Below, piece after piece: positions 1 to 64,000 of a stretch of 64,000 nt of DNA. Position 1 is the first letter of the stretch. Each line of letters opens with the position of its first letter. The DNA is from Roseateles sp. SL47 (lineage in GTDB: Bacteria > Pseudomonadota > Gammaproteobacteria > Burkholderiales > Burkholderiaceae_C). The notes beneath the pieces were generated by a model. The model saw only the letters and a program-made list of their open reading frames with translations, searched no databases and had not been told where the DNA came from. The DNA is taken from positions 4,402,001-4,466,000 of the forward strand of contig NZ_CP113068.1 of assembly GCF_026625885.1 (NCBI RefSeq), in the 5' to 3' direction. The position numbers were made by a program, and so were the translations under genes.

Positions 1-24
1 GAAAACGCTCCGCCGGAATCGGCA

Positions 25-1191
25 TCAAACCGACAGGCGTTGAACCAACCACAGCAGCCCGCCACACAGAGCCACCACCGACAAGCCCTGACGAACCCGC
101 ATCTCCACACCCGGTGGGAACCCAAGACGAAGCCCCCGCATCAGCCCCAGAAACGCAACCCCGATTGCGAGCTGAACGAGCTCAATGCCAAGGTTGAAGC
201 CCAGCAGGCTTTGCCACAGATGCTGGCGATCCAATCCCCGCGCTTCCAGAGCACCGGCCAGCCCCAGCCCGTGCACCAGCGCGCAGCCAAAGACCAGCCA
301 GAGACGCATGGGCGTGGACATCGAACGGCCATTGCGTGCGGTCCACCCGTCATGCAGCACCACCCCCACGAGGGTCAATGCAATGCAGGGTTCAACCACC
401 GCCGATGGCCCTTGTACGCCGCCCAACAGACTCAGACTCAAGGTGGCGGCATGCCCGGCCGTGAATGCGGTCAAGGTCATCAGAACCAGGCGCCAGCTTG
501 TCAGACCGGCCAGAACGGCCAGCAGGAAGAGCAGATGATCGGCCCCTGACAGGATATGCGTCGCGCCGAGGCGCATGTCGTCGCGCAGCACCGCCATGGC
601 TGAGGGGAAGAGCAGGTGCTCCGGATCTTCGGGGCCAAACACAAGCAATTGCCGCTGCTTCTCGCCCGTGACCGGATCTGCACGTGTCGCGGTGACCACG
701 ATGCGCTGTTCGTCCGGTTGATCGCCATACAGGGTGACACGGTAGCGCAGCTGCCCGTTATAGGCGTCCTGTGGATGCCGGAGCTGAAAGCGCCCCAACA
801 CCACCAACTGCGTGGCGGGGCCGGCAGGGTCCTCATCGGGCGGACTGAAATTGAGAAAGGTCCCCTCCAGCAACAGCGGGCCCTCGTCATCCCACAACTG
901 CACCTGGGCCTGCACATCGGCGGTCAAACGGGGCAGATGCCGTGCGTAGGCCGCCTGTGACATGCCGTGGGCAAGGCCATCGCTGGCGTAGGGAAAGGCA
1001 CTGACCGGCAAGGACAGCACCACATACACCCCCCCGTTCACGAAGTTCAGCGTGCCCCGTTGGGGTGGCATCAAATGCGCCTGGGCCTGCACCCAATGCA
1101 GGCTCAGGCCGAGGGCCAACACGCAAAGGCATTGGCGATGGAGGGCGCGGGGGGGCCGCCAGGAGCTGATTGCCTGTTGCCAGGCCGTCAT
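25..1191 (-). CDS. HupE/UreJ-like integral membrane protein
   Basis: About 388 residues. The N-terminus carries a signal-peptide-like stretch and a soluble extracytoplasmic region of roughly 190 residues. A multi-helix membrane domain follows, with the HupE/UreJ family pattern: a Gly-x-x-His-Ile...Gly-x-Asp-His-Leu-Leu-Phe block, then an Ala-Phe-Thr-Ala-Gly-His-Ala block. The conserved His and Asp residues in the helices are typical of putative nickel or other metal permeases, but the substrate is not known here. I placed the start at 1191 because it overlaps the upstream stop as ATGA, which implies translational coupling to the YHYH gene. The frame stays open further upstream, but that part lies inside the neighbour. 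Family assignment is good; function is inferred. Confidence 0.85.
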   Translation of the reverse strand: MTAWQQAISSWRPPRALHRQCLCVLALGLSLHWVQAQAHLMPPQRGTLNFVNGGVYVVLSLPVSAFPYASDGLAHGMSQAAYARHLPRLTADVQAQVQLWDDEGPLLLEGTFLNFSPPDEDPAGPATQLVVLGRFQLRHPQDAYNGQLRYRVTLYGDQPDEQRIVVTATRADPVTGEKQRQLLVFGPEDPEHLLFPSAMAVLRDDMRLGATHILSGADHLLFLLAVLAGLTSWRLVLMTLTAFTAGHAATLSLSLLGGVQGPSAVVEPCIALTLVGVVLHDGWTARNGRSMSTPMRLWLVFGCALVHGLGLAGALEARGLDRQHLWQSLLGFNLGIELVQLAIGVAFLGLMRGLRLGFPPGVEMRVRQGLSVVALCGGLLWLVQRLSV

Positions 1192-2576
1192 ACGTTGCCG
1201 CTGATGCAGCGAGGCGCGTAGGGATAGGTGTCGGTCACGACGTAGTAATAAATGCCGCCTGGAAACTCCGGCGTCACACCGGTTCTGCCATTGCATTCGT
1301 CCAGATCACCGCCATTGCTGCTACTGTAGGCCCAATCATTCTTGAACGTGCCCAACGGGAACACGCTGACGCTGGGGCGGGTGGACAAGGTCGTGGCAGT
1401 GGCGTTGGGTTTGTAATTGCCCCTCAACGCCACCAACCCGGAGGTGGCATCGCTGGCGGTCCGGTATCCGTATTTGAAATAGATGGGATAACCGTCCATG
1501 GCCCAGCCGATCAGCACCATTTTCTTGGCCACCGCCGTGCTGCTGTCGATCTCGCCGCCCAGCGCGGTGAACAGACGTTCCGGCGCTCCGTGGTAGTGGT
1601 AATCCCCCGTGGGCTGCACATGCGCCAGGTTGCTGTCCGCGCCAAAGTCAAACGGGGTCACCGCGACCAATGCCTCAAGGCTCCAGGCACCGCCCCCCAA
1701 GAGCGTGCAAGACCCGGTGCCTGCCGCTGAATCCGGGCATCCGCCACCCGTGTTGGCGTCGAACTTGATGCCGTTCAAGCCATACCCGGTGGGTTGCACG
1801 TTGTAGTTGGCGCTGGAGGCCTTGCTGGGGGTCAAGGTGATGGTGGCCACCGACACGCTTTGCGTACGGATGGTGTTGGGGTTGCCGCTGTTGGGGAATA
1901 CACCGACCGCATGGTTGGGGATGCCATTGGCCGTCAAGCTGCGGGCCGAACTGCTGCAGGTCCAGCTATAGCTGTAATTCGTGGTGACATTGCTGCTGAT
2001 GTTGCTGGTGTTGTTGGCATTCACCAGGCCCGTGACGGTGCTGCCGGTACCGCTCACGGCGCAACCAACAGCCGCGGTGGAGTTGGCCGTTCCCGTTCCA
2101 CTCAGAGCCACCGCTGTGGCGCTGGTGGAACTGCCCACCGCCGTGTTGAGGCTGCTGTATTTGGCCAGGATATCGCCGGAACTTGCAGACGGTGTCACCG
2201 TGACGGTGCCTGAGGCAGCACTGGTGCCCACCGCATTGCTGGCTGTGACTGAACAGGTGTAGCCACTGCCGTTGGTCATGCCAGACACAGTGATGGGGCT
2301 GGAAGTGCCGCTGCCAGTGAGGGTCGACCCCGTGGCTGTGCAGGTCGCGGTATAACCGGTGATGGCCGATCCACCGTTGCTGCTCGGGGCGGAGAAGGCG
2401 ATGCTGGCAGACGCATTGCCAGCCGTCGCGGCACCAATCGTGGGCGCCCCCGGAGCCGTGGCCGTCGTCGTTGAACTCGTTCCGGCGCCCCCACCACACG
2501 CTGTCAGCGCTGCGGTCAGAAGGGCCACAGGAATCAATCGTCCCGGCGTGTGTGCCTGGGCAGTGAACATCTGCAT
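1188..2576 (-). CDS. YHYH-domain lipoprotein with fibronectin type III-like domain
   Basis: 462 residues. It starts with a lipoprotein signal peptide ending in a Leu-Thr-Ala-Cys lipobox, so it is probably anchored in the outer membrane or periplasm. A Thr/Ala/Ser/Gly-rich linker leads to a fibronectin type III-like domain (roughly residues 42-130, with the SNGGSAITGY type motif). A YHYH domain follows, named for its Tyr-His-Tyr-His motif, seen here after Gly-Asp. Biochemical function of YHYH proteins is not established; His-rich motifs suggest metal handling. The stop overlaps the start of the HupE-like gene. The gene begins 50 bp after the lodB-like gene on the same strand, so all four genes may form one transcript. 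Confidence 0.85.
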   Translation of the reverse strand: MQMFTAQAHTPGRLIPVALLTAALTACGGGAGTSSTTTATAPGAPTIGAATAGNASASIAFSAPSSNGGSAITGYTATCTATGSTLTGSGTSSPITVSGMTNGSGYTCSVTASNAVGTSAASGTVTVTPSASSGDILAKYSSLNTAVGSSTSATAVALSGTGTANSTAAVGCAVSGTGSTVTGLVNANNTSNISSNVTTNYSYSWTCSSSARSLTANGIPNHAVGVFPNSGNPNTIRTQSVSVATITLTPSKASSANYNVQPTGYGLNGIKFDANTGGGCPDSAAGTGSCTLLGGGAWSLEALVAVTPFDFGADSNLAHVQPTGDYHYHGAPERLFTALGGEIDSSTAVAKKMVLIGWAMDGYPIYFKYGYRTASDATSGLVALRGNYKPNATATTLSTRPSVSVFPLGTFKNDWAYSSSNGGDLDECNGRTGVTPEFPGGIYYYVVTDTYPYAPRCISGNV

Positions 2577-2626
2577 GGAAGAGCCCCTGGTTGCAACGGC
2601 TGCCGTAGCGTCAGACAGGATTCAAG

Positions 2627-3862
2627 TTATTGCAAGCCGGTAGCGATCTCCCGGCGGGCAGGCGTGTGAAATTCCGCAATGTCCCCATCGCGTGCCGGCT
2701 GTCGCCACTGGCTACGATTCAAGTTCATCCGATGCCGGTCCCAGAACGCGTGGCCACGAAACCGCACAGGCCTCGCATAGACCTCCGACAGACGCGCACG
2801 GTAGAGCCACTGCACCTGCGCCATTTCCAGAAAGAAGTCGCGCCGGGCCCCCGCCTCCCCGCTCAGCTCTCGTGAAATCGCCAGGGCAGCGCTCTCCGCC
2901 GAGGCCAAGGCATGGAACAAGCCCTGGGAGGCGATCGGATCAAAGGCCAGCACCGCATCACCAATGACATACAAGCCGGGCAGCCCCGCACATCCATTCA
3001 CATCCAGGGCCACACTGCCGGCCGGCTGCACACGGGTCTGAATGCCGGCCATCCGCTCCGGCACCACCTCCCGCAGCAGGGGGTGGGACCGGGACTTCGC
3101 CAGCAAGGCTTGAGGGTCACGAAGCGCCCGCATCACCGACGCATCCGCGTCCGTATGGAACGCCAGCACCCGGCTGCCAGACGGAACCCGAACGCTGTAC
3201 CACCACCCATCGGCATCGGCACAAAGGCGGGTGCTGCGGTCCTCGTCCTCCAGCGGCGGCAGCAGCGCATGGATGCACACCAGCCGATCGCCGTCCGCCC
3301 GGTTCAGCCCCAGACGTCGGCACACGGCGGCATTGCGCCCGGTGGCGTCCACCAACACCGGCGCGGTGTGTCGACGGCCCCTGGCCACATCCCGCACCCA
3401 CCACCGGCCCCCTTCCCACGAGACCTGCAACGCTCCGCTCAGAGCCGTGACACTTGCTCCCACCTCGGTGGCAGCGTTCCGTAGCATCCGGTCGAAACGC
3501 AGCCGGTCCAGATGCCACCCAGGGCCGTTGGGGTCGCGCAGCGCATCCGTCCACACCGGTGAATCACTGTCCCAAACCGAGATACTGGCGCCCCGCTCCG
3601 CATGCCCATCCGCAACAAATCGGTCCCATAAACCCTGGCGGCGCAGCAGCACGGCCGCTGCACCGGGCAGAGACTCGCCAATGCGCCAGGCGGCGCCCCG
3701 GGAGGAGACCGCAGGGGGTGGCGCCCGCTCCAGCATCAGGACCCGATGCCCCGGCGACAGGCGCCGCGCCAGCGCCGCACCCGCAGGTCCGCTCCCAACC
3801 ACGATGACATCCCAGTGTTGGGTCTCCCCAGCGCCCATCGGCACGATTGGCACGATTGGCAC
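2627..3862 (-). CDS. lodB: LodB-like FAD-dependent oxidoreductase, maturase of the LodA-type quinoprotein
   Basis: 411 residues. A Rossmann FAD motif (GSGPAGAALARRL) lies near residues 23-35. The pattern R-I-G-E-S-L-P-G-A and the later W-H-L-D-R-x-x-F-D-R-M-L motif place it in the tryptophan-halogenase-like flavoprotein group. In the characterised LodA/LodB pair of Marinomonas, LodB is needed to form the cysteine tryptophylquinone (CTQ) cofactor of LodA. The immediately upstream gene is LodA-like, with only 2 bp between them, which strongly supports the same role. The first possible start is a GTG at 3862; the ATG eight codons later (3838) is also plausible, and neither has a good ribosome binding site. 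The symbol is by family and context. Confidence 0.82.
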   Translation of the reverse strand: MPIVPIVPMGAGETQHWDVIVVGSGPAGAALARRLSPGHRVLMLERAPPPAVSSRGAAWRIGESLPGAAAVLLRRQGLWDRFVADGHAERGASISVWDSDSPVWTDALRDPNGPGWHLDRLRFDRMLRNAATEVGASVTALSGALQVSWEGGRWWVRDVARGRRHTAPVLVDATGRNAAVCRRLGLNRADGDRLVCIHALLPPLEDEDRSTRLCADADGWWYSVRVPSGSRVLAFHTDADASVMRALRDPQALLAKSRSHPLLREVVPERMAGIQTRVQPAGSVALDVNGCAGLPGLYVIGDAVLAFDPIASQGLFHALASAESAALAISRELSGEAGARRDFFLEMAQVQWLYRARLSEVYARPVRFRGHAFWDRHRMNLNRSQWRQPARDGDIAEFHTPARREIATGLQ

Positions 3863-3864
3863 GC

Positions 3865-5712
3865 TCAGCGCCGCGGCGTCCGGGCGCGATGAGCCTGCCG
3901 CATCTCGTGGTCGGTTCTCGCCCGCGCCTCGTGGCTGAGTTCCTTGCCGCCACGGTCTTCCACCTGCATGATCGGCGGGAAGTCCGGGTCATTGGCAATG
4001 CCCTCGCGCACCTCCACAATGCCCTGCCGGTCGAAATGCTCTACCATCGCCTGCAGCTGCTGCTGATAGCCCTCGCCCAGCGTGCGATCCCAATCTGAAC
4101 GGTCATTAAAGGCGGCAATGCGTTCCGGCCGCTCCAATGACAGGTCCATGAGCTTTTGATAGTTTTCAGCGCTCAGCACCTGATTCGGCACACGAGCCGG
4201 CCAGAACGTCGGCAGGTAGGGGTCGTACTGTGTGTCGTAGCCGGAGCGGCAGCTGGCCGTATCGGTCTGCCACGGAATCGCCATCCAGCGCGTCAGCGAC
4301 CCGGGAAACTGCGCATACAGCGGCCCGTTGTACGACAGCACTTCCGCTGTCGTCAGCGTGCTCCCGTCATCCGGCTCGGGGTTGCCCTTCTCACGATGGC
4401 GCCAGCGGTACGGCTCCATGTACATGGTGGCATGCCGGACCGGCCAGGTGACTTCGCAGCCCGGATGGAAGGCGTCGGCCAGGCAGAACTCCAGGGCTGC
4501 ACGGTCCAGCATGGCGGGCTGTTCCTGCAAGGGCACCTTCTCCAGGTGCCGGTAGGGCTCATGGCCGGTACCAAGGTCCGATTTGAACTCCCCCCGGGCC
4601 CAGAGCGCCAGCAGCGCCAATTGCGTGGTGGTCAGCGCCGTCATGGCCCGCGGTGTCGGCGGCATGGGAATGTCCATTGCATCCCCATACACCCAGGGCC
4701 AGGGCTTCAATGAAATGTCGTGGTCCTCGGGATTGCGAAAACTGTTGAACACCGTCCGCCGCAATTCGGCATAGGTGTCACCGGGCTGGGACAGCTGGCG
4801 CAGGTAGTCGGGCGCCAGGAAATACTGCGGCATTCCATATCCAAAGCCGGCGGCAAAGCCTGCATTCACCCATTGCAGATCACACAGCGCCTTGAGAATC
4901 GGCAGGATGTCGTCGCGGAAGGACGGCAGCCGGGGCGCAGGCAGTTGGCCGGACTGCACCGCCACATCCGTCATCAAGGCGTAGAGCGTTCTCACCGACT
5001 TCTGCTGCGGCCCATAGTTGGGTGGCGCTACCACCACCCAGGCGGGGGTCACCGGCACCTCCCGTCCGTTCAGCACCACCTTCGCGGTCACGGGGCCGTC
5101 ACTCGTATCGTCATACCAGCCATCATTGTTGGCAAAGGTGGTGGGCGCTTGGCCGTCCACCGAGGCGGACTTGCCGTGGCCGCCAAACACACGCAAGCGT
5201 CCGCTGGCGTCGGTGCGCAGTTCTCCCAGCGGAACCTCGATGCCAAAACAGGTGCCGCCATCGAATTGGTAGTTTGGGCCCTGCTGGCCAGGGGCGGCAA
5301 TGGTGCGAGCACCTGGCAGGATTGACAGTGACTTCCGATCCGTCACGTTGGCATTGCGGCGCGTGGTCGGCGGCCCGTTCGCGGCTTCGGGAATGTCCAG
5401 GGCCAGCTCGAAGTTGTACCAGGCGGCCTTGTGGTTGGCCAGTTCCACGGTCCAGGCCATGTCCACACCGTCCCCCATCAGCAGCTCCCGGACCACCCGG
5501 CCCTGCGCGTCGTAGCCGTAGATGCGGAATTCGGCCACTTCCCGTTTCAGCGCACCAGTGGCATCACGGTACGCCCCCGGCGGTAACGGGGCCGGCTCCA
5601 CCACCTGGGGGCCGATGTAGAAGCCGTCGTCCTGCGTGGAATTGCCAACACGGGCCACACCAATGGACGGGTGGATCTTGGCATAGACGATGTCGCCGTC
5701 GCGTGAGGTCAT
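3865..5712 (-). CDS. lodA: LodA-like CTQ-dependent amino acid oxidase
   Basis: 615 residues. The N-terminal motif I-H-P-S-I-G-V-A-R-V-G-N is the hallmark of the LodA/GoxA family, which includes L-lysine epsilon-oxidase and glycine oxidase; these release hydrogen peroxide. The two residues that make the quinone can be located: Cys419 in an F-H-P-G-C-E-V-T-W context, and Trp481 in P-W-Q-T-D-T (Trp476 in R-W-M is the nearest alternative). Their spacing of about 62 residues matches the 65 between Cys516 and Trp581 in LodA. The substrate cannot be read from sequence. No signal peptide is evident. The start is supported by a GGGAG site 7 bp upstream. Overlap-like coupling to the LodB gene downstream. 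Confidence 0.87.
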   Translation of the reverse strand: MTSRDGDIVYAKIHPSIGVARVGNSTQDDGFYIGPQVVEPAPLPPGAYRDATGALKREVAEFRIYGYDAQGRVVRELLMGDGVDMAWTVELANHKAAWYNFELALDIPEAANGPPTTRRNANVTDRKSLSILPGARTIAAPGQQGPNYQFDGGTCFGIEVPLGELRTDASGRLRVFGGHGKSASVDGQAPTTFANNDGWYDDTSDGPVTAKVVLNGREVPVTPAWVVVAPPNYGPQQKSVRTLYALMTDVAVQSGQLPAPRLPSFRDDILPILKALCDLQWVNAGFAAGFGYGMPQYFLAPDYLRQLSQPGDTYAELRRTVFNSFRNPEDHDISLKPWPWVYGDAMDIPMPPTPRAMTALTTTQLALLALWARGEFKSDLGTGHEPYRHLEKVPLQEQPAMLDRAALEFCLADAFHPGCEVTWPVRHATMYMEPYRWRHREKGNPEPDDGSTLTTAEVLSYNGPLYAQFPGSLTRWMAIPWQTDTASCRSGYDTQYDPYLPTFWPARVPNQVLSAENYQKLMDLSLERPERIAAFNDRSDWDRTLGEGYQQQLQAMVEHFDRQGIVEVREGIANDPDFPPIMQVEDRGGKELSHEARARTDHEMRQAHRARTPRR

Positions 5713-5748
5713 CGATGTCTCCCTGATTTTTCAGACGGTGGATGTGCA

Positions 5749-6816
5749 ATGTGGTCACTGCATTCATCCCGGGAAACGATACGTCCGCCCCATGAGATCC
5801 TGGCCGGGGTGCTCATCAACATTGCGGATATGGAGAGCCAGAAGCGAACGATCTTTTTCCTCCGCATTGCCGATGACGATCAGGGCGCATCGAACTACCC
5901 TCCAATCAAATTCAACGGCCCTCCACCGAATGGCGGGCGCCTCGGGATGGAACAGGGAACCCGGGGCTATTTCGCCTATGTGCCCTGGGGCGTCACCGAG
6001 ATCAATGCCCGGGTGGCGCTCGCGCTGGCCCGGTCTCTCCGGCACCCGTCCGCCGCCGCCCTGTGGGGGACCCGGCTCCCGGAAGCCCGGCAGCGCCTGC
6101 AGCATTGCACCGACCTGGTCCTCGCCCGACTCACCACCACCGGCGCATGGTCCCCCGTCAACGACACCCATGAGCCCCGTTTTGTGCGCACCGATTCCAC
6201 CGTCATGTCCCTCTGGGCCCTGCTCGAAATCCAGCGTGTGGCGCCTTCCGACGCGTTGAAGCAGCCGATTCAGGACGGCCTGCGCTGGATGCTCACCAAC
6301 GCCGACATGCAGACCGGGGGATGGCGGCCAAGTCCCTTCCAGCGAAACAAGCTCGAAGGATTCCCGGGGCTGGCCGCCAAGGCCATCTATGTGCTGCTGC
6401 TGGCGGTGCCGGACCACAAGGCGCTCTTAGTGGATGGAGGTTTCGGGGACATCCTGACGGCCTTTGACCATTGGCTGGCCGGCGAAGAGATTCCCCCGCG
6501 CCAACTGAGCTTCACCACTCGCAGCCTCTCGGACAACGACCGCATGCATGATGCAGACCGCTATCTGTATCGGTCACCCCGCATGCTGGAGGGCACGACC
6601 CACCTCTGGTTTGCCTGGGCCGCGCTGGCTTGCAAGGCGCGCGAACGGGACGCCGACCAGTTCCCGGACGTGAAGACCTTCCCGGGTTGTGGCCGCCTGG
6701 CCGTGCGGGTCAACGAGGCCGTTCAGTTCGTGACCAGCGAGACCTCCAGCTATGTCGCGTCCGAGAACCTGCTGGCGCTGGATGCCATCGCGGAGCTGTC
6801 ACTGCCACCGCGCTGA
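5749..6816 (+). CDS. Hypothetical protein with alpha/alpha-toroid-like repeats
   Basis: 355 residues, divergent from the lodA-like gene with only 36 bp between starts, so the promoters must overlap. No family is recognised with certainty. Two motifs of the type Gly-Ala/Gly-Trp-(Ser/Arg)-Pro, near residues 131 and 189, each followed by an amphipathic helix, recall the QW-type repeats of terpene cyclase or prenyltransferase toroids. No DXDD or other catalytic motif is visible. No signal peptide or membrane segment. A GGTGGA box 6 bp before the ATG supports the start, although the first 28 residues look poorly structured and Met28 (5830) is an alternative. Coding is supported by codon bias and by good protein-like composition. 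Confidence 0.65.
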   Translation: MWSLHSSRETIRPPHEILAGVLINIADMESQKRTIFFLRIADDDQGASNYPPIKFNGPPPNGGRLGMEQGTRGYFAYVPWGVTEINARVALALARSLRHPSAAALWGTRLPEARQRLQHCTDLVLARLTTTGAWSPVNDTHEPRFVRTDSTVMSLWALLEIQRVAPSDALKQPIQDGLRWMLTNADMQTGGWRPSPFQRNKLEGFPGLAAKAIYVLLLAVPDHKALLVDGGFGDILTAFDHWLAGEEIPPRQLSFTTRSLSDNDRMHDADRYLYRSPRMLEGTTHLWFAWAALACKARERDADQFPDVKTFPGCGRLAVRVNEAVQFVTSETSSYVASENLLALDAIAELSLPPR

Positions 6817-6835
6817 GCGGTCCCCCCGTGCAACC

Positions 6836-7636
6836 TCAGTCGGCCCGACGCCGCCCGAGCTGCAGCTTCGCCATCCAGCACGCCAGCACATAACCGGCCC
6901 CGCTCATCAGCAGCACAAGCGCGCCAAACACCAACCCGGATCCGGGCTCACCGCTGGCGGGTGCCACCAGCCGGGCCGCCCCCACCGCAGCCACCAGCAG
7001 ACTGAGCAGGGCCAACGACACGGTCATCACCTGGGAGGCCAAGGGCGCCAGCCGGTCTGCACGTCGGATAAGGCGCGCAATCCACAGGCCGCCCAAGGCG
7101 TCGGCAGCCAGCATGCCGCCGGCAAACAGCAGCGCCAGCGTGGCAGCCTGGAGGGGCCCGCCCGAGCGCCCGGCGGCCAACGCAAAGACGGCTGCCTGGC
7201 TGATGGTGTCAAAAGACAAGGCGAACAGCGCACCGACGGCGGCAACCGTCACCGGTCGTTTGGCATGGACCCATCGCCACCGCTGCAACGGCATGGCCGT
7301 TGCGTCATTCACCGGCCTCATCACGGCCGCCAGGTTGCCCACCCCCAGCAGTGTCAACAAGGCGATCGAACACAGGCTACCGCCGGCCTCCAGCCAATGC
7401 GGCACTTCCAGATGATGGCTGAGTCGGTTGGCCGCCACCGCCACCACCAGCACCACCGCGCCATGGCCGGCCGCAAACAAGGCGCCGCACCAGCGCGCAA
7501 AGCGCTGGCCACGTCGTGCGTTCAGCCGCGTCAGACCATCGATGGCCGCCAGGTGATCCGCATCCGCCCCGTGCTGCACACCCAGCAGCAAGGCAATCAG
7601 ACACAGCGTGAGCCCGTCGGCCGGCAGGTTGGACAT
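6836..7636 (-). CDS. Nickel/cobalt permease, NiCoT (HoxN/NixA/RcnA-like) family
   Basis: 266 residues, a hydrophobic multi-helix inner-membrane protein. The family signature H-x4-D-H is present as His22...Asp27-His28, in the context QHGADADHLAAID. This helix is the metal-selectivity filter of NiCoT permeases, and a second conserved block (F-D-T-I-S-Q) is also present. It is expected to take up Ni2+ or Co2+. The start at 7636 is chosen because a GGGAGA site lies 8 bp upstream; an ATG at 7657 and a longer open frame upstream would lack this. It is shorter than classical HoxN (about 350 residues). It lies 46 bp downstream of the TPR gene on the same strand and may be co-transcribed. Which metal it carries is unknown. 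Confidence 0.85.
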   Translation of the reverse strand: MSNLPADGLTLCLIALLLGVQHGADADHLAAIDGLTRLNARRGQRFARWCGALFAAGHGAVVLVVAVAANRLSHHLEVPHWLEAGGSLCSIALLTLLGVGNLAAVMRPVNDATAMPLQRWRWVHAKRPVTVAAVGALFALSFDTISQAAVFALAAGRSGGPLQAATLALLFAGGMLAADALGGLWIARLIRRADRLAPLASQVMTVSLALLSLLVAAVGAARLVAPASGEPGSGLVFGALVLLMSGAGYVLACWMAKLQLGRRRAD

Positions 7637-7682
7637 CAAGGCAATCTCCCTCGTCATGAAGGTGGGCGGCGGGCGGGGTGGT

Positions 7683-8882
7683 CTAGCGATGGACGTGAAA
7701 GCCACGCGCATGCGGATTGAGCCCACGTGCCTGCTGCGCCAGCCGCTGACCTGCCTCCGCCGCCCCCGCAGCCTGGAAGATCGCCGCAGCCCGTTCCAGC
7801 GTATGCGCATCCCGCTCACGTGAATCCAGGGCGCGCTGCATGGGCACCAGCGCTTCGCTGGCGCGGCCGGCCCGGTAGAGGGCCCAGGCCCAGGCGGCCA
7901 GCGTCGCCGGGTTCTCGCGCAGCGCCAGATCCGCACCGGCCCAGCGCAGCGCCTGCGTGCCGTCTTCCCGCACATCGGCATGGAAGTCGGCCAGGTGATG
8001 CAGGTAATGCACCTCCCCTTGTGCCACCGAACTCATGAAAGCATCCAGCGCCCGGCCGAACCAGCGCTCGGCCTCGGTGGCCCGACCCATGTGCGCACAC
8101 AGCTCGCCCATGGCCTGCTGCAACTCCGGGCGGTCCACTTCGGCCAGCACCTGCTCATACAAGGCATGGGCCGCCTCGCACTCATCCATTGCCGCCAGCA
8201 GCTCGGCCCGGTGTTCCGCCACCAGCCAATAACCGGTGTAGGCCCGGTTGGCACGGTCGTAGTGGTCCCGCGCGGCCGCCAAGCGACCGCGCTTCAGGTC
8301 CAGCACGCCCCGCTGCAGTTGCAGCCAGGCGTAATGCCGCATCTCCTTGGCGGTCAACTCGTCCTCCGCATCATCGAAATGGCGTTCGGCCGCGTCGTCC
8401 TCGCCGCACTTGAAGGCCAGATGCGCCAACCTCGCGTGGTTGTCCCAGGTGGGACTTTCGTCCAGCACACGCCGGTAGAGCCGCTCTGCCTCGTCATGTC
8501 GCCCCTGTTGCAAGTGCAGGTCGGCCCGCAGCGCCTGGCCCGGCATGCTGTCCCGCAGATCCGGACTGGCCTGCAGCGTGCGCATCACGCCGTCCAGACG
8601 GTGGAACTTGAAGTCGATGTTGGCCTTCAGGTAGCTGAGATCCGGGTCCGGCCGATCCGCGCTGATCAGGGCGGACAGTTGCCGGTCCACGAGGCTCAGT
8701 CCTGGATAGTCGCCGCGCAAGGAGGCCTGCTGGTAGCGCTTGTAGATCAAGCGGTGCAGGCGGCCGCGGTCGGCATCTGGTGCGTCCAGCGTGCTGATCT
8801 CGCTGGCCAGCCGGGCGAGTTCGGCCTGGTAGTCGGTCTGTCCGCCCCGGGGGCTTGGGGCTTGGATGCTGGAGGCGGTCAT
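7683..8882 (-). CDS. Tetratricopeptide repeat (TPR) protein
   Basis: 399 residues, cytoplasmic by appearance, with no signal peptide. From about residue 55 to the end it is built of degenerate 34-residue helix-turn-helix TPR units with the usual small and aromatic positions, for example Q-G-R-H-D-E-A-E-R-L-Y-R-R-V-L and M-G-R-A-T-E-A-E-R-W-F-G-R-A-L. TPR arrays bind protein partners; the partner is unknown. The gene lies 103 bp downstream of the DUF4331 gene on the same strand, and its co-location with the oxidoreductase/cytochrome genes suggests an accessory or assembly role. No clear ribosome binding site precedes the ATG at 8882, so the start is moderately certain. Confidence 0.8.
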   Translation of the reverse strand: MTASSIQAPSPRGGQTDYQAELARLASEISTLDAPDADRGRLHRLIYKRYQQASLRGDYPGLSLVDRQLSALISADRPDPDLSYLKANIDFKFHRLDGVMRTLQASPDLRDSMPGQALRADLHLQQGRHDEAERLYRRVLDESPTWDNHARLAHLAFKCGEDDAAERHFDDAEDELTAKEMRHYAWLQLQRGVLDLKRGRLAAARDHYDRANRAYTGYWLVAEHRAELLAAMDECEAAHALYEQVLAEVDRPELQQAMGELCAHMGRATEAERWFGRALDAFMSSVAQGEVHYLHHLADFHADVREDGTQALRWAGADLALRENPATLAAWAWALYRAGRASEALVPMQRALDSRERDAHTLERAAAIFQAAGAAEAGQRLAQQARGLNPHARGFHVHR

Positions 8883-8985
8883 GGCGGTGGTCGCAATCGT
8901 GGTGACAGGCGTGGTGGGAGGCGTCGTGACATGCAGGTTGGCCGGGGTGGCTGCCTGAAGGTCCGCACAGGTGGCAGTGCGGGCA

Positions 8986-10587
8986 TCAATACGACTCCGG
9001 CCACGGGGGCGCCAGATAGGGGAAGTCCGTCAGGAAGGGCTTGTCGTTGTGGAGCGGATTCGGCGAGGTCTTGGGTTGTACCGGTGCGGCCTGCCACAAG
9101 GCCGGGTCGCTCAGCAGCTCCAGGTGGTACTTGCGGCCGTTGAACTCCGCATCCATGTCCAGGAACATCGCCAGGAAGCGATTGGCCACCTGGTCCTCCA
9201 GACGCCGGCCAAACGGCCAGGTGCCGGTGGTGTCCATGTCAATGGCGCAGACGTTGGGGATGAAGATCTCCACCGGCCGGCGCAGCGGGATGTCCAGCCC
9301 TTTGGGATTCCAGCTGTCGTCGGGCATGCGCAGCCGCTGGAAGAGCAGTTTCCTGGCCCGAGGAAAGGCGGTCAGCACATGCTCATAGGTCTTGTGCACC
9401 GACACCGGCGAGTGATCATGGTCAAAGCAGGTGGCCAGACCCAGGGCGCTGATGGACGGGCCAAAGCCCCAACCGAGGTGGGCGGTGCGCCGGATGAAGG
9501 TCGGGGCCAGCCAGAAGTTGTTGGCGCCCAGTTGCCGGTTGTCTTCGCGCTCGCTGAAGCCGGCATCTGCAAACGGCTGACCATCCGTGTCCACCAGCTT
9601 GTAATGCTTGAGTTCGTCGTCCAGCCGGAACGCATCCAGCACGCTGCGGGGATGCTCCAGCCAGAAGGGGTGGTCCGGAATGGTCTCCACCTTGTTGGCA
9701 GCCTTGCGCACCCAGCTTTCTCCCCAGGTGTTGACGATGCGGTCCTTCTGCGGCTCCCGCGTCAGGAAAGCCAGCGGAATCTCCAGCGCGATGGTGTTGA
9801 TGTTCTTGCCGTTCTGACAGTCGTAGCCGGAGTAGACCAGCCGGTAGTCCCCGTTCTCGTCTTTGCGAAACCGGTCTCCCTTCCACTCATACGGGCCGGG
9901 GGGCAGGTCCCGCTTGGACCCATTGGGGCGGCCCTTGACATGCAGATAACCCCAATCCGGATCCTTGGGATCGGCATTAAAGAGATCATTGCCCTCCAGC
10001 TCCAGCAAGGTTTTGGGGATGGGCAGCTCGCGCAAATCGGGTCGGGTGTGTGGCACGTGATAGAACTGCGGCGCATAGTTGATGGAGCGAAAGAAGCCGG
10101 TCAGGTCATTAAAGAAGGCATCGTCGCGGCCACCGATGTAGGTCTTGATGGCATGGCCATCCGGCGTGTGGATGTCCAGCACCTGGTTGGTGTCCACAGT
10201 GGTCGAAAAATCCCCACCGGGAAAGCCGAAGAATCGCACTGTCGCCCGTTGTGCTTCGTCGACGGTCACGCGGATCTCGGCCGCACTGGAGGGGCCCAGA
10301 TAGCGCTCCTTCACGGCCTCGAAGTAATGGAGCAGGGTCTCCAGCGTCTGGTCGTCCCCATGCGGCCAGACCGCTCGCGGGGCCGGTGCGATCTGGATGC
10401 GGTAGAGCATGTCGGTATCCAGCGTGCCGGCCGTGGGGACTGCTGCGAAGGTCAACGCGATGTAGACCTTCTCTCCCCCGGTCTTGTCGTCGCTTGGAAA
10501 GCCGAACAGATCGTAGAGATCGGCCGCGCTGACATCGATGTCGGAAAAGATCGTGTTGACGGCATTCGGGTCGTTGTGGTCTGCCAT
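8986..10587 (-). CDS. DUF4331-like protein
   Basis: 533 residues. The opening Ala-Asp-His-Asn-Asp-Pro, then Ser-Ala-Ala-Asp-Leu-Tyr-Asp-Leu-Phe-Gly-Phe, resembles the start of DUF4331 proteins, which begin with a D-H-x-D and a D-(I/L)-x-D-x-(Y/F)-x-F pattern. Other DUF4331-like pieces are the N-T-I-A-L-E-I-P strand and the T-W-G-E-S-W block. Function is not known for the family. No obvious signal peptide. An AAGGAG site 8 bp upstream fixes the start at 10587. It lies 33 bp downstream of the GMC-patatin gene, so co-transcription is likely. The family call rests on recognisable motifs rather than on an alignment. Confidence 0.7.
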   Translation of the reverse strand: MADHNDPNAVNTIFSDIDVSAADLYDLFGFPSDDKTGGEKVYIALTFAAVPTAGTLDTDMLYRIQIAPAPRAVWPHGDDQTLETLLHYFEAVKERYLGPSSAAEIRVTVDEAQRATVRFFGFPGGDFSTTVDTNQVLDIHTPDGHAIKTYIGGRDDAFFNDLTGFFRSINYAPQFYHVPHTRPDLRELPIPKTLLELEGNDLFNADPKDPDWGYLHVKGRPNGSKRDLPPGPYEWKGDRFRKDENGDYRLVYSGYDCQNGKNINTIALEIPLAFLTREPQKDRIVNTWGESWVRKAANKVETIPDHPFWLEHPRSVLDAFRLDDELKHYKLVDTDGQPFADAGFSEREDNRQLGANNFWLAPTFIRRTAHLGWGFGPSISALGLATCFDHDHSPVSVHKTYEHVLTAFPRARKLLFQRLRMPDDSWNPKGLDIPLRRPVEIFIPNVCAIDMDTTGTWPFGRRLEDQVANRFLAMFLDMDAEFNGRKYHLELLSDPALWQAAPVQPKTSPNPLHNDKPFLTDFPYLAPPWPESY

Positions 10588-10620
10588 GAGCAGCTCTCCT
10601 TGCGGTGGGTCCGGGGCGTT

Positions 10621-13600
10621 TCAGCGGAGGAAGACCGACAGGCCCGCGTGCTGCCCCAGCATGCGGTACGCCTCCCACTGGTCATCGTCGAAGAACTGGT
10701 CGGCCGTGCTCTGCTGCGGAAAGACCGGGTGGGTCTGCGCGTAATAACGGACGTCGGTCGGGATGTCCGGGCACAGGCTGGGTTTGATCAACAGCAGCCA
10801 GCTGGGTTCGCTCGGTTGATGGTGATAAACGACCCGGGCCAGGGCCGCATAGTGCCCGCCCTCCCGCTTGAGCTGGGTCAGCGCGCCGATGGCGCCCAGG
10901 TCCACCTGACGGGCGATCCACGCCGGCACTTCGCTGTGCAGTTGGGCCGGCTCCAGCCATTCGATGGTGGCGTTGAAGTCCAGCCGCACCTGGCGTGTCA
11001 GCAGCGCCAGATCATCGAACTGATAGGCCTCGTCCTGCGAAGCGTCGACCGCCACCATGAAAGGCAGTCGTCGTCGAATCAGCTCGTAGAGACCGGTGTT
11101 GTCGAAATGTCCGCCGTCGCTCAGATACCAGAGCAGGCTGGAGGCGCCGGGAAACCACGCCCGCCATTCATCCAGCAGCGTGGCCTGCAGCCGGAAGGCC
11201 GCACCAGGCAGCGACTTGATGCGCCGCCACAGGCCGGGGGGGAAGCGCCCGGGGCGCTGATCCGCCGGGATGCCACTGTCCCACCAGTAGCCGATGCGGA
11301 TGTTGAGCAGCCCCAGCAGCAAAGACTTTGCCAGCGTGGTGCCCCGCCCCAGGCCGGTGGTGTAGGCCGCACCGGAAATGGCGGTCCACTGCCCGAGCTT
11401 GAGCCGCTCCACCTCCACCGCTTGGTCGTCCCGGCGGGCCAGCACATGGAATTGGTTGGGGTCTGGCGCCACCAGCACCGGTGCCACCCCCACACGATGC
11501 ATCGGCGTTTTGTGCTTGGCCGGATCGCGAGGGACCCAGAGCGCGTGATGCCGACGTCCGACACTCAGGCCGGCAGGACCGACACACAGCGACAAGCCCT
11601 TGTCGTCCCGCAACTGCCGGCCGGAGTTCCGGTCCACGGTGTCGTTCACGCAGGCGCCGATCAAGTGCAGGGGGCCTCCGTGGTCCTGCGGCCGGTAAAG
11701 GTCAAAGTCGATGTCATCACCCGGGTCCGAGATATTGATCGGGATTGGCGCGTCCACACCGGGGGGATGCACCCGCGCATCGTTGGACGCCCCCAGGAAG
11801 TTGCGCACCAGCTTTTGGGCGTATCCGGCCTGCAGCGAGGACAGATTCAGAAACGGAAAGATGCGTGCCACCGCCAGGGACGCCAGCAGCGTGCTGGCCA
11901 CCAGCCAGGGACCGACATGCGGCCAACGGAAGGCCCAATGCACCATCGCATCCAGATAAAACAGCAGCAGGAACAGCAGCCCGAAGGCGATGCCTGACAG
12001 CAGCAGCTGCTGCAGCAAGGGTCCGGACGGCAGCAGAGGCGCGGGCTTTCCGCTCAACACCTGCATGGCCATCGAGCGCAGCAATGCCAGCAGCGGCGGC
12101 AGGACCAGCATCGACCAGCCGGTCACGGTGAAGTCCCCCTCCCCGGCCGCCCGGGCCAGCGAGTCCAGCACCACCCAGAACACCGCCAGGGCAAAACCGA
12201 ACAACAGGCTGCCCAGCACCCGCGAGAGGCGGGTCCGGATGATGGTGCTCGGCGGGGTGGGCGGTGCGGACGTCTCGCTGCGCAGTGGTCCGCGCCGGGC
12301 ACGCTCAGGGTCGTCGTCGGGGATGCCCCAGCTGGCCATTTCCTGCGCGGTCCAGGCCAGCAACAGCACCACCAGAGCCAGCGCGCCCCAGGGCAGCAGC
12401 GACGGCACACCGAGCGCAAAGACAGCGCAAGCCAGCAGCGCCACCCACAGCCACAACGGCCGCAGCACATCACGCCCTTCGTGAGGATCCTTCAGGACGA
12501 ACCAATACCCTGACGCCGTCGGTACCACCCCCAGCAGCAACACCAGCACGGGCAAGGGCCACCAGGGTGACAGACCAATGCCCTGGAAGCGCCAGTCCGG
12601 GATCGAAGTCTCCGCCCACCCGTCGATCAGCCAACGTGCCAGCCCGAACAGGCCAAACACCAGGGCCCCGATCCACAGATGCACAAACGCGAGGTTGCGC
12701 AGCACGATGGCCAGATCGTTCTGGAGGTCGGTCCGGCTGCCGCTGTCGATGTAGTTCGCATGCTTGCGCAGCCACCACACCTCCGGTGATGACGGCGTCG
12801 CCAGGATGGAGGCTACCCGCCCGGCCTTGTCCTCCACACAGGCCTCCTGGCGCGTGAACAGGCGTCCCAGGAAGGCCCCTGTATAGCCGCCCCCGGACAC
12901 CGACGACACCATGTCGATCTGGCGCAGGCGGCCGCGCATGGCCAGCGCCTGCAAAACGCCCAGGCAGAAGGTGGCGCTGCGCACGCCGCCGCCTGACAGC
13001 GCAAGGCCCACCGTATCGGCAGGCAACTCGTCCTCGACCGGCGAGGACACGGGCGGCAGGCCTGCCGCTGCACGCCGCAGGCGGATCTCGCCGGCCTCCG
13101 CCGCCCGCAGCGCCCTCGGGTAATCCGGCGAGTCAGCCAACAGCACATCCGCCGCCTTCTCACCAATCATGTAGGTGGGGGTGACGATGAAATAGCCCGG
13201 GATGCGGGGGAACACCGAGGCATCCACCACCCGCAGGCCGGACACCCCGTGCACTCGGAAATCGCTGCTGAGCACGGCATCCGGCTCGGTCAGCGTGGCC
13301 GTGTCCGCCTGCCATCGGTCGGCGCCAATCCGGCAGGTGCCGCAGGCATGGTGCCCCCAGGCCTCGTCGCGGATCCACTGGTCCAGCGCCGGGCCAGCGG
13401 GCAGCCCCGGCTGGACCTCATTGCCGAACACGCTGATCTTCTGATTGATCTCCCGCATCCGTGTGATGGCCTCGGACAAGGCGTCGACGTCCTCGCGCGC
13501 ACCCTCTGCATGGGGGGCGTCGTCGCCTTCATCAAACGAGTGGAAGTCGATTTGGGGCACATCCAGCGGGTCCGCCGTGCGCAGGGTCACCGAACCATGG

Positions 13601-15297
13601 CGGTTGTGGGTGTAGGCCTTGAGGATGACCCAGCTCCACAGGTTGCGTTGCTCCTTGCCTGACCCCTTGTGGGCGTAGAGCACTTCTTTGGAGTAGCCCC
13701 AGTAGTAGCCCCGGAACGCGGCCGGCACGCCGAAGATGAACAGGTCCGGGTCCCGCCGCACGGCCTGGTTGGCCGTCGACGACATCATCAGCGCGAGTGC
13801 GCCGCCGTTGGTGGAATACAACCCAGAGCCATCTTTCAGCCACTGCTGCAGCGCCTGATCCCCCGGCGTGTCGGGTGTGAAGCTCACCCCTTTCAGCGTC
13901 GAGAAATCCCGGGTGGCTTCGCTGATGACGCTCACCTCGTAACGGTCCTGCATGTGCCGGCCCACACCCGGCAGATGCACGATGGGCGCCAGCACCTGCC
14001 CGTGACGGTCCCTGGGACCTTCGATCTTCAGCTTCTCCAAGGCCTGCCGGTCCCCGATGCCGCTCAGCATCAGCACCTGCGGCGAATTGAAGGCGCCGCC
14101 GCAGACAATCACCTCCTGCCTTGCAAACAGTTGCAGCCGCGTCGCCGTTCCCCCGGTGGCGCCGGCCAGCGGGCTGGCACGGTAGAGATGCGCCCCCTGA
14201 AGCAGTTCCACGCCGATGGCGCGTGGCGGGTCGGTGGCGCTCGCGCCGGGTGCGAACACCACCCGGGTGACATGCACGCCGGTTTCAATCACCAGATGTT
14301 CAGGCAGGTCCTTCTGGGTCTGGAGCAGATGCTCCCGCAGGCCAAAACGCCGGTGGCCATCCGTGCCGATCGAGATCAGCGACAGATGGGCCCTCGACGG
14401 CAGGTCCGGGGACCGGACGTTGGGGTCCAGAAACTGCAGCAATTGCAGGTGGGCCAGCGAGCGCAGAAAGGTGCCTCGCTCGTCCTTTCCCCCCAATGTG
14501 GAAAGCGCCACGTCCAGCAGCACCCGCAGGAAGGTGTTGTCGCCCTTGACGATGCTGGCAATCACCAGCGGGTCGATGAAGCTGGTCGGCAGCCAGCCCT
14601 TTTCTCCGTGGCCGCCAGGGTCCAGTTGCCGGCGCGGGTTGATGAAGGTGGCGACCTTGCGGGCCGCCGTCAGCACCGTGCCGAGGGTCTTGCGGCCAAA
14701 GGTGTTGTAGACGCCGTAGTAGAGGCACTTCTCGATCTTCGGGAAGTAGCCCTGCATGTGGTCCGACCGCCACGAGGGATCGTTGGTCCGGTTGGCGATC
14801 CAGTCCCAGTCCGCATCATTGGGCCGGATGATGATCATGGCGTAGTGCGCCGTGCAGCCGCCAATTGCGGCGGTGCGCGGGTACTGGATGCCCCCCTGGC
14901 CCAAGCCTCCCTGCCGTGAGGGGTCCTGGGTCGGTGTGTACTTGGTGTCCCGTTGCTGGCGGGCGTCGTTGTTGTAGTGGCGGACGGAAAAGGTCCAGCT
15001 CATCTGGGCATCTTCTGTCGCCGCGCCGTGGAAGGCCGGCACCACCGCCACCTGCCGCATGCCGCCGGAGGTGTTGTCGCCGGGTTGAATCGGCAGGGGC
15101 TTGCCATCGGGCCCCATGGAGGCGTCCACGCCGGCCTCCAGCACCAGCACCCGCCGCCCGCCCTTGGCCAGGCGGGCCGCGAGCGGGCCTCCACCCGCGC
15201 CGGAGCCAATGACGATGTAGTCGAAGGGCGTGGCCTGCGGGTCACGCGCCTGGGCCAGCAGCGTGGCGCGATCGGTTGGAGCTGTGGCGGCACTCAT
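10621..15297 (-). CDS. GMC oxidoreductase fused to a transmembrane patatin-like phospholipase
   Basis: 1558 residues in one uninterrupted frame. Residues 1 to about 730 are a GMC flavoprotein: FAD dinucleotide motif GSGAGGG at 31-37, a long substrate domain, and the C-terminal active-site block with His649-His650 before A-C-G-T-C-R-I-G, then V-V-D-A-S-V-F-P. From about 760 a patatin domain begins: SGGG oxyanion loop at 768-771, nucleophile Ser801 in S-V-S-G-G-G (the usual first Gly of G-x-S-x-G is Ser), and catalytic Asp1394 in S-D-G-G-H. Between nucleophile and Asp sit several hydrophobic segments (roughly 870-1180) that look membrane-spanning. GMC enzymes oxidise alcohols or aldehydes; patatins release fatty acids. 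The start is 1 bp after the stop of the cytochrome gene. No signal peptide. Confidence 0.9.
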   Translation of the reverse strand: MSAATAPTDRATLLAQARDPQATPFDYIVIGSGAGGGPLAARLAKGGRRVLVLEAGVDASMGPDGKPLPIQPGDNTSGGMRQVAVVPAFHGAATEDAQMSWTFSVRHYNNDARQQRDTKYTPTQDPSRQGGLGQGGIQYPRTAAIGGCTAHYAMIIIRPNDADWDWIANRTNDPSWRSDHMQGYFPKIEKCLYYGVYNTFGRKTLGTVLTAARKVATFINPRRQLDPGGHGEKGWLPTSFIDPLVIASIVKGDNTFLRVLLDVALSTLGGKDERGTFLRSLAHLQLLQFLDPNVRSPDLPSRAHLSLISIGTDGHRRFGLREHLLQTQKDLPEHLVIETGVHVTRVVFAPGASATDPPRAIGVELLQGAHLYRASPLAGATGGTATRLQLFARQEVIVCGGAFNSPQVLMLSGIGDRQALEKLKIEGPRDRHGQVLAPIVHLPGVGRHMQDRYEVSVISEATRDFSTLKGVSFTPDTPGDQALQQWLKDGSGLYSTNGGALALMMSSTANQAVRRDPDLFIFGVPAAFRGYYWGYSKEVLYAHKGSGKEQRNLWSWVILKAYTHNRHGSVTLRTADPLDVPQIDFHSFDEGDDAPHAEGAREDVDALSEAITRMREINQKISVFGNEVQPGLPAGPALDQWIRDEAWGHHACGTCRIGADRWQADTATLTEPDAVLSSDFRVHGVSGLRVVDASVFPRIPGYFIVTPTYMIGEKAADVLLADSPDYPRALRAAEAGEIRLRRAAAGLPPVSSPVEDELPADTVGLALSGGGVRSATFCLGVLQALAMRGRLRQIDMVSSVSGGGYTGAFLGRLFTRQEACVEDKAGRVASILATPSSPEVWWLRKHANYIDSGSRTDLQNDLAIVLRNLAFVHLWIGALVFGLFGLARWLIDGWAETSIPDWRFQGIGLSPWWPLPVLVLLLGVVPTASGYWFVLKDPHEGRDVLRPLWLWVALLACAVFALGVPSLLPWGALALVVLLLAWTAQEMASWGIPDDDPERARRGPLRSETSAPPTPPSTIIRTRLSRVLGSLLFGFALAVFWVVLDSLARAAGEGDFTVTGWSMLVLPPLLALLRSMAMQVLSGKPAPLLPSGPLLQQLLLSGIAFGLLFLLLFYLDAMVHWAFRWPHVGPWLVASTLLASLAVARIFPFLNLSSLQAGYAQKLVRNFLGASNDARVHPPGVDAPIPINISDPGDDIDFDLYRPQDHGGPLHLIGACVNDTVDRNSGRQLRDDKGLSLCVGPAGLSVGRRHHALWVPRDPAKHKTPMHRVGVAPVLVAPDPNQFHVLARRDDQAVEVERLKLGQWTAISGAAYTTGLGRGTTLAKSLLLGLLNIRIGYWWDSGIPADQRPGRFPPGLWRRIKSLPGAAFRLQATLLDEWRAWFPGASSLLWYLSDGGHFDNTGLYELIRRRLPFMVAVDASQDEAYQFDDLALLTRQVRLDFNATIEWLEPAQLHSEVPAWIARQVDLGAIGALTQLKREGGHYAALARVVYHHQPSEPSWLLLIKPSLCPDIPTDVRYYAQTHPVFPQQSTADQFFDDDQWEAYRMLGQHAGLSVFLR

Positions 15298-15298
15298 G

Positions 15299-18200
15299 TC
15301 ACAGCGTCTCCAGGAAGGCCTTCAACTGGCGCTTCTCATCATCGCTGAGACTCTGCGCGAACCAGTGGCCACGGTCCAGAACCAGGTCGGGGCACTTGCT
15401 CGCCCGGAGCAAGGGCTTGCCGGCTTCGCTCAGGAAAGCCTCCAGCGCCTCGCCCCGGTCGTCGGACAGCCCTTCCACCTGCACACGCAGCATCCCGCGC
15501 ACCAGCCCGGACACAGCATGGAACAGATCCAGCGCAGGCGCCTCCGGATTGATGTTCATCAGCAGGTTGACCGGTGTCCCCATCGGAATCGGCCCAAGCC
15601 GAATGTCCGTCAAGCGGCCGTCCACAAAGGCGCTGGCGACATTGCCAATACCCAGGAACACCAAGGCGCTGAGGGCAAACACGATCCGCGCCGCTGTATG
15701 GGCATGTTGCCGGACCAGGAACCACACCCCAGCGGCCAAGGCCACCAGCGGAATCACCCACAGCCAGGGCAGGATGGTGTCGATACCCGTCGCCCGCAGC
15801 AGGGCCGCCGTCAAGGCTGCAAACACCGTGAGCGCGAAACCTGCGAGCTTGGCCCTTCCCACCAACACCAGCACGATGGCCAGGAGTGCTGCCAGCCACC
15901 ACAGCCATCCGGACAGGAAGGCCGTGAGGCCCTTGCCCGCCACCCCTTCAATCAGCGGACGGATGAAGGGGGCACGGAAGTCGATCCAGGAGCGCTCGGT
16001 GGTCCGGTAGATGAAACCCGGCTCATGCGCCAGCGCGGGAAGGCGCTTGCGCAGGTCGCCGGGCCGGCCGCTGCCGACGGCCCGCCGTTCCGGCCAGAGC
16101 AGCTTGTCGACGGCATCGTCGAAGGCGGCGAGCCGCCCTTTGACCGACGGATCCCCGTTGTAGAGCCCCAGTGCGTTGTTGTGGAGCAGCGGCGCGCTGG
16201 TCCAGAGGCTCACCAGCGAAGCGGGTCGGTAATAACCAGGGCCGCCGGCGGGTGGCGCGTAGCTGTCATTGTTGCCCCAGCGGTCCACCCCCTTCTCCGA
16301 CACGAGCAACGGGTTGTAGAAACGCAGCTCGCCCACGGCGGGCAGCGCCTTGTACGTCTCGGAGGAGAAGTTGTCCCATACCTGCCCCTTCATGCCGTTG
16401 GTGGCGACCGAGCGGCCGGAATTGGTGCCCACCAGCGTGATGGGCACGCGGATGTCGTTGGAGAGATAGTTGTCCTTCAGGAAGTCCAAGCCCTTCGACT
16501 GCTCGGCGGAGACGTACGCCTCCAGGCGCTTCACATAGGCCTGGTAGGCCGGGCTGGCCTGGAAGTCATCCCATTCGGCGTAGTCCATCGGCAAGGTCAA
16601 TACGGCGGCCGGATCACTCATGGCCGACCGGCGCCAGTCCCTTGAAAAGCGCCACTGCTGCTGGTCCGGCTGCTTGCTGGAATGGCAGACTGCACAGTGC
16701 TGGAGGAAGACTTGCCGCCCTGGCGCCACCGCAGCCGTATGGACGGCCAGCCGCGCCTGCCCGTCCGCCGTTGCGGCCAGTTTCATGGCCTGGGTGGAGG
16801 TCACGCCCGTCGGCGAGACATAGGTGAAAAACGACTCCAGCTGCGGGATGCGAAACGCCTCGGTGGCCTGCCAGTAGACCGACTTGTCCTGGATGGTGGC
16901 CAGCTCGAAGGGCCGCTGGGGCTTGAAGCCGATCACCGGGTTGTGCAGGTGGCGCCACTGCTCGGAATAGGCGCCGATGTTGAGATACACCCGAGACAAC
17001 GCGCCCTCCACCCCGATGCTGTCTGCGCCGTCCAGCAGCACGCGGGGTGTATGGCGCGGGTTGGTGAGGACATTGGGCGCGTCCTCGATGCCGCGTTGCC
17101 GCAGGTTGGAGGCGCTCTGCAACTCCGGTGGATTCAGCTTGGCCCGGCCCAGACGCGGGTTCAACTCGAATATCGCGGTGATGGTGTTGGCGTTGTTGAT
17201 GTGGTCGGTGCTGACCAGTGACGTGTCAATCGTGCCCGGCTGCTGGCTGGCCACGAACTGCCAGAGGAAGCTGCTGGGCGTCTTGAGGTTGGAGAAGGCT
17301 TTGTCCGGTGTCCAGTACTGGGAGCCGATGGTGCTGGACATGTTGGCCCAACCCGGATTCGCCGGGTCGGCGGGCGGGTTCAGCGGATGCGGCCCCACAT
17401 GGCAGAAGGCGCAGGCCATGCTGATGCGGAACGGGCGCACCAGCTTGGGATCGGCCCGGATGCGGTCGTCGGTGTAGTAGGCGTCCTGGGTCGGGCTCTT
17501 CAGCACCCGTTCGTTCCAGTAGGCACGGGCCTGTTCCGCCGCCTTGGAATCTCCGAAGAAATCGGGGTTGAGCATCAGCCGCAGCCCGACCACGCCGGAC
17601 GGGTAACCGTAGACCAGCGGGTCGATGCCGTCATTGGGCATCTGCTTGATGGTCTCGTCATAAAGCTTCTGGTCGCCGATGCGGAAGAACTCGGTGTAGG
17701 CCGCGCCCTTGTGACTGGCCGGCGGCTTGACCACTTCCGCCAGCTTGCCGGTCTTTGCGTCGATGTCGGTGGCCGGCTGCTGCAGCTTGATCTTGTCGCC
17801 GTCGGGCTGGTCCAGATAGAGCCCGAGGACCCGTCGGGCGGGGTCGGTCTGCGCGCGCATGCCGGGCTGGTTGATCAGGCCGGCTTCCTTGAAACGGGCC
17901 GCGCGCTGGCGGGAGTCGATCAGGATGAGAAAGTCCGCAATGCCATAGCCGTTCTCCTGCAGCCAGCCCCAGAACGCATCATTGCCCTCGCCCCACAGCA
18001 TCCAGGTGTTCTGGCCGCGGATGGCCTGGCGCGCCGCGTCGGGCACTGCCTGGCCGTCGAAATAATCAATCGGCCGCAGCTTGCCATCCGGCCCCACCAC
18101 CTGGTCCACCTCGCTGAACAGGTTGCGCATCTCGGTGGGAAAGCACATCTTGATGCGGTGGTAGAGCGTGGACCCGTTGGGGCTGCGGCTGCCACTTGCG

Positions 18201-18559
18201 GCCTCGTCACCGGGGGCTGCGGCCTCGATGCGGTCGGACAGCTTCTCCCACCCGGGCTGGGAGCGCGGCGTGAGGCCAGCGGCCGGATAACGCGCCCGGA
18301 GTTCTTCCAGTGACGGGTGGGCGCTGCGTCCGTCAGGGGCGGAGGCCGATCCGTGGGCGGGCGCGCTCGCGGCGGAAGGCGCCGCCTTGGGCACAGGTGC
18401 GGTCGTGGAAGCCGGGGCCGGTCCGGGCCAGCTTGTCAACGCTGCAAGCGCGGCCATCAGCGCGCCAGTGGCCAGCACTGCGCCCGCGCGACGGGTCACT
18501 CGAAAACGCATCAATCGTGCCACCCGGGTCTGCCAGGCCGCGACCATTCCAACCAGCAT
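15299..18559 (-). CDS. Di-heme c-type cytochrome, peroxidase/RoxA-like, with C-terminal membrane domain
   Basis: 1086 residues. An N-terminal hydrophobic segment (about residues 25-45) exports the protein, and an Ala/Pro/Ser-rich linker follows. Two covalent heme sites are visible: C-A-F-C-H starting at Cys383 and C-A-V-C-H starting at Cys622. Two widely spaced CxxCH motifs in a large protein resemble the di-heme peroxidase superfamily that includes rubber oxygenase RoxA and the Pseudomonas fatty-acid dioxygenases. After about residue 900 come three or four transmembrane helices and a soluble tail, which those proteins lack. The start at 18559 has a GGAGG site 7 bp upstream; the open frame extends to 18763 but overlaps the regulator gene. 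It is coupled to the GMC-patatin gene, a possible electron donor. Confidence 0.85.
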   Translation of the reverse strand: MLVGMVAAWQTRVARLMRFRVTRRAGAVLATGALMAALAALTSWPGPAPASTTAPVPKAAPSAASAPAHGSASAPDGRSAHPSLEELRARYPAAGLTPRSQPGWEKLSDRIEAAAPGDEAASGSRSPNGSTLYHRIKMCFPTEMRNLFSEVDQVVGPDGKLRPIDYFDGQAVPDAARQAIRGQNTWMLWGEGNDAFWGWLQENGYGIADFLILIDSRQRAARFKEAGLINQPGMRAQTDPARRVLGLYLDQPDGDKIKLQQPATDIDAKTGKLAEVVKPPASHKGAAYTEFFRIGDQKLYDETIKQMPNDGIDPLVYGYPSGVVGLRLMLNPDFFGDSKAAEQARAYWNERVLKSPTQDAYYTDDRIRADPKLVRPFRISMACAFCHVGPHPLNPPADPANPGWANMSSTIGSQYWTPDKAFSNLKTPSSFLWQFVASQQPGTIDTSLVSTDHINNANTITAIFELNPRLGRAKLNPPELQSASNLRQRGIEDAPNVLTNPRHTPRVLLDGADSIGVEGALSRVYLNIGAYSEQWRHLHNPVIGFKPQRPFELATIQDKSVYWQATEAFRIPQLESFFTYVSPTGVTSTQAMKLAATADGQARLAVHTAAVAPGRQVFLQHCAVCHSSKQPDQQQWRFSRDWRRSAMSDPAAVLTLPMDYAEWDDFQASPAYQAYVKRLEAYVSAEQSKGLDFLKDNYLSNDIRVPITLVGTNSGRSVATNGMKGQVWDNFSSETYKALPAVGELRFYNPLLVSEKGVDRWGNNDSYAPPAGGPGYYRPASLVSLWTSAPLLHNNALGLYNGDPSVKGRLAAFDDAVDKLLWPERRAVGSGRPGDLRKRLPALAHEPGFIYRTTERSWIDFRAPFIRPLIEGVAGKGLTAFLSGWLWWLAALLAIVLVLVGRAKLAGFALTVFAALTAALLRATGIDTILPWLWVIPLVALAAGVWFLVRQHAHTAARIVFALSALVFLGIGNVASAFVDGRLTDIRLGPIPMGTPVNLLMNINPEAPALDLFHAVSGLVRGMLRVQVEGLSDDRGEALEAFLSEAGKPLLRASKCPDLVLDRGHWFAQSLSDDEKRQLKAFLETL

Positions 18560-18702
18560 GGTGCATCCTCCGTGGACCCGAGATTGCCGCGCAGCATCCG
18601 GCCTTGGGGGACCGTGTGGATTGAAGCTTGGCCGACGTGACGTTGAATGCCCAGAATTGCAGGAGTCCCCGCACTGCGCTTCCGCAGATTGGAGGATGCG
18701 CT

Positions 18703-21126
18703 TCAATCCGGTGACACGGGAAAACCCGGAAGGTCTGGGGGCCGCCGATGCGGGTCTCGGCATCCCTGCAGCCAGACCTTGACCTCTTCCATCGACATCT
18801 GAAAGCCCGTTGCCTTGCCGGCGGCTTCCTCCTGACCAAACGCCATGGCTCCCAGTTGCCGGCGGGCATTGGCCATCAGCGGGGCGAGGAAGTCCTCATC
18901 CACCCGCTCCCGCCGGATGCCGGATTCCTCCAGCCGGGCTTGTGCCGCGCCAACGAACCGGGCTGCGGTGCCCGCCTCCCCCCGACAGGCCGCCAGGCCC
19001 GCGCTGCATTCCAGCAGGTCTTTGGCCATGGCCTTCATGCCGGCCGACTCCCACAGCGCCACGCCCTCCAGCAGCCATGCAGCGGCACTGTCCAGACGCG
19101 CGGTCGAAATGGACAGGCGCACCAGATTGCACAGCGACACAAAGGTGCCACCGGCGTAGCCCAACTGCCGCGTGATGTCGACGGCCTCTTCATAACAGGC
19201 CTGGGCGGCCTCCACATGGCCCAGCCCGCGATGGATCTCGCCGAGATTGTTCAGCGCCGCGCTCAGCCGGGTGGTCATGCCCAGCGCGCGTGCGGCTTCG
19301 CAGCTCTCGGCGGCACACGGCAGCGCCAGATGGTCCTGCCCGAGGGCATGCAGGCCTTTGGTCCGCAACATCAGGGCGGCAGCCACTTCTCCGGCATCGC
19401 CCAGGTCTCGGGCCATGGCCAGGCTGCGGGACGCGGCCTCCAGGCTCTCGTCGTAGCGACCCATGCGGAAAGCAATCGTGCCCACCGCCCCCAGGGCGCG
19501 GCAATGCTGCAGGGGCGCAGCGGACGCCCCCGCGTGCGCCAAGGCATCCGTGGCAAAACGGTAACCGCGCTCCAGTTGGGCTGAATTGAGCCAGTAGCGG
19601 GACAACTGCGCCGCCAAGGTGAGCGCTTCGCCGCCACCACGCTCTGCCTGCTGCAGGCAAGCGAGTTGCGCCGCCACGATGTTCTCCTGCTCTCGACGCA
19701 GCCGGGCCATCCATTCGCCCTGCGCCGGACCTTGCAGCGCTGGGGCGGCCTGCTCCACCAGGCCCATCACCCACCACAGGTGGTTCTGCCGTGCCAGCGG
19801 CCCTTCCCCGCTTTCTTCCAAGCGCGCCTGCGCAAATTCCCGAACCGTCTCCAGCATGCCGTAACGGGTCTCGGGCGGTCGACGGTCCACCACCAGCAGG
19901 GACTTGTCATTGAGGCTCACCAGCAGCTCCAGTGCAGCCATGGCGTCATGCAAGCCGCACACGGCGGCGGCGGAGGCCAGCGTCCAGCCACCGGCAAAGA
20001 CGGACAGGCCGCAAAAGGCACGCTGCTCGGTGTCCGTCAGATTGGCATAACTCCACTGAAGGGCTGCCTCCAGCGTCTGGTGGCGGGACGGGGCGCGGCC
20101 CGTGGCGGTGAGAAACCGGAAGCGGTCGCCCAGCCCCGCCTCGATCTCGGACACGGACAGAACACCCGCACGTGCGGCGGCCAACTCGATGGCCAGCGGC
20201 AGGCCTTCCAGCCGGTGGCACAGCGCGCCGACCGCCGGCAGCTGTGACGCCGGCAGGTCCAGATCGGGACACGCCAGCACGGCTCGGCTCAGGAACAGTT
20301 GTACCGCCTCGGATGCCGAAAGCGCGTCCGCCGCCGCGCTGGCCGGCAGCGTCAGCGCTTGGACGGGAAAGACCTGCTCGCCGTCGACATGCAGCACCAC
20401 CCGGCTGGTCGCCAGCAGCGTCAGGCCCGGGCAGCGGGTCAGCAGGCCGTCACCCAGCGCCGCGACCGCCGCCAGAACATGCTCACAGTTGTCCAGCACC
20501 ATCAGGACCCGCCGGTGGCCCAGATGTGCCGCCACTCGGTCTACGGTGGGCACGCCGGGGTCTTCCCGCACGTCCAGCGCCACCGCGACGGCAGGCACCA
20601 CGCCCAGGCCGTCGGCCACCGGTGCCAGGTCCACAAACCAGGTGCCGCCAGGGTAGTGCTCCGCCTGCTGATGCGCCAATTCCAGCGCCAGGCGTGTCTT
20701 GCCGCAGCCACCGATGCCGGTGAGCGTCAGCAGCCGGTTCCGCCTCAACAGATCAGCGCAACGGGCCAGGGCGGCCACACGACCAATAAAGGGTGTCCGA
20801 GGCTCGGGAAGAGGCGGCCCATCCGCCTGCGGCGTATGCAGCCGGGCGGTGAAGCGGTATCCCCGGCCCGGAATCGTGGCAATGACCTGGGGCCCGAGCA
20901 GCTTGCGCAGCGTCGAAATCTGCACCTGCACATTGGCTTCCTCCACCACCACGCCCGGCCAGACCAGGTTCAACAAGGCCTCCTTGGTCACCAATTGCCC
21001 GGCCCGCTCCACCAGCGCCAACAGCACGTCGAACGCGCGGGACCCTAAGGGCACGGGCACCCCACCGATCAGCAACTGGCGCAATTCAGGGTTCAGCTCG
21101 CAGGCATCAAAGACGAAGCCGGACAT
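18703..21126 (-). CDS. Transcriptional regulator: OmpR-type winged helix plus NB-ARC-like ATPase and TPR-like tail
   Basis: 807 residues. Residues 1-97 form a Trans_Reg_C winged helix (R-A-F-D-V-L-L-A-L-V-E, then I-P-G-R-G-Y-R-F at 85-92). A P-loop ATPase follows: Walker A G-I-G-G-C-G-K-T at 137-144, Walker B-like V-L-M-V-L-D-N-C-E. The C-terminal half is alpha-helical with TPR-like units. This architecture is a large ATP-dependent activator of the SARP/LuxR-like STAND kind, without a LuxR domain. It probably senses a ligand through the C-terminal repeats. The start at 21126 has a GGAG site about 7 bp upstream; an ATG 18 codons earlier is less likely. It lies 143 bp upstream of the cytochrome gene on the same strand, so it is the best candidate regulator of that operon. 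Confidence 0.87.
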   Translation of the reverse strand: MSGFVFDACELNPELRQLLIGGVPVPLGSRAFDVLLALVERAGQLVTKEALLNLVWPGVVVEEANVQVQISTLRKLLGPQVIATIPGRGYRFTARLHTPQADGPPLPEPRTPFIGRVAALARCADLLRRNRLLTLTGIGGCGKTRLALELAHQQAEHYPGGTWFVDLAPVADGLGVVPAVAVALDVREDPGVPTVDRVAAHLGHRRVLMVLDNCEHVLAAVAALGDGLLTRCPGLTLLATSRVVLHVDGEQVFPVQALTLPASAAADALSASEAVQLFLSRAVLACPDLDLPASQLPAVGALCHRLEGLPLAIELAAARAGVLSVSEIEAGLGDRFRFLTATGRAPSRHQTLEAALQWSYANLTDTEQRAFCGLSVFAGGWTLASAAAVCGLHDAMAALELLVSLNDKSLLVVDRRPPETRYGMLETVREFAQARLEESGEGPLARQNHLWWVMGLVEQAAPALQGPAQGEWMARLRREQENIVAAQLACLQQAERGGGEALTLAAQLSRYWLNSAQLERGYRFATDALAHAGASAAPLQHCRALGAVGTIAFRMGRYDESLEAASRSLAMARDLGDAGEVAAALMLRTKGLHALGQDHLALPCAAESCEAARALGMTTRLSAALNNLGEIHRGLGHVEAAQACYEEAVDITRQLGYAGGTFVSLCNLVRLSISTARLDSAAAWLLEGVALWESAGMKAMAKDLLECSAGLAACRGEAGTAARFVGAAQARLEESGIRRERVDEDFLAPLMANARRQLGAMAFGQEEAAGKATGFQMSMEEVKVWLQGCRDPHRRPPDLPGFPVSPD

Positions 21127-21361
21127 CGGCGCCTCCAGGGTCGCGTCTGACGGACACGGTACGACATCGAACTTCCGCACCCGCCGGCCGCCTTGCCTTG
21201 CAGGTTTTTGAATTCTTTGGACCGCTTAAGGACGGCGGCGGGGGCCGTGTGGAACATTGAACTCACGCCCCGACCGCCAAGGCCAACACGACCTCAGCGT
21301 CGAGACGCGGAGAGCTAAGCACGCTCTTGTTGATCACGCCATCCCACGAAAGAGGTTTGCC

Positions 21362-21829
21362 ATGACATTCACCGCCCATGCATCCACCACGTCCGATCTG
21401 GCCCTGGCCCACAAGGCCGGACCGCTTCACGGCCAGTTGCTGACGGCGCTCCAGCCTTGGATTGACGGCAGCACGAAGGACCGCCAGCAACTGCTGGACA
21501 GCGCGCTGATCAAGCTGCGGGACAGCGGCCAGATTGACCATGCCGAGTACCGGACCATCCGGCAGATCTTTGAACTGCTGGGTGCGCCCGACACCACCAC
21601 GCCGGTCCTGATTGACCGCCTGACGACCGAGCAGCACAACGCCGAGCGCCGGTCCGCCAGCGCGATGATGCATCTGTTCCTGAGCATTGGTCAGGACAGT
21701 GCGTCCCGTTCGGCCGTGCCGATTGCGGCGGCCGACCTGTCGGGGGGCATCTTCGGCGGTGTGGTGGGGGGGCCGTTGGGCGCGCTGGCGGGCGCAGCGG
21801 CCTTGTCACTCTTCACCGCGCAGAAGTGA
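21362..21829 (+). CDS. Small hypothetical protein with glycine-zipper C-terminus
   Basis: 155 residues, no recognised family. The first about 115 residues are soluble and helical (leucine and charged residues). The C-terminus changes abruptly to a Gly/Ala-rich hydrophobic segment with G-G-x-x-G-G-x-x-G-G-P-x-G-A-x-A-G-A spacing, which is a glycine zipper able to pack in or insert into a membrane. The start is set by an AGAGG box 7 bp before the ATG at 21362; upstream in-frame codons have no such site. It is divergent from the regulator gene, and the 235 bp between them hold both promoters. A hairpin follows its stop codon. Could be a self-associating or pore-forming peptide; that is inference only. 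Confidence 0.7.
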   Translation: MTFTAHASTTSDLALAHKAGPLHGQLLTALQPWIDGSTKDRQQLLDSALIKLRDSGQIDHAEYRTIRQIFELLGAPDTTTPVLIDRLTTEQHNAERRSASAMMHLFLSIGQDSASRSAVPIAAADLSGGIFGGVVGGPLGALAGAAALSLFTAQK

Positions 21830-21848
21830 GCGCCTGGGCACAGGCGCT
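21829..21848 (+). terminator. Hairpin after the small glycine-zipper gene, possible terminator
   Basis: A perfect 8-bp stem (AGCGCCTG / CAGGCGCT) with a 4-base loop starts at the last base of the stop codon. It has no T-run after it, so it could be a Rho-assisted or weak terminator, or shield the 3' end between two convergent genes. Confidence 0.4.
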
Positions 21849-21918
21849 GCGCTTGCGTTGACCCTGTGCCCCACTTCAGCGCCGCCGCTCGGCAGGCGCT
21901 GATGGCGCCTCGTCTACC

Positions 21919-23244
21919 TCAAGACGCCGCAGCCGCCAGCGCCTGATCGAGATCAGCCACCAGGTCATCGATGTGCTCGATGCCGACCGACAGCCGAATC
22001 GTGTCTTCCGAGACCCCGGCCTTGTCCAGTTCAGTGGGCGAGAGTTGCCGGTGTGTGGTCGAGGCGGGATGCGTGGCCAGCGAACGGACGTCGCCGATAT
22101 TGACCAGGCGGGTGAACAACTGCAGGGCATCCAGGAAGCGTGCGCCGCGCTCGCGCCCTTCCCCCTGCGGGCCTTTCAGGCCGAACGTGACAATGCCGGA
22201 CGCCTTGCCCGACAGGTACTTGCGGACCAGCCCATGGTCGGGATGGTCCTCCAAGCCTGCATAGTTGACCCAGCTCACCTGCGCATGGCGCTGCAGATGC
22301 CGGGCCAGCGCCAGCGCGTTGTCACTGATGCGATCCAGACGCAACGCCAGGGTCTCGATCCCCTGCAGAATCAGGAAGGCGTTGAACGGTGACAACGCCG
22401 CACCGGTGTTTCTCAGCGGCACCACGCGCGCCCGACCGATGTAGGCAGCAGGGCCAAGCGCCTCGGTGTAGACCACCCCGTGATAGCTGGGGTCCGGCTC
22501 ATTCAGCCGCTTGAAGCGTTCCTTGTGCTGCGCCCAGGGAAAGCGGCCGGAATCCACGATGGCCCCGCCGATGCTGGTGCCATGGCCGCCCAGATACTTG
22601 GTGAGGGAATGCACCACGATGTCCGCGCCATGTTCGATGGGCCGGCTCAGGTAGGGGGACGGCACGGTGTTGTCCACAATCAGCGGCACGCCATGCGCAT
22701 GCGCAATCTGGGCAATACGCTCGATGTCGGTGACATTGCCCTGCGGATTGCCCAGCGATTCCACAAAGATGGCCTTGGTGTGCTCGTCAATGAGCGCCCC
22801 GAACGATTCGGGCTGCCGGTAATCCGCAAAGCGCGCCTTCACGCCATATTGCGGCAGCGTGTGGGCGAGCAGGTTGTAGGTCCCGCCGTACAAGGCGCTG
22901 GAAGCGACGATGTTGTCCCCGGCCTCGGTGATGGTCAGGATGGCATAGGTCACCGCCGCCTGCCCGGACGCCACGGCCAGCGCGCCAATGCCGCCTTCCA
23001 ATGCCGCGAGCCGTTTCTCCAGCACGTCATTGGTGGGGTTCATGATGCGGCTGTAGATGTTGCCCGGCACCTTCAGATCGAACAGATCGGCGCCATGCTG
23101 GGCGCTGTCAAAGGCGTACGCCACCGTCTGGTAGATGGGCACGGCCACGGCTTTGGTCGTGGGGTCGGGGGAATAACCACCGTGGATGGAGAGGGTTTCG
23201 AAACGCCAGGAGGACACTGGCGTGGACGAGTCGGGCTGGGACAT
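21919..23244 (-). CDS. metY: O-acetylhomoserine (thiol)-lyase / Cys-Met metabolism PLP enzyme
   Basis: 441 residues, the normal length for the family. It belongs to the Cys/Met-metabolism PLP-dependent enzymes of gamma-family fold type I: the substrate-entry motif Y-Q-T-V-A-Y at the N-terminus, Y-S-R-I-M-N-P-T, the S-G-Q-A-A loop, V-D-N-T-V-P-S-P-Y, and the PLP-lysine in [10 protein letters not shown]. It makes homocysteine (or methionine) directly from O-acetylhomoserine and sulfide (or methanethiol). The ATG at 23244 begins the conserved protein; the frame is open further upstream but that part is repeat-rich and not conserved-looking. It is a single gene, divergent from the CPBP protease gene. 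A sulfhydrylase with other acyl-homoserine substrates cannot be excluded. Confidence 0.9.
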
Positions 23245-23348
23245 TCGATGCTCCGGCGTTGGGGATCGTGAGAGGCTAAAGGGACGCCTCCAGCCCGCCA
23301 AATCAGCTTTACGCATGAGGTCATGCGCTGGGTGACGCGTGCCCGCCC

Positions 23349-23385
23349 GGATCCCGCGGATCCCGGATCCCGGATCCCGGATCCC
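23349..23385. repeat. 7-bp tandem repeat GGATCCC, five copies
   Basis: One copy at 23349-23355, then four perfect head-to-tail copies at 23358-23385. Each contains the palindrome GGATCC. The array lies between the divergent metY and CPBP genes. Confidence 0.85.
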
Positions 23386-23499
23386 GGCGCCGGGCAGCCG
23401 ACGTATGCACAGCACCTCACGGCTGGCCGCATCAGGTCTGCTATCTTCTGCCGCCGCCCTAGCGCGGACCCACAGAGAGAAGCTGCCCTGAGAGCGCCC

Positions 23500-24312
23500 A
23501 TGCACAACAATCGATCACCGTTCCCTACCGCCCTGCAAGCCGCCCTGCTGTTGCTGGCCACCCTGGTCTTGGAATATCTGCTCAGTGCAGCGTTCTACGA
23601 CGCCCGCAACAGCCTGGGTCTTACGGGTGAGCAGATGTCGGTGCTGGTGACGGTGCTGGGCAACGGCATTGTCATTTCCGTGGCCATGCACCTTCAGGGC
23701 TGTGCCTTTCGCGACCTGATCCAGCCGGGCGGCACACCGTGGCTGCCCACGCTGGTGCTTGTGGTGCCGCCGGTACTCCTGCTCACCCCGCTGATCCTGC
23801 TGTTGGACACCACGCTGATCAGCGCATTGCAGTCCCTGCTGCCGCTGTCTGCCTATGAAGTGGCCACGTTCAGCGCCATGAACTTCCAATCCCTGCCCAT
23901 GGCCCTGGCGGTCTGTGTGGTGGCGCCGGTGGTGGAAGAGATGTTCTTCCGGGGTGTGCTGCTGCGCGGCTTTCTCCAGCTCTATCCACGCGCTCGGGCC
24001 ATTGGTTACTCCGCCCTTTTCTTTGGCGTGGCCCACCTCAACATCTATCAATTCTGTCTGGCCTTCTTCCTCGGCCTGCTGCTGGGGCTGCTGTATGAAC
24101 GGGGCCGTTCTTTGCTGCCCTGCATGGCATTACACGCCGCGCTCAACACCAGCGTCTATCTGTTGAGCAGTGGCACCGACACATCGGCTGCAGACGACTC
24201 TGCTGGCAGCACGTCTCTCACGTGGCTGGTTGCGCTGTTGCTGGCCGCCGCAGGGGCTTTCGCACTGCAGAAGGTACTGCGCTTGTGGAGCCCGCCCAGG
24301 CAGGCTGCTTGA
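23500..24312 (+). CDS. CPBP-family intramembrane metalloprotease
   Basis: 270 residues, about seven predicted transmembrane segments. The three CPBP (Rce1-like) motifs are present: E-E-x-x-x-R at Glu146-Glu147...Arg151 (V-V-E-E-M-F-F-R-G), a F-G-V-A-H-L-N histidine motif, and H-A-A-L-N near the C-terminus. These residues build the active site in the membrane. Bacterial CPBP proteins act in protein maturation, bacteriocin self-immunity or membrane signalling; the target here is unknown. The start at 23500 is the first Met before the hydrophobic N-terminus. It is divergent from metY and convergent with the TonB receptor gene. Confidence 0.85.
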   Translation: MHNNRSPFPTALQAALLLLATLVLEYLLSAAFYDARNSLGLTGEQMSVLVTVLGNGIVISVAMHLQGCAFRDLIQPGGTPWLPTLVLVVPPVLLLTPLILLLDTTLISALQSLLPLSAYEVATFSAMNFQSLPMALAVCVVAPVVEEMFFRGVLLRGFLQLYPRARAIGYSALFFGVAHLNIYQFCLAFFLGLLLGLLYERGRSLLPCMALHAALNTSVYLLSSGTDTSAADDSAGSTSLTWLVALLLAAAGAFALQKVLRLWSPPRQAA

Positions 24313-24348
24313 GCGTGCCCGGGCCGGTGCGTCCGTACACGGCGTGAG

Positions 24349-26547
24349 TCAGAAGCTGCGGCGCAGGGTCAGCCGCAGCGTGCGCGGCTCAGCCGGATGC
24401 ACATGCCGATCCGCCACCGGCGCCGCTTCCCCCGGCAGTCGAGACTCATAGAAGTATTCGATGTCGTTGACCTTCCGATCCATCAGGTTGAACACGTCCA
24501 GCGACACCTCCGTCTTGGGGCCAAAGCGTCGGCTGACACGCAGATTGGTCGTCAGTGACGAGTGGGAGCGTACGCTGTTGTCCTCCACCAGCGCGGCGCT
24601 GCCAAGATAGCGCCAGTTCAAGCTGGTGGACCAGGGGCCCAACTCGCTCAGGGTGAATCCCAGAGTGGCCACCTGATCGACCGCATTCGGGATGCGATTG
24701 CCGGCAGGGTCGGCATCGGCAAAACGGGCATGCGTCCAGGCGAAGTCCGCGTCAATCAACAGCCAGGGCACCGGCACATAACGGTTGTTCCATTCAATCC
24801 CCCGTCGCCGGCTGGGGCGATTGGCCTCGGTCGCGCCTGCGTCCCCCACATAGACAAGCTCTGAATCGAAGTCGAGCTTCCACAGCGCCAGGGAGCTTTG
24901 CAAGCCCGGCCACCATTCGCTGCGCAGCCCCAGTTCATAGCCCCGGGCTTTCACCAGTCCCGGTGCGGGATCCACAGCCGCCGTCACGCCGCGGGCATCG
25001 TTGCTATGGAATCCGCGCCCCGCGTTCAGAAAGACCTCGGTGCGAGCCCAGGGCCCCAGCACCAGTGAGAATTTCGGAGAGGCCAGCGTCTGGCGCGCAC
25101 TACCAGCAGCGGCGTCACCAGCAGCGGCGTCACCAGCAGCGGCGTCACCAGCAGCGGCGTCACCGGCGATCGGGGTCACCCGGAACCGCCCCTGGTCCGC
25201 CCGGACCCCCACCACCATGCGGGCCCAGGGCGACAGCTCCAGGCTCGTCTGTCCGTAGAGGCCCACAAGCGTCTCGCGGATCCGGTCTTCGCGGGTGACT
25301 TCGGTGACCACACGCTCCTCGGTCTGGAACAGGCCCACCCGGGCGCGGTCCTGGCGCACCTGCAGCCCCACTTCGGTCCGGGCTGGCCAGTGGCCCAGCG
25401 TGTGGTCCACAGCATGGCTGGCCCGCAGCCCATACACCTGGCGGTCATCCTGCTGGGAAGACTGATCGCCGGTCTCGGGCCGCTCCAGCGCGTAGGTGAA
25501 GTTGGAGAACAGGGCCAGTTCATAGTCCATGGCGTAAACCGCCACCTGGCTGCGTTGGCCCTCTTCATCGTGCACCCACTCCGCCGACAGGCTGGTCCGC
25601 CGCGTGCGACCTCCATCACTCGGGTCGACAGCATCAAACCGGCCAAACGGACGCCCCTGCCAGGTGCCGGCATCGATAAGGCGCTGCGGCACCTGGTCGG
25701 TCGAGCGCCAGTCCGCGTGATAGTCCATCAGGCTGACGCTCCAGCGATCAAGCCCTGCACGGCGGGACAGACTCAGCACGAGGTTGCGCCGATTCAGGTC
25801 TTCCGCGAGTGTCCAGGGGCCGTCATTGCGCATCAGCTCCACCGCCCCCAGCCACTGGACACCCGCCCCCAGGTCAGCGGAGCCTGCCGCCAGGCCCCTT
25901 CGATAGCCCCCCTCCCCGCCGGCCAGCGAAACCATGGGAGCCTCCATCCGCTGTTGATAGACGATGTCCGCCGACCCGGCCGCTGCGAAGTCACCATTGG
26001 GCGCGAAATACGGGCCTTTCCGATAGTCGATGTGATCCACCAGTTCGGGAATCAGGAAGTTCAGATCGGAATATCCCTGCCCATGCGCATGGCTGGGGAT
26101 GTTGACCGGCACGCCATTCACCGTGGTGGCGAAGTCGGTGCCGTGATCCAGATTGAAACCGCGCAGAAAGTACTGGTTGGCTTTGCCGTCTCCGCTGTGC
26201 TGGGTCACCATCAGCCCAGGCACGAACTCCAGAATTTCCCCCGGCCGCAGCGCGGGCCGGCTTTTGAGCAATTCAGCGCGGATGGTCCCCTGGGAGGCCG
26301 CATCGGAGCTGCCGATGCCGTTGTCGTAGTGGCGCCCCTGGATTTGCACCGTCTCCAGGCGTTTCTGCACCGTTGTGTCGGCGCTGGAGGTCGCCGGGCT
26401 GTCCGCTTCGGGCTCGGCCCAGGCACAGGCGCTGGTGAGGAGCAGGCCGGCCAGCACGCTGGGGCGAATGCGCACGCCATGAGGGGCTTTCGCAGCGTGA
26501 GCCCACGGGGAGATCCGTGGCAGTGTCTTCAGTCTCGTCATTCTCAT
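24349..26547 (-). CDS. TonB-dependent outer-membrane receptor, probably for cobalamin or a related corrinoid
   Basis: About 732 residues. A signal peptide is followed by a plug domain (V-Q-I-Q-G-R; then P-G-L-M-V-T-Q-H-S-G-D-G-K-A-N-Q-Y-F-L-R-G-F-N) and a beta-barrel that ends in an aromatic residue (R-R-S-F), as expected for outer-membrane assembly. Energy comes from TonB-ExbBD. The substrate is inferred from the cobalamin riboswitch upstream, not from the protein. A run of four identical GDAAA units (encoded by 25105-25164) interrupts the barrel. Starts at 26550, 26547 and 26541 are all possible; a GGAAGGA box lies just before them. Convergent with the CPBP gene, with 36 bp between. Confidence 0.85.
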   Translation of the reverse strand: MRMTRLKTLPRISPWAHAAKAPHGVRIRPSVLAGLLLTSACAWAEPEADSPATSSADTTVQKRLETVQIQGRHYDNGIGSSDAASQGTIRAELLKSRPALRPGEILEFVPGLMVTQHSGDGKANQYFLRGFNLDHGTDFATTVNGVPVNIPSHAHGQGYSDLNFLIPELVDHIDYRKGPYFAPNGDFAAAGSADIVYQQRMEAPMVSLAGGEGGYRRGLAAGSADLGAGVQWLGAVELMRNDGPWTLAEDLNRRNLVLSLSRRAGLDRWSVSLMDYHADWRSTDQVPQRLIDAGTWQGRPFGRFDAVDPSDGGRTRRTSLSAEWVHDEEGQRSQVAVYAMDYELALFSNFTYALERPETGDQSSQQDDRQVYGLRASHAVDHTLGHWPARTEVGLQVRQDRARVGLFQTEERVVTEVTREDRIRETLVGLYGQTSLELSPWARMVVGVRADQGRFRVTPIAGDAAAGDAAAGDAAAGDAAAGSARQTLASPKFSLVLGPWARTEVFLNAGRGFHSNDARGVTAAVDPAPGLVKARGYELGLRSEWWPGLQSSLALWKLDFDSELVYVGDAGATEANRPSRRRGIEWNNRYVPVPWLLIDADFAWTHARFADADPAGNRIPNAVDQVATLGFTLSELGPWSTSLNWRYLGSAALVEDNSVRSHSSLTTNLRVSRRFGPKTEVSLDVFNLMDRKVNDIEYFYESRLPGEAAPVADRHVHPAEPRTLRLTLRRSF
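25105..25164. repeat. 15-bp tandem repeat, four perfect copies, in frame inside the TonB receptor gene
   Basis: Four identical 15-bp units (AGCAGCGGCGTCACC on the plus strand) span 60 bp. On the coding strand each encodes Gly-Asp-Ala-Ala-Ala. Because the unit is a multiple of three, copy-number change would lengthen or shorten one loop of the receptor without breaking the frame. Confidence 0.95.
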
Positions 26548-26668
26548 CATTCCTTCCACCTGCGTCCCCGCAGGCGTGTCGGTGCTGATGCTGAGAAATG
26601 AGCGCGACCCGGGCTGCGCATGGGGCGCGCAGCCTCGACGGCGCGCCGCACCCCGCAGCATCCGGAGC

Positions 26669-26866
26669 AGTCGCAGGCCGGTATCCGGGCTCGCGGCTTG
26701 AGTCCGTTGCACCCAGGCAATCAGACCCTGCGCCCTGACCTTCCCAGGCCGTGAGGCCCAGTGGCTACCGGTGATGGACACCGATCTGAGGACGCTTTCA
26801 ACCGCCGACCGTTGCGGGGGCAGCACAGGCATTGCACTACAGCGTGCGCACCTGTTTCCCGTTTAA
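26669..26866 (-). promoter_or_regulatory. Cobalamin (AdoCbl) riboswitch
   Basis: Read on the minus strand, the segment shows the ordered conserved blocks of the class: AAACGGGAA with GGTGC at the 5' end, CTGCCCCCGCAACGGT, GCCACTGGG, CTGGGAAGGTCAGGGC, and finally the B12 box GAGCCCGGATACCGGCCTG at about 26674-26692. It lies about 120 bp upstream of the TonB receptor start, on the same strand, and should repress that gene when cobalamin is plentiful. The core is nearly canonical; in the B12 box ATA replaces the usual AGA. Confidence 0.93.
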
Positions 26867-27077
26867 CCCGACCGGCCAGCGGTCAAGCACCTTCGACTGA
26901 AAGACGCCGACCGCCCCTTCAAAGGGCACCGTCGGCGGATGCGGAGTGTAAGCGAGCCTTCATCTCCCCCATCCATGGGCCCTGGACAGCAAGACAGGCG
27001 ACAAGTTCAGCATTTTTCCGATTCCATGGCAGTCAAAACGCCGGGATATTGGGGGGCGCGTATCCACTGAGGTCGAC
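26867..27077. other. Intergenic stretch between riboswitch and phospholipase gene
   Basis: Holds the promoters of the riboswitch transcript (minus strand) and the phospholipase gene (plus strand). No protein-coding frame with a plausible start and no strong repeat is seen. The last bases include a GAGG box at 5 bp from the phospholipase ATG. Confidence 0.5.
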
Positions 27078-28958
27078 ATGACGAGCACCTACACCGCCAC
27101 AGCCGCCATCACCCCCACCCCGCCCCTGTCAGTGGGCCAATTCATACCCAGCGACACCCCCAGGCCGGGCGTGGGCCTCTGCCTGTCCGGAGGCGGTTCG
27201 CGGGCCTGCTGCGCGGCCATGGGACAGCTGCGGGCCCTCTCCCATCTTCAGCTCAACGGGGCAAGCCTCCTGTCCCAGGTAACGGCCCTCTCCTGTGTCT
27301 CCGGTGGTTCCTGGCTAGGCGTGCCCTACGCGTTCCTGCCCGCCGACGGCACCAGTGACCGCGATTTCCTGGGGGTTTACAACGCCAACCAGTCCGCCCT
27401 GAATCCCATCGATCTTGGCGACATCGCACCGGGCAATGCGGGCTATGCCATGACCTCGGAGATGTTCTCGGTCGAGGGCATCGCACTCACGGCGCTGGAG
27501 CTTTATGCCCTGTCCCGCTGGGAGGATCCCGCCAATCCCCTGCCCGCCAACCTCCTGTGGCAGGTGGTGATTGCCAGCCACATTCTTCACCCTCAACAAC
27601 TGGCCTCCAGTGGCGAGAACTACGCGCCGAACGACACCTTCACGGCGAATGAAGCGTCGCTGGCGCGAATCCGGGAAAACAATCCAGCATTGGCCAACAC
27701 CACCACCTACACGTTTGCATCCGGGGCTGGACGAACCCAGCGGCCGTTCCTGATCTGCAACATGGGCATGCTCCAGAACCCGAGCGCGGCGGCCGATGCG
27801 CCCTTGATTCCCGTGCAGGCGACCGGATTCTTTGGCGGCGTGGTGGGGCACCCCGATGCCACGGATGCCAACGAGCTCCCGGTGGGTGGTGGTGGCATTG
27901 AGACCTTCGCGGTGAACTCCATTTTCCTGGGCAGCCGCAACAACCAGGCGTTGGTGGGGCAGAAACGTCCGTGGTCCTTGACCGACATCATGGGTTGCAG
28001 CAGCGCTGCGTTCGCCTTCTACGTCCATGAAAAGATCAAGGAATGGCAGAACGATCGAACCAAGTTCCACACGGATCTGGCCCTGCGCAATCCGCATCTG
28101 CATCAGTGGATCGATCAACACCTGCCTGCTCGACATCAGGCCCAGGCCAGGCTCCTGGCCAATGGCCACCCCGACCTCGAAGCGGCGTTGCAGGCGTTGT
28201 CGTCGCTGGACGACCTGATCCCTGCCTATGATTCGTGGCCGGTCGCTAGCCCCGCCGCCAACCTGGCCGTGAACCGCTATGCGGATGGCGGCAGCCTGGA
28301 GAACACCGGTGTGGCGAGCATGCTGGCCTACAGCGACATCCAGCGCGTCATTGCGTGCGTCAATTCCATGACTGCCCTGGCCGTGGCGGACTACGGCATT
28401 CCGGATGGCTCAGGCGGCTGGCTGCCTGGCACCCAGATCAAGGTGGACGATCAGATCCCCCCGCTGTTCGGATTCATGCCCTACAGCAGCACAGGCTCCA
28501 AGGACCAATGGGGCTATGTGCCCTATCAGGACGCAGGCCCGCAAGCGAATCCGCAGTTCTCAAAGAACCAGGTGTTCAAGTCAAGTGACTTCGCCGGTTT
28601 CCTGACGGGTATCCAGCAGGCGGTCGGCAAGGCCTCATCACCGAACGGCCCGGCCATCTTCCAGCAGCGTCTGGATGTGGTGGAGAACCCCTGGTTCGGT
28701 GTGCAGGCGCGGTCTGTTCCGGTCACCGTCGTGTGGGTGTATTTGAACGGCAGCGGGGAGTGGGAAGCGCAATTCGACGGCCATTGGCTCATGCAAGCCT
28801 TGATTGCCTGGGAGAAGGAGTCCTCCAGCTTCCCGAACTTCAACACCACCGGTACCCACCTGAGCGCACGGCAGGTCAACCTGCTGGCGCATCTGACGTC
28901 TTGGTCGGTGGTCACGGCGGAGCAGAAGAGCGGCATCTTTTCGCAGTTGTTCCGCTAG
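27078..28958 (+). CDS. cPLA2/patatin-like phospholipase
   Basis: 626 residues, no signal peptide. An S-G-G-G-S-R oxyanion motif spans 37-42, and the nucleophile is Ser75 in C-V-S-G-G-S-W. That G-x-S-G-G-S form (here with Cys for the first Gly) is the cytosolic phospholipase A2 / fungal lysophospholipase B type rather than the standard patatin G-x-S-x-G. The partner Asp is Asp403 in Y-A-D-G-G-S-L-E-N-T-G. It should hydrolyse acyl esters of phospholipids. A GAGG box lies 5 bp before the ATG. It is a single gene, divergent from the riboswitch-controlled receptor. Family good; substrate unknown. Confidence 0.85.
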   Translation: MTSTYTATAAITPTPPLSVGQFIPSDTPRPGVGLCLSGGGSRACCAAMGQLRALSHLQLNGASLLSQVTALSCVSGGSWLGVPYAFLPADGTSDRDFLGVYNANQSALNPIDLGDIAPGNAGYAMTSEMFSVEGIALTALELYALSRWEDPANPLPANLLWQVVIASHILHPQQLASSGENYAPNDTFTANEASLARIRENNPALANTTTYTFASGAGRTQRPFLICNMGMLQNPSAAADAPLIPVQATGFFGGVVGHPDATDANELPVGGGGIETFAVNSIFLGSRNNQALVGQKRPWSLTDIMGCSSAAFAFYVHEKIKEWQNDRTKFHTDLALRNPHLHQWIDQHLPARHQAQARLLANGHPDLEAALQALSSLDDLIPAYDSWPVASPAANLAVNRYADGGSLENTGVASMLAYSDIQRVIACVNSMTALAVADYGIPDGSGGWLPGTQIKVDDQIPPLFGFMPYSSTGSKDQWGYVPYQDAGPQANPQFSKNQVFKSSDFAGFLTGIQQAVGKASSPNGPAIFQQRLDVVENPWFGVQARSVPVTVVWVYLNGSGEWEAQFDGHWLMQALIAWEKESSSFPNFNTTGTHLSARQVNLLAHLTSWSVVTAEQKSGIFSQLFR

Positions 28959-29250
28959 GGCCTGACTGAACCGGCAGCGCAGGCGGAAGGAACCTGAAGC
29001 GTCAGGGTCTCCGGCGCGCGCCGGCGGTCCAGGAGTCTGGGACAAGGCTCACCAGCCCTGGGAAGAGCGCTTTGCGCCCATCCCGCGCGAATCACGCCCG
29101 CCGTGAGTGATCCCGGGGTGATGCGCACCCATCCCGGGCGGACGAGCGGCGCGCGATCACCTCCAATCCAGCGTCCGCAACGAGCCTGCGCGGGACCCAC
29201 GCGCCGCCAGGCGCGCAGCCATCGCCACCTCCCCACTCTCGGAGCAACTC

Positions 29251-30870
29251 ATGAACTGGTTCAAGCGCCTGAAGGTCGGCACGCGACTGACCCTCGGCTT
29301 TCTGGTGGTCGCCGCCATCGGCGGCGTGATCGGCGCCGAAGGCGTTCGCGGCACGGCACAGATCAATGACCTGGCCACCCTGATGTACGAGCAAGAAATT
29401 GCCGGCATCACCGACACCTCGGAGGCCAACATCCAGCTGTTGAGCGCCAGGCTGTCGATACGCAGCGCCGTGCTCGCCACGACCGCAGAAGAACGCGACC
29501 AGCATCTCAAGCAACTGGATGACGAACTGAAGCAAGCCAACCGGGAACTCGACAGCGCGGAACATAGCTTCGTCACCGCAGAAGGACAGGCCCTGGTCAA
29601 AGACGCCAGGGCGGCCTTGCAGGCGTATGGAACGGCGGCCGCTGCCACCGCCATTCAACTGCGAACCGAGCCCCTGATGGACTCGCGCGCCTCGACCCAA
29701 CAACTGTTTCATGTGCTGAGTCCCCTGGCCCAACGGGCTGATGAACTCCTGGGGCAGGCCGTCAACCGCAAGAAGTCCGATGCCAGCCGACACAACAACG
29801 AAACCGACCGCATCTATGCCAGTGTCCGCACGACGCTGATCTGCTTCACGATCGGTGGTGTGCTCACCGGTGCCCTCCTGGGAATCCTCATCGCGCGGGG
29901 ACTGACCCGACAGCTCGGCGGTGAACCAGCGGATCTGGCCAGCGCGGCGGTGGCCATCTCGCAGGGCAAACTCAACACACCGATCATGACGCGTCATGCC
30001 CTTCCCGGTAGCGTCGTGCATGCAATGGCCGCCATGCAGGAGGGACTGCGCCAGGTGGTCACGTCCGTCCGCGCTTCCAGTGACAGCATCGCAACGGGGG
30101 CCCATCAGATCGCCAGCGGCAATGCCGATCTTTCTCAGCGAACCGAAGAACAGGCGAGCAACCTTCAGCAGACGGCCGCGTCGATGGAGCAGTTGTCCAG
30201 CACCGTGCAGAACAATGCAGACGCCGCCCGGCAAGTGACCGCATTGGCCAGCGGCGCCAGCGACGTTGCATTGCAAGGCGGAACGATCGTGGGCCGGGTG
30301 GTCAGCACCATGCAGGAGATCCACGCGGCCTCGCGGCGCATCTCGGACATCATCGCCGTGATTGAGGGCATTGCGTTCCAGACCAACATTCTGGCGCTCA
30401 ATGCCGCCGTGGAGGCGGCTCGTGCCGGCGAACAAGGACGCGGGTTTGCCGTGGTGGCCAGCGAAGTGCGCACACTGGCCAAACGTAGTGCCGAAGCAGC
30501 CAAGGAGATCCGCACGCTGATCGGCGACAGCGTGGGCAAGGTGGAGCTGGGCAGCCGGCTGGTGGAAGAGGCCGGCAGCACCATGGACGACATCGTGAAC
30601 CAGGTCCGACGCGTCACCGACCTGATCACCGAGATCAGCGCAGCCACCCATGAGCAGACCGCCGGCATCGGCCAGGTCAGTGATGCGGTGCTGCAACTGG
30701 ACCAGGTGACGCAGCAGAACGCCGCGCTCGTCGAAGAGGCCACTGCTGCGGCCGACAGCCTGGATCAACAGGCCAAGCTCCTGGTCCAGACGGTCGCTGC
30801 ATTCCAGCTGGAAACGCAGCAGGAGGCGGGCTTGCGTGCCGCCTCACTTCCCCATGTCTCGACTCCCTGA
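29251..30870 (+). CDS. Methyl-accepting chemotaxis protein
   Basis: 539 residues. A short cytoplasmic N-terminus and first transmembrane helix (about 10-32) precede a four-helix-bundle periplasmic sensor (about 33-190), a second transmembrane helix (about 192-215), a HAMP-like stretch and the cytoplasmic signalling domain. The highly conserved hairpin tip [27 protein letters not shown] is seen near 370-395. No CheR-docking xWxxF pentapeptide is seen at the C-terminus. Sensed ligand unknown. A GGAG box lies before the ATG. The 292 bp upstream hold no gene. An AraC regulator gene follows 94 bp downstream. Confidence 0.92.
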
Positions 30871-30964
30871 ACAGCGGGCTCTTCGCGCCCAGTGGGAAAA
30901 TCCCGAACCCGGAGTGTCTTGGGCCGACGCGCGACACCCGGACTGTCTGTCCTGAATCCAACTG

Positions 30965-31936
30965 ATGTCATTTCTTGATCTGCCGACTCCGATGCCCACG
31001 TCGGAGTTGCAACGACTCCCGTCCACCGTCCATCTCAATCCGTACTGCCGGTTCGACCTGAACGTCGTTCGTCTGCACGAGGGGCTGGACCTCTATCACT
31101 GGCGCGGCCGATTCGAAAAGGCCTTCGAGCTTCAGCTGATGGAGGACACCCACCGCCTCTTCTTCAACTTCCCGCTGGCCAAGGAGTCCCACTATCTGTT
31201 CCACGACCCACGGGGCGCCGTGGGCTGGCTTCGTGAAGACGGTGGCAGCATCATTTACGGGCCTGGGGTGCTGGGCCGTGTCCGCCACGAGGGCGACCTG
31301 CACAGCCTGACGCTGGCCTTCCGCCTGGACTTCTTCTTTGACTGCGTCGGACACATGGACCCCGATCTGAGAGCCGCCCTGGCTCGAGGCATGGTCTGGG
31401 AAACCGGCTATGGCACACGCGCACTGCAGTTGGCGACCCATTCGCTGGCGGCCAGTTTCTCTGCCCCTCACCATGAGGATTCGGCGTTTCCGCATCTCCG
31501 TCTGAAGCTGCTCGCCCAGTCGCTCATGGTGATCGCCGTGCTTCTGGAAGAACGCACGCTGCGCATTCCCGCCGCCGCGCGTCAGAATCCCCCGGAGATC
31601 CTGACACGGCTGCTCCAGGCGCGGGAGGTGCTTCTGGAGGATCTGGGTTCCCCCCCGGACCTTGCCGCGCTGGCCAAACGTTTCGACCTCAGCCCCGCCG
31701 CATTGAATGCCGGTTTCAAGCGGACCTTTGGTCAAACCGCCCGCGCACTGCACCAGCGTGAACGGATGCGCGAGGCCCGCCGCATGCTCAGCGGAGAAGC
31801 ATCGGCGAGCGTCATGGCGGTCGCCGTACGGATGGGCTACAGCAACGCCAGCCATTTCGCTGCGGCGTTTCGCAAACAATTCGGTGTGAACCCCCGGCAT
31901 GCCCGCAGCGGGGATGATCTGATGCTGGATGCCTAG
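30965..31936 (+). CDS. AraC-family transcriptional regulator
   Basis: 323 residues. The N-terminal about 220 residues form a sensor domain of unknown type. Two helix-turn-helix units make up the C-terminal AraC domain (about 225-315): a first helix pair around L-A-A-L-A-K-R-F-D-L-S-P-A-A-L-N-A-G-F-K-R-T-F-G, then V-A-V-R-M-G-Y-S-N-A-S-H-F-A-A-A-F-R-K-Q-F-G-V-N-P. The layout matches AraC regulators that sit next to TonB receptors and siderophore genes, but no such gene is adjacent. No good ribosome binding site is seen before the ATG; Met10 (30992) could be an alternative start. Target genes unknown. Confidence 0.85.
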   Translation: MSFLDLPTPMPTSELQRLPSTVHLNPYCRFDLNVVRLHEGLDLYHWRGRFEKAFELQLMEDTHRLFFNFPLAKESHYLFHDPRGAVGWLREDGGSIIYGPGVLGRVRHEGDLHSLTLAFRLDFFFDCVGHMDPDLRAALARGMVWETGYGTRALQLATHSLAASFSAPHHEDSAFPHLRLKLLAQSLMVIAVLLEERTLRIPAAARQNPPEILTRLLQAREVLLEDLGSPPDLAALAKRFDLSPAALNAGFKRTFGQTARALHQRERMREARRMLSGEASASVMAVAVRMGYSNASHFAAAFRKQFGVNPRHARSGDDLMLDA

Positions 31937-31991
31937 GGTTGGCGGCCCGTGGCCGGACAGGACTTTTTGGCTTGCGTGGGATGCGGGAGCG

Positions 31992-32026
31992 CACGGAGCA
32001 CGGAGCACGGAGCACGGAGCACGGAG
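31992..32026. repeat. 7-bp tandem repeat CACGGAG, five copies
   Basis: Five perfect head-to-tail copies between the AraC gene and the VF530 gene. The array ends 16 bp before the VF530 start codon, just upstream of a GATAAT sequence at 32032-32037. Confidence 0.95.
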
Positions 32027-32042
32027 CGGCTGATAATGCGCC

Positions 32043-32351
32043 ATGTCCGACACCCCTGACGCCCCTTCCTCTTCCTCCCCGGCCCCCGCTGCATCTCCGC
32101 CCCCACCCCCACCCCCACCCGCCCAGCCACGCAACCCGCTGCATGGCATCCGCTTGGAGGACATGCTGACGGCGCTGGTGGCCACCTACGGCTGGCCCGG
32201 CCTGGCAGAGCGCATCCCCGTGCGCTGTTTTGCCAGCGACCCCAGCCTCTCTTCCAGCCTCAAGTTCCTGCGCAAGACGCCCTGGGCGCGGGACAAGGTG
32301 GAGAGTCTTTATCTGTTCATGCTGCGCGATCAGCGTCGCCAGACGCGCTGA
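32043..32351 (+). CDS. VF530-family (DUF2132) small protein
   Basis: 102 residues. A Pro/Ser/Ala-rich tail of about 30 residues with a run of eight prolines comes first. The family core follows: [16 protein letters not shown], then [15 protein letters not shown], and [19 protein letters not shown]530 proteins are small helical proteins of unproven function; a DNA-binding role has been suggested from structure. No Shine-Dalgarno box precedes the ATG, but a possible -10 (GATAAT) ends only 5 bp before it, so a leaderless message is possible. The proline-rich N-tail is unusual. Confidence 0.88.
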
Positions 32352-32584
32352 CAGTCCGGGGATCTGCCCCAGTTGATCTACCCCAGTTGATCTGCGCAGG
32401 GTGATGTCCCCGCATGGTGACCCGCATGGTGTCCCCGCATGGGGCCGCATCGACCACGGTGCGGGAACCGCGCACTCTGCGCCCCCACTGCGGTCGCTCC
32501 CTGATATCGTCACCCCGCCCCGCTTCCGGCCCTGCCAAGGCGTGCGGAATGCCAACGAATCATCAACGACGGAGACAGGCGAAC

Positions 32585-33997
32585 ATGAGCCCTGGGGACA
32601 TTCAATTGCTGGTCATCGCCTTCGGCAGTGTGCTGGGGCTGGTCGCCTTGATCGTGACCAAACCCAGGCTGCATCCGCTGGTGGCGTTGCTGCTGGTCTC
32701 CATGGCCGTCGGGCTGTGTACGGGCATGCCGCTGAACAAGCTGGTGTCAGCCATCTCCGGCGGCGCGGGCAAGACGCTCGGTGCGGTGGGGCTGGTCGTG
32801 GCGCTCGGGGCCATGCTGGGCAAGTTGCTGGCGGATTCGGGCATCACCACCAGTGTGGCCGATGCCATCGTCAGTCGTTCGTCTTATCGGGCCCTGCCCT
32901 GGGCCATGGCCGCCGTCGCCTTTGTGGTCGGCATTCCGATGTTCTTCGAAGTGGGCCTGGTGGTGCTGCTGCCGCTGATCTTCGGTGTGGCGCGCAAGCT
33001 GGAGAGCGACCAGCAGGGGAAAGGCTCGGCCTATGTGTATGTGTCGGTGCCGGTGATCGCCGCTTTGGCGGCCATGCACGGCATGGTGCCGCCCCATCCG
33101 GGCCCGCTTACCGCCATTGCCACACTGAAAACGAGCGTGGGCCCCACGATGATCTACGGGTTCATCGCCGCCATCCCCGCCATCATCCTGGGGGGGCCGG
33201 TCTATGCGGCCTTCATTGCCCCGCGGATGCGGGCGCGGCCGGACGAGGCCATGATTCATCAGTATGTGGCGGAGGGGCGCGGGGCCGAGCACGGGCAAGA
33301 AGCAGCGGCTTCGGCGCCCGCCCGCCCCCACGTGCCCGGTGTGGGCATCGGAGTGCTGTGCGCCCTTCTGCCCGCCGTGCTGATGCTGTCGCATGCCGTG
33401 GCCGAGATCGTGCTGGACAAGGCGTCACCAGTGCTGCACATAGCGGCCTTTGTGGGCAACCCCATCATTTCGATGCTGCTGGGTTTGATCTTCGCCATGG
33501 TGATGCTGCGCTCCGGCGATCCGGAAGCCGTGCGGCAATCGCTCAGCCAGAGCGTCAAGCCGATTTCGAATGTGCTGCTCATCATTGCCGGTGGCGGCGC
33601 GTTCCAGCAGGTGCTGACCGATGCGGGTGTGGGCAACGCCATTGTTCACATGAGCCATCTGTGGGCGGTGTCTCCACTGCTGCTGGGGTGGCTGATCTCC
33701 ATGCTGCTGTCCGTCTCCACCGGCTCGGCCACCGTGGGCATTGTCGGCGCCGCAGGCCTGCTGGCCCCGCTGTCGGCTTCCGACGCGGCGATCAATCAAC
33801 CGCTGCTGGCGCTGTCCATTGGCTGCGGGTCTCTGTTCTTCAACTATGCCAACCATGCCGGTTTCTGGCTGGTGAAAGAGTCCTTTGGCATGACGATGGG
33901 GGAAGCCACCCGCACCATTTCCGTGGTGCAGTCGATTGTGGCTGTCGTGGGATTGCTGATGGTGTTGGTGATGAACCTGCTGCCGCCCCTGGGCTGA
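32585..33997 (+). CDS. GntP-family gluconate/organic acid:H+ permease
   Basis: 470 residues with about 12 to 14 transmembrane helices, a typical length for the family. Conserved GntP features include the M-H-G-M-V-P-P-H-P-G-P block, G-I-P-M-F-F-E-V-G, I-A-G-G-G-A-F-Q-Q-V-L and the late G-C-G-S-L-F-F-N-Y-A-N-H-A-G-F-W motif. It takes up gluconate or another sugar acid with protons across the inner membrane. The ATG at 32585 is chosen because a GGAG box lies 10 bp upstream and because the protein-like sequence starts there, although the frame is open earlier. No kinase or catabolic partner is adjacent. Its substrate is therefore open. Confidence 0.88.
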   Translation: MSPGDIQLLVIAFGSVLGLVALIVTKPRLHPLVALLLVSMAVGLCTGMPLNKLVSAISGGAGKTLGAVGLVVALGAMLGKLLADSGITTSVADAIVSRSSYRALPWAMAAVAFVVGIPMFFEVGLVVLLPLIFGVARKLESDQQGKGSAYVYVSVPVIAALAAMHGMVPPHPGPLTAIATLKTSVGPTMIYGFIAAIPAIILGGPVYAAFIAPRMRARPDEAMIHQYVAEGRGAEHGQEAAASAPARPHVPGVGIGVLCALLPAVLMLSHAVAEIVLDKASPVLHIAAFVGNPIISMLLGLIFAMVMLRSGDPEAVRQSLSQSVKPISNVLLIIAGGGAFQQVLTDAGVGNAIVHMSHLWAVSPLLLGWLISMLLSVSTGSATVGIVGAAGLLAPLSASDAAINQPLLALSIGCGSLFFNYANHAGFWLVKESFGMTMGEATRTISVVQSIVAVVGLLMVLVMNLLPPLG

Positions 33998-34085
33998 CGC
34001 CCGGACAGCGCCGCTCCCGAATCGAACCTTGAAATGAGACAAGCTTGGGGCCGCCAGCGCCTTCGCCGCCTCCTATAATTTTTGA

Positions 34086-34529
34086 ATGCTTCAACAACGG
34101 CGCTTCAAAGCCTTCACCGCATGGGTGGCCAGCCTGGTCATCCTGTGGAGTGCGCTCGCGCCGAGCTTGTCGTATGCCTTTGTGTCGGACGTGCCCGGTG
34201 GGTGGATCGAAATCTGCTCGGTCACCGGCGCCAAACTCGTGCCGGCGCAGGCAGCTTCCTACGGCGCTGATGCCGCAGTGTCCGGCTCATTCAAGTCCGA
34301 CACTTCCAAGCCCGACTCATCCAAGCCCGACACTTCCAAGTCCTCGGCCCTGAAGTCCTGCACCTATTGCAGTTCTCACGTGCAGGTGTTGGGTCTGCCG
34401 CCCGCCCCTGCGGCTGGTCTCACCTTGGAGGCTCTGGCCTACCACCTGCCGGAGCTGTTCCTGGCAGGCGTGCGAACCCTGTTCGCCTGGGCCAGTGTTC
34501 AAGCACGCGCCCCGCCGCTGAGCCCTTGA
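34086..34529 (+). CDS. DUF2946-like small exported protein
   Basis: 147 residues. An N-terminal hydrophobic segment (about residues 12-31) is a signal peptide or anchor. A low-complexity stretch of repeated Ser-Lys-Pro-Asp/Asp-Thr units (about 70-86) precedes a C-T-Y-C-S-S-H motif, the small CxxC/His cluster found in DUF2946 proteins. Members are often encoded beside TonB-dependent receptors and copper genes and may bind metal. The second TonB receptor of this window starts 410 bp downstream. Family membership is judged from size, the Cys pair and context. Confidence 0.65.
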   Translation: MLQQRRFKAFTAWVASLVILWSALAPSLSYAFVSDVPGGWIEICSVTGAKLVPAQAASYGADAAVSGSFKSDTSKPDSSKPDTSKSSALKSCTYCSSHVQVLGLPPAPAAGLTLEALAYHLPELFLAGVRTLFAWASVQARAPPLSP

Positions 34530-34576
34530 TCGGCTGATCGCCGCCGCTCCGGTCGGCGGGCGCGTGAGCGGCCTTC

Positions 34577-34645
34577 GCTGCGTTGCTGCGTTGCTTCGCT
34601 GCGTTGCTGCGTTGCTGCGTTACTGCGTTGCTGCGGCTGCGTTGC
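34577..34645. repeat. 8-bp tandem repeat GCTGCGTT, about seven copies
   Basis: Near-perfect copies of an 8-bp unit with one 5-bp interruption and one point change. The unit is not a multiple of three and the array sits 295 bp or more upstream of the receptor start. Confidence 0.85.
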
Positions 34646-34788
34646 CGTAGCTCCCATGCCGCAGCGGTCTGCCGGGCGCAAGCCTGTGTGGCCCGTTCGT
34701 TTCAGCGCCGGCGCCGCGTCGCCACCTGCGCCTCCGACCTCCATCTGCCCCCCGGTTTCCATGTGCGACGCCTCGTACTGCGTCCGTG

Positions 34789-34872
34789 CACGTCCGCTTG
34801 CACGTCCGCTTGCACGTCCGCTTGCACGTCCGCAGGCGCGTCTGCCTGCACGTCTGCCTGCGCGCTTGCGTG
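34789..34872. repeat. 12-bp tandem repeat CACGTCCGCTTG, about seven degenerate copies
   Basis: Three perfect copies (34789-34824) followed by four decayed copies. The array is about 70 bp from the receptor start codon. Confidence 0.85.
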
Positions 34873-34890
34873 CCGATGCCGCGTCCCTGC

Positions 34891-34920
34891 GTCATGGTCC
34901 GTCATGGTCCGCCATGGTCC
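34891..34920. repeat. 10-bp tandem repeat GTCATGGTCC, three copies
   Basis: Two perfect copies and one with a single change, ending 19 bp before the receptor ATG. Each copy contains an ATG, so it could offer decoy start codons near the true one. Confidence 0.85.
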
Positions 34921-34939
34921 GCTTTTGAATGATCTGCTC

Positions 34940-37135
34940 ATGTCTTTGCATCACCCCTCTTCCCTGACCCTCGCAGCCCTTGCTGCCCTGTCTCTGCTGA
35001 GCCAGGCCCAAGCACAGTCCGCACCGCAGCCGCAGTCCGGCGACACACTTGCGCCTACGGCGGCAACGTCACCGGCCGCCACGCCCCTGTCCCCCTCCAC
35101 CCCTCCTTCCAACCAGCCTTCCAGCGCTGCTTCCAGCCTTCCTGCCAACGCTCCCACCGCCGCACCCGCCGCACCCGCCGCACAGCAGGACGCAGTGCTC
35201 ACCCTCGGAACCGTTCGGGTGGAGGCCCGATCCAAAGGCCCGCTGGACGTTCGTCGCGTGTTCAGCTCCGTCGACGTCCTGGGCGCCAGCCTGTTGGAAG
35301 ACCAGCATGCCGACTACAGCTGGGAGCTGCTCACGCGGGCCCCTGGCGTTCAGGTCACACAATTCAAGCAAGGCACCGACGCGGGCCGTTTCAGTTTCCG
35401 GGGCTTCAATGGCGAGGGCCGGGTGAATGCCGTCAAGCTGTTGATCGACGGCATTCCCAGCAATGACAATGCCGGTGGCATGCCCTATTTGGATGCCGTC
35501 TTCCCGCTGGAGATGGAGCGCATCGCCGTGGTCCGGGGCACCAATGACGCGCGTTATGGCCTCTACAACATTGCCGGCAATGCGGATGTCCAGACCCGCC
35601 AGGGCGGTAACGAGGGTCAGGCCAGCGTGACGGTGGGCAGCTACGGCACCCGCGAAGTGCAGTTGGCCAAGGGGTGGGAGTCGGGCGACTGGAGCCAGAA
35701 TTACTTCATCGGCTGGCGCGACTCGGACGGCTATCGGGACCATGCGGATGCGCACAAGCTGGCCTTGTCCGGCAAATGGTTCTACACCCGCAACGACCTC
35801 GGCTGGCGCGCGGGCCTGACCGCCCGTTACTTCCATAACGACGCGTTGGAATCCGGCTACCTGACGCGTGAAGAGGCGGAGCAAACGCCGCGCATCTCGC
35901 CTGCCTATGCCGCCTCGGACCGCAGTGAGCGCACCGTGAGCCAGGTCGCGCTGCATCTGGACGGCCGATGGAACGAGGTGTCGAGCTGGACGGTCAAGGC
36001 CTATCGGAACGCTTACGAGAATCAGCGCTTCGTCCGCTTCTCCGCCGCAGGTGTGCAGCAGGAGCGAGACAACGATGAGCACCATGAAGGCCTGCTGGCC
36101 AGCGCCAGTTGGCGCCCCACGGTGGATTGGGCGCATGAGGTGGTTCTGGAGGGTGGTGTGGAGGCGCAATGGCAGCACAACGAAGCGCAGCGCTACCGGA
36201 CGGTGGACCGTGTCCGCACCTCGCAGTTCCGCGCCTGGGACTTTGACCAGGACAGCCAGGGCGTTTATGTGCAGGCGCTGATTCGCCCGGTGGCGGCCCT
36301 GAGCATCATCCCGGCGCTGCGCCTGGAGCATCTGGACGGGCAGTTCCACGACCTGCTCGCCGGCAAGACCTACGCGATGTATGACTACGGGGTGGTCAAG
36401 CAACCCAAGCTCAGCGTGATCTATGCAATCACACCACAGGCCAGCGTGTATGCGAACTGGGGCCGGACCTTCCAGATCGGCAGCGGCATTGACGCCTACA
36501 AGACCCAGGAGCGCAATCTGCGTCCGTCCCTCAACACCGGCTGGGAGAGCGGTATGAAATGGCAGCCCCTGCGTGTGCTGGAGGGGCGCCTCTCCTACTG
36601 GGAACAGCGGGCCACCGGCGAGGTGGCGCGGGTGCTCGGCGTCGATGGCTTGCCCGATGCCGGTGGCAACGGCAATGTGGGCCGCACACGCCGCCGGGGT
36701 GTGGATCTGCAACTGAGCGCCCAATGGAGCCCGACCTCGCGCACCTGGGTGGCCTATTCCCGGCAGAAGGCCACCATCGTCACGCCCGACCCGAGCGCGC
36801 CGTTGACAGCCGGCAAGGAGATTGAAAACGTCCCCCACTACCTGGTCAGCGGCGGCTGGGACCAGCAACTGGCACCGCGCTGGAAGCTGTCCGTGTGGGG
36901 CAATGGCCAGGGCGGTTATTACCTGGAGCGCACCAACACCGTGGCACGCGCCGGGCAGTACATCCAGTTCAACACCAGCCTCACGTATCAGGCGTCGCAG
37001 CAATGGTCGCTGCAACTGCAGGTGAAGAACCTCGCCAACCGGCACTATCTCTACGCCTGGTATGACAGCGGCTCTTCCGGGTATTCCCCGGCGGATGGTC
37101 GCAGTGCTTACGTGAGTGCGGACTGGCGGTTCTGA
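34940..37135 (+). CDS. TonB-dependent outer-membrane receptor
   Basis: 731 residues. A signal peptide (about residues 1-26, ending A-Q-A-Q) leads into a Pro/Ala/Ser/Thr-rich linker of about 55 residues, an unusually long spacer before the plug. The plug domain starts at about residue 85 (L-G-T-V-R-V-E-A) and includes F-S-F-R-G-F-N-G-E-G-R. The barrel closes with the aromatic-ended strand Y-V-S-A-D-W-R-F. No substrate motif stands out; ferric siderophores are commonest for this shape. No clear ribosome binding site is seen before the ATG. It follows the DUF2946 gene on the same strand after the repeat-filled gap. Confidence 0.87.
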   Translation: MSLHHPSSLTLAALAALSLLSQAQAQSAPQPQSGDTLAPTAATSPAATPLSPSTPPSNQPSSAASSLPANAPTAAPAAPAAQQDAVLTLGTVRVEARSKGPLDVRRVFSSVDVLGASLLEDQHADYSWELLTRAPGVQVTQFKQGTDAGRFSFRGFNGEGRVNAVKLLIDGIPSNDNAGGMPYLDAVFPLEMERIAVVRGTNDARYGLYNIAGNADVQTRQGGNEGQASVTVGSYGTREVQLAKGWESGDWSQNYFIGWRDSDGYRDHADAHKLALSGKWFYTRNDLGWRAGLTARYFHNDALESGYLTREEAEQTPRISPAYAASDRSERTVSQVALHLDGRWNEVSSWTVKAYRNAYENQRFVRFSAAGVQQERDNDEHHEGLLASASWRPTVDWAHEVVLEGGVEAQWQHNEAQRYRTVDRVRTSQFRAWDFDQDSQGVYVQALIRPVAALSIIPALRLEHLDGQFHDLLAGKTYAMYDYGVVKQPKLSVIYAITPQASVYANWGRTFQIGSGIDAYKTQERNLRPSLNTGWESGMKWQPLRVLEGRLSYWEQRATGEVARVLGVDGLPDAGGNGNVGRTRRRGVDLQLSAQWSPTSRTWVAYSRQKATIVTPDPSAPLTAGKEIENVPHYLVSGGWDQQLAPRWKLSVWGNGQGGYYLERTNTVARAGQYIQFNTSLTYQASQQWSLQLQVKNLANRHYLYAWYDSGSSGYSPADGRSAYVSADWRF

Positions 37136-37421
37136 GGTACACCCCGGTCCGGCGGGCCCCTGGCGGGCCAGCTCCGGGTCAGTTCCGGGCCAATGCCGGG
37201 CCAATGCCGGGACGCTGCCGGCGCGGGTGTGGGGACGGTTGCGGAGAAATTTGTGGCGGATTTCTCACGCCGACGCCGCCACGACCCCCACCCGTGCCTT
37301 CCCGGCAAACTTGTGCCGTGGTGCGCCGGACCAGCGGTGCTATCCTCCCGCGCCTTCGGGGCACGTCCATCGAATCGACCGACCCCGACATTCCAACAAC
37401 GACAGCACAGGGATCGGACTC

Positions 37422-39122
37422 ATGATCGTCGGTATCGACCTCGGGACTACCAACAGCCTGGTGGGCGTGTTCAAGGACGGCGCGCCCGTCCTGATCCGCA
37501 ACGCGCTGGGGGACTATTCCACCCCTTCCGCCGTGGCGCTGGACGATCAGGGCCAGTTGATCGTGGGCCTGGCGGCACGGGAGCGGGCCGCCACCCATCC
37601 GCACATGTCCGCCCAGGCGTTCAAGCGCTGGATGGGCACCGAACGGCGTGTACGCCTGGGCGACAAGGAATTCCGCCCGGAAGAACTCTCCGCCCTGGTG
37701 CTGCAGTCCCTCAAGGCGGACGCCGAAGCGTTTCTGGGTGAACCGGTCACCGAGGCCGTGATCACCGTGCCCGCCTATTTCAACGACGCCCAACGCCGCG
37801 CCACCCGCATGGCCGGTGAACTCGCCGGCCTGAAGGTGGAACGCCTGCTGAATGAACCCACGGCTGCCGGCCTGGCTTATGGCCTGCAGGAGCGGGAGAA
37901 CAACAGCACCTTCCTGGTGTTCGACCTGGGCGGCGGCACCTTCGATGTGTCGGTGCTGGAGTATTTTGACGGCGTGGTGGAAGTGCGCGCCAGCGCGGGC
38001 GACACCCGGCTGGGCGGCGAAGACTTCGCCCACGTGCTGGGCAAGCTGTTCTGTGACCGCTGCGAAGACATCACCACCGCGCGCCGCGAGTCCCTGGCCC
38101 AGAGCACCCACTGGTGGCGCGCCGCCGAGACCGCCAAGCGCGAACTCTCCGAGCGCGATTGGACCCGCATGCAGCTGGTGCTGGACGGCAAGGCCCTGAG
38201 CGCCGAGATCACCCGCGACGAATTCGAAAAGGCCAGCGCGGAGCTGCTGCACCGCCTGCGCCGCCCGATTGAACGCGCCCTCTACGACGCGCAACTGCAA
38301 CCGGCCTCGCTGGACGAAGTGGTGCTGGTGGGCGGCGCCACCCGCATGCCGATGATCCGCCAGATGATCACCCGGCTGTTCCAGCGCCTGCCGCTGCGCA
38401 CCATCGACCCGGACCAGGCGATTGCCCAGGGCGCTGCCGTGCAGGCCGGCCTCAAGGCACGCGATGCGGCGCTGGATGAGGTGGTGCTGACCGATGTGAT
38501 GCCGTTTTCCCTGGGCATCATCAGCTCACATGAGGTCAATGGCACCCTCGTGGGCGACCGCTTCAGCCCGATCATTGAACGCAACACGCCTGTGCCGGTG
38601 TCTCGTTCCGGCATCTACTCGACCGTGGCCGACAAACAAAAGGCCATCAAGCTGGACATCCGCCAGGGCGAGTCGCCCGTGGGCTCGGAGAACCTGAAGC
38701 TGGGCGAGCTGGAAATCGCAGTGCCGCCGGCCAAGGCGGGCCATGCCAGCGTGGAAGTCCGCTTCACCTACGACGCCAACGGTTTGCTGGATGTGGATGT
38801 GAAGGACCTGCTGGGTGGCACCACCGCCAACACGCTGATCCGCAACACCGCCACCGACATGTCGGAGGACCAGGTGGCGCAGGCGCTGGAAAAGCTGCAG
38901 TCGCTCAAGCGTCACCCGCGTGACGACGCCGACAACGTCTATCTGATGGCCCGCGCCAAGCGCCTGTATGAAGACCGTCTGGGGCCGGACCGCCAGATGA
39001 TCCAGGACTGGATTGCGCAATTCAGCAGCGCGCTGGAAACGCAGGACCCTCGCGTCATCCGCGACGCGCGGGGCGCCTTCAAGGCCGCCTTGGACAGCAT
39101 CGACACCAGCTTCCGCTTCTGA
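37422..39122 (+). CDS. hscC: Hsp70-family chaperone, HscC type
   Basis: 566 residues, close to the 556 of E. coli HscC and shorter than DnaK (about 640). The Hsp70 ATPase signatures are present: [11 protein letters not shown] near the start, [13 protein letters not shown] at about 168-180, and [10 protein letters not shown] at about 303-312. A substrate-binding domain follows. The C-terminal lid is short and there is no DnaK-type acidic tail. The start at 37422 opens directly at [10 protein letters not shown]. It is 10 bp upstream of the J-like gene, so the two are co-expressed. In E. coli HscC works with membrane J proteins. Symbol by family resemblance. Confidence 0.88.
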
Positions 39123-39132
39123 GGACACGGCC

Positions 39133-41097
39133 ATGAAGGATTGGCAGCGTGTGGGGCTGGAAGCGCCCAGCACTGACCTGGGCGCGATCAAACGCGCCTA
39201 TGCGAAGGCGGTGAAGGTCACCCGGCCGGATGATGACCCGGTGGCCTATCAGGAACTGCGTGAAGCCTATGACCGGCTCGTGCAGCGGGCGCGGCATGTG
39301 GCCGCGATGCAGGCCCGCGAGCAGGCTGCCGCGCAGGAGGAGGCCGAGTCCGTTGTCGAGGTGGCCGCCGAGGTGACGGTTGAGGCGACGGTTGAGGCGA
39401 CGGCCGAAACGACGGCTGAACGGCGCGAAGCGGTTCCAGGCGCGGGTTCAGACACGACTCCAGACGCAAGTTCAGAAGCGGAAGCCAAAGCGGAACAAGC
39501 GGCGGAACTTAGAGCCGAACCGCAGCCGTCGCCCACGCCAACTCCCACACCGGAACCAGAGCCAAAGCCGGAACCAGAGCTGGAACCAGAGCCGGAGCCC
39601 AAGCTGACGTTGCAGCCAGAGGCACCCGGACCCACCCCAGCAACGCAAGCTCCGCACCATGAGCCTGTCCGTGACACAGCGGCAGCGATCACGCCGCCAG
39701 CGGTGGAGTTGCCGCCACCGCCACCGGCACCGCGACCCGCGCCAGCCGATCGCTTTGAACTGTTGTCTCCGGCAGCCCTGGCTCAATGGCTGAATGACCG
39801 CTCCCTGCTTGGCCGGGACGCCCTGATCGCGGCCTTGCCGCAGTTGCGCGACCAGCTCAATCACCAACCCTTTGAGTGGCGCGTCGACAGCTCGGTCCAG
39901 ATGGCCCGGCTGGTACTGAACAACAGTGCCGACTGGCCTGCCCAGGCGCTGAATCTGCTCTTCGAGCACTTCGACTGGTTCGACATGGGCCGCACGCGCC
40001 ACGAACTGGGCGACGACGCGGCACTGGCGCTCACGCGAATGGCGGACGACTGCCTGGAGCGGCCGATCCATGAAGCCCATCTGCTGCGGCAGTTCGGTGA
40101 AGCGATCGCGTTCTCCCGCCTGATGGGGCAACGCCGCAAGAGCCCGTTCTGGGAATGCTTCATCATGGCCTTGCTGAAGCCGGTGCTGGAACTCCAGCTC
40201 CAATGGATGAGCCCCGCCCTGTGGCGCCGCTTCGGTTTTGCGCCGTCCTACAAGGAACAGCGGTGGAAGCTGGCCTTTCAGTGGGGACGGGCTGCGCAAT
40301 GGGCGTTTGCCGTGCTGTCTGTCCTGCTGATGTATTGCGCCTTGAGAGGCAGTTGGGGCTTCGGCATCGACGCGGCGTTGCAAGGCGTGGTGGCCACGGT
40401 CGCCGCCATGGGCCTCGCGCGCATCGAGGTGTTTGTTGTCTTGAAGGTGCGCGAATGGAAGGAATGGGAGCGGGTGACTCACGCCCTTCGGCTGACCCGC
40501 CTGCCGCTGGACGTCATCATTCCGTGTATTGGGTTGGGACTTCTGGCCGTCGCCGCGCTGGGCGATCTGCTGGCCACGCATGCGGACCAGGAGGTGGGCA
40601 TTCTGATGCGGTTGCTGGTGGTGCCGGGCGCCTTCCTGGCATTGCCCAGGGACTTCCGCCAAGCCATGATTCCGCTGCTGCTGGTGCCATACTTCCAGCA
40701 CTTCCATGGCCTGTTCTACGGTTTGACCGGTTATGGCGTCATCCTGTGGGGCATGCTCGGCGCACAGGCCTACGCGCAAGGCTGGGTGCGGGTGGACAAC
40801 GGTGAGGTGACCACGGCGTTGATCAGGTTCCCGAAGAAATCGCTGAGTGACTGGGTCTTGCTCGGCACCGTGGGTCTCCCGGTGCTGTTGGCCTGGATCA
40901 CCGATCGGGCCGGCTTCTACACCGTGATGTTTGCCTGGCTGCTGGCCGACGCCGTGGCGTTGACCGAGGTGGGGGTTCACGGCCCCTGGGCCCTGCCGGT
41001 GATGTGGCTGGCGCTGGCGGCCGTGCTGGGCATTCAGCGTCTGGCTGCCACGCTGGGACTGCATGTCTTGCGTCGTCTGGTGCCTCAACCGCACTGA
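39133..41097 (+). CDS. Membrane J-like co-chaperone of HscC
   Basis: 654 residues. Residues 1-50 form a degenerate J-domain: helices around D-L-G-A-I-K-R-A-Y-A-K-A-V-K and Y-Q-E-L-R-E-A-Y-D, with R-P-D at 31-33 where most J proteins have H-P-D. A disordered, Glu/Pro/Ala-rich linker follows (about 55-210), including repeated Glu-Pro pairs. A helical region and about seven hydrophobic segments in the C-terminal half anchor it in the membrane. It is 10 bp downstream of hscC, which matches the hscC and djlB/djlC neighbourhood of E. coli. The likely job is to recruit or stimulate HscC at the membrane. The substituted HPD histidine is the main oddity. Confidence 0.75.
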   Translation: MKDWQRVGLEAPSTDLGAIKRAYAKAVKVTRPDDDPVAYQELREAYDRLVQRARHVAAMQAREQAAAQEEAESVVEVAAEVTVEATVEATAETTAERREAVPGAGSDTTPDASSEAEAKAEQAAELRAEPQPSPTPTPTPEPEPKPEPELEPEPEPKLTLQPEAPGPTPATQAPHHEPVRDTAAAITPPAVELPPPPPAPRPAPADRFELLSPAALAQWLNDRSLLGRDALIAALPQLRDQLNHQPFEWRVDSSVQMARLVLNNSADWPAQALNLLFEHFDWFDMGRTRHELGDDAALALTRMADDCLERPIHEAHLLRQFGEAIAFSRLMGQRRKSPFWECFIMALLKPVLELQLQWMSPALWRRFGFAPSYKEQRWKLAFQWGRAAQWAFAVLSVLLMYCALRGSWGFGIDAALQGVVATVAAMGLARIEVFVVLKVREWKEWERVTHALRLTRLPLDVIIPCIGLGLLAVAALGDLLATHADQEVGILMRLLVVPGAFLALPRDFRQAMIPLLLVPYFQHFHGLFYGLTGYGVILWGMLGAQAYAQGWVRVDNGEVTTALIRFPKKSLSDWVLLGTVGLPVLLAWITDRAGFYTVMFAWLLADAVALTEVGVHGPWALPVMWLALAAVLGIQRLAATLGLHVLRRLVPQPH

Positions 41098-41123
41098 GCC
41101 TGAACGCAGGACACTCGAAGCCC

Positions 41124-42080
41124 TCAGCCCCCGGTGTAGGGCCCCCGGCCGGGCAAAGCCCATAGCAAACCCGAGGTGGCGCCCCCCGGCGCCACCGTCA
41201 GGTGGTCTTCGCCCGCCAGCACATGGCTTTCGATGTGCAGCGAGCGATAGCGGCGGCGCTGCAGCAGCGTCTGGAATCGACGCATATCGGCCACCATGTC
41301 CGTCTCGCTGTTGTAGCGTGCCCCCTGCCCGACGGCCTCGTACCCACCGACATACTGATACACACGGGCCGGCAGATCCCGATGGGTCCGCGCATGCTCG
41401 GCCTCCCGCTGGAACAGGACGTGGTCGTCGAACCAGTAGGACGGACTGCCCAGGATGTAGTGGCTGAAAAGCGCCGGCTGCGTCAGCAGCACCTGGGCCG
41501 CGAACAGCGCGCCATAGGAATGCCCGAGGATCACCCGCCGCTTCGGGTCCAGCCCATACCGTGCGGAGACGGCCGGCACGGCCACGTCCGCCAGATACCG
41601 CAGGTAGTCCGCTGCACCGCCATAGGGGCCGCCACCGTAATGGCGCGCGGACCGTGAAGGCCGGCTGAGCGGATCGGTGGGCGTGTAGTCACGATTGCGC
41701 ATGGACACGGCGGATTCGTCGGCCGGCCCGGCCAGGCCGACCACTGCAAAGTCGGCCAGGTTGCGCCCTTGCTGCCCGACCCGATGGCGCAAGGCACGCA
41801 CCAGAGGAAAGGCATACGGAGCATCCGTCACAAAAACCGCCGCCAAAGAGTTGGTGGAAGAAGGTCGCACGCCCGGTGGCAAGTCCACCCAGACTTCATA
41901 ACGCCTGCCGGTTTGAGGGTCTGGCAGCAGATGCACAAAGCTGTTGGGGAGCGCATAGGGGCCGGTCGACGGCGGCAGCTCGCCGGACGGCTGCGGCGAA
42001 GGAGGGATGGCCTCCCCTCGCGCGGAAAAGCCCAGAACCGGCGCAAGCGCAGTAGCCAGCAGATGCCTGCGAGAAGTCAT
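41124..42080 (-). CDS. Alpha/beta hydrolase, esterase D/IroE-like
   Basis: 318 residues. A twin-arginine start (M-T-S-R-R-H-L-L-A-T-A-L) and a hydrophobic stretch suggest export by Tat. The nucleophile elbow G-H-S-Y-G places Ser188; the likely His of the triad is in A-G-E-D-H-L-T near the C-terminus. The fold matches the putative esterase family of Fes/IroE/FrsA-like hydrolases that can act on siderophore esters. The substrate is not known. It is convergent with the J-like gene, 26 bp between stops. The upstream 592 bp hold no strong gene. Confidence 0.82.
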   Translation of the reverse strand: MTSRRHLLATALAPVLGFSARGEAIPPSPQPSGELPPSTGPYALPNSFVHLLPDPQTGRRYEVWVDLPPGVRPSSTNSLAAVFVTDAPYAFPLVRALRHRVGQQGRNLADFAVVGLAGPADESAVSMRNRDYTPTDPLSRPSRSARHYGGGPYGGAADYLRYLADVAVPAVSARYGLDPKRRVILGHSYGALFAAQVLLTQPALFSHYILGSPSYWFDDHVLFQREAEHARTHRDLPARVYQYVGGYEAVGQGARYNSETDMVADMRRFQTLLQRRRYRSLHIESHVLAGEDHLTVAPGGATSGLLWALPGRGPYTGG

Positions 42081-42292
42081 TCAGTTCACCATCCCATTCC
42101 ATCCAATCCCATCGACCGCATCTGCCGTCCCGCTCCTCTCAGGGACCGGACATCGCAGACACGGTCGATTCTCTCGGGGATGTCCCAGGTGCTGTCCGCG
42201 CTTGTCCGTTACTGCGGTAACGGCATCACGGCATCACAGATTCACCATGGGGCATGACGGCCATGATGGCCGCGCTCCCCCTTCGAAGGGGC

Positions 42293-42448
42293 TCAACCGT
42301 GCAGCCGCGTGGCGACCTCGGCCACCCGGGCGGCGTAACGCCTCACGGTCTCCAGGTCCCCTTCGGACATTTCCTGCATGCTCGCGTCCGACGGCGATTG
42401 CAGCAGAGCCCCCACCGAGCCGCTTACGCATTGGGCGGAGCCAAACAT
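42293..42448 (-). CDS. Possible small protein, 51 residues
   Basis: A short minus-strand frame whose C-terminal half looks protein-like: an amphipathic helix with the pattern G-D-L-E-T-V-R-R-Y-A-A-R-V-A-E-V-A-T-R-L. It follows a Ser/Ala-rich start. No family is recognised and no ribosome binding site precedes the ATG at 42448; a GTG four codons upstream is possible. Reported because the helix composition differs from the random frames around it. Could be a chance frame. Confidence 0.28.
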   Translation of the reverse strand: MFGSAQCVSGSVGALLQSPSDASMQEMSEGDLETVRRYAARVAEVATRLHG

Positions 42449-42469
42449 GGAGGCCGTCACTGCGGCGCA

Positions 42470-42513
42470 ATCTGCGCCACATCTGCGCCACATCTGCGCC
42501 ACATCTGCGCCAG
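42470..42513. repeat. 11-bp tandem repeat ATCTGCGCCAC, four copies
   Basis: Three perfect copies and a fourth with one change, in the gap upstream of the PEP-CTERM gene. Unit length is about one helical turn. Confidence 0.93.
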
Positions 42514-42672
42514 CTCTGCGGGTTTGCGCGACATCGCACGCACGGGCGCAGCGGGCAAGCCTCGCTCCGGCCCATGAAGCCGAAATCGCCGACAACCAGC
42601 CACAGGCATCGGATGGGCGGTGAACTACCCTTCCAGGGCGTCCAGGTTTCTCCCCCTGGGCAGGAGTCCTCC

Positions 42673-43716
42673 ATGCACTGCCTCCGATCCTCCCAGCGAT
42701 GGTCCTGGACACGTCTATGCCTATCGTCTTTGCTGGGGCTCGCCAGCTTCAGTGGATGGGCGCAGGACGCGACGATGTCCGTCTCGGTGTCCGCGACGGC
42801 GATGGCGTTCCTTCAGGACCAGCAACCAACGCCTCAATCCTTGGAGCGCGCGGGAAGTCTCTACACCCACGCCGCCATCTCGGGGCAATCCGGCGGTCTG
42901 ACGGGCGACGCCCAGTCAACCGCCTGGGGCAAGGTGGGATACGGCTACATGCAGCTCTACGCCTCAGGCGGCACGCAGCTCAGCGGCGGCGGGCCGGTGG
43001 GCGAAGTGAAGACGTCTGCCACCGCGCGTGCCGGGCTGACCGATAGTTTCCTGATCACCTGCCCGGCCTGCGTGGCCGGCACCGAGGCGACGGTCACCTT
43101 CCGCGTGCTGGCCGACGGTGGCGCCGGCGCCGATGTCCAGATGGTGCAGGACCCCAACGACGGCATGGGTTCCGCCTCCTTCGCTTATGCCTCGATCAGC
43201 AGCAGCTTCACCATGAATGCGCGGGATGCCAACGACCCGTCCCAGGCGGCTGGCAGTGCGTTGGGGCTGTCCGTCCTGCGCATGGAGCCCGGGGGCGGTT
43301 ATTACCATGACCGCCCCTTGTGGGGCGAGTGGGTCACGGCACGCTTCACGCTGGGCGACCCCTTGTCCTTCAATTGGTGGGCGGTGGCGGATGGCAACGC
43401 CGCGGCTGGCAACTACACCGACGTGGGCACCATGAACGCATCCACGGTTTACGGCGCCAACTACAGCGCCGGTTTCTACTGGGGCGGCATCACCGAGGTG
43501 CGCACCGCCAGCGGGGACCTCCTGACCGGCATCACCGCCTTCAACGCCGCCGGAGTGAATTACGCCAATGCGCTGGCGCCTCCGGTGCCGGAGCCCTCTG
43601 CGACGTGGCTGATGCTGGCGGGACTGGCGGGACTGGCGGTCAACGCCCTGCTGAGAGGGCGCCTGCACAGGCGGCGCGGCCAAGCGACCGCGCCGCTGCA
43701 GCTGTCATGCCGCTAA
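42673..43716 (+). CDS. PEP-CTERM sorting-domain protein
   Basis: 347 residues. A signal peptide (about residues 1-30) is followed by a secreted beta-rich domain with many Gly, Thr and Ser. The C-terminus has the sorting signal V-P-E-P-S, then a hydrophobic helix and an Arg-rich tail (R-G-R-L-H-R-R-R). Such proteins are processed by exosortase and usually reach the outer surface with exopolysaccharide. Exosortase is not in this window. A GGAG box lies 6 bp before the ATG. The stop overlaps the end of the convergent chemoreceptor gene by 12 bp. Function beyond sorting is unknown. Confidence 0.88.
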
Positions 43717-45291
43717 GGACATGCCCGCGCCATGGCCTTGTCGGGCCAGCTTGAACACCTCCACCACCTGCACCAGTTGCCCGGCCTGACCCTTCAGGCT
43801 TTCGGCGGCGGCCGCGCTCTCTTCCACCAGGGCCGCGTTCTGCTGGGTGACCTGGTCCATCTGGCTAACGGCTTCACCCACCTGGGAAATCCCGGTGCTC
43901 TGCTCCGAGCTGGAGGTGCTGATTTCGCCCACGATGTCCCGCACCCGCTGGATGGAGTTCACAATTTCATCCATGGTCTTGCCGGCCTGATCCACCAGCC
44001 CGGCGCCCTGCTCCACCTGCTCCACGCTGCGGTGGATCAGACCCTTGATCTCCTTGGCCGCTTCCGCGCTGCGCTGAGCCAGGGCGCGCACTTCGGACGC
44101 CACCACAGCAAAACCACGGCCCTGCTCGCCGGCACGCGCCGCTTCCACGGCGGCATTGAGCGCGAGGATATTGGTCTGGAAGGCGATGCCGTCGATCACC
44201 CCGATGATGTCGCTGATCCTGCGGCTACTGTCGCTGATGTCGCGCATGGTGTGCACCACCTTGCTCACCACTTCACCACCTTGCTGCGCCACCGAGGAGG
44301 CCCCTTGAGCCAGCTGGTTGGCCTGCTGGGCGTTGTCGGCGTTGTGACGCACGGTGGTGTTGAGCTGCTCCATCGTGGCTGCCGTCTGCTGCAGCGCACT
44401 GGCTTGCTGTTCGGTGCGCTGGCTCAGGTCCTGATTGCCCTGCGCAATCTGCGCACTGGCGGTGGCCACGCTTTCGGAATTGGACCGCACATTGGCCACC
44501 ACCTCCGACAGCCGGACCTGCATGCTCGCCAGATTGGCCAGCACACTGGTGGTGTCGTCCGCACGCTGCGCCAGCGGCTGGCTGAGGTCGCCCTGGGCCA
44601 CACGCGACACGGCCGCCGACAGTTCATCCGGCTCCGCCCCCAGCGCCTGGCGAATGCTGCGGGCCAGTACCCACCCCACCCCACCACCAATCAGCGCCAT
44701 CAGCACCGCCAGTGCCGACATCAGCAGCACCCCGGTGGAGGCGCGCTGCTCGCTGGACTTCGCGAGGGTGTCGGCCACGCGCTGCTGGAGGTCCGCCGAG
44801 TCGTCAACGGCCTTGAACACGACCTCCTGCAAGCTCCGCACTTCGCCATTGATGGCTTCGCCCGCCGCAGCTTTGTCGCCCTTGGCACCCAGCTCCATGG
44901 CACGGTCCATGGCCGCGTTGTATTTGGGCCGAGCCTCGTTGATGATGGTCAGGAACTCACGGCCTTTGGGCAGGGTGACACTCTTGTCCAGTTCCGCCAG
45001 GATGGCGGAGTTCTTGCTGCGCAGTTCGGCAATCTTCTTGCGCTCGCCCTCCACAAAGGCGGGGTCGTTGTTGATCACGGTGTTGCGTGCATACCGGCCA
45101 ATGGTCTGAAGGTTGTCCTTGAGCTCATTGAACTGCGCCAGCTTCACCATTCGGTTGCTGGCCAGCTCATTGATACCGGTGTTGAGCTGATTGAGCGTGA
45201 TCGCGGCGTAGGCCACGATGGCGACGCCCAGTGTCACTGTGGCGCCAAACCCCAATGCGAGCCGTTTGGCGACTGTCATCTTCCTGACCAT
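43705..45291 (-). CDS. Methyl-accepting chemotaxis protein
   Basis: 528 residues. First transmembrane helix at about 14-36, then a periplasmic four-helix-bundle sensor (about 37-180), a second transmembrane helix (about 187-210), HAMP, and a signalling domain with the invariant tip [17 protein letters not shown]. No C-terminal CheR-docking pentapeptide is seen. The periplasmic ligand is unknown. The ATG at 45291 has a GAAGGAA box upstream and starts the conserved M-V-R-K-M-T form; an earlier in-frame ATG at 45327 has none. Its coding end overlaps the PEP-CTERM stop on the other strand. Confidence 0.92.
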
Positions 45292-45348
45292 GGTGCTTCC
45301 TTCAAGATTGAATGAAGAAATCGGCAACCATTAATCTTTTTGCCGAGT

Positions 45349-45379
45349 TTCGATGAATTGGAGTATCAATTCCATCGAA
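45349..45379. promoter_or_regulatory. 31-bp imperfect palindrome upstream of the chemoreceptor, possible operator
   Basis: Arms TTCGATGAATTG and CAATTCCATCGAA match in 12 positions with one bulged base around a GAGTA-like centre. It sits 58 bp upstream of the chemoreceptor start in an AT-rich patch. The size and symmetry suit a dimeric regulator or an RNA hairpin. Confidence 0.55.
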
Positions 45380-45549
45380 TAAGGCGGATGCGCGCAATAC
45401 GCCCGAGCTAGCAATGCCAATGGGGCTGTGCCGAAAGGCACAATTCATCCATCGGTTTCGAAGTTAAACGCTTCAGCGGACGTGACCAATTGCTCGAACC
45501 GCCCGAGCCTTCCCCCCCGATGTGGGGTTCCCACCCCTGCGCGCAAGGG

Positions 45550-48009
45550 TTAACCCTCGTCACCCAAGGCGGCCTCCAGTTTCAGGAACACCTCCCGGGT
45601 TGATGGGCGATCCGATTGCGCGTCCCATGACGCGCCCAGCGCGAACTGCCAGCGCGGAGAGAGGCGCTTCTTCCACATCACGGATCGGTGGCGGGTCTTG
45701 TCCGTCCACGCCGACTGCCCACCGGCCGCGCTGCGGGCACTTCTTTCGTTCTGCACGATCACCCGAATGCTTTCCCGCGCGCTGAGGTGCAGCAGGGACA
45801 ACAAGCGCATCCCCGTCTCTCGCAGGGCCGCATAAGGGCCTTCACCGGCAATGCGGGTCCCGGTGAACACTGGATCGATCTCCAGGCTTCTCCCGCCCGG
45901 CAACGCCCAGCGCGTACTGGCCTGCATCGACCACCATCCGCCACCGCCCACCCGGTCCAGGTCGGTGTCCAATTGCCGCCCGATGCTGCCCTCGGCGGTC
46001 AGGCGAGCCAGCCAGTCGAAGGGAGTGGTCTCGATGCCTCCGTGCAGCGCAGGCGTGTCGTGCAGCCGGCCGCCGCTGCGGGCGCGTTGCTGGTCCGCCC
46101 CGGCATGCAGCCAGACCGACGTGCGGCGGGTGGTGGACAGCCAGAAGCCGGTGCGAAGTTCGCGGCGGATGACTTCCCCCCCCGGCTCCTCACGCGCAGC
46201 ATCGCGCAGGCTGCGCGCTTCGGACATGCCCACATGCCATTCCGTCTGATGCAGCAGACCGCCGCCAGGCAGATGGATCTCGCCCAGTCGGCGGTTCACC
46301 TCGCCAGAGGCGCGCCACAACCCCGCCTGGTCCACGAAACCCAGCAGATTCACGAAGTCCGGCCCGGTGACCGAGACCTCCGCTGCATTGAGCCAGTCGT
46401 CATCGCTATACAGCAGCTTGGCCCAGCCGGAACCGTCGCGACGGGTGGAAGCCCGGCCACTCACAACCTGATCGTTGGGGTCCACCACCAGGTTGTTGCT
46501 GCTGGCCATCACACTCCACTGCGCCTGCCAATGGCGGCCGTCGACGCTGCGACGCCAGAGGCCATCCACACCCGCCAACTGGCCTTGCCCGCCGCCCTCC
46601 ACCGTCCGGCGCGACAGCAGGCTGCCCAGGGTCAGCGCCTGACCGTTGTCGTCCTGCGTGTCGGGTGTGCCATGAGCGTCCTGCGGGCGCAGGTCGTTGC
46701 TGCCAGAGGGGGCGCCAGGGTCCGATTGCCAACGGCCGCGCAGCACCTGGGCTGCACTGGGCGCCGTCAGGGTCCACTCATCGGTGCCCCACGGGCGGCC
46801 ACGTGTCACCACGGTGCCGCCACGGTCTTCGGCGAGCAGCAACGTGGCGTCCGCCCCCACACCACGCCAGGTGGCCCGCAGGCCCCAGCGGGGGTCTGCC
46901 ACCGTGCGCGAATAAAAGCCCGAGAGCGGCAGCCCGAGCACATCGGCGCTTTCCAGAAAGTAGCGCCGCTTCTCAGCCTGGGCCAGCGCCACCGCGCGAT
47001 TGCCGCTGGTCTGCGGCGCATCCACATCCACCTGGGCGAAGTCGGGGTTCAAGGTGGCATTCACCAGCCAGTCGGCGCGTGGGCGCCACCAGCCTTCCAC
47101 GCCCACACTGCCACTGCCTGTCTCCTGCCCCCCGGTGCGCACCGAGCGGCCCGTCCATTCCACGGTGACGTTTCCCTCCTGATGATCGCGGTGGTGGCTC
47201 AGGACGGAGGTGAGGCCGGTGACGGGCTCGCTCGCATGGAGAAAGTTCAAGGCTTCGGCATCCGCCCGGCCACTGACCAGCAAGAGATCACCGGCCCCTG
47301 GCACCGCACGCGCCACCACCATGCGCCAAGGGGCGGCAGCCTGATAGGGATAACGCAGCGCGGCCAAGGGCCAGCGGATTTCCATGCTGTAGCCATCCGG
47401 CAGCAGCGTGGTGGCCACCTGCACCGGGAAGTCCGGCCCCAGATCGTCCTCATCATCCGAGGCCCGGTACAGCCCGTCCGTGACCACGCCGGCCAGGCTG
47501 GCCTTGATGAACATGGCCGATTCGCCGCGCCCGTTGGTGTCAATCCAGACCCCGATCAAGTCCTGGTCCCGCTCGACCGCATCGCGCCGCGACAGCAGCG
47601 TGCGCGGCGGCTGGGACGACCAGGCGCGGATGCCGATGACCAGAGCCCGAGCGTCCGCCATCACCTGGACCTGCGTGCGCAGGTCGGCGGCATAAGCGCC
47701 ATTGGCGGTGGGCTGCAACTGGGCGAAACGGGTGTGGACGGGTGCCCGGCGCCAGACCTCTTCGTCCAGATGTCCATCCATGACCAGGGCCGGTACCTCT
47801 TCAGATGCGGTGAGCACCTCGAAGGCCGCTGCCGGGGGGGCTGACAGCATGCACACGGTGGCGGCGAGCGCGGGGCGGCGCCAGAGGACTGCAGCGGGTC
47901 TGCAGGATTGGAATGGGCGGCGGGCCACACGGCCGGCCTGGTTCAACAGCCGATGAAAACGCAAACGGACTCCCTGGAGTTCAATCATCCCGATGGTGTC
48001 TCCCATCAA
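45550..48009 (-). CDS. DUF5916-domain outer-membrane-associated protein
   Basis: 819 residues. An N-terminal hydrophobic segment (about 43-62, ending P-P-A-A-A-F) is a signal peptide. A CBM9-like domain follows, with D-G-H-L-D-E-E-V-W at about 78-86, then a long beta-rich region (about 260-819) typical of DUF5916 and predicted to form an outer-membrane barrel. The C-terminal region holds alternating hydrophobic strands. Family members are often linked to carbohydrate or peptide uptake, but no function is proven. The preferred start is uncertain among M1, M2 and M8; the first gives a long pre-signal region. It is a single gene with a 190-bp gap upstream. Confidence 0.78.
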   Translation of the reverse strand: MMGDTIGMIELQGVRLRFHRLLNQAGRVARRPFQSCRPAAVLWRRPALAATVCMLSAPPAAAFEVLTASEEVPALVMDGHLDEEVWRRAPVHTRFAQLQPTANGAYAADLRTQVQVMADARALVIGIRAWSSQPPRTLLSRRDAVERDQDLIGVWIDTNGRGESAMFIKASLAGVVTDGLYRASDDEDDLGPDFPVQVATTLLPDGYSMEIRWPLAALRYPYQAAAPWRMVVARAVPGAGDLLLVSGRADAEALNFLHASEPVTGLTSVLSHHRDHQEGNVTVEWTGRSVRTGGQETGSGSVGVEGWWRPRADWLVNATLNPDFAQVDVDAPQTSGNRAVALAQAEKRRYFLESADVLGLPLSGFYSRTVADPRWGLRATWRGVGADATLLLAEDRGGTVVTRGRPWGTDEWTLTAPSAAQVLRGRWQSDPGAPSGSNDLRPQDAHGTPDTQDDNGQALTLGSLLSRRTVEGGGQGQLAGVDGLWRRSVDGRHWQAQWSVMASSNNLVVDPNDQVVSGRASTRRDGSGWAKLLYSDDDWLNAAEVSVTGPDFVNLLGFVDQAGLWRASGEVNRRLGEIHLPGGGLLHQTEWHVGMSEARSLRDAAREEPGGEVIRRELRTGFWLSTTRRTSVWLHAGADQQRARSGGRLHDTPALHGGIETTPFDWLARLTAEGSIGRQLDTDLDRVGGGGWWSMQASTRWALPGGRSLEIDPVFTGTRIAGEGPYAALRETGMRLLSLLHLSARESIRVIVQNERSARSAAGGQSAWTDKTRHRSVMWKKRLSPRWQFALGASWDAQSDRPSTREVFLKLEAALGDEG

Positions 48010-48199
48010 TGGACAAAGAGTATCTCAGGTGCTGCGCCCGTGAAGCGACTCTCCGCCCAAGGGCGCTGCGATCAGCGGCCGAAGCGTCCGGTGCAAGGAA
48101 CGAAACCCATCGATATGGCGCGTTGAATCACCGGGTGGGGTTGGGAAAGGTGCTCACCAGTCACGACCCCATGCCAGCCCGCCGGTCAGGGTTCCCGGC

Positions 48200-49882
48200 T
48201 CACTTCACCGTCAGGAAGATCGGGTTGGAGTAGAACCAAAGGCTGCCGTAGTTGCGGTCATTGATCTGGTCATGCCGCGTGGCGTTGTCCGTGGTGGTGA
48301 TCTTCTGATCGGCCAGCGGTTCCCCGCCTGCGGTCAGGCCGGCCACATCCTCCGCCAGATTGGTGCCGCGCAGCCGGAAATACTGGCTCTTGCTGGCGGT
48401 CACCGTGGTGGTGACGGAGTAGTAGCCATCGGCGCTCTGCTTCCAGTCAGCGCTGGTGAAGCGCTTGAGCACCCGGGTGCTGGCATTGGTGGCCACGTTG
48501 TAGGCCGCTGTACCTGGGGCGGCGGGTGTGCCCACGTCCCCCACGATCAGGTCGACGTGATGCACCTTGGGCACCATATTGCCCAGATTGCCGCTGTTGA
48601 CCGGGCGCTGGTAGTTGTTGACAGAGGGGCTCTTGAAGCGGATGGTCAGCGTGACCGTCTTGCCCGAGGCAGCCACCAACTCCTGGCCCATGAAGACCTT
48701 GTCACCGTCTGCTGCCGCATTGAAGTCCAGCGCATTGATGAGGTCACCGAAGACGCCAAAGCTGCGCCCGGCGCGCAGGCTGTCCAGCAGCCCGCTCACG
48801 CCGCTGCTGCCCTTGGGCTGCCACACATAGTTGCGGGCATATTCACCGGGGTAGTAGCCGCTGCTGTTGCCGGCGGCGTCAATCTCGAAATGCGAGTCGG
48901 AGTTGGCCACGTTCCAGATGCGGCGCCCCTCTCCCAGCAAGGCGTCCCACACGCCCCCCAGTTGCGCCACCACAGCGTCCGTGCCGCCATAGGTGCGGTT
49001 GGGCTTGTTGGCGTCAACATACGCCGAGGTGTAGCCACCGCGGTCGGGCTCCATCTGGTTGCCCACCATGCCCTCGATGGCAAACACGATCTTCGGCGCG
49101 AGGTCATTCAATTGCCGGAAATCCGCAATCGTGTATTTGCCGGGATTGCGCGACGGATGGTTGATCAGCGCATAGCTGGTGTCGGGATAGTTGTCCTTCA
49201 GCCAGGTGATGCCCTTGATCGTGTCGGCGGCGGTGCTGTTGGCCCGCTGCGGATACTTGGCCTTCCAACGGGTCACGTCTTCCGCTTTGAACAATGACTC
49301 ATCGCCGGTGGTGAAGACGTATTGGAATTCCTTGACGGCGCTCACCGACGAGCTGAGGCTGGTGCTGCCTTCGAAGATGCCAATGCCGATGTGGTCGTGG
49401 GCGGGGGCATCCCATTCAAAGCCGGAGAAGATCAGCTTCTTGTCGTAGGTGCCGCCGGCCTGCAGCGCCTTGATGCGAGGCATCTCATAGGCCTCCATGC
49501 CGTAGGCAAAGGCGACCGGTGCCGCCAGCAGGTTGCCGTTGTTGTCGTACTTGGACGACCGCAGGTGGTTGGTCACCGCCATCCAGTCCAGCCCATACGT
49601 GGTGAAGGCCTTGCCCAACACGAAGTCCAGCGTCTGGGTGGTGCGCGAGTCATCGGACTGCACGGTGTGCACATGCAGGTCACCGGTGGTCCAGGCGCCC
49701 TGCTCGGGCGTATCCCCGTTGCTGCTGCCGCCGCAGGCCGCCAGGGCCAGCAGCGAGGCGAAGGACACGGCCGCAAGACGGAAACGAAGGGAGCGAGCTG
49801 GCACGGTTTGTTGCGCGGCCTGTTGAGCGGCCTGTTGCGAGAACGGGTGCGGGGCTTGCGAGGTGATAGGGAGGAGTTTCAC
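48200..49882 (-). CDS. PHP-domain lipoprotein, putative metal-dependent phosphoesterase
   Basis: 560 residues. A lipoprotein signal ends in A-L-A-A-C-G-G, so it is probably anchored to the membrane. Early metal-binding motifs G-D-L-H-V-H-T and T-N-H are followed by I-N-H-P and the late N-S-D-S-H, the PHP phosphoesterase pattern used to bind two or three metal ions. Residues 375 to the end are beta-rich and may form a carbohydrate-binding or Ig-like domain. The Gln/Ala repeat at about 17-26 lies before the signal. Substrate unknown. It is a single gene; no operon partner is evident. Confidence 0.8.
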   Translation of the reverse strand: MKLLPITSQAPHPFSQQAAQQAAQQTVPARSLRFRLAAVSFASLLALAACGGSSNGDTPEQGAWTTGDLHVHTVQSDDSRTTQTLDFVLGKAFTTYGLDWMAVTNHLRSSKYDNNGNLLAAPVAFAYGMEAYEMPRIKALQAGGTYDKKLIFSGFEWDAPAHDHIGIGIFEGSTSLSSSVSAVKEFQYVFTTGDESLFKAEDVTRWKAKYPQRANSTAADTIKGITWLKDNYPDTSYALINHPSRNPGKYTIADFRQLNDLAPKIVFAIEGMVGNQMEPDRGGYTSAYVDANKPNRTYGGTDAVVAQLGGVWDALLGEGRRIWNVANSDSHFEIDAAGNSSGYYPGEYARNYVWQPKGSSGVSGLLDSLRAGRSFGVFGDLINALDFNAAADGDKVFMGQELVAASGKTVTLTIRFKSPSVNNYQRPVNSGNLGNMVPKVHHVDLIVGDVGTPAAPGTAAYNVATNASTRVLKRFTSADWKQSADGYYSVTTTVTASKSQYFRLRGTNLAEDVAGLTAGGEPLADQKITTTDNATRHDQINDRNYGSLWFYSNPIFLTVK

Positions 49883-49988
49883 GGGGAGAGGCGGCCGAAA
49901 CGCAGCGTTAACGAAAACGCCGGACTGTGTCGGCGCGCGGTGTCACCTCCGTGACAAATCCGCGCCATGGCGGCCAGGCGTGCGAATG

Positions 49989-50831
49989 TCAGCGCGGCAG
50001 ATCCACCACTGTGGGCGCCGCGCCCCAACCGCTGCGGGAGAGCCACTGGAAGATGGTGTCCGCCGTGGTGGTGTCAATGTGGCCGGTGTAGCGTCGTGCG
50101 GACGGGTGATCGTCAAACGCAACATGGGCCATGCCGATGCGCGCACCCAGGCGCTTGGCCGCCGAGATGCGCAGGTCACTGGGTTGATACCCCGCAGCCT
50201 TGAGCCATTGCTGGGCCTGCGCGCGATTGAAGACCTCACCCGGCGCAGCCGCCGAGGCCAGGGTCTCCAGCGCCCATTGATTGCTCTGCTGGTATTGCAG
50301 CGCCCACGGATAGGCCAGCATGCTGTAGGCCGGTGTGTGCAGGGTGGCCGCGCGGGTGTTGTCCTTCAGCACCGGCAGGAGTGCTTCCTGCAGGGCGGGC
50401 TTGAGCACCGAAAACGCCCCTTCCATGCGAAAGGGCCGATCCATGAAAAACTCCGCCAGGCCCTGGCGGTACAGATCCGCCTGCGCCGTGCCGCATTCAT
50501 TGAGCTTGTGCAGCACTCGCCACACGGAGGCGCCCTTGGCATCGGTCTCGCGGTAGACAAAACCGACGTGTGACCAGCGCAGGCCGTAGTCCTCCAGGTT
50601 CTGGCCGGCGCGGGCCAACAGCACCACCTGCGCGCCGGACCTGTCCAGCGCCTCGGCGGTGCTCTGCGCCAGGGCCATGGCGTCGCGCACCTGCTGGGCG
50701 GTGAGCGGGGCGTCCTCGCAGGCTCGGCCGGCATGGGCGGTGCCGGGCAGCGCCAGGGCCCATGCCGCCACCAGGCTCCATGCGGCGGCGGTCGCCATGC
50801 GACGGGCCGCAATCAACATCTCCACGCTCAT
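49989..50831 (-). CDS. DUF2145 protein
   Basis: 280 residues. Signal peptide of about 34 residues ending A-H-A-G. The mature part matches DUF2145: R-A-C-E-D-A-P-L-T, L-A-R-A-G-Q-N-L-E-D-Y-G-L-R-W-S-H-V-G-F, and P-A-Y-S-M-L-A-Y-P. Family function is unknown; the S-H-x-G-F-x-Y segment suggests a periplasmic hydrolase or peptidase-like fold. The ATG overlaps the stop of a small upstream reading frame as ATGA, so translation is probably coupled to it. Downstream is the lipoprotein gene, 106 bp away on the same strand. Confidence 0.82.
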   Translation of the reverse strand: MSVEMLIAARRMATAAAWSLVAAWALALPGTAHAGRACEDAPLTAQQVRDAMALAQSTAEALDRSGAQVVLLARAGQNLEDYGLRWSHVGFVYRETDAKGASVWRVLHKLNECGTAQADLYRQGLAEFFMDRPFRMEGAFSVLKPALQEALLPVLKDNTRAATLHTPAYSMLAYPWALQYQQSNQWALETLASAAAPGEVFNRAQAQQWLKAAGYQPSDLRISAAKRLGARIGMAHVAFDDHPSARRYTGHIDTTTADTIFQWLSRSGWGAAPTVVDLPR

Positions 50832-50974
50832 CGAATCACCTTCTCCTGGCGGGTCATCCGCTCGTTATGCAGCTGCGCCTCGTCGGCCTTGGACAAGATG
50901 TCGCCAGGGCCCACCGCGATGACGGTGACGCACATGCCTGCCGACAGCGCCCCAGCCCCCACGGCCTGGCCCAC
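50828..50974 (-). CDS. Possible small protein translationally coupled to the DUF2145 gene
   Basis: About 48 residues if the GTG at 50974 is the start; too short for usual gene finding. The frame runs from just after the AraC stop and ends with TGA overlapping the DUF2145 ATG. The predicted peptide has a small hydrophobic Gly/Ala/Val stretch, then G-D-I-L-S-K-A-D-E-A-Q-L-H-N-E-R-M, which looks like a real helical protein end. No ribosome binding site is obvious before the GTG. Alternatively it is the end of a gene whose upstream part was lost. The overlap with the next start is the main support. Confidence 0.42.
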   Translation of the reverse strand: MGQAVGAGALSAGMCVTVIAVGPGDILSKADEAQLHNERMTRQEKVIR

Positions 50975-50997
50975 CAGGCGCCCGCTGCCATGCGATG

Positions 50998-52107
50998 CTA
51001 CTCAAGATGGGACACCGTTGAACCGGCACCTTCACGCTGGAGTGGCCACGCCAGCGCCCGCACGGCTCCCGGAGCCTGACCGGTCACCCGCTTGAAGGCG
51101 CGACTGAACGCGGCCAAAGAGCCATACCCCAGTTCCGTCGCCACCGATTCCACTGATTGCCGGTTCTGCCCCAGGCGTTGCAGGGCCAGGCGCATCCGCA
51201 GTGCCGTCAGATACCGCAGCGGTGTGACGCAGGTGGCCGATTGGAAGGCCTGCGCAAACACCGACCTGGACTGTCCCGCCACCTCGGCCAGGGACGCGAC
51301 GGTCCATGGCTGACCGGGCGCCTCGTGCATCACCGCGAGCGCCCTTCCCAGCCTGGGGTCCCTCAACGCCTGAACCCATCCGTCGGCCCCTGGGCAGCCG
51401 TCCAGCACCCAGGCTCGCACGATGAGCGCGGCCACTACATCGGCCAACCGGGCCAACACCCCTGCAAAGCCGGGCCGCTCAATGGCCGATTCGCGCTCCA
51501 TGGCCGCCAGCAGCGGCTGGATCTCCGGCGAGCACTCCATCAGCGTGCCGACATGCATCACCTCCGGCATGGATTGCACCAGCGGCTGAAGTCCCCCGAG
51601 ATCCATGCCCATGCAGGCACTGAACAGCAGACGGGTTCTGTCGGAGGGATGCTGGGGCACGAGGAGATTGGGGTCGGAAGCGCCGGGCGGCCTCCAAAGG
51701 CTGAACGCCTGGATCTGCGCGTTGGGCAGGCCTTTGGCCGTGGCCACGACATGCGTGCCCCCACGAGGCAGCAACACGGCATCACCGGGCCGCAGCCCGT
51801 GCCATTGACCCTCCGGACTGCATAACCAGAGCGGACCTTGGCCCGCAAAGTGAAACTGCCCCCGACCCTGAGCGTTGTCGAATCGAAGACCCTGCCCCGG
51901 TGCCAGCAGGCTGCGGCGGTACAGCACGCCGGAAAGCCGCATGTCCAGCAGCAAGCGGGAGACCAGATCGGCATCCGACGCATTGGCGGCATTGGCGACT
52001 TCGGGCAACTTCAAGCGACTCCATTCACGGCCCGGCACACGCCGGGACGAAAGATCAAACAAAACCGACGCTTCATCATAGACCGTCCACCTTGCTGGCC
52101 GCCACAC
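50998..52107 (-). CDS. AraC-family transcriptional regulator with cupin-type sensor domain
   Basis: 369 residues. The N-terminal domain (about 60-240) is a cupin of the AraC N-terminal type: P-L-W-L-C-S-P-E-G, then L-R-P-G-D-A-V-L-L-P-R-G-G-T-H-V-V. The C-terminal AraC domain has two helix-turn-helix motifs, with V-A-S-L-A-E-V-A-G-Q-S-R-S-V-F-A-Q-A-F and V-A-T-E-L-G-Y-G-S-L-A-A-F-S-R-A-F-K-R-V-T-G. The gene is divergent from the alpha/beta hydrolase gene, which is the natural target. The 137 bp between their likely starts would hold the operator. Confidence 0.87.
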   Translation of the reverse strand: MWRPARWTVYDEASVLFDLSSRRVPGREWSRLKLPEVANAANASDADLVSRLLLDMRLSGVLYRRSLLAPGQGLRFDNAQGRGQFHFAGQGPLWLCSPEGQWHGLRPGDAVLLPRGGTHVVATAKGLPNAQIQAFSLWRPPGASDPNLLVPQHPSDRTRLLFSACMGMDLGGLQPLVQSMPEVMHVGTLMECSPEIQPLLAAMERESAIERPGFAGVLARLADVVAALIVRAWVLDGCPGADGWVQALRDPRLGRALAVMHEAPGQPWTVASLAEVAGQSRSVFAQAFQSATCVTPLRYLTALRMRLALQRLGQNRQSVESVATELGYGSLAAFSRAFKRVTGQAPGAVRALAWPLQREGAGSTVSHLE

Positions 52108-52244
52108 TGAAGCCTCTTCTCCACTCTCCGCTTGCCGCTTTGGCCATGAATGCTTGCTTCACAGACCGTGCCTCCCCGAAGGAATCATCACCGATCCATG
52201 CAGGGGTGGCCTCACCGCAGAGCCGCCCTGATCCGGCGCGCGCA

Positions 52245-53183
52245 ATGCGCCCAGCGACGGGGTCCCGCCTGATCAGGTTCACCACCGGTGCCCTGATCTC
52301 CTTGGTTCTGGCAGGCCTGGCACCCTGGGCCGCCGCCGAAGAACGACAACTGCGCGTCGCGGCCCCGGATGGGGTGGAACTCGCCGTGCAGGAATCCGGC
52401 AATCCGGCGGGACGCCCCATCGTGTTCATCCATGGCCTCCTGGGCAGCAGGATCAACTGGACCGCGCAACTGAAAAGCCCGCAACTGCAGCGCTTTCGGC
52501 TCATCACCTATGACCTGCGGGGGCACGGGCTGTCCGACAAGCCCGACAACGAAGCCGTCTATCGCGACGGCAAGGCTTGGGCCGATGATCTGGCGGTGGT
52601 GATCCAGGCCACAGGCGCCCAGCGCCCCGTGCTGGTGGGATGGTCCTTGGGCGGTGTGGTGATCTCCAACTATCTCGCCACGCATGGGGACAGTGACCTC
52701 GCAGGCGCGGTGTATGTCGATGGCGTGATCGAGCTCAAGGCGGATCAGATCAGCCCCCACCCCAAGGTGTATGCCGGTCTGGCGTCACAAGACCTCCCCA
52801 CGCACCTCAACGCTGTGCGCGACTTCCTCCGGTTATGTTTTCAACATCAACCGGACCCGTCCAGCTTCGAGCAACTGTTGGCGAATGCCGCCATGGCGTC
52901 CTGGACCATGACCCGCACCGTGCCCTCGATGACTGCCCTGGCCGCCGAAGGATTGCCCAAGGCCCAGGTTCCCATGCTGCTGATCCAGGGCCGCCACGAC
53001 GCGCTGGTGATGGGCAAGCCCAGCCTGGCTCGTGCCCGCGAACTCAACCCTCGGGTGCGGACCTTGACCTACGAAAACTCCGGTCATGCCCCGTTCATGG
53101 AAGAGTCCGCGCGCTTCAACAGCGACCTTCTGCACTTCATGAAGAGCGCGGAGACCTTCGCGCCCCCATCACGCCATAACTGA
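52245..53183 (+). CDS. Secreted alpha/beta-fold hydrolase
   Basis: 312 residues from the ATG at 52245, which directly precedes an ideal signal peptide (T-G-A-L-I-S-L-V-L-A-G-L-A ending A-A-A). An earlier in-frame ATG at 52146 would put 33 extra residues ahead of it. The alpha/beta-hydrolase pattern is complete: H-G-L-L-G oxyanion loop at 63-67, D-L-R-G-H-G-L-S-D, nucleophile Ser134 in G-W-S-L-G-G, Asp in Q-G-R-H-D-A and His in S-G-H-A-P-F. Ester, epoxide or haloalkane hydrolysis are all possible in this family. It is divergent from the AraC gene, which probably controls it. Confidence 0.85.
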   Translation: MRPATGSRLIRFTTGALISLVLAGLAPWAAAEERQLRVAAPDGVELAVQESGNPAGRPIVFIHGLLGSRINWTAQLKSPQLQRFRLITYDLRGHGLSDKPDNEAVYRDGKAWADDLAVVIQATGAQRPVLVGWSLGGVVISNYLATHGDSDLAGAVYVDGVIELKADQISPHPKVYAGLASQDLPTHLNAVRDFLRLCFQHQPDPSSFEQLLANAAMASWTMTRTVPSMTALAAEGLPKAQVPMLLIQGRHDALVMGKPSLARARELNPRVRTLTYENSGHAPFMEESARFNSDLLHFMKSAETFAPPSRHN

Positions 53184-53445
53184 TACTTTCATCACAGGTG
53201 GCCACCAAATTGGCCGTCTTGCGGATGCCAGGCGCCCACAGGGAGCGCCCGCACCTTTAAATTGCATTGAGAGACAAGTGCGGTGCGGGCGCGGTGCAGG
53301 AGCGGTGTGCCCATCGTGTCACCGTGCATCAGATGAGGGACCGCTGAGATGTCGTTGGTGATGAAGAAGCGTCTGGCCTCGGGGGCTTTGCCGCCCCATA
53401 CCCGGGAGGCCGAGGATCGTCCGTTGACTTCAGCGAGACGTGGCC

Positions 53446-54699
53446 ATGAGGTATGAACTGCCGCTGACCGGGCTGGTGCTGAGTGGCGGCGGCGCCAGAG
53501 CCGCCTATCAAGTGGGCGCATTGCGCGCGATTGCCCGCATCCGGCGGGAGCAGCTGACGCCGCAAGCCCGGCGCCGCAACCCCTTCGGGGTCATCACCGG
53601 CACCTCGGCAGGCGCCATCAATGGCACCGCCCTGGCCTGTTACGCCGACGACTTCGATGAAGGCGTGGAACGGCTGGTCGAGGCCTGGTCCCAGATGCAT
53701 GCCGAACAGGTGTACCGCTGTGATGCGCTGCATCTGGCGGGCAATGGCATCCGCTGGCTGGCCCAGTTGTCGATGGGCTGGGCGCTGCGGCGCTGGCGTC
53801 CGCGCTCGCTGCTGGACAACACGCCGCTCTCCACCCTGCTGCGAAACCTCGTGCCCATGCACCGTCTGCCGCTGATGCTGTCGCGCCGCTATCTGCACGC
53901 CGTCGGGGTGACGGCCTCCAGCTACAGCAACGGCCATCATGTGAGCTTCTATCAGAGCCGTGCGCCCATCACCCCGTGGGTGCGCATGCAGCGCATGGCC
54001 GCGCCTGCGGAGTTGGTACATGACCATCTGCTGGCTTCGTCCGCCATTCCATTCATTTTTCCGGCCACACGCCTCCAGCATGAAGGCCGGGGCGCCTGGT
54101 ATGGGGACGGCTCCATGCGCCAGAGCGCCCCCCTCTCCCCGGCCATCCATCTGGGCGCCCAGCAGCTGCTGATCATCGGCGCCGGCCGCATGCATGAGCC
54201 CACGATCGGTGACATCGATGACGCGCGTTATCCCAGCCTGGCCCAGGTGGCCGGGCATGCGCTGTCCAGCATCTTCCTGGATGCCTTGGCGGTGGACATC
54301 GAACGGATGGAACGCATCAATCGCACCCTGGCCATGCTGACGCCCGAGATGCGCGAACAGCACTCCCTGCGCCCGGTCAATGCGCTGGTGATTGCCCCCA
54401 GCGAGCGGCTGGACTCCATTGCCGCCCGTCACATCGACGCCCTGCCCAAGGCGGTGCGGCTCTTGCTCAAGTCCGCCGGGGCACGCCAGGGCCATGCGGG
54501 CGGCGCGGCGCTGGCCAGCTACCTGCTGTTCGAGCCCGGCTACACCCAGGAACTGATGGACCTGGGCGAGCGCGATGCCCTGCAGCAAAAGGACAAGCTC
54601 CAGGCCTGGCTCCACCCGTCCGAGCTGGCGCAGGCACGGGACCGGCGCATGGCGTCAGGGCTGCCCGGCCCCGAAGGTATCAACGCGGCCATGCTTTGA
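53446..54699 (+). CDS. Patatin-like phospholipase
   Basis: 417 residues. Catalytic elements are complete: G-G-G-A-R oxyanion loop at 14-18, nucleophile Ser54 in G-T-S-A-G at 52-56, and Asp221 in Y-G-D-G-S. No signal peptide; probably cytoplasmic or membrane-associated. It should hydrolyse acyl groups from phospholipids or other lipids. A GTG two codons earlier (53440) is an alternative start. The 262 bp upstream hold no gene. It is convergent with the zinc operon. This is the third patatin/PLA2-like gene in the window, of a different subtype from the other two. Confidence 0.88.
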   Translation: MRYELPLTGLVLSGGGARAAYQVGALRAIARIRREQLTPQARRRNPFGVITGTSAGAINGTALACYADDFDEGVERLVEAWSQMHAEQVYRCDALHLAGNGIRWLAQLSMGWALRRWRPRSLLDNTPLSTLLRNLVPMHRLPLMLSRRYLHAVGVTASSYSNGHHVSFYQSRAPITPWVRMQRMAAPAELVHDHLLASSAIPFIFPATRLQHEGRGAWYGDGSMRQSAPLSPAIHLGAQQLLIIGAGRMHEPTIGDIDDARYPSLAQVAGHALSSIFLDALAVDIERMERINRTLAMLTPEMREQHSLRPVNALVIAPSERLDSIAARHIDALPKAVRLLLKSAGARQGHAGGAALASYLLFEPGYTQELMDLGERDALQQKDKLQAWLHPSELAQARDRRMASGLPGPEGINAAML

Positions 54700-54818
54700 A
54701 GCACCGCCTTCGCCTCAGTTCCCTGCACGGCAGCCGTTCCGAGGCCAGCACATGGCCGACACATGGCCGCCGAGGCCTGCGGCGTCCGCTGCCGGGCGAA
54801 TCACATGCCGCGCTGCAT

Positions 54819-55454
54819 TCAACGCGGTCGCCCGGTGTAGGGGTCGGCCGAGGCGTCGGTCATCTGGTAGCCACTCACCCCCATTTCCGACGACTGCCGC
54901 TCCACATGCATCTGGCCCTGGACCCACACTGCGTCCATTGAATGCAACGCCTTGTTGCCCCGCAACAGTTTCACCCAGATGATCTGATTGGCGGGCGGCG
55001 GCGGCATGTGGATGCACGCGCCGAAATAGGGCACCAGCAGAAACTCCTTCAACCCGTCCTTGTCGTTTTGCAGCGGGACCACATAGCCGGGAATGCGCAC
55101 GGCGGCGCCGTCGAAGGTGTCGATCAGCGGGGCGTTGTCCAGGGCTTCGCGCAGCTCCAGCATCATCTGGCCCATGGCTGGACTGCTGTCACTCATCCGC
55201 CCCAGATTCATGCTGCGGAACTTCTTCATCGGGTCCCAGCCCATGGGCATCAGATTGGGCCAGGTGATGTCCCTGTAGGTTGCGGAGGGCCCTGCCTTGC
55301 TGCTGGCGCCGGATGGGCTGGCGCTGGCCGCGACCGTCGCCGGCAACGGCGGCGCCGCAGCGACCACGCCGATCAGCGTGCCGACCGCCAGGAGCCCCAG
55401 CAGCACCGGGCCGCGGGCAACGGCTTGTTGAATGGAAAAGGACCGCAGGCTCAT
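54819..55454 (-). CDS. DUF3299 exported protein, likely Zrg-type zinc uptake component
   Basis: 211 residues. A signal peptide (about 1-34) precedes a Ser/Ala-rich linker and the DUF3299 core: I-T-W-P-N-L-M-P, then I-P-G-Y-V-V-P-L and F-L-L-V-P-Y-F-G-A-C-I-H-M-P-P-P-P-A-N-Q. DUF3299 genes are commonly found with DUF2796 and an ABC transporter in zinc-regulated operons. It starts 1 bp after the permease stop. The exact role, chaperone or assembly factor, is unknown. It is the last gene of the operon. Confidence 0.82.
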   Translation of the reverse strand: MSLRSFSIQQAVARGPVLLGLLAVGTLIGVVAAAPPLPATVAASASPSGASSKAGPSATYRDITWPNLMPMGWDPMKKFRSMNLGRMSDSSPAMGQMMLELREALDNAPLIDTFDGAAVRIPGYVVPLQNDKDGLKEFLLVPYFGACIHMPPPPANQIIWVKLLRGNKALHSMDAVWVQGQMHVERQSSEMGVSGYQMTDASADPYTGRPR

Positions 55455-55455
55455 G

Positions 55456-56754
55456 TCACACCTTGGGAGAAAGTCCGTCGCTCAGCGACAGGGCATAGGC
55501 CCGCAAGCCCGGCACCAGGCTGGCGAGCCAGCCACACACCACGATGGCCCCCATCAGGGCCAGTTCGGTGGCGCGGGGGGCCGCCAGCGCAACACTGATG
55601 CCAAAGCGCGCTTGCAGCCACGGACTGAACGCCGCCAGCAGCCCGCCGCACAGAACCGCCCCCAGCGCCACGCCAACCAGCGTCACCAGCATGCCCTCGG
55701 CGGCGAGCAGCAGGAAGATGTTGCCAGGGCTGGCACCAACCGCGCGCAGAATGGCCAGCTCCCGGCGCCGCTCGTTGAGACCGGCCAGGATGACGGCCAC
55801 CAGCCCTCCGAGGCTGACCACCGCGACCAGGCCGGTCATCAGCAGCAGGCTGCGCTCGCCGATGGCCACCACGTCCCACAACTCGTCCAGAGCCACGCCC
55901 GGCAACACGGCCATCAGCGGTTCCTGGCGCAGGTTGGCAATCCGGCGCTGCACGGAAAACACCGCTGTGCGGCTCTTCAGCCCGACCAGGGCCGCAGTCA
56001 CCTGTCGCGGTGTGAGGTCGTAACCGGCCAGCGCACCAACCGGCACCGACATCCCAGGGATCGGCGCCCCCGCAACCCAGTCCAGATGGAGGGCCTCCAT
56101 GGCGGCCAGGCTGATGTGAACGGATCGGTCCACCGGCGTGCCGGTGCGCTGCAGGATGCCCACGACGTGGAAGGGCTTGTCCGCATGGTCGTTGGCGGCA
56201 ATGGCACCGTCGCCGTGGCTCAACACCATCGAGTCTCCCAGCCGGTACCCGAGCGAGTCGGCCACTTCCGCGCCAATCACCGCACCAAAGAGGTCGGCTT
56301 GCGCCTGGGCGGGTGTGGCATCCAGCCGATCTTGAAAGGCCCGACCCTGTGCCAGATGCAAGGACTGGCGCTCCCCATAGTGAAAATGGCGGAAGTAATC
56401 GGTGCTGGTCGCCACCACAGGGAAGCCGCGATGCATGTCGCCCAGCGAGATCGGCACCACCCAATCCACGCCGGGCCATTGGGCGACCGTCTGGATGCTG
56501 TCCCAACTGACATTGTTGGTGGCCCCACCAATGCGAAACACCGAATACAGCAGCAACTGCACCGAGCCCGTGCGGGCCCCAACAATCAGATCGGTGCCGG
56601 AAATGGTCTGGGAGAAGTTCTGCCGCACGCTGTCGCGGAGCCGGGTCATGCCCAGCAGCAGCAGGGTGGACAGCGCAATGGACCCCACCACCAGGCCCAG
56701 CGCAAAACGTCGATTCCAGGCGCTGGCGGCCACCAGGGACACGGTCGATCGCAT
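55456..56754 (-). CDS. FtsX/MacB-like ABC transporter permease
   Basis: 432 residues. An N-terminal helix, a large extracytoplasmic MacB_PCD-like domain (about 40-250), then three C-terminal transmembrane helices are the FtsX/LolE arrangement. The last block includes L-N-E-R-R-R-E-L-A-I-L-R-A-V-G-A-S, the coupling region typical of the family. The ATG at 56754 overlaps the stop of the ATPase gene (TGATG). With that ATPase it should form the transporter of the zinc operon. A similar permease occurs in the Vibrio zrgABCDE system. Confidence 0.85.
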   Translation of the reverse strand: MRSTVSLVAASAWNRRFALGLVVGSIALSTLLLLGMTRLRDSVRQNFSQTISGTDLIVGARTGSVQLLLYSVFRIGGATNNVSWDSIQTVAQWPGVDWVVPISLGDMHRGFPVVATSTDYFRHFHYGERQSLHLAQGRAFQDRLDATPAQAQADLFGAVIGAEVADSLGYRLGDSMVLSHGDGAIAANDHADKPFHVVGILQRTGTPVDRSVHISLAAMEALHLDWVAGAPIPGMSVPVGALAGYDLTPRQVTAALVGLKSRTAVFSVQRRIANLRQEPLMAVLPGVALDELWDVVAIGERSLLLMTGLVAVVSLGGLVAVILAGLNERRRELAILRAVGASPGNIFLLLAAEGMLVTLVGVALGAVLCGGLLAAFSPWLQARFGISVALAAPRATELALMGAIVVCGWLASLVPGLRAYALSLSDGLSPKV

Positions 56755-57461
56755 CACGCCCCCTGCGTCAGCTCGATCACGCGCGAAAACTGCGGTGCCA
56801 ACCGTGCGTCATGGCTGACAAACAGCAAGGCGCTGCGCGCTTCGGCGCAGCTACTTTTCAACAGTGCCATGAAATCATCGCGATGCGCGTCATCCAGCGC
56901 CGAGGTCGGCTCATCGGCAATGACCAGCTCCGGGCTGCCAATGAGCGCACGGGCAGCGGCCACCCGCTGCTGCTGGCCGACGGACAGCTCATGCGCACGC
57001 CGATGCATCAGATCGCCCCGCAACCCCACACGCTCCAGCAACTCCTGTGCGCGGCGGCGCGGGTCCCGCGCGAGAGCGGCGCGCCGTTTGGAAAACACAC
57101 ACGGCAGCAGCACGTTGTCCAGCGCGGTGCGGTAGGGCAAAAGATTGAACTGCTGAAAGATGTAGCCCACATGGTCCGCCCGCATGCGGTCGCGCCGCGA
57201 CGGTGTCAAGGCCGCCAGGTCGGTGCCCAGCAGACGGATCCAGCCTTGCTGAGGCACCAGCACACCGGCCACCAACGACAGCAACGTGCTCTTGCCCGAG
57301 CCACTGGCGCCACGCAGAAATACAGACTCTCCGGGGTTGATCTGCAATGCAGGCAGATTCACACAGTCCTGCCGGGCTTGAGGCCAGCGAAAGACGACCT
57401 GCTCAAGCGCCAGGATCGGATCGGCAGGGTTTGGTGTCATCGAGTGGCCGCTCATGACCAT
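56754..57461 (-). CDS. ABC transporter ATP-binding protein, LolD/MacB-like
   Basis: 235 residues. Walker A G-A-S-G-S-G-K-S-T (about 46-54), Q-loop in Y-I-F-Q-Q-F-N-L-L-P-Y, signature L-S-V-G-Q-Q-Q-R-V-A-A-A-R-A-L-I and Walker B L-V-I-A-D-E-P-T-S-A-L-D-D, with a later H-loop (S-H-D). These features are complete, so the protein should be active. It drives the FtsX-type permease next to it. The first ATG at 57461 sits immediately after the DUF2796 stop; M8 (57440) is another possible start. Confidence 0.88.
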   Translation of the reverse strand: MVMSGHSMTPNPADPILALEQVVFRWPQARQDCVNLPALQINPGESVFLRGASGSGKSTLLSLVAGVLVPQQGWIRLLGTDLAALTPSRRDRMRADHVGYIFQQFNLLPYRTALDNVLLPCVFSKRRAALARDPRRRAQELLERVGLRGDLMHRRAHELSVGQQQRVAAARALIGSPELVIADEPTSALDDAHRDDFMALLKSSCAEARSALLFVSHDARLAPQFSRVIELTQGA

Positions 57462-58112
57462 TCACCGTCCGGACATTCGGATCACCGAGTCGGGTCGGCG
57501 AAGCGTCTGATGGCCCTGCCCCGTCGCGACGGCCGTCTGCACCTCCACCCGCTGCAGGCGGACAAAGCTGGCAAACAAGGTGTGTGTGATGCTGGTCAAT
57601 CGATCGGGTGCCGTGCATGTGAAGGTGTAGGAGGCATCCATGTCCATGTGCTCCTCGCTGGCCGCCGCTGCCGGCTGATCCAGCAAGGCGGACTCCAGGG
57701 TCGCATCCTTGAACGTGCATCCGGCGGCGACCAAGGGCTGGAACAGCCGGTCTCCCTGGCGCAATGTGCTCAGCATCTGGGCCACGGCTTGGCGCTGGGC
57801 GGCGGTCCGGGGTGGATGCTCGAAGCCCAGCACGTTGTCCAGCGGCGATTCCATCTGGATCACCAGGCTGGTGCCGTCCATGGCAACGTCAAGATGGAGC
57901 ACGCCATGCTCATGGGCCCCACCATGCCCCTCAGCGGCCGGGGCCGCAATGGCGGCGATCAGTGCGGCCATTGCTGCCACCCGGCCAGCGAAGGGGGCGC
58001 GTGAGCGAGAGGTGCGAAAGATGCGAAAGAAGCGAGGGAGGCCAACGCTGCGAAGGGATTGAACAACAGAGGAAGAGGAAGAGGAAATGGAAGAAAAACG
58101 GTCGGGGTCCAT
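57462..58112 (-). CDS. DUF2796 (ZrgA-like) periplasmic zinc-binding protein
   Basis: 216 residues. A Ser-rich N-terminus and a hydrophobic signal (about 40-58) lead to the mature sequence with H-G-G-A-H-E-H-G-V-L-H-L, a His-rich zinc-binding opening typical of ZrgA. Later E-E-H-M-D-M-D supplies more metal ligands. In Vibrio cholerae zrgABCDE, ZrgA is the periplasmic component of a zinc uptake system. The start at 58112 has an AGGA box; the frame is open to a TTG at 58136. It lies 20 bp downstream of the GTPase gene. Confidence 0.85.
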   Translation of the reverse strand: MDPDRFSSISSSSSSVVQSLRSVGLPRFFRIFRTSRSRAPFAGRVAAMAALIAAIAAPAAEGHGGAHEHGVLHLDVAMDGTSLVIQMESPLDNVLGFEHPPRTAAQRQAVAQMLSTLRQGDRLFQPLVAAGCTFKDATLESALLDQPAAAASEEHMDMDASYTFTCTAPDRLTSITHTLFASFVRLQRVEVQTAVATGQGHQTLRRPDSVIRMSGR

Positions 58113-58132
58113 GGGGCATCCTTTGGGGCTGG

Positions 58133-59326
58133 TCAAGCCTGGGAAGGAGACGTCTGGACGTCCCAGGCGGGCAGACGATCGGTGAATTCGCGCCAGCGGG
58201 GCGGCCCCTGGCGCGTTTCAGTGACATTGAGCAAGCAACGATTCAGCTCGGCCGTGATGGCCTCCCGGTCCAATCCCTGGCCAATGATCACCAATTGCTG
58301 CCCGCGGTCATGCAGGGGGACGCTCCAGCGGCCCACCGGGTCCAGCTGATGTGTCGTGCCGGCGCCGGACAGGCAGGCCAGCCACTCGGGACGGCTGGCC
58401 AGCCAGACATAGCCCTTGTAGCGGAGCACACCCGGCCAGGGCTCGCTCAGCAGTGCCGCCAGCCGTCCGGGATGAAAGGCGCGGTCCGCTTCGTACACAA
58501 AGCTGGAAATGCCGTACTCATCCGCCTCGGAATGAGGCTCCCCCTCCAGCGCCTGAATCCAGCGCGGCTGAGTCTCGGCCTGCTCCAGGCTGAAGCGGCC
58601 AGTGCCCAGCACCGCCTCCAGCGGCACCTGCCCCTGACGGGCTTCAAGGATGCGGGCGGCCGGATTCAGCGCATGAACCAGCGCCCGCGCCTGGGTCACC
58701 TGCTCCGGCGTGGCCACGTCAATCTTGCTGATGACCACCACATCGGCGAATTCAATCTGCTCCACCAGCAGTTCAACCAGGCGACGCGTGTCGCCTTCCC
58801 CGGCGCTCAGGCCCCGTTGCGCCAGGAAGTCTTCACTGTGGTAGTCCTTCAAGATATGCAGCGCATCCACCACGGTCACCAGGGTGTCCACATAGGCGAT
58901 GTCCTTGAGCCCCTGGCCTTGTTCGTCCTCAAAGTCGAAGGTGGCTGCAATGGGCATGGGCTCGGAAATGCCAGTGGATTCAATCAGCAGGTAATCAAAG
59001 CGCCCTTCCCTGGCCAGGCGCCCCACCTCCTTCAGCAGATCCTCCCGCAAGGTGCAGCAGATGCAGCCGTTGCTCATTTCCACCATGGCCTCTTCCGTCC
59101 GCGACAGGCCCACACCGTGCCGATCCGCCTGGTCACGGACGATGTCGGCATCGATATTGATCTCACTCATGTCGTTCACGATCACGGCGACACGGAGGTC
59201 TTCTCGATTGCGCAGGATGTGGTTGAGCAAGGTGGTTTTGCCCGCGCCCAGAAAGCCGGACAACACGGTGGTGGGCAGGCGGCGCGGCGCCGGGCGGTGC
59301 TTGGGCAGGGATGCAGGGTGGGTCAT
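58133..59326 (-). CDS. COG0523-family GTPase (CobW-like), zinc metallochaperone type
   Basis: 397 residues. Walker A G-F-L-G-A-G-K-T at 24-31, the metal-binding C-x-C-C at 88-91 (N-G-C-I-C-C-T-L-R), Asp/Glu switch motifs and S-K-I-D as the GTP specificity motif. A C-terminal CobW_C domain follows. In Zur-regulated operons this family delivers zinc to client enzymes (ZagA/ZigA type) when zinc is scarce. Cobalt roles (CobW) are less likely because no cobalamin synthesis gene is adjacent. The start at 59326 leaves the palindromic operator 38 bp upstream; an ATG at 59359 would sit against the operator. Confidence 0.87.
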
Positions 59327-59364
59327 CGGCGGTCTCAAGGAGCCTGAAAGCGTTGACATGCTAC

Positions 59365-59380
59365 TGCGAATGCATTCGCA
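59365..59380. promoter_or_regulatory. Perfect 16-bp palindrome, probable Zur operator
   Basis: TGCGAATGCATTCGCA reads the same on both strands. It lies between the GTPase gene and the divergent Zur gene. Fur/Zur-family repressors bind inverted repeats in this arrangement. The exact match to a published Zur box cannot be confirmed from here. Confidence 0.7.
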
Positions 59381-59435
59381 ACAACAAGAGCATGACACAA
59401 TCCGCAGCCGTGATCGGGTCCTCCAATCGCCCGCA

Positions 59436-59479
59436 GATCACTTGCCGATCACTCGCTGATCACCTGCCGATCACCTGCC
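59436..59479. repeat. 11-bp tandem repeat GATCACCTGCC, four copies
   Basis: Four head-to-tail units: two identical, two with one or two changes. It lies between the Zur palindrome and the Zur start codon, and each unit carries GATC. The period is about one helical turn. Confidence 0.93.
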
Positions 59480-59512
59480 CACACCCCGCCAGGCGCCCGT
59501 CTTTGACCCCAT

Positions 59513-59932
59513 ATGGAACGTTCCACCCGTCAGCGCACCGCCATCCGCAACGTCATCGAGGCTGCCGGACGCCCTTTGTCTCCACAGGAAGTGCTCGCCG
59601 CCGCCCAAGCGGACGTACCGGCCTTGTCGCTGGCCACGGTCTACCGCAACCTCAAGCAGTTGATGGAGGCGGGGGAAATTCAGTCGGTGGACCTGCCGGG
59701 TGAGAGCCCACGTTATGAGGGTGCCCACCATCACCACCACCACCACTTTCAATGCACCGGCTGCCAACGGGTGTTTGATGTACACAACTGCCCCGGCGAC
59801 ATGGCAGGGCTGGCACCCAAGGGCTTCAGCGTGGAGCGTCACGAACTGACGCTTTACGGGCGCTGTGATGAGTGCCAACCCGCCGCCACGGCGAAACACC
59901 AGAAAAGACCCCGGACCCCGGCCCGGCGCTAG
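59513..59932 (+). CDS. zur: Fur-family zinc uptake regulator Zur
   Basis: 139 residues. An N-terminal winged helix (about 5-60, V-P-A-L-S-L-A-T-V-Y-R-N-L-K recognition helix) is followed by a dimer/metal domain with seven consecutive His (72-78) and two Cys pairs: Cys81/Cys84 and Cys118/Cys121 for structural zinc. It is divergent from the COG0523/ZrgA-like/ABC operon, so it almost certainly represses it when zinc is bound. The His run is longer than in most Fur/Zur proteins. A second Fur-family subtype (PerR, Fur) is possible but fits context less well. Confidence 0.85.
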   Translation: MERSTRQRTAIRNVIEAAGRPLSPQEVLAAAQADVPALSLATVYRNLKQLMEAGEIQSVDLPGESPRYEGAHHHHHHHFQCTGCQRVFDVHNCPGDMAGLAPKGFSVERHELTLYGRCDECQPAATAKHQKRPRTPARR

Positions 59933-60250
59933 GGCCTGTTAGCGCCACAACAAAGGGTCGCGAAGGCCCTAACCGCCCTAACCGCCCTGCTGCCCCCAGG
60001 ACAAACCTGCAGAAGACGGCTCGCAAGGCACGGCTACCCACTCCCCAGGCGGGCTACTAGGGTAAGCCCTTAATGATGCCGCATGGGCGCCAGCGTTAAC
60101 ACCGCCGGTGACAGTTGCACCCCCCCCGAATCAGTTGAAGTCCTTGGTGAATCGCCAGGCGGCGGAGGCGGGAACAGGGTGTCGATCACTTATGATTTCA
60201 GCCACAAGGGAGATACTCTCCTAAACATCAGTTCAATATCAGGGGGCGCT
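59933..60250. other. Gap between zur and the giant adhesin gene
   Basis: 318 bp without a gene. A GGGAG...CTCCC hairpin-like pair (GGGAGATACTCTCC) lies at about 60209-60222, upstream of the adhesin start. An AGGGGG ribosome binding site ends about 5 bp before the ATG at 60251. No further motif is recognised. Confidence 0.5.
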
Positions 60251-63200
60251 ATGGCAGCGTTGTGGAGACGAGGACAGTGGCGGTCCATGAGCCGCATGGC
60301 GACTGGCGTGCCGGACACATCGGCAACTGGGGGCCGTGCCATGCCCATGATCATGGCGCTGGAAGCCCGGCTGATGTTCGATGCCTCGGTCGCCGCCACC
60401 GCCGTGGCCGCCGATGTCGCTGTTCGGGACTCTAGCCACGACGCCGCCATCGATGCCCGCCCGTCCACCGTGGCGACCGCCTCTGCGACCGAATCCTCCG
60501 CAGACACCTCGTCGGCTCAGGCGTCCACCGCCACACGCCACGACATCGTTTTTGTCGACAACCACGTCAGCAACGCGCAGGAGATCATCCAGAACCTGCC
60601 CGCCGGCACCGAGGTGGTGATGCTGGACGCCAGCAAGGACGGATGGGCCCAGATGGCCACCTATCTCAACGGCCGGCATGACATCGACTCCATCTCCCTG
60701 ATTTCCCACGGCGCCGACGGTGCCGTTCAGGCCGGTTCGGTCTGGCTGACCGCAGACACCCTGGCCAGCCATGCCGACCAGCTCAAGGCCATCGGCGCCG
60801 CCCTGTCGGAACAGGGCGACCTGCTGCTCTACGGCTGCAAGGTGGCCGAAGGCAGTGCCGGCCAGCAGTTGCTGAACCAGATTGCCACCCTCACCTCGGC
60901 GGATGTGGCCGGGTCCACTGACAACACTGGCGCCGCTGCACTCGGGGGCGACTGGACCCTGGAGCGCCATACCGGCGCCATCGAAGCCCCGAGCCTGGCT
61001 GGCGCTCTGGGCGCTTATGACGCCTTGCTGGCGGCCCCGACCTACGAGACCTTTGATGCGGTGACCCTGCCGGACGACGGCGGGATTCGCAGATACCTCC
61101 TGCCAGGCCAAGACTTGACCTCCAACGGCTGGACGCTGGGCATGCGCGATGTCAATGGCAATGCGGACGGAAACTCCCGGTTGGTTGTCACCAATCAGCA
61201 GGTCGACACCGTCCTGGCGGATAACGCCCAGGACAAGGCGCTCATCATGCAGGGCGACTACTCGACCTATGCGATCGTCTTGAAGTCCACCAGCGGTGAC
61301 GAGTTCAACTTCCACTCCATCACGGTGGAGGACTTTGTCAGCGGTAATACGCAGTATCAGCTGGTGGGTTACCGGGATGGCGTTCAAGTCAGTGGCGCCA
61401 CGCTGAACTTCAGCATGGCGTCCTACGGGACCACGGTGAACGGCCAGGTCGTGTCCGTGACAGGCACCGCCTGGCAATATGTGGATGAGGTGCGAATCGT
61501 CTACCAGAATGGGCAAGGAGGGGTGTCGGTCGCCCTCGACGACATCAACGTCTCGGCCGGCATTGCGCCCAATGCTGTCCCGGAGATTTCCAATCTCAGC
61601 GGAGATGGCATCACCTATGTGGAAGGAGCTGGCCCGGTCAAGCTCGACGCAAGCCAGAATGCCCTCGTCACAGATACCGACAGCACCGACTTCGACGGCG
61701 GCAACCTGACAGTGTCGATCATCACCAACAACGCGGTGATGCAAGACCAACTCACCATCGTCAACCAGGGCACCAACGCCGGCGAGATTGGTGTCTCGGG
61801 CAGCAATGTGACCTACGGCGGCATCACCATCGGCACCTTCTCGGGCGGCACCTTGGGCAACAGTCTGGTGATCACCTTCAACGCCAATGCGACGCCAGCC
61901 GCCGTTCAGGCGCTGGTGCGAGACATTGCCTTCAACAATATCTCCAACGACACGGTGACAGGCAACCGAACGGTGGAGTTCACGTTGAATGACGGCGATT
62001 CCGTCACCAGCAGTGCGTCCTCCAATGTCACGGTCAATGTGCAGACCGTCAACGACGCCCCCACACTGTCCGCATCCGGCAACTCCCCCACCTACACCGA
62101 GAACGGGGCTGCGGTGAGCCTGTTCAGTGGCACCTCGATCAGCACGATCGAAAGCAGCCAGAGTGTGAAGACGCTGACGATCAACGTCAGCAATGTGTCG
62201 GACGGTGCCAGTGAAGTGTTGAACATTGACGGCACCAATGTCGCTTTGTTCAATGGCAACAGCCTCACTACGTCCACGCTGGGCCTTTCGGTCACCGTGA
62301 GCGTCAGCGGCGGAGTGGCCACGGTGACCATGGACAAGACCTCCGGCATCAGCGCTGCCAATGCCCAGACTTTGGTCAATAACCTCAGCTATCGGGACAC
62401 CAGCGATGCGCCCACCGCCGGGAATCGTGTGGTCACCCTGACCTCGGTGCGGGACACCGGCGGCGTGTCCAGCGGCGGATCCGACACCACCGTCCTGCTC
62501 ATCAGTTCCACCGTGACCGTCGTTGCAGTGAACGATGCTCCCATTCTCACCACCTCCGGCGGCAGTGCCAGTTTCACTGCAGGCGACAACACCACCTCGA
62601 CGCCCATCGCAGTGGATAGCGGACTGACGATTTCCGATGTGGACTCGACCACCCTGGCTTCAGCCACGGTGGCCATCACCGGCAACTTCCGCAGCGGCGA
62701 AGACCAACTCCTCTTCACCAACAACAACAGCACGCTGTATGGCAACATCAGCAGCAGCTACAACGCCGCCACCGGGGTGATGACGCTGTCCTCCGCCGGC
62801 AACACGGCCACCGTCGCCCAGTGGCAGGCGGCCCTGCGCTCGGTGCGCTATACCGATTCGGCGGTCACCCCGGACCCGTCCACCCGCACCATCAGCTTCG
62901 TGGTGAATGACGGCACCGACAACAGTGTGACGTCCACCCGTCTGGTGACCGTCTCCGCCACGGACCAGACCCCCATCATCAGCAACAGCGGTGGCAGCGG
63001 TCTGTTCACCGAAGGCCAGGGGCAGACCCAGGTGGATCCCGGGCTGACCGTGTCGGACCTGGACAACGCCACCCTCTCCTCCGCCACGGTGCAGATCACC
63101 GGCAACTTCCGCAGCGGCGAAGACCTGCTGCAATTCACCAACACCAGCAGTTCGGTCTACGGGAACATCCTTGGCAACTACGACTCCGCCACCGGGGTGA

Positions 63201-64000
63201 TGACCTTGTCTTCTGCCGGCGGGACCGCCACCGTCGCCCAATGGCAAGCCGCGCTGCGCGACGTCACCTACAACAACCTCTCTGGCACCCCCGACACCAG
63301 CACCCGCACGGTGGCTTTCACCATCAGCGATGGGGTGAAGACCAGCGCTGCGGGGACGCGGACCCTGACGGTGGTGTCCGTGGACATTCCGCCGGTGTTG
63401 AGCACCTCCGGCGGCAGCGCCACCTTCACCGAAGGAAATCAGGTGGCGGGCACCCCAACGGTGGTGGATAGCGGTCTCACGCTGTCCGATGCCGACAGCC
63501 CCACCCTGGCCAGCGCCACGGTGGCCATCACCGGCAACTTCCAGGCCGGGGCGGACGTGCTGGCCTTCATCAACACAGGCTACGCGCAGTACGGCAACAT
63601 CATCTCGAGCTACGACGCATCGACGGGTGTGCTGTCGCTCAGCTCGGCCGGCGCCACGGCCACGGCCGCGCAATGGCAGGCGGCCCTGCGTTCCGTCAGC
63701 TACAGGAACACGTCGGACACGCCGACCACCGCCGCGCGGACGGTCAGCTTCACCATCAGTGACGGCGGCGCCAGCAGCACCGCCGTCACCCGGGATGTGA
63801 ACGTGGTGCCGGTGGACGACACCCCGGTCCTCTCCGGGGGCACTGACACGCCGGTATTCCAGGAACTCGACGGCCAGGCCGCCTCGCCCGTTGCCATCGC
63901 CCCAGGTCTCACCCTCACGGACAGCGACAGCCCGACGCTGGTGAGCGCTACGGTCGCCATCACCGGCAACCTGAACAGTACCGAGGACCTGCTGGCCTTC
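60251..64000 (+). CDS. Giant surface adhesin, DUF4347 and cadherin-like repeats, truncated by the window edge
   Basis: At least 1250 codons, open to the last base. The N-terminus has the L-E-x-R-x-x-F-D motif (L-E-A-R-L-M-F-D-A at 37-45) found near the start of many large secreted adhesins. A DUF4347 domain spans about 95-255 (D-I-V-F-V-D, then I-S-L-I-S-H-G-A-D-G and L-L-Y-G-C-K-V-A). After a beta-rich region, long cadherin-like repeats begin at about residue 765. These units are 140-144 residues and share the G-N-F-x-x-G-x-D motif. An RTX/type I export signal would be expected at the C-terminus, beyond the window. Probable roles are adhesion or biofilm. Confidence 0.88.
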   Translation, partial: MAALWRRGQWRSMSRMATGVPDTSATGGRAMPMIMALEARLMFDASVAATAVAADVAVRDSSHDAAIDARPSTVATASATESSADTSSAQASTATRHDIVFVDNHVSNAQEIIQNLPAGTEVVMLDASKDGWAQMATYLNGRHDIDSISLISHGADGAVQAGSVWLTADTLASHADQLKAIGAALSEQGDLLLYGCKVAEGSAGQQLLNQIATLTSADVAGSTDNTGAAALGGDWTLERHTGAIEAPSLAGALGAYDALLAAPTYETFDAVTLPDDGGIRRYLLPGQDLTSNGWTLGMRDVNGNADGNSRLVVTNQQVDTVLADNAQDKALIMQGDYSTYAIVLKSTSGDEFNFHSITVEDFVSGNTQYQLVGYRDGVQVSGATLNFSMASYGTTVNGQVVSVTGTAWQYVDEVRIVYQNGQGGVSVALDDINVSAGIAPNAVPEISNLSGDGITYVEGAGPVKLDASQNALVTDTDSTDFDGGNLTVSIITNNAVMQDQLTIVNQGTNAGEIGVSGSNVTYGGITIGTFSGGTLGNSLVITFNANATPAAVQALVRDIAFNNISNDTVTGNRTVEFTLNDGDSVTSSASSNVTVNVQTVNDAPTLSASGNSPTYTENGAAVSLFSGTSISTIESSQSVKTLTINVSNVSDGASEVLNIDGTNVALFNGNSLTTSTLGLSVTVSVSGGVATVTMDKTSGISAANAQTLVNNLSYRDTSDAPTAGNRVVTLTSVRDTGGVSSGGSDTTVLLISSTVTVVAVNDAPILTTSGGSASFTAGDNTTSTPIAVDSGLTISDVDSTTLASATVAITGNFRSGEDQLLFTNNNSTLYGNISSSYNAATGVMTLSSAGNTATVAQWQAALRSVRYTDSAVTPDPSTRTISFVVNDGTDNSVTSTRLVTVSATDQTPIISNSGGSGLFTEGQGQTQVDPGLTVSDLDNATLSSATVQITGNFRSGEDLLQFTNTSSSVYGNILGNYDSATGVMTLSSAGGTATVAQWQAALRDVTYNNLSGTPDTSTRTVAFTISDGVKTSAAGTRTLTVVSVDIPPVLSTSGGSATFTEGNQVAGTPTVVDSGLTLSDADSPTLASATVAITGNFQAGADVLAFINTGYAQYGNIISSYDASTGVLSLSSAGATATAAQWQAALRSVSYRNTSDTPTTAARTVSFTISDGGASSTAVTRDVNVVPVDDTPVLSGGTDTPVFQELDGQAASPVAIAPGLTLTDSDSPTLVSATVAITGNLNSTEDLLAF
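62543..64000 (+). repeat. Tandem cadherin-like repeats inside the giant adhesin
   Basis: Repeat units start at about 62543, 62975, 63395 and 63827, with periods of 432, 420 and 432 bp (144, 140, 144 residues). Each contains S-A/T-T-V-x-I-T-G-N-F-x-x-G-x-D and T-x-A-Q-W-Q-A-A-L-R. The repeats are diverged in DNA, so they are old domain duplications rather than recent slippage. The last one is cut by the window edge. Confidence 0.85.

Follow-up and report, generated by a model that had tools for sequence, protein, structure and literature searches.

The window analysed here, a 64,000-nucleotide stretch of the Roseateles sp. SL47 genome, carries a run of minus-strand genes that the initial annotation had described as five closely packed genes, and all five open reading frames were borne out. 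From its upstream end, the run encodes a winged-helix/NTPase/TPR regulator (18703..21126), a membrane-anchored di-heme cytochrome of 1086 amino acids (15299..18559), a GMC oxidoreductase–patatin fusion of 1558 amino acids (10621..15297), a DUF4331 protein of 533 amino acids (8986..10587) and a protein of 399 amino acids with TPRs above the Pfam cut-off (7683..8882), with intergenic gaps of 143, 1, 33 and 103 nt that match those first given. The cytochrome start was set at 18559, where its database copy (P0006, 1086 amino acids) begins. The run is longer than five genes: a NicO-family membrane protein (6836..7657, minus strand), whose ATG lies 25 nt past the TPR stop, continues it as a sixth gene. 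In Roseateles sp. YR242, the order cytochrome, GMC–patatin, DUF4331, TPR is kept at 81-94% identity and is extended by the NicO gene. As YR242 retains this four-gene order and the cytochrome–GMC pair persists across a far wider range of relatives, the packing is more than chance. A simple sigma-70 scan found no promoter-like sites at 6500-22000. The window also holds a LodA/GoxA-type CTQ oxidase as a possible associate (3865..5712, minus strand) and its partner, a GoxB-like flavoprotein (2627-3862); a LodA/GoxA-type CTQ oxidase is also found on the plasmid stretch that carries the pair in locus L006. A TonB receptor lies close by within the window.

The cytochrome matched no Pfam family above cut-off. 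Its two heme c motifs, CAFCH (residues 383-387 of P0006; 17399..17413, minus strand) and CAVCH (residues 622-626; 16682..16696, minus strand), have both cysteines and the histidine invariant in 44 aligned sequences. They lie 239 residues apart (ten relatives, either close or linked to a GMC gene, have 221-252), a spacing that falls within the range of RoxA/FadCcp-type cytochromes (about 200-245 residues). Four predicted transmembrane helices (residues 877-981; 15617..15931, minus strand), found by hydropathy and also helical in the structure model, form an insertion ahead of the C-terminal tail. In the C-terminal heme region, His1065 (15365..15367, minus strand) is invariant in 44/44 sequences and aligns with RoxA His641 (numbering from PMC4496055), within a match to 4b2n 638-662 that reaches only E 0.019. 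Arg523 is invariant in both the 44- and 54-sequence alignments and lies, by hand alignment, near the presumed distal pocket, while Leu509 precedes a shared D-G and occupies, again by hand alignment, the position of the inter-heme Trp of RoxA (W302).

The cytochrome had been proposed to be kin to RoxA and the Pseudomonas oleate dioxygenases, which held for a remote relationship but not for close membership. The NF040606 model scored the window cytochrome at 25.3 bits and two relatives at 36.3 and 37.7 bits, short of the curated cut-off of 150, and PF21419 (RoxA-like_Cyt-c) matched 32 of the 44 family members at E<=0.01 (best 2.8e-6) but not the window protein itself. Profile comparison linked alignment A4 to A3 with 97.2% probability (E 4.2e-11 over 125 columns) and A3 to RoxA 4b2n at E 1.7e-19. 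Sequence searches of the PDB gave short cytochrome c matches or none, the matches from whole-protein structure comparison were filled by the transmembrane helices, and a Foldseek search with the heme domain returned nothing informative. Judged by sequence, the protein is only a remote RoxA relative and no filed member of the RoxA/FadCcp-type family. Like P. aeruginosa PA2077 and PA2078 (FadCcp; oleate 10S-dioxygenase/diol synthase), whose heme motifs are spaced by 245 and 235 residues according to PMC4496055, it carries two CxxCH motifs about 240 residues apart and is of periplasmic type, and fatty-acid oxygenation is what we propose for it; its basic Arg523 falls, by hand alignment, near the position where the same paper gives a predicted Lys in PA2077. 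Unlike PA2077/PA2078, it is ~1.7x the size, contains the four-helix insertion, has a GMC partner, carries Leu at the inter-heme Trp position and misses the NF040606 cut-off. With RoxA (4b2n) it shares the two-heme layout; the C-terminal GH motif could be aligned directly, and the region with the APxxHN motif via Rhizobium cytochromes. RoxA, however, is secreted and soluble, its Trp302 is not conserved here by hand alignment, and the profile similarity is remote only.

The neighbouring gene encodes, in one open reading frame, a GMC flavoprotein domain (residues 1-735; 13093..15297, minus strand) that scores above the cut-offs of both GMC_oxred_N (50.6 bits, cut-off 23) and GMC_oxred_C (79.5 bits, cut-off 24.6), and a patatin domain (residues 750-1558; 10624..13050, minus strand; 30.9 bits, cut-off 27.7). 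Among the best 120 listed GMC–patatins, the GGGxR oxyanion loop and Asp1394 are present in 120/120 and Ser801 in at least 118, so the Ser-Asp dyad and oxyanion loop of patatin-like phospholipases are both in place. About eight hydrophobic segments, counted by eye, lie between Ser801 and Asp1394. GMC oxidoreductases use a catalytic His with a His/Asn partner; in the same 120 proteins His650 is universal and the partner position, taken from an alignment to the alcohol oxidase 8rpf, is Phe703 in 119. The GMC domain is probably cytosolic because hydropathy finds no hydrophobic segment ahead of residue 862. Fifteen of the best 120 carry an added P450 (three of the 15 were rescanned), and all 15 P450s have the heme Cys and ExxR motif, with Ala at the helix-I Thr position by hand alignment. 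We do not favour the idea that the P450 stands in for the cytochrome, since 5 of these 15 proteins share an equal-sized longest contig with a cytochrome cluster.

Neighbourhood comparison split the proposed module: it showed joint conservation of the cytochrome and GMC–patatin far outside the genus Roseateles, but gave no support for the regulator, DUF4331 and TPR genes as parts of the core. In a phylum sample of 398 genomes, the GMC subfamily (E<=1e-60) occurs in four, SL47 itself included, which are the same four that carry the cytochrome (E<1e-50), and the two genes are adjacent in all of them. The GMC gene adjoins the cytochrome in 21/21 plasmid records, and in an order sample of 399 genomes the cytochrome adjoins two of three further GMC matches. 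Equal-sized longest contigs are common to 38 of 119 cytochrome clusters and the 120 listed GMC–patatins, against one for GMC with DUF4331 and three for cytochrome with DUF4331. By these sequence comparisons, the conserved core is two genes: one for a di-heme membrane cytochrome of ~1086 residues, the other for the fused GMC–patatin protein. Named relatives come from rhizobia, Paraburkholderia and Roseateles, some of them plant-associated.

The cytochrome, GMC and patatin can also be separate neighbouring genes in relatives. Of the 13 cytochrome–GMC loci whose flanking sequence was long enough, 11 hold a lipase-type hydrolase, one of these below Pfam cut-offs. The patatin is fused in the window, L002, L003, L006 and L010 and separate in L007, L009, L013 and L030; an alpha/beta hydrolase is present in L020 and L013 (above the DUF900 cut-off) and L029 (below all cut-offs), and a Lipase_3 in L030. 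This count covers neither L012 and L014 (contig ends), L019 (the same locus as L002), L008, L011 and L031 (no cytochrome) and the peroxidase loci L023-L027, nor five distant cytochromes without this GMC subfamily (L015-L018, L022). In four of these five, the next gene encodes a ~570-residue protein with a cytochrome c match below cut-off. Some relatives have a DyP-type peroxidase close to the pair. In Calothrix, an An_peroxidase (E 1.9e-118) lies near GMC and patatin genes, with a transposase there too. Five other peroxidase loci have no GMC; in two of them the cytochrome resembles the RoxA-related Rhizobium proteins.

The remaining genes of the run look like local additions. The regulator matches Trans_reg_C and TPR above cut-off and its NTPase part below it (AAA_22 25.7 bits, cut-off 27); although it adjoins the core and had been called a dedicated STAND-type regulator, we reject that role, as no relative stands beside any other locus examined and three substantial paralogues at 34-40% identity occur in its own genome. 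Phage defence was likewise set aside: PADLOC matched only the regulator, through a TPR model of generic kind. The DUF4331 protein (PF14224 47.4 bits, cut-off 27) and the TPR protein, also taken for module parts, have the same arrangement only in the sister strain YR242. Nine of ten close DUF4331 homologues listed with a taxon name are from Acidobacteriota, and L006 and L020 have DUF4331 relatives close to the pair that are remote and below cut-off (24.6 and 26.3 bits; cut-off 27). Nor do we favour a DUF4331–pair link elsewhere: of the three equal-sized contigs common with the cytochrome, one is YR242, while the remaining matches (5947, 9321) may be coincidental. The NicO gene is placed with these local accessories.

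We give an even chance to the reading in which the two core genes make up a membrane-bound module for lipid oxidation. The initial suggestion of a lipid-processing pathway gains from the company that the pair keeps: the patatin and other lipase-type hydrolases, and the P450 in some relatives, favour oxidation of lipids, perhaps of oxylipin type. Its electron flow from flavin to di-heme protein is doubtful; c-type hemes are periplasmic, so direct transfer from a GMC domain that is probably cytosolic is unlikely. We propose instead that the patatin domain would free acyl chains from lipids that are imported or part of the membrane, and that the periplasmic di-heme cytochrome would oxygenate an unsaturated lipid or convert a lipid hydroperoxide, a step modelled on the oleate dioxygenase and diol synthase of P. 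aeruginosa. The GMC domain, probably at the cytosolic face, would then oxidise the hydroxylipid so formed and pass electrons to quinone or O2 rather than straight to the heme protein. In relatives, the fused P450, with Ala at the helix-I Thr position, may rearrange the hydroperoxide without a reductase.

An alternative that we consider unlikely is that the pair degrades an exogenous hydrophobic polymer or an isoprenoid/sterol ester for carbon in a RoxA-like manner, with the patatin as esterase and the GMC protein as alcohol dehydrogenase. Consistent with it are the remote RoxA kinship, the plant-associated relatives and the TonB receptor in the window, together with genes for an acyl-CoA dehydrogenase near L029 and for an aldehyde dehydrogenase at L031, where the GMC gene occurs without the cytochrome. 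However, the four predicted transmembrane helices of the cytochrome and about eight of the patatin argue against a secreted polymer oxygenase, and NF040606 scores of 25-38 bits against a cut-off of 150 also speak against this reading. Rather less probable still is detoxification or repair of peroxidised membrane lipids, in which the patatin would excise oxidised acyl chains and the di-heme protein reduce hydroperoxides. Its di-heme peroxidase-type motifs, the invariant Arg523 near the presumed, hand-aligned distal pocket and a DyP-type peroxidase after the pair in L021 would suit such a role, but sporadic spread (4 of 398 genomes; 2 of 16 genus members by the DUF4331 marker) is more in keeping with an accessory pathway than with general repair, and the GMC oxidase would have no obvious part in repair. 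It is improbable that the packed genes together make up a single obligatory pathway controlled by a dedicated regulator, as first proposed: tight packing and the five-gene order through NicO in YR242 speak for it, but the regulator is absent beside every other locus examined, Crenobacter shows only the pair in the 16 kb covered and close DUF4331 relatives are listed mostly from elsewhere. The five-gene obligatory module was set aside in favour of the two-gene core. Most improbable of all is that the cytochrome is a MauG-like maturase of the neighbouring LodA/GoxA CTQ oxidase and no lipid enzyme, although all five entries listed for its heme-domain model are MauG complexes and relatives of GoxA and GoxB are encoded close to the pair in both the window and M. 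onobrychidis.

The lipid-oxidation module that we prefer resembles known systems only in part. Gluconate/fructose-type GMC dehydrogenases likewise pair a GMC flavoprotein with a multi-heme cytochrome, having cytochrome c subunits and facing the periplasm via Tat export, whereas the window GMC domain has no N-terminal hydrophobic segment and is fused to a transmembrane patatin. Heme dioxygenases work with P450 or catalase-like hydroperoxide enzymes in the cyanobacterial linoleate 10S-dioxygenase with its catalase-related lyase and in fungal dioxygenase–P450 fusions, as described in PMC13049297 and PMC9579011. The peroxidase found close to GMC and patatin genes in Calothrix, and those that accompany RoxA-like cytochromes in two rhizobial or marine-type plasmids, recall these systems; here, by contrast, it is a di-heme cytochrome of c type that is conserved as the heme protein, and the lipase is fused to the flavin oxidase. 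Neither the gene pair nor a GMC–patatin–P450 fusion was found in titles and abstract starts among the open-licence literature matches listed, which is weak evidence of absence, and no paper on DUF4331 was found there. The cytochrome and GMC–patatin gene pair is apparently undescribed. More tentatively, it may represent an undescribed class of membrane-tethered bacterial oxylipin machinery, in which a 1500-2000-residue lipase–flavin oxidase, in some cases with a reductase-free hydroperoxide P450, has a periplasmic di-heme oxygenase as its partner; cyclooxygenase-like haem peroxidases may share or take the role of this oxygenase. The bacterial oxylipin enzymes in the literature that we found, the oleate dioxygenases, mini-lipoxygenases and cyanobacterial dioxygenases, are described singly. 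If our proposal is true, a conserved cassette of fused proteins would couple the release of lipids to their oxygenation and to flavin oxidation, providing multi-domain enzymes with possible synthetic use and a defined, testable route to bacterial oxidised lipids, perhaps at plant roots.

All five minus-strand open reading frames that the initial annotation had grouped as a lipid-oxidation module (7683..21126) were found at their proposed positions in the 6.39-Mb, single-contig genome of Roseateles sp. SL47, with the gaps it described (143, 1, 33 and 103 bp). Pfam searches identified a winged helix and TPRs in the regulator (18703..21126; its NTPase part was below cut-off), a DUF4331 domain in the protein at 8986..10587 and TPRs in that at 7683..8882. 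The GMC–patatin protein (10621..15297, 1558 aa) carries GMC_oxred_N, GMC_oxred_C and Patatin domains in one reading frame, each above cut-off, and the large membrane cytochrome (15299..18559, ~1086 aa) has two heme motifs and matched no Pfam family above cut-off. A NicO-family gene (6836..7657, minus strand), starting 25 nt past the TPR stop, is the sixth of the run. A 1008-aa plus-strand frame (8971-11997) antisense to the DUF4331 and GMC–patatin genes was taken for a by-product of high-G+C coding rather than a gene. The minus-strand genes at 25-5712 are HupE/UreJ, YHYH, GoxB-like and LodA/GoxA-like CTQ oxidase genes, and a Mesorhizobium onobrychidis plasmid (L006) likewise has relatives of HupE, GoxA and GoxB close to its cytochrome–GMC pair. 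About 3-8 kb past the regulator (24349-28958) are a TonB-dependent receptor (minus strand) and, divergently, a second weakly patatin-like protein (plus strand; 22.1 bits vs a cut-off of 27.7).

Within this run, the conserved unit is a real pair, apparently not described before, of the cytochrome and the GMC–patatin, and the proposed five-gene extent was drawn too wide. Roseateles sp. YR242 maintains the order cytochrome, GMC–patatin, DUF4331 and TPR at 81-94% identity, followed by NicO matching in two pieces (72% and 55%). In the 16-kb Crenobacter stretch examined, the pair were the only relatives found, and none of the other retrieved loci yielded a regulator relative. Two of the 16 genomes compared within the genus, SL47 among them, encode a DUF4331 protein of this kind. 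Among the matches listed, the DUF4331 protein shares 72-79% identity with nine proteins named as Acidobacteriota groups, unusually high for such a distance, which suggests horizontal transfer.

Database searches, scoring the ~8000 candidates that shared most words, returned 358 cytochrome and 589 GMC–patatin matches, with Paraburkholderia, Rhizobium, Mesorhizobium, Sinorhizobium and Pseudomonas among the named sources listed. When the best 120 of each were compared, 38 of 119 cytochrome clusters had a longest contig equal in length to one in the GMC–patatin list; the same comparison, made as a control, gave one in common (YR242) between the GMC and DUF4331 lists and three between the cytochrome and DUF4331 lists. 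On plasmids, a GMC match lay within 500 bases of the cytochrome match in all 21 records having the cytochrome, many of them near-identical Rhizobium strains; a 22nd record with a close GMC, from Calothrix, is without such a cytochrome. Genome samples were searched at class (185), phylum (398) and order (399) level, some genomes being common to several. Besides SL47, the class sample contained three genomes with close cytochromes: G101 and G100, where the GMC adjoins, and G043, whose contig stops just past the cytochrome. Distant cytochromes were present in G053, G127, G040 and G146, and there were three marginal matches. With the two best candidates scored per genome, the phylum sample had the GMC (E ≤ 1e-60) in SL47, G101, G376 and G424, the same four with a cytochrome at E < 1e-50; G270 had a distant cytochrome only, with no GMC of this subfamily nearby. 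In the order sample, the GMC was found in SL47, G759 and G861 and weakly in G727, the cytochrome adjoining it in G759 and G861 and not in G727. Five loci of the distant cytochrome branch (L015-L018, L022) are without a GMC of this subfamily, and in four of them the following gene encodes a protein of ~570 aa that matches cytochrome c below cut-off, so this branch probably has a different function.

The pair also occurs in split and extended forms. Cytochrome, GMC and patatin are separate adjoining genes in Rhizobium johnstonii pRL11 and Sinorhizobium fredii, preceded by two more RoxA-like cytochromes (RoxA being rubber oxygenase) and an NADH:flavin oxidoreductase, and G861 has a row of cytochrome, GMC, patatin (27.2 bits vs a cut-off of 27.7), class 3 lipase and RoxA-like cytochrome. 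Other companions are a divergent patatin and alpha/beta hydrolase (G101), a DUF4331-like protein and alpha/beta hydrolase (G376), an alpha/beta hydrolase under Pfam cut-offs (G759) and a DyP-type peroxidase (G424). Thirteen cytochrome–GMC loci had sufficient flanking sequence (the window, L002, L003, L006, L007, L009, L010, L013, L020, L021, L028, L029 and L030), and at 11 of them a lipase-type hydrolase is fused or within about three genes, the exceptions being L021 and L028. Because R. johnstonii, S. fredii and Sinorhizobium B11 are closely related, these loci are not all independent.

All of the best 120 GMC–patatins listed have the GGGxR loop and Asp1394 of the patatin part, at least 118 have Ser801, and GMC His650 is invariant with Phe at the usual His/Asn partner position in 119. 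Split and Calothrix GMCs have the same residues, except G100, where the alignment failed. Fifteen of the 120 (three rescanned) bear a C-terminal P450, always with the Cys and ExxR (EQLR in 14, EQMR in 1) and, by hand alignment, Ala at the putative position of the conventional helix-I Thr. According to PMC13049297, self-sufficient hydroperoxide P450s work without an electron chain, and in some of them a residue near the iron is nonpolar. In the cytochrome, the heme motifs are invariant and 239 residues apart, and His1065 may correspond to RoxA His641, with which it aligns. Hand alignment places Leu509 at RoxA Trp302 and Arg523, which all aligned family members share, by RoxA Ala316/Phe317, where PMC4496055 predicts Lys in the Pseudomonas aeruginosa oleate dioxygenase PA2077.

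Hydropathy indicates an N-terminal hydrophobic segment in the cytochrome and four transmembrane helices inserted ahead of its C-terminal tail. By the same measure the patatin has about eight hydrophobic segments, every one of them lying between Ser801 and Asp1394, and the GMC part has none. The hemes should be periplasmic and the GMC and patatin cytosolic, in which case the proteins would meet in the membrane and exchange lipid rather than electrons directly.

On the Calothrix plasmid, which has GMC and patatin genes, a haem peroxidase of the animal type (E = 1.9e-118) is encoded ~2.5 kb upstream, on the far side of a transposase gene. A plasmid search with this peroxidase gave 27 records, and none of the five examined besides Calothrix (R. 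phaseoli, Qingshengfaniella, Phyllobacterium, Streptomyces and Nonomuraea) has a GMC of this subfamily. In R. phaseoli (L023:6921-9749), a catalase domain is fused to the peroxidase, and after it comes a gene for a cytochrome resembling the RoxA-related cytochromes that R. johnstonii has; this fusion looks like a rhizobial oxylipin enzyme. Near the peroxidase are an R. johnstonii-like cytochrome and annotated alpha/beta hydrolase in Qingshengfaniella, a patatin of this type in Phyllobacterium, and a P450 and annotated alpha/beta hydrolase in Streptomyces; the unannotated Nonomuraea record gave no other match. Cyanobacterial members of the superfamily are described as linoleate dioxygenases that act together with catalase-related enzymes, the Nostoc enzyme being cited in PMC9579011. 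These companions favour lipid chemistry, a supporting but indirect argument.

The pair could alternatively serve a pathway for a hydrophobic nutrient or peroxide repair, or the cytochrome could, like MauG, mature the CTQ oxidase encoded nearby (3865..5712). Our best reading, to which we give an even chance, is that the cytochrome and GMC–patatin would oxidize a presumed lipid substrate in a presumed order of steps, perhaps in oxylipin-type chemistry.
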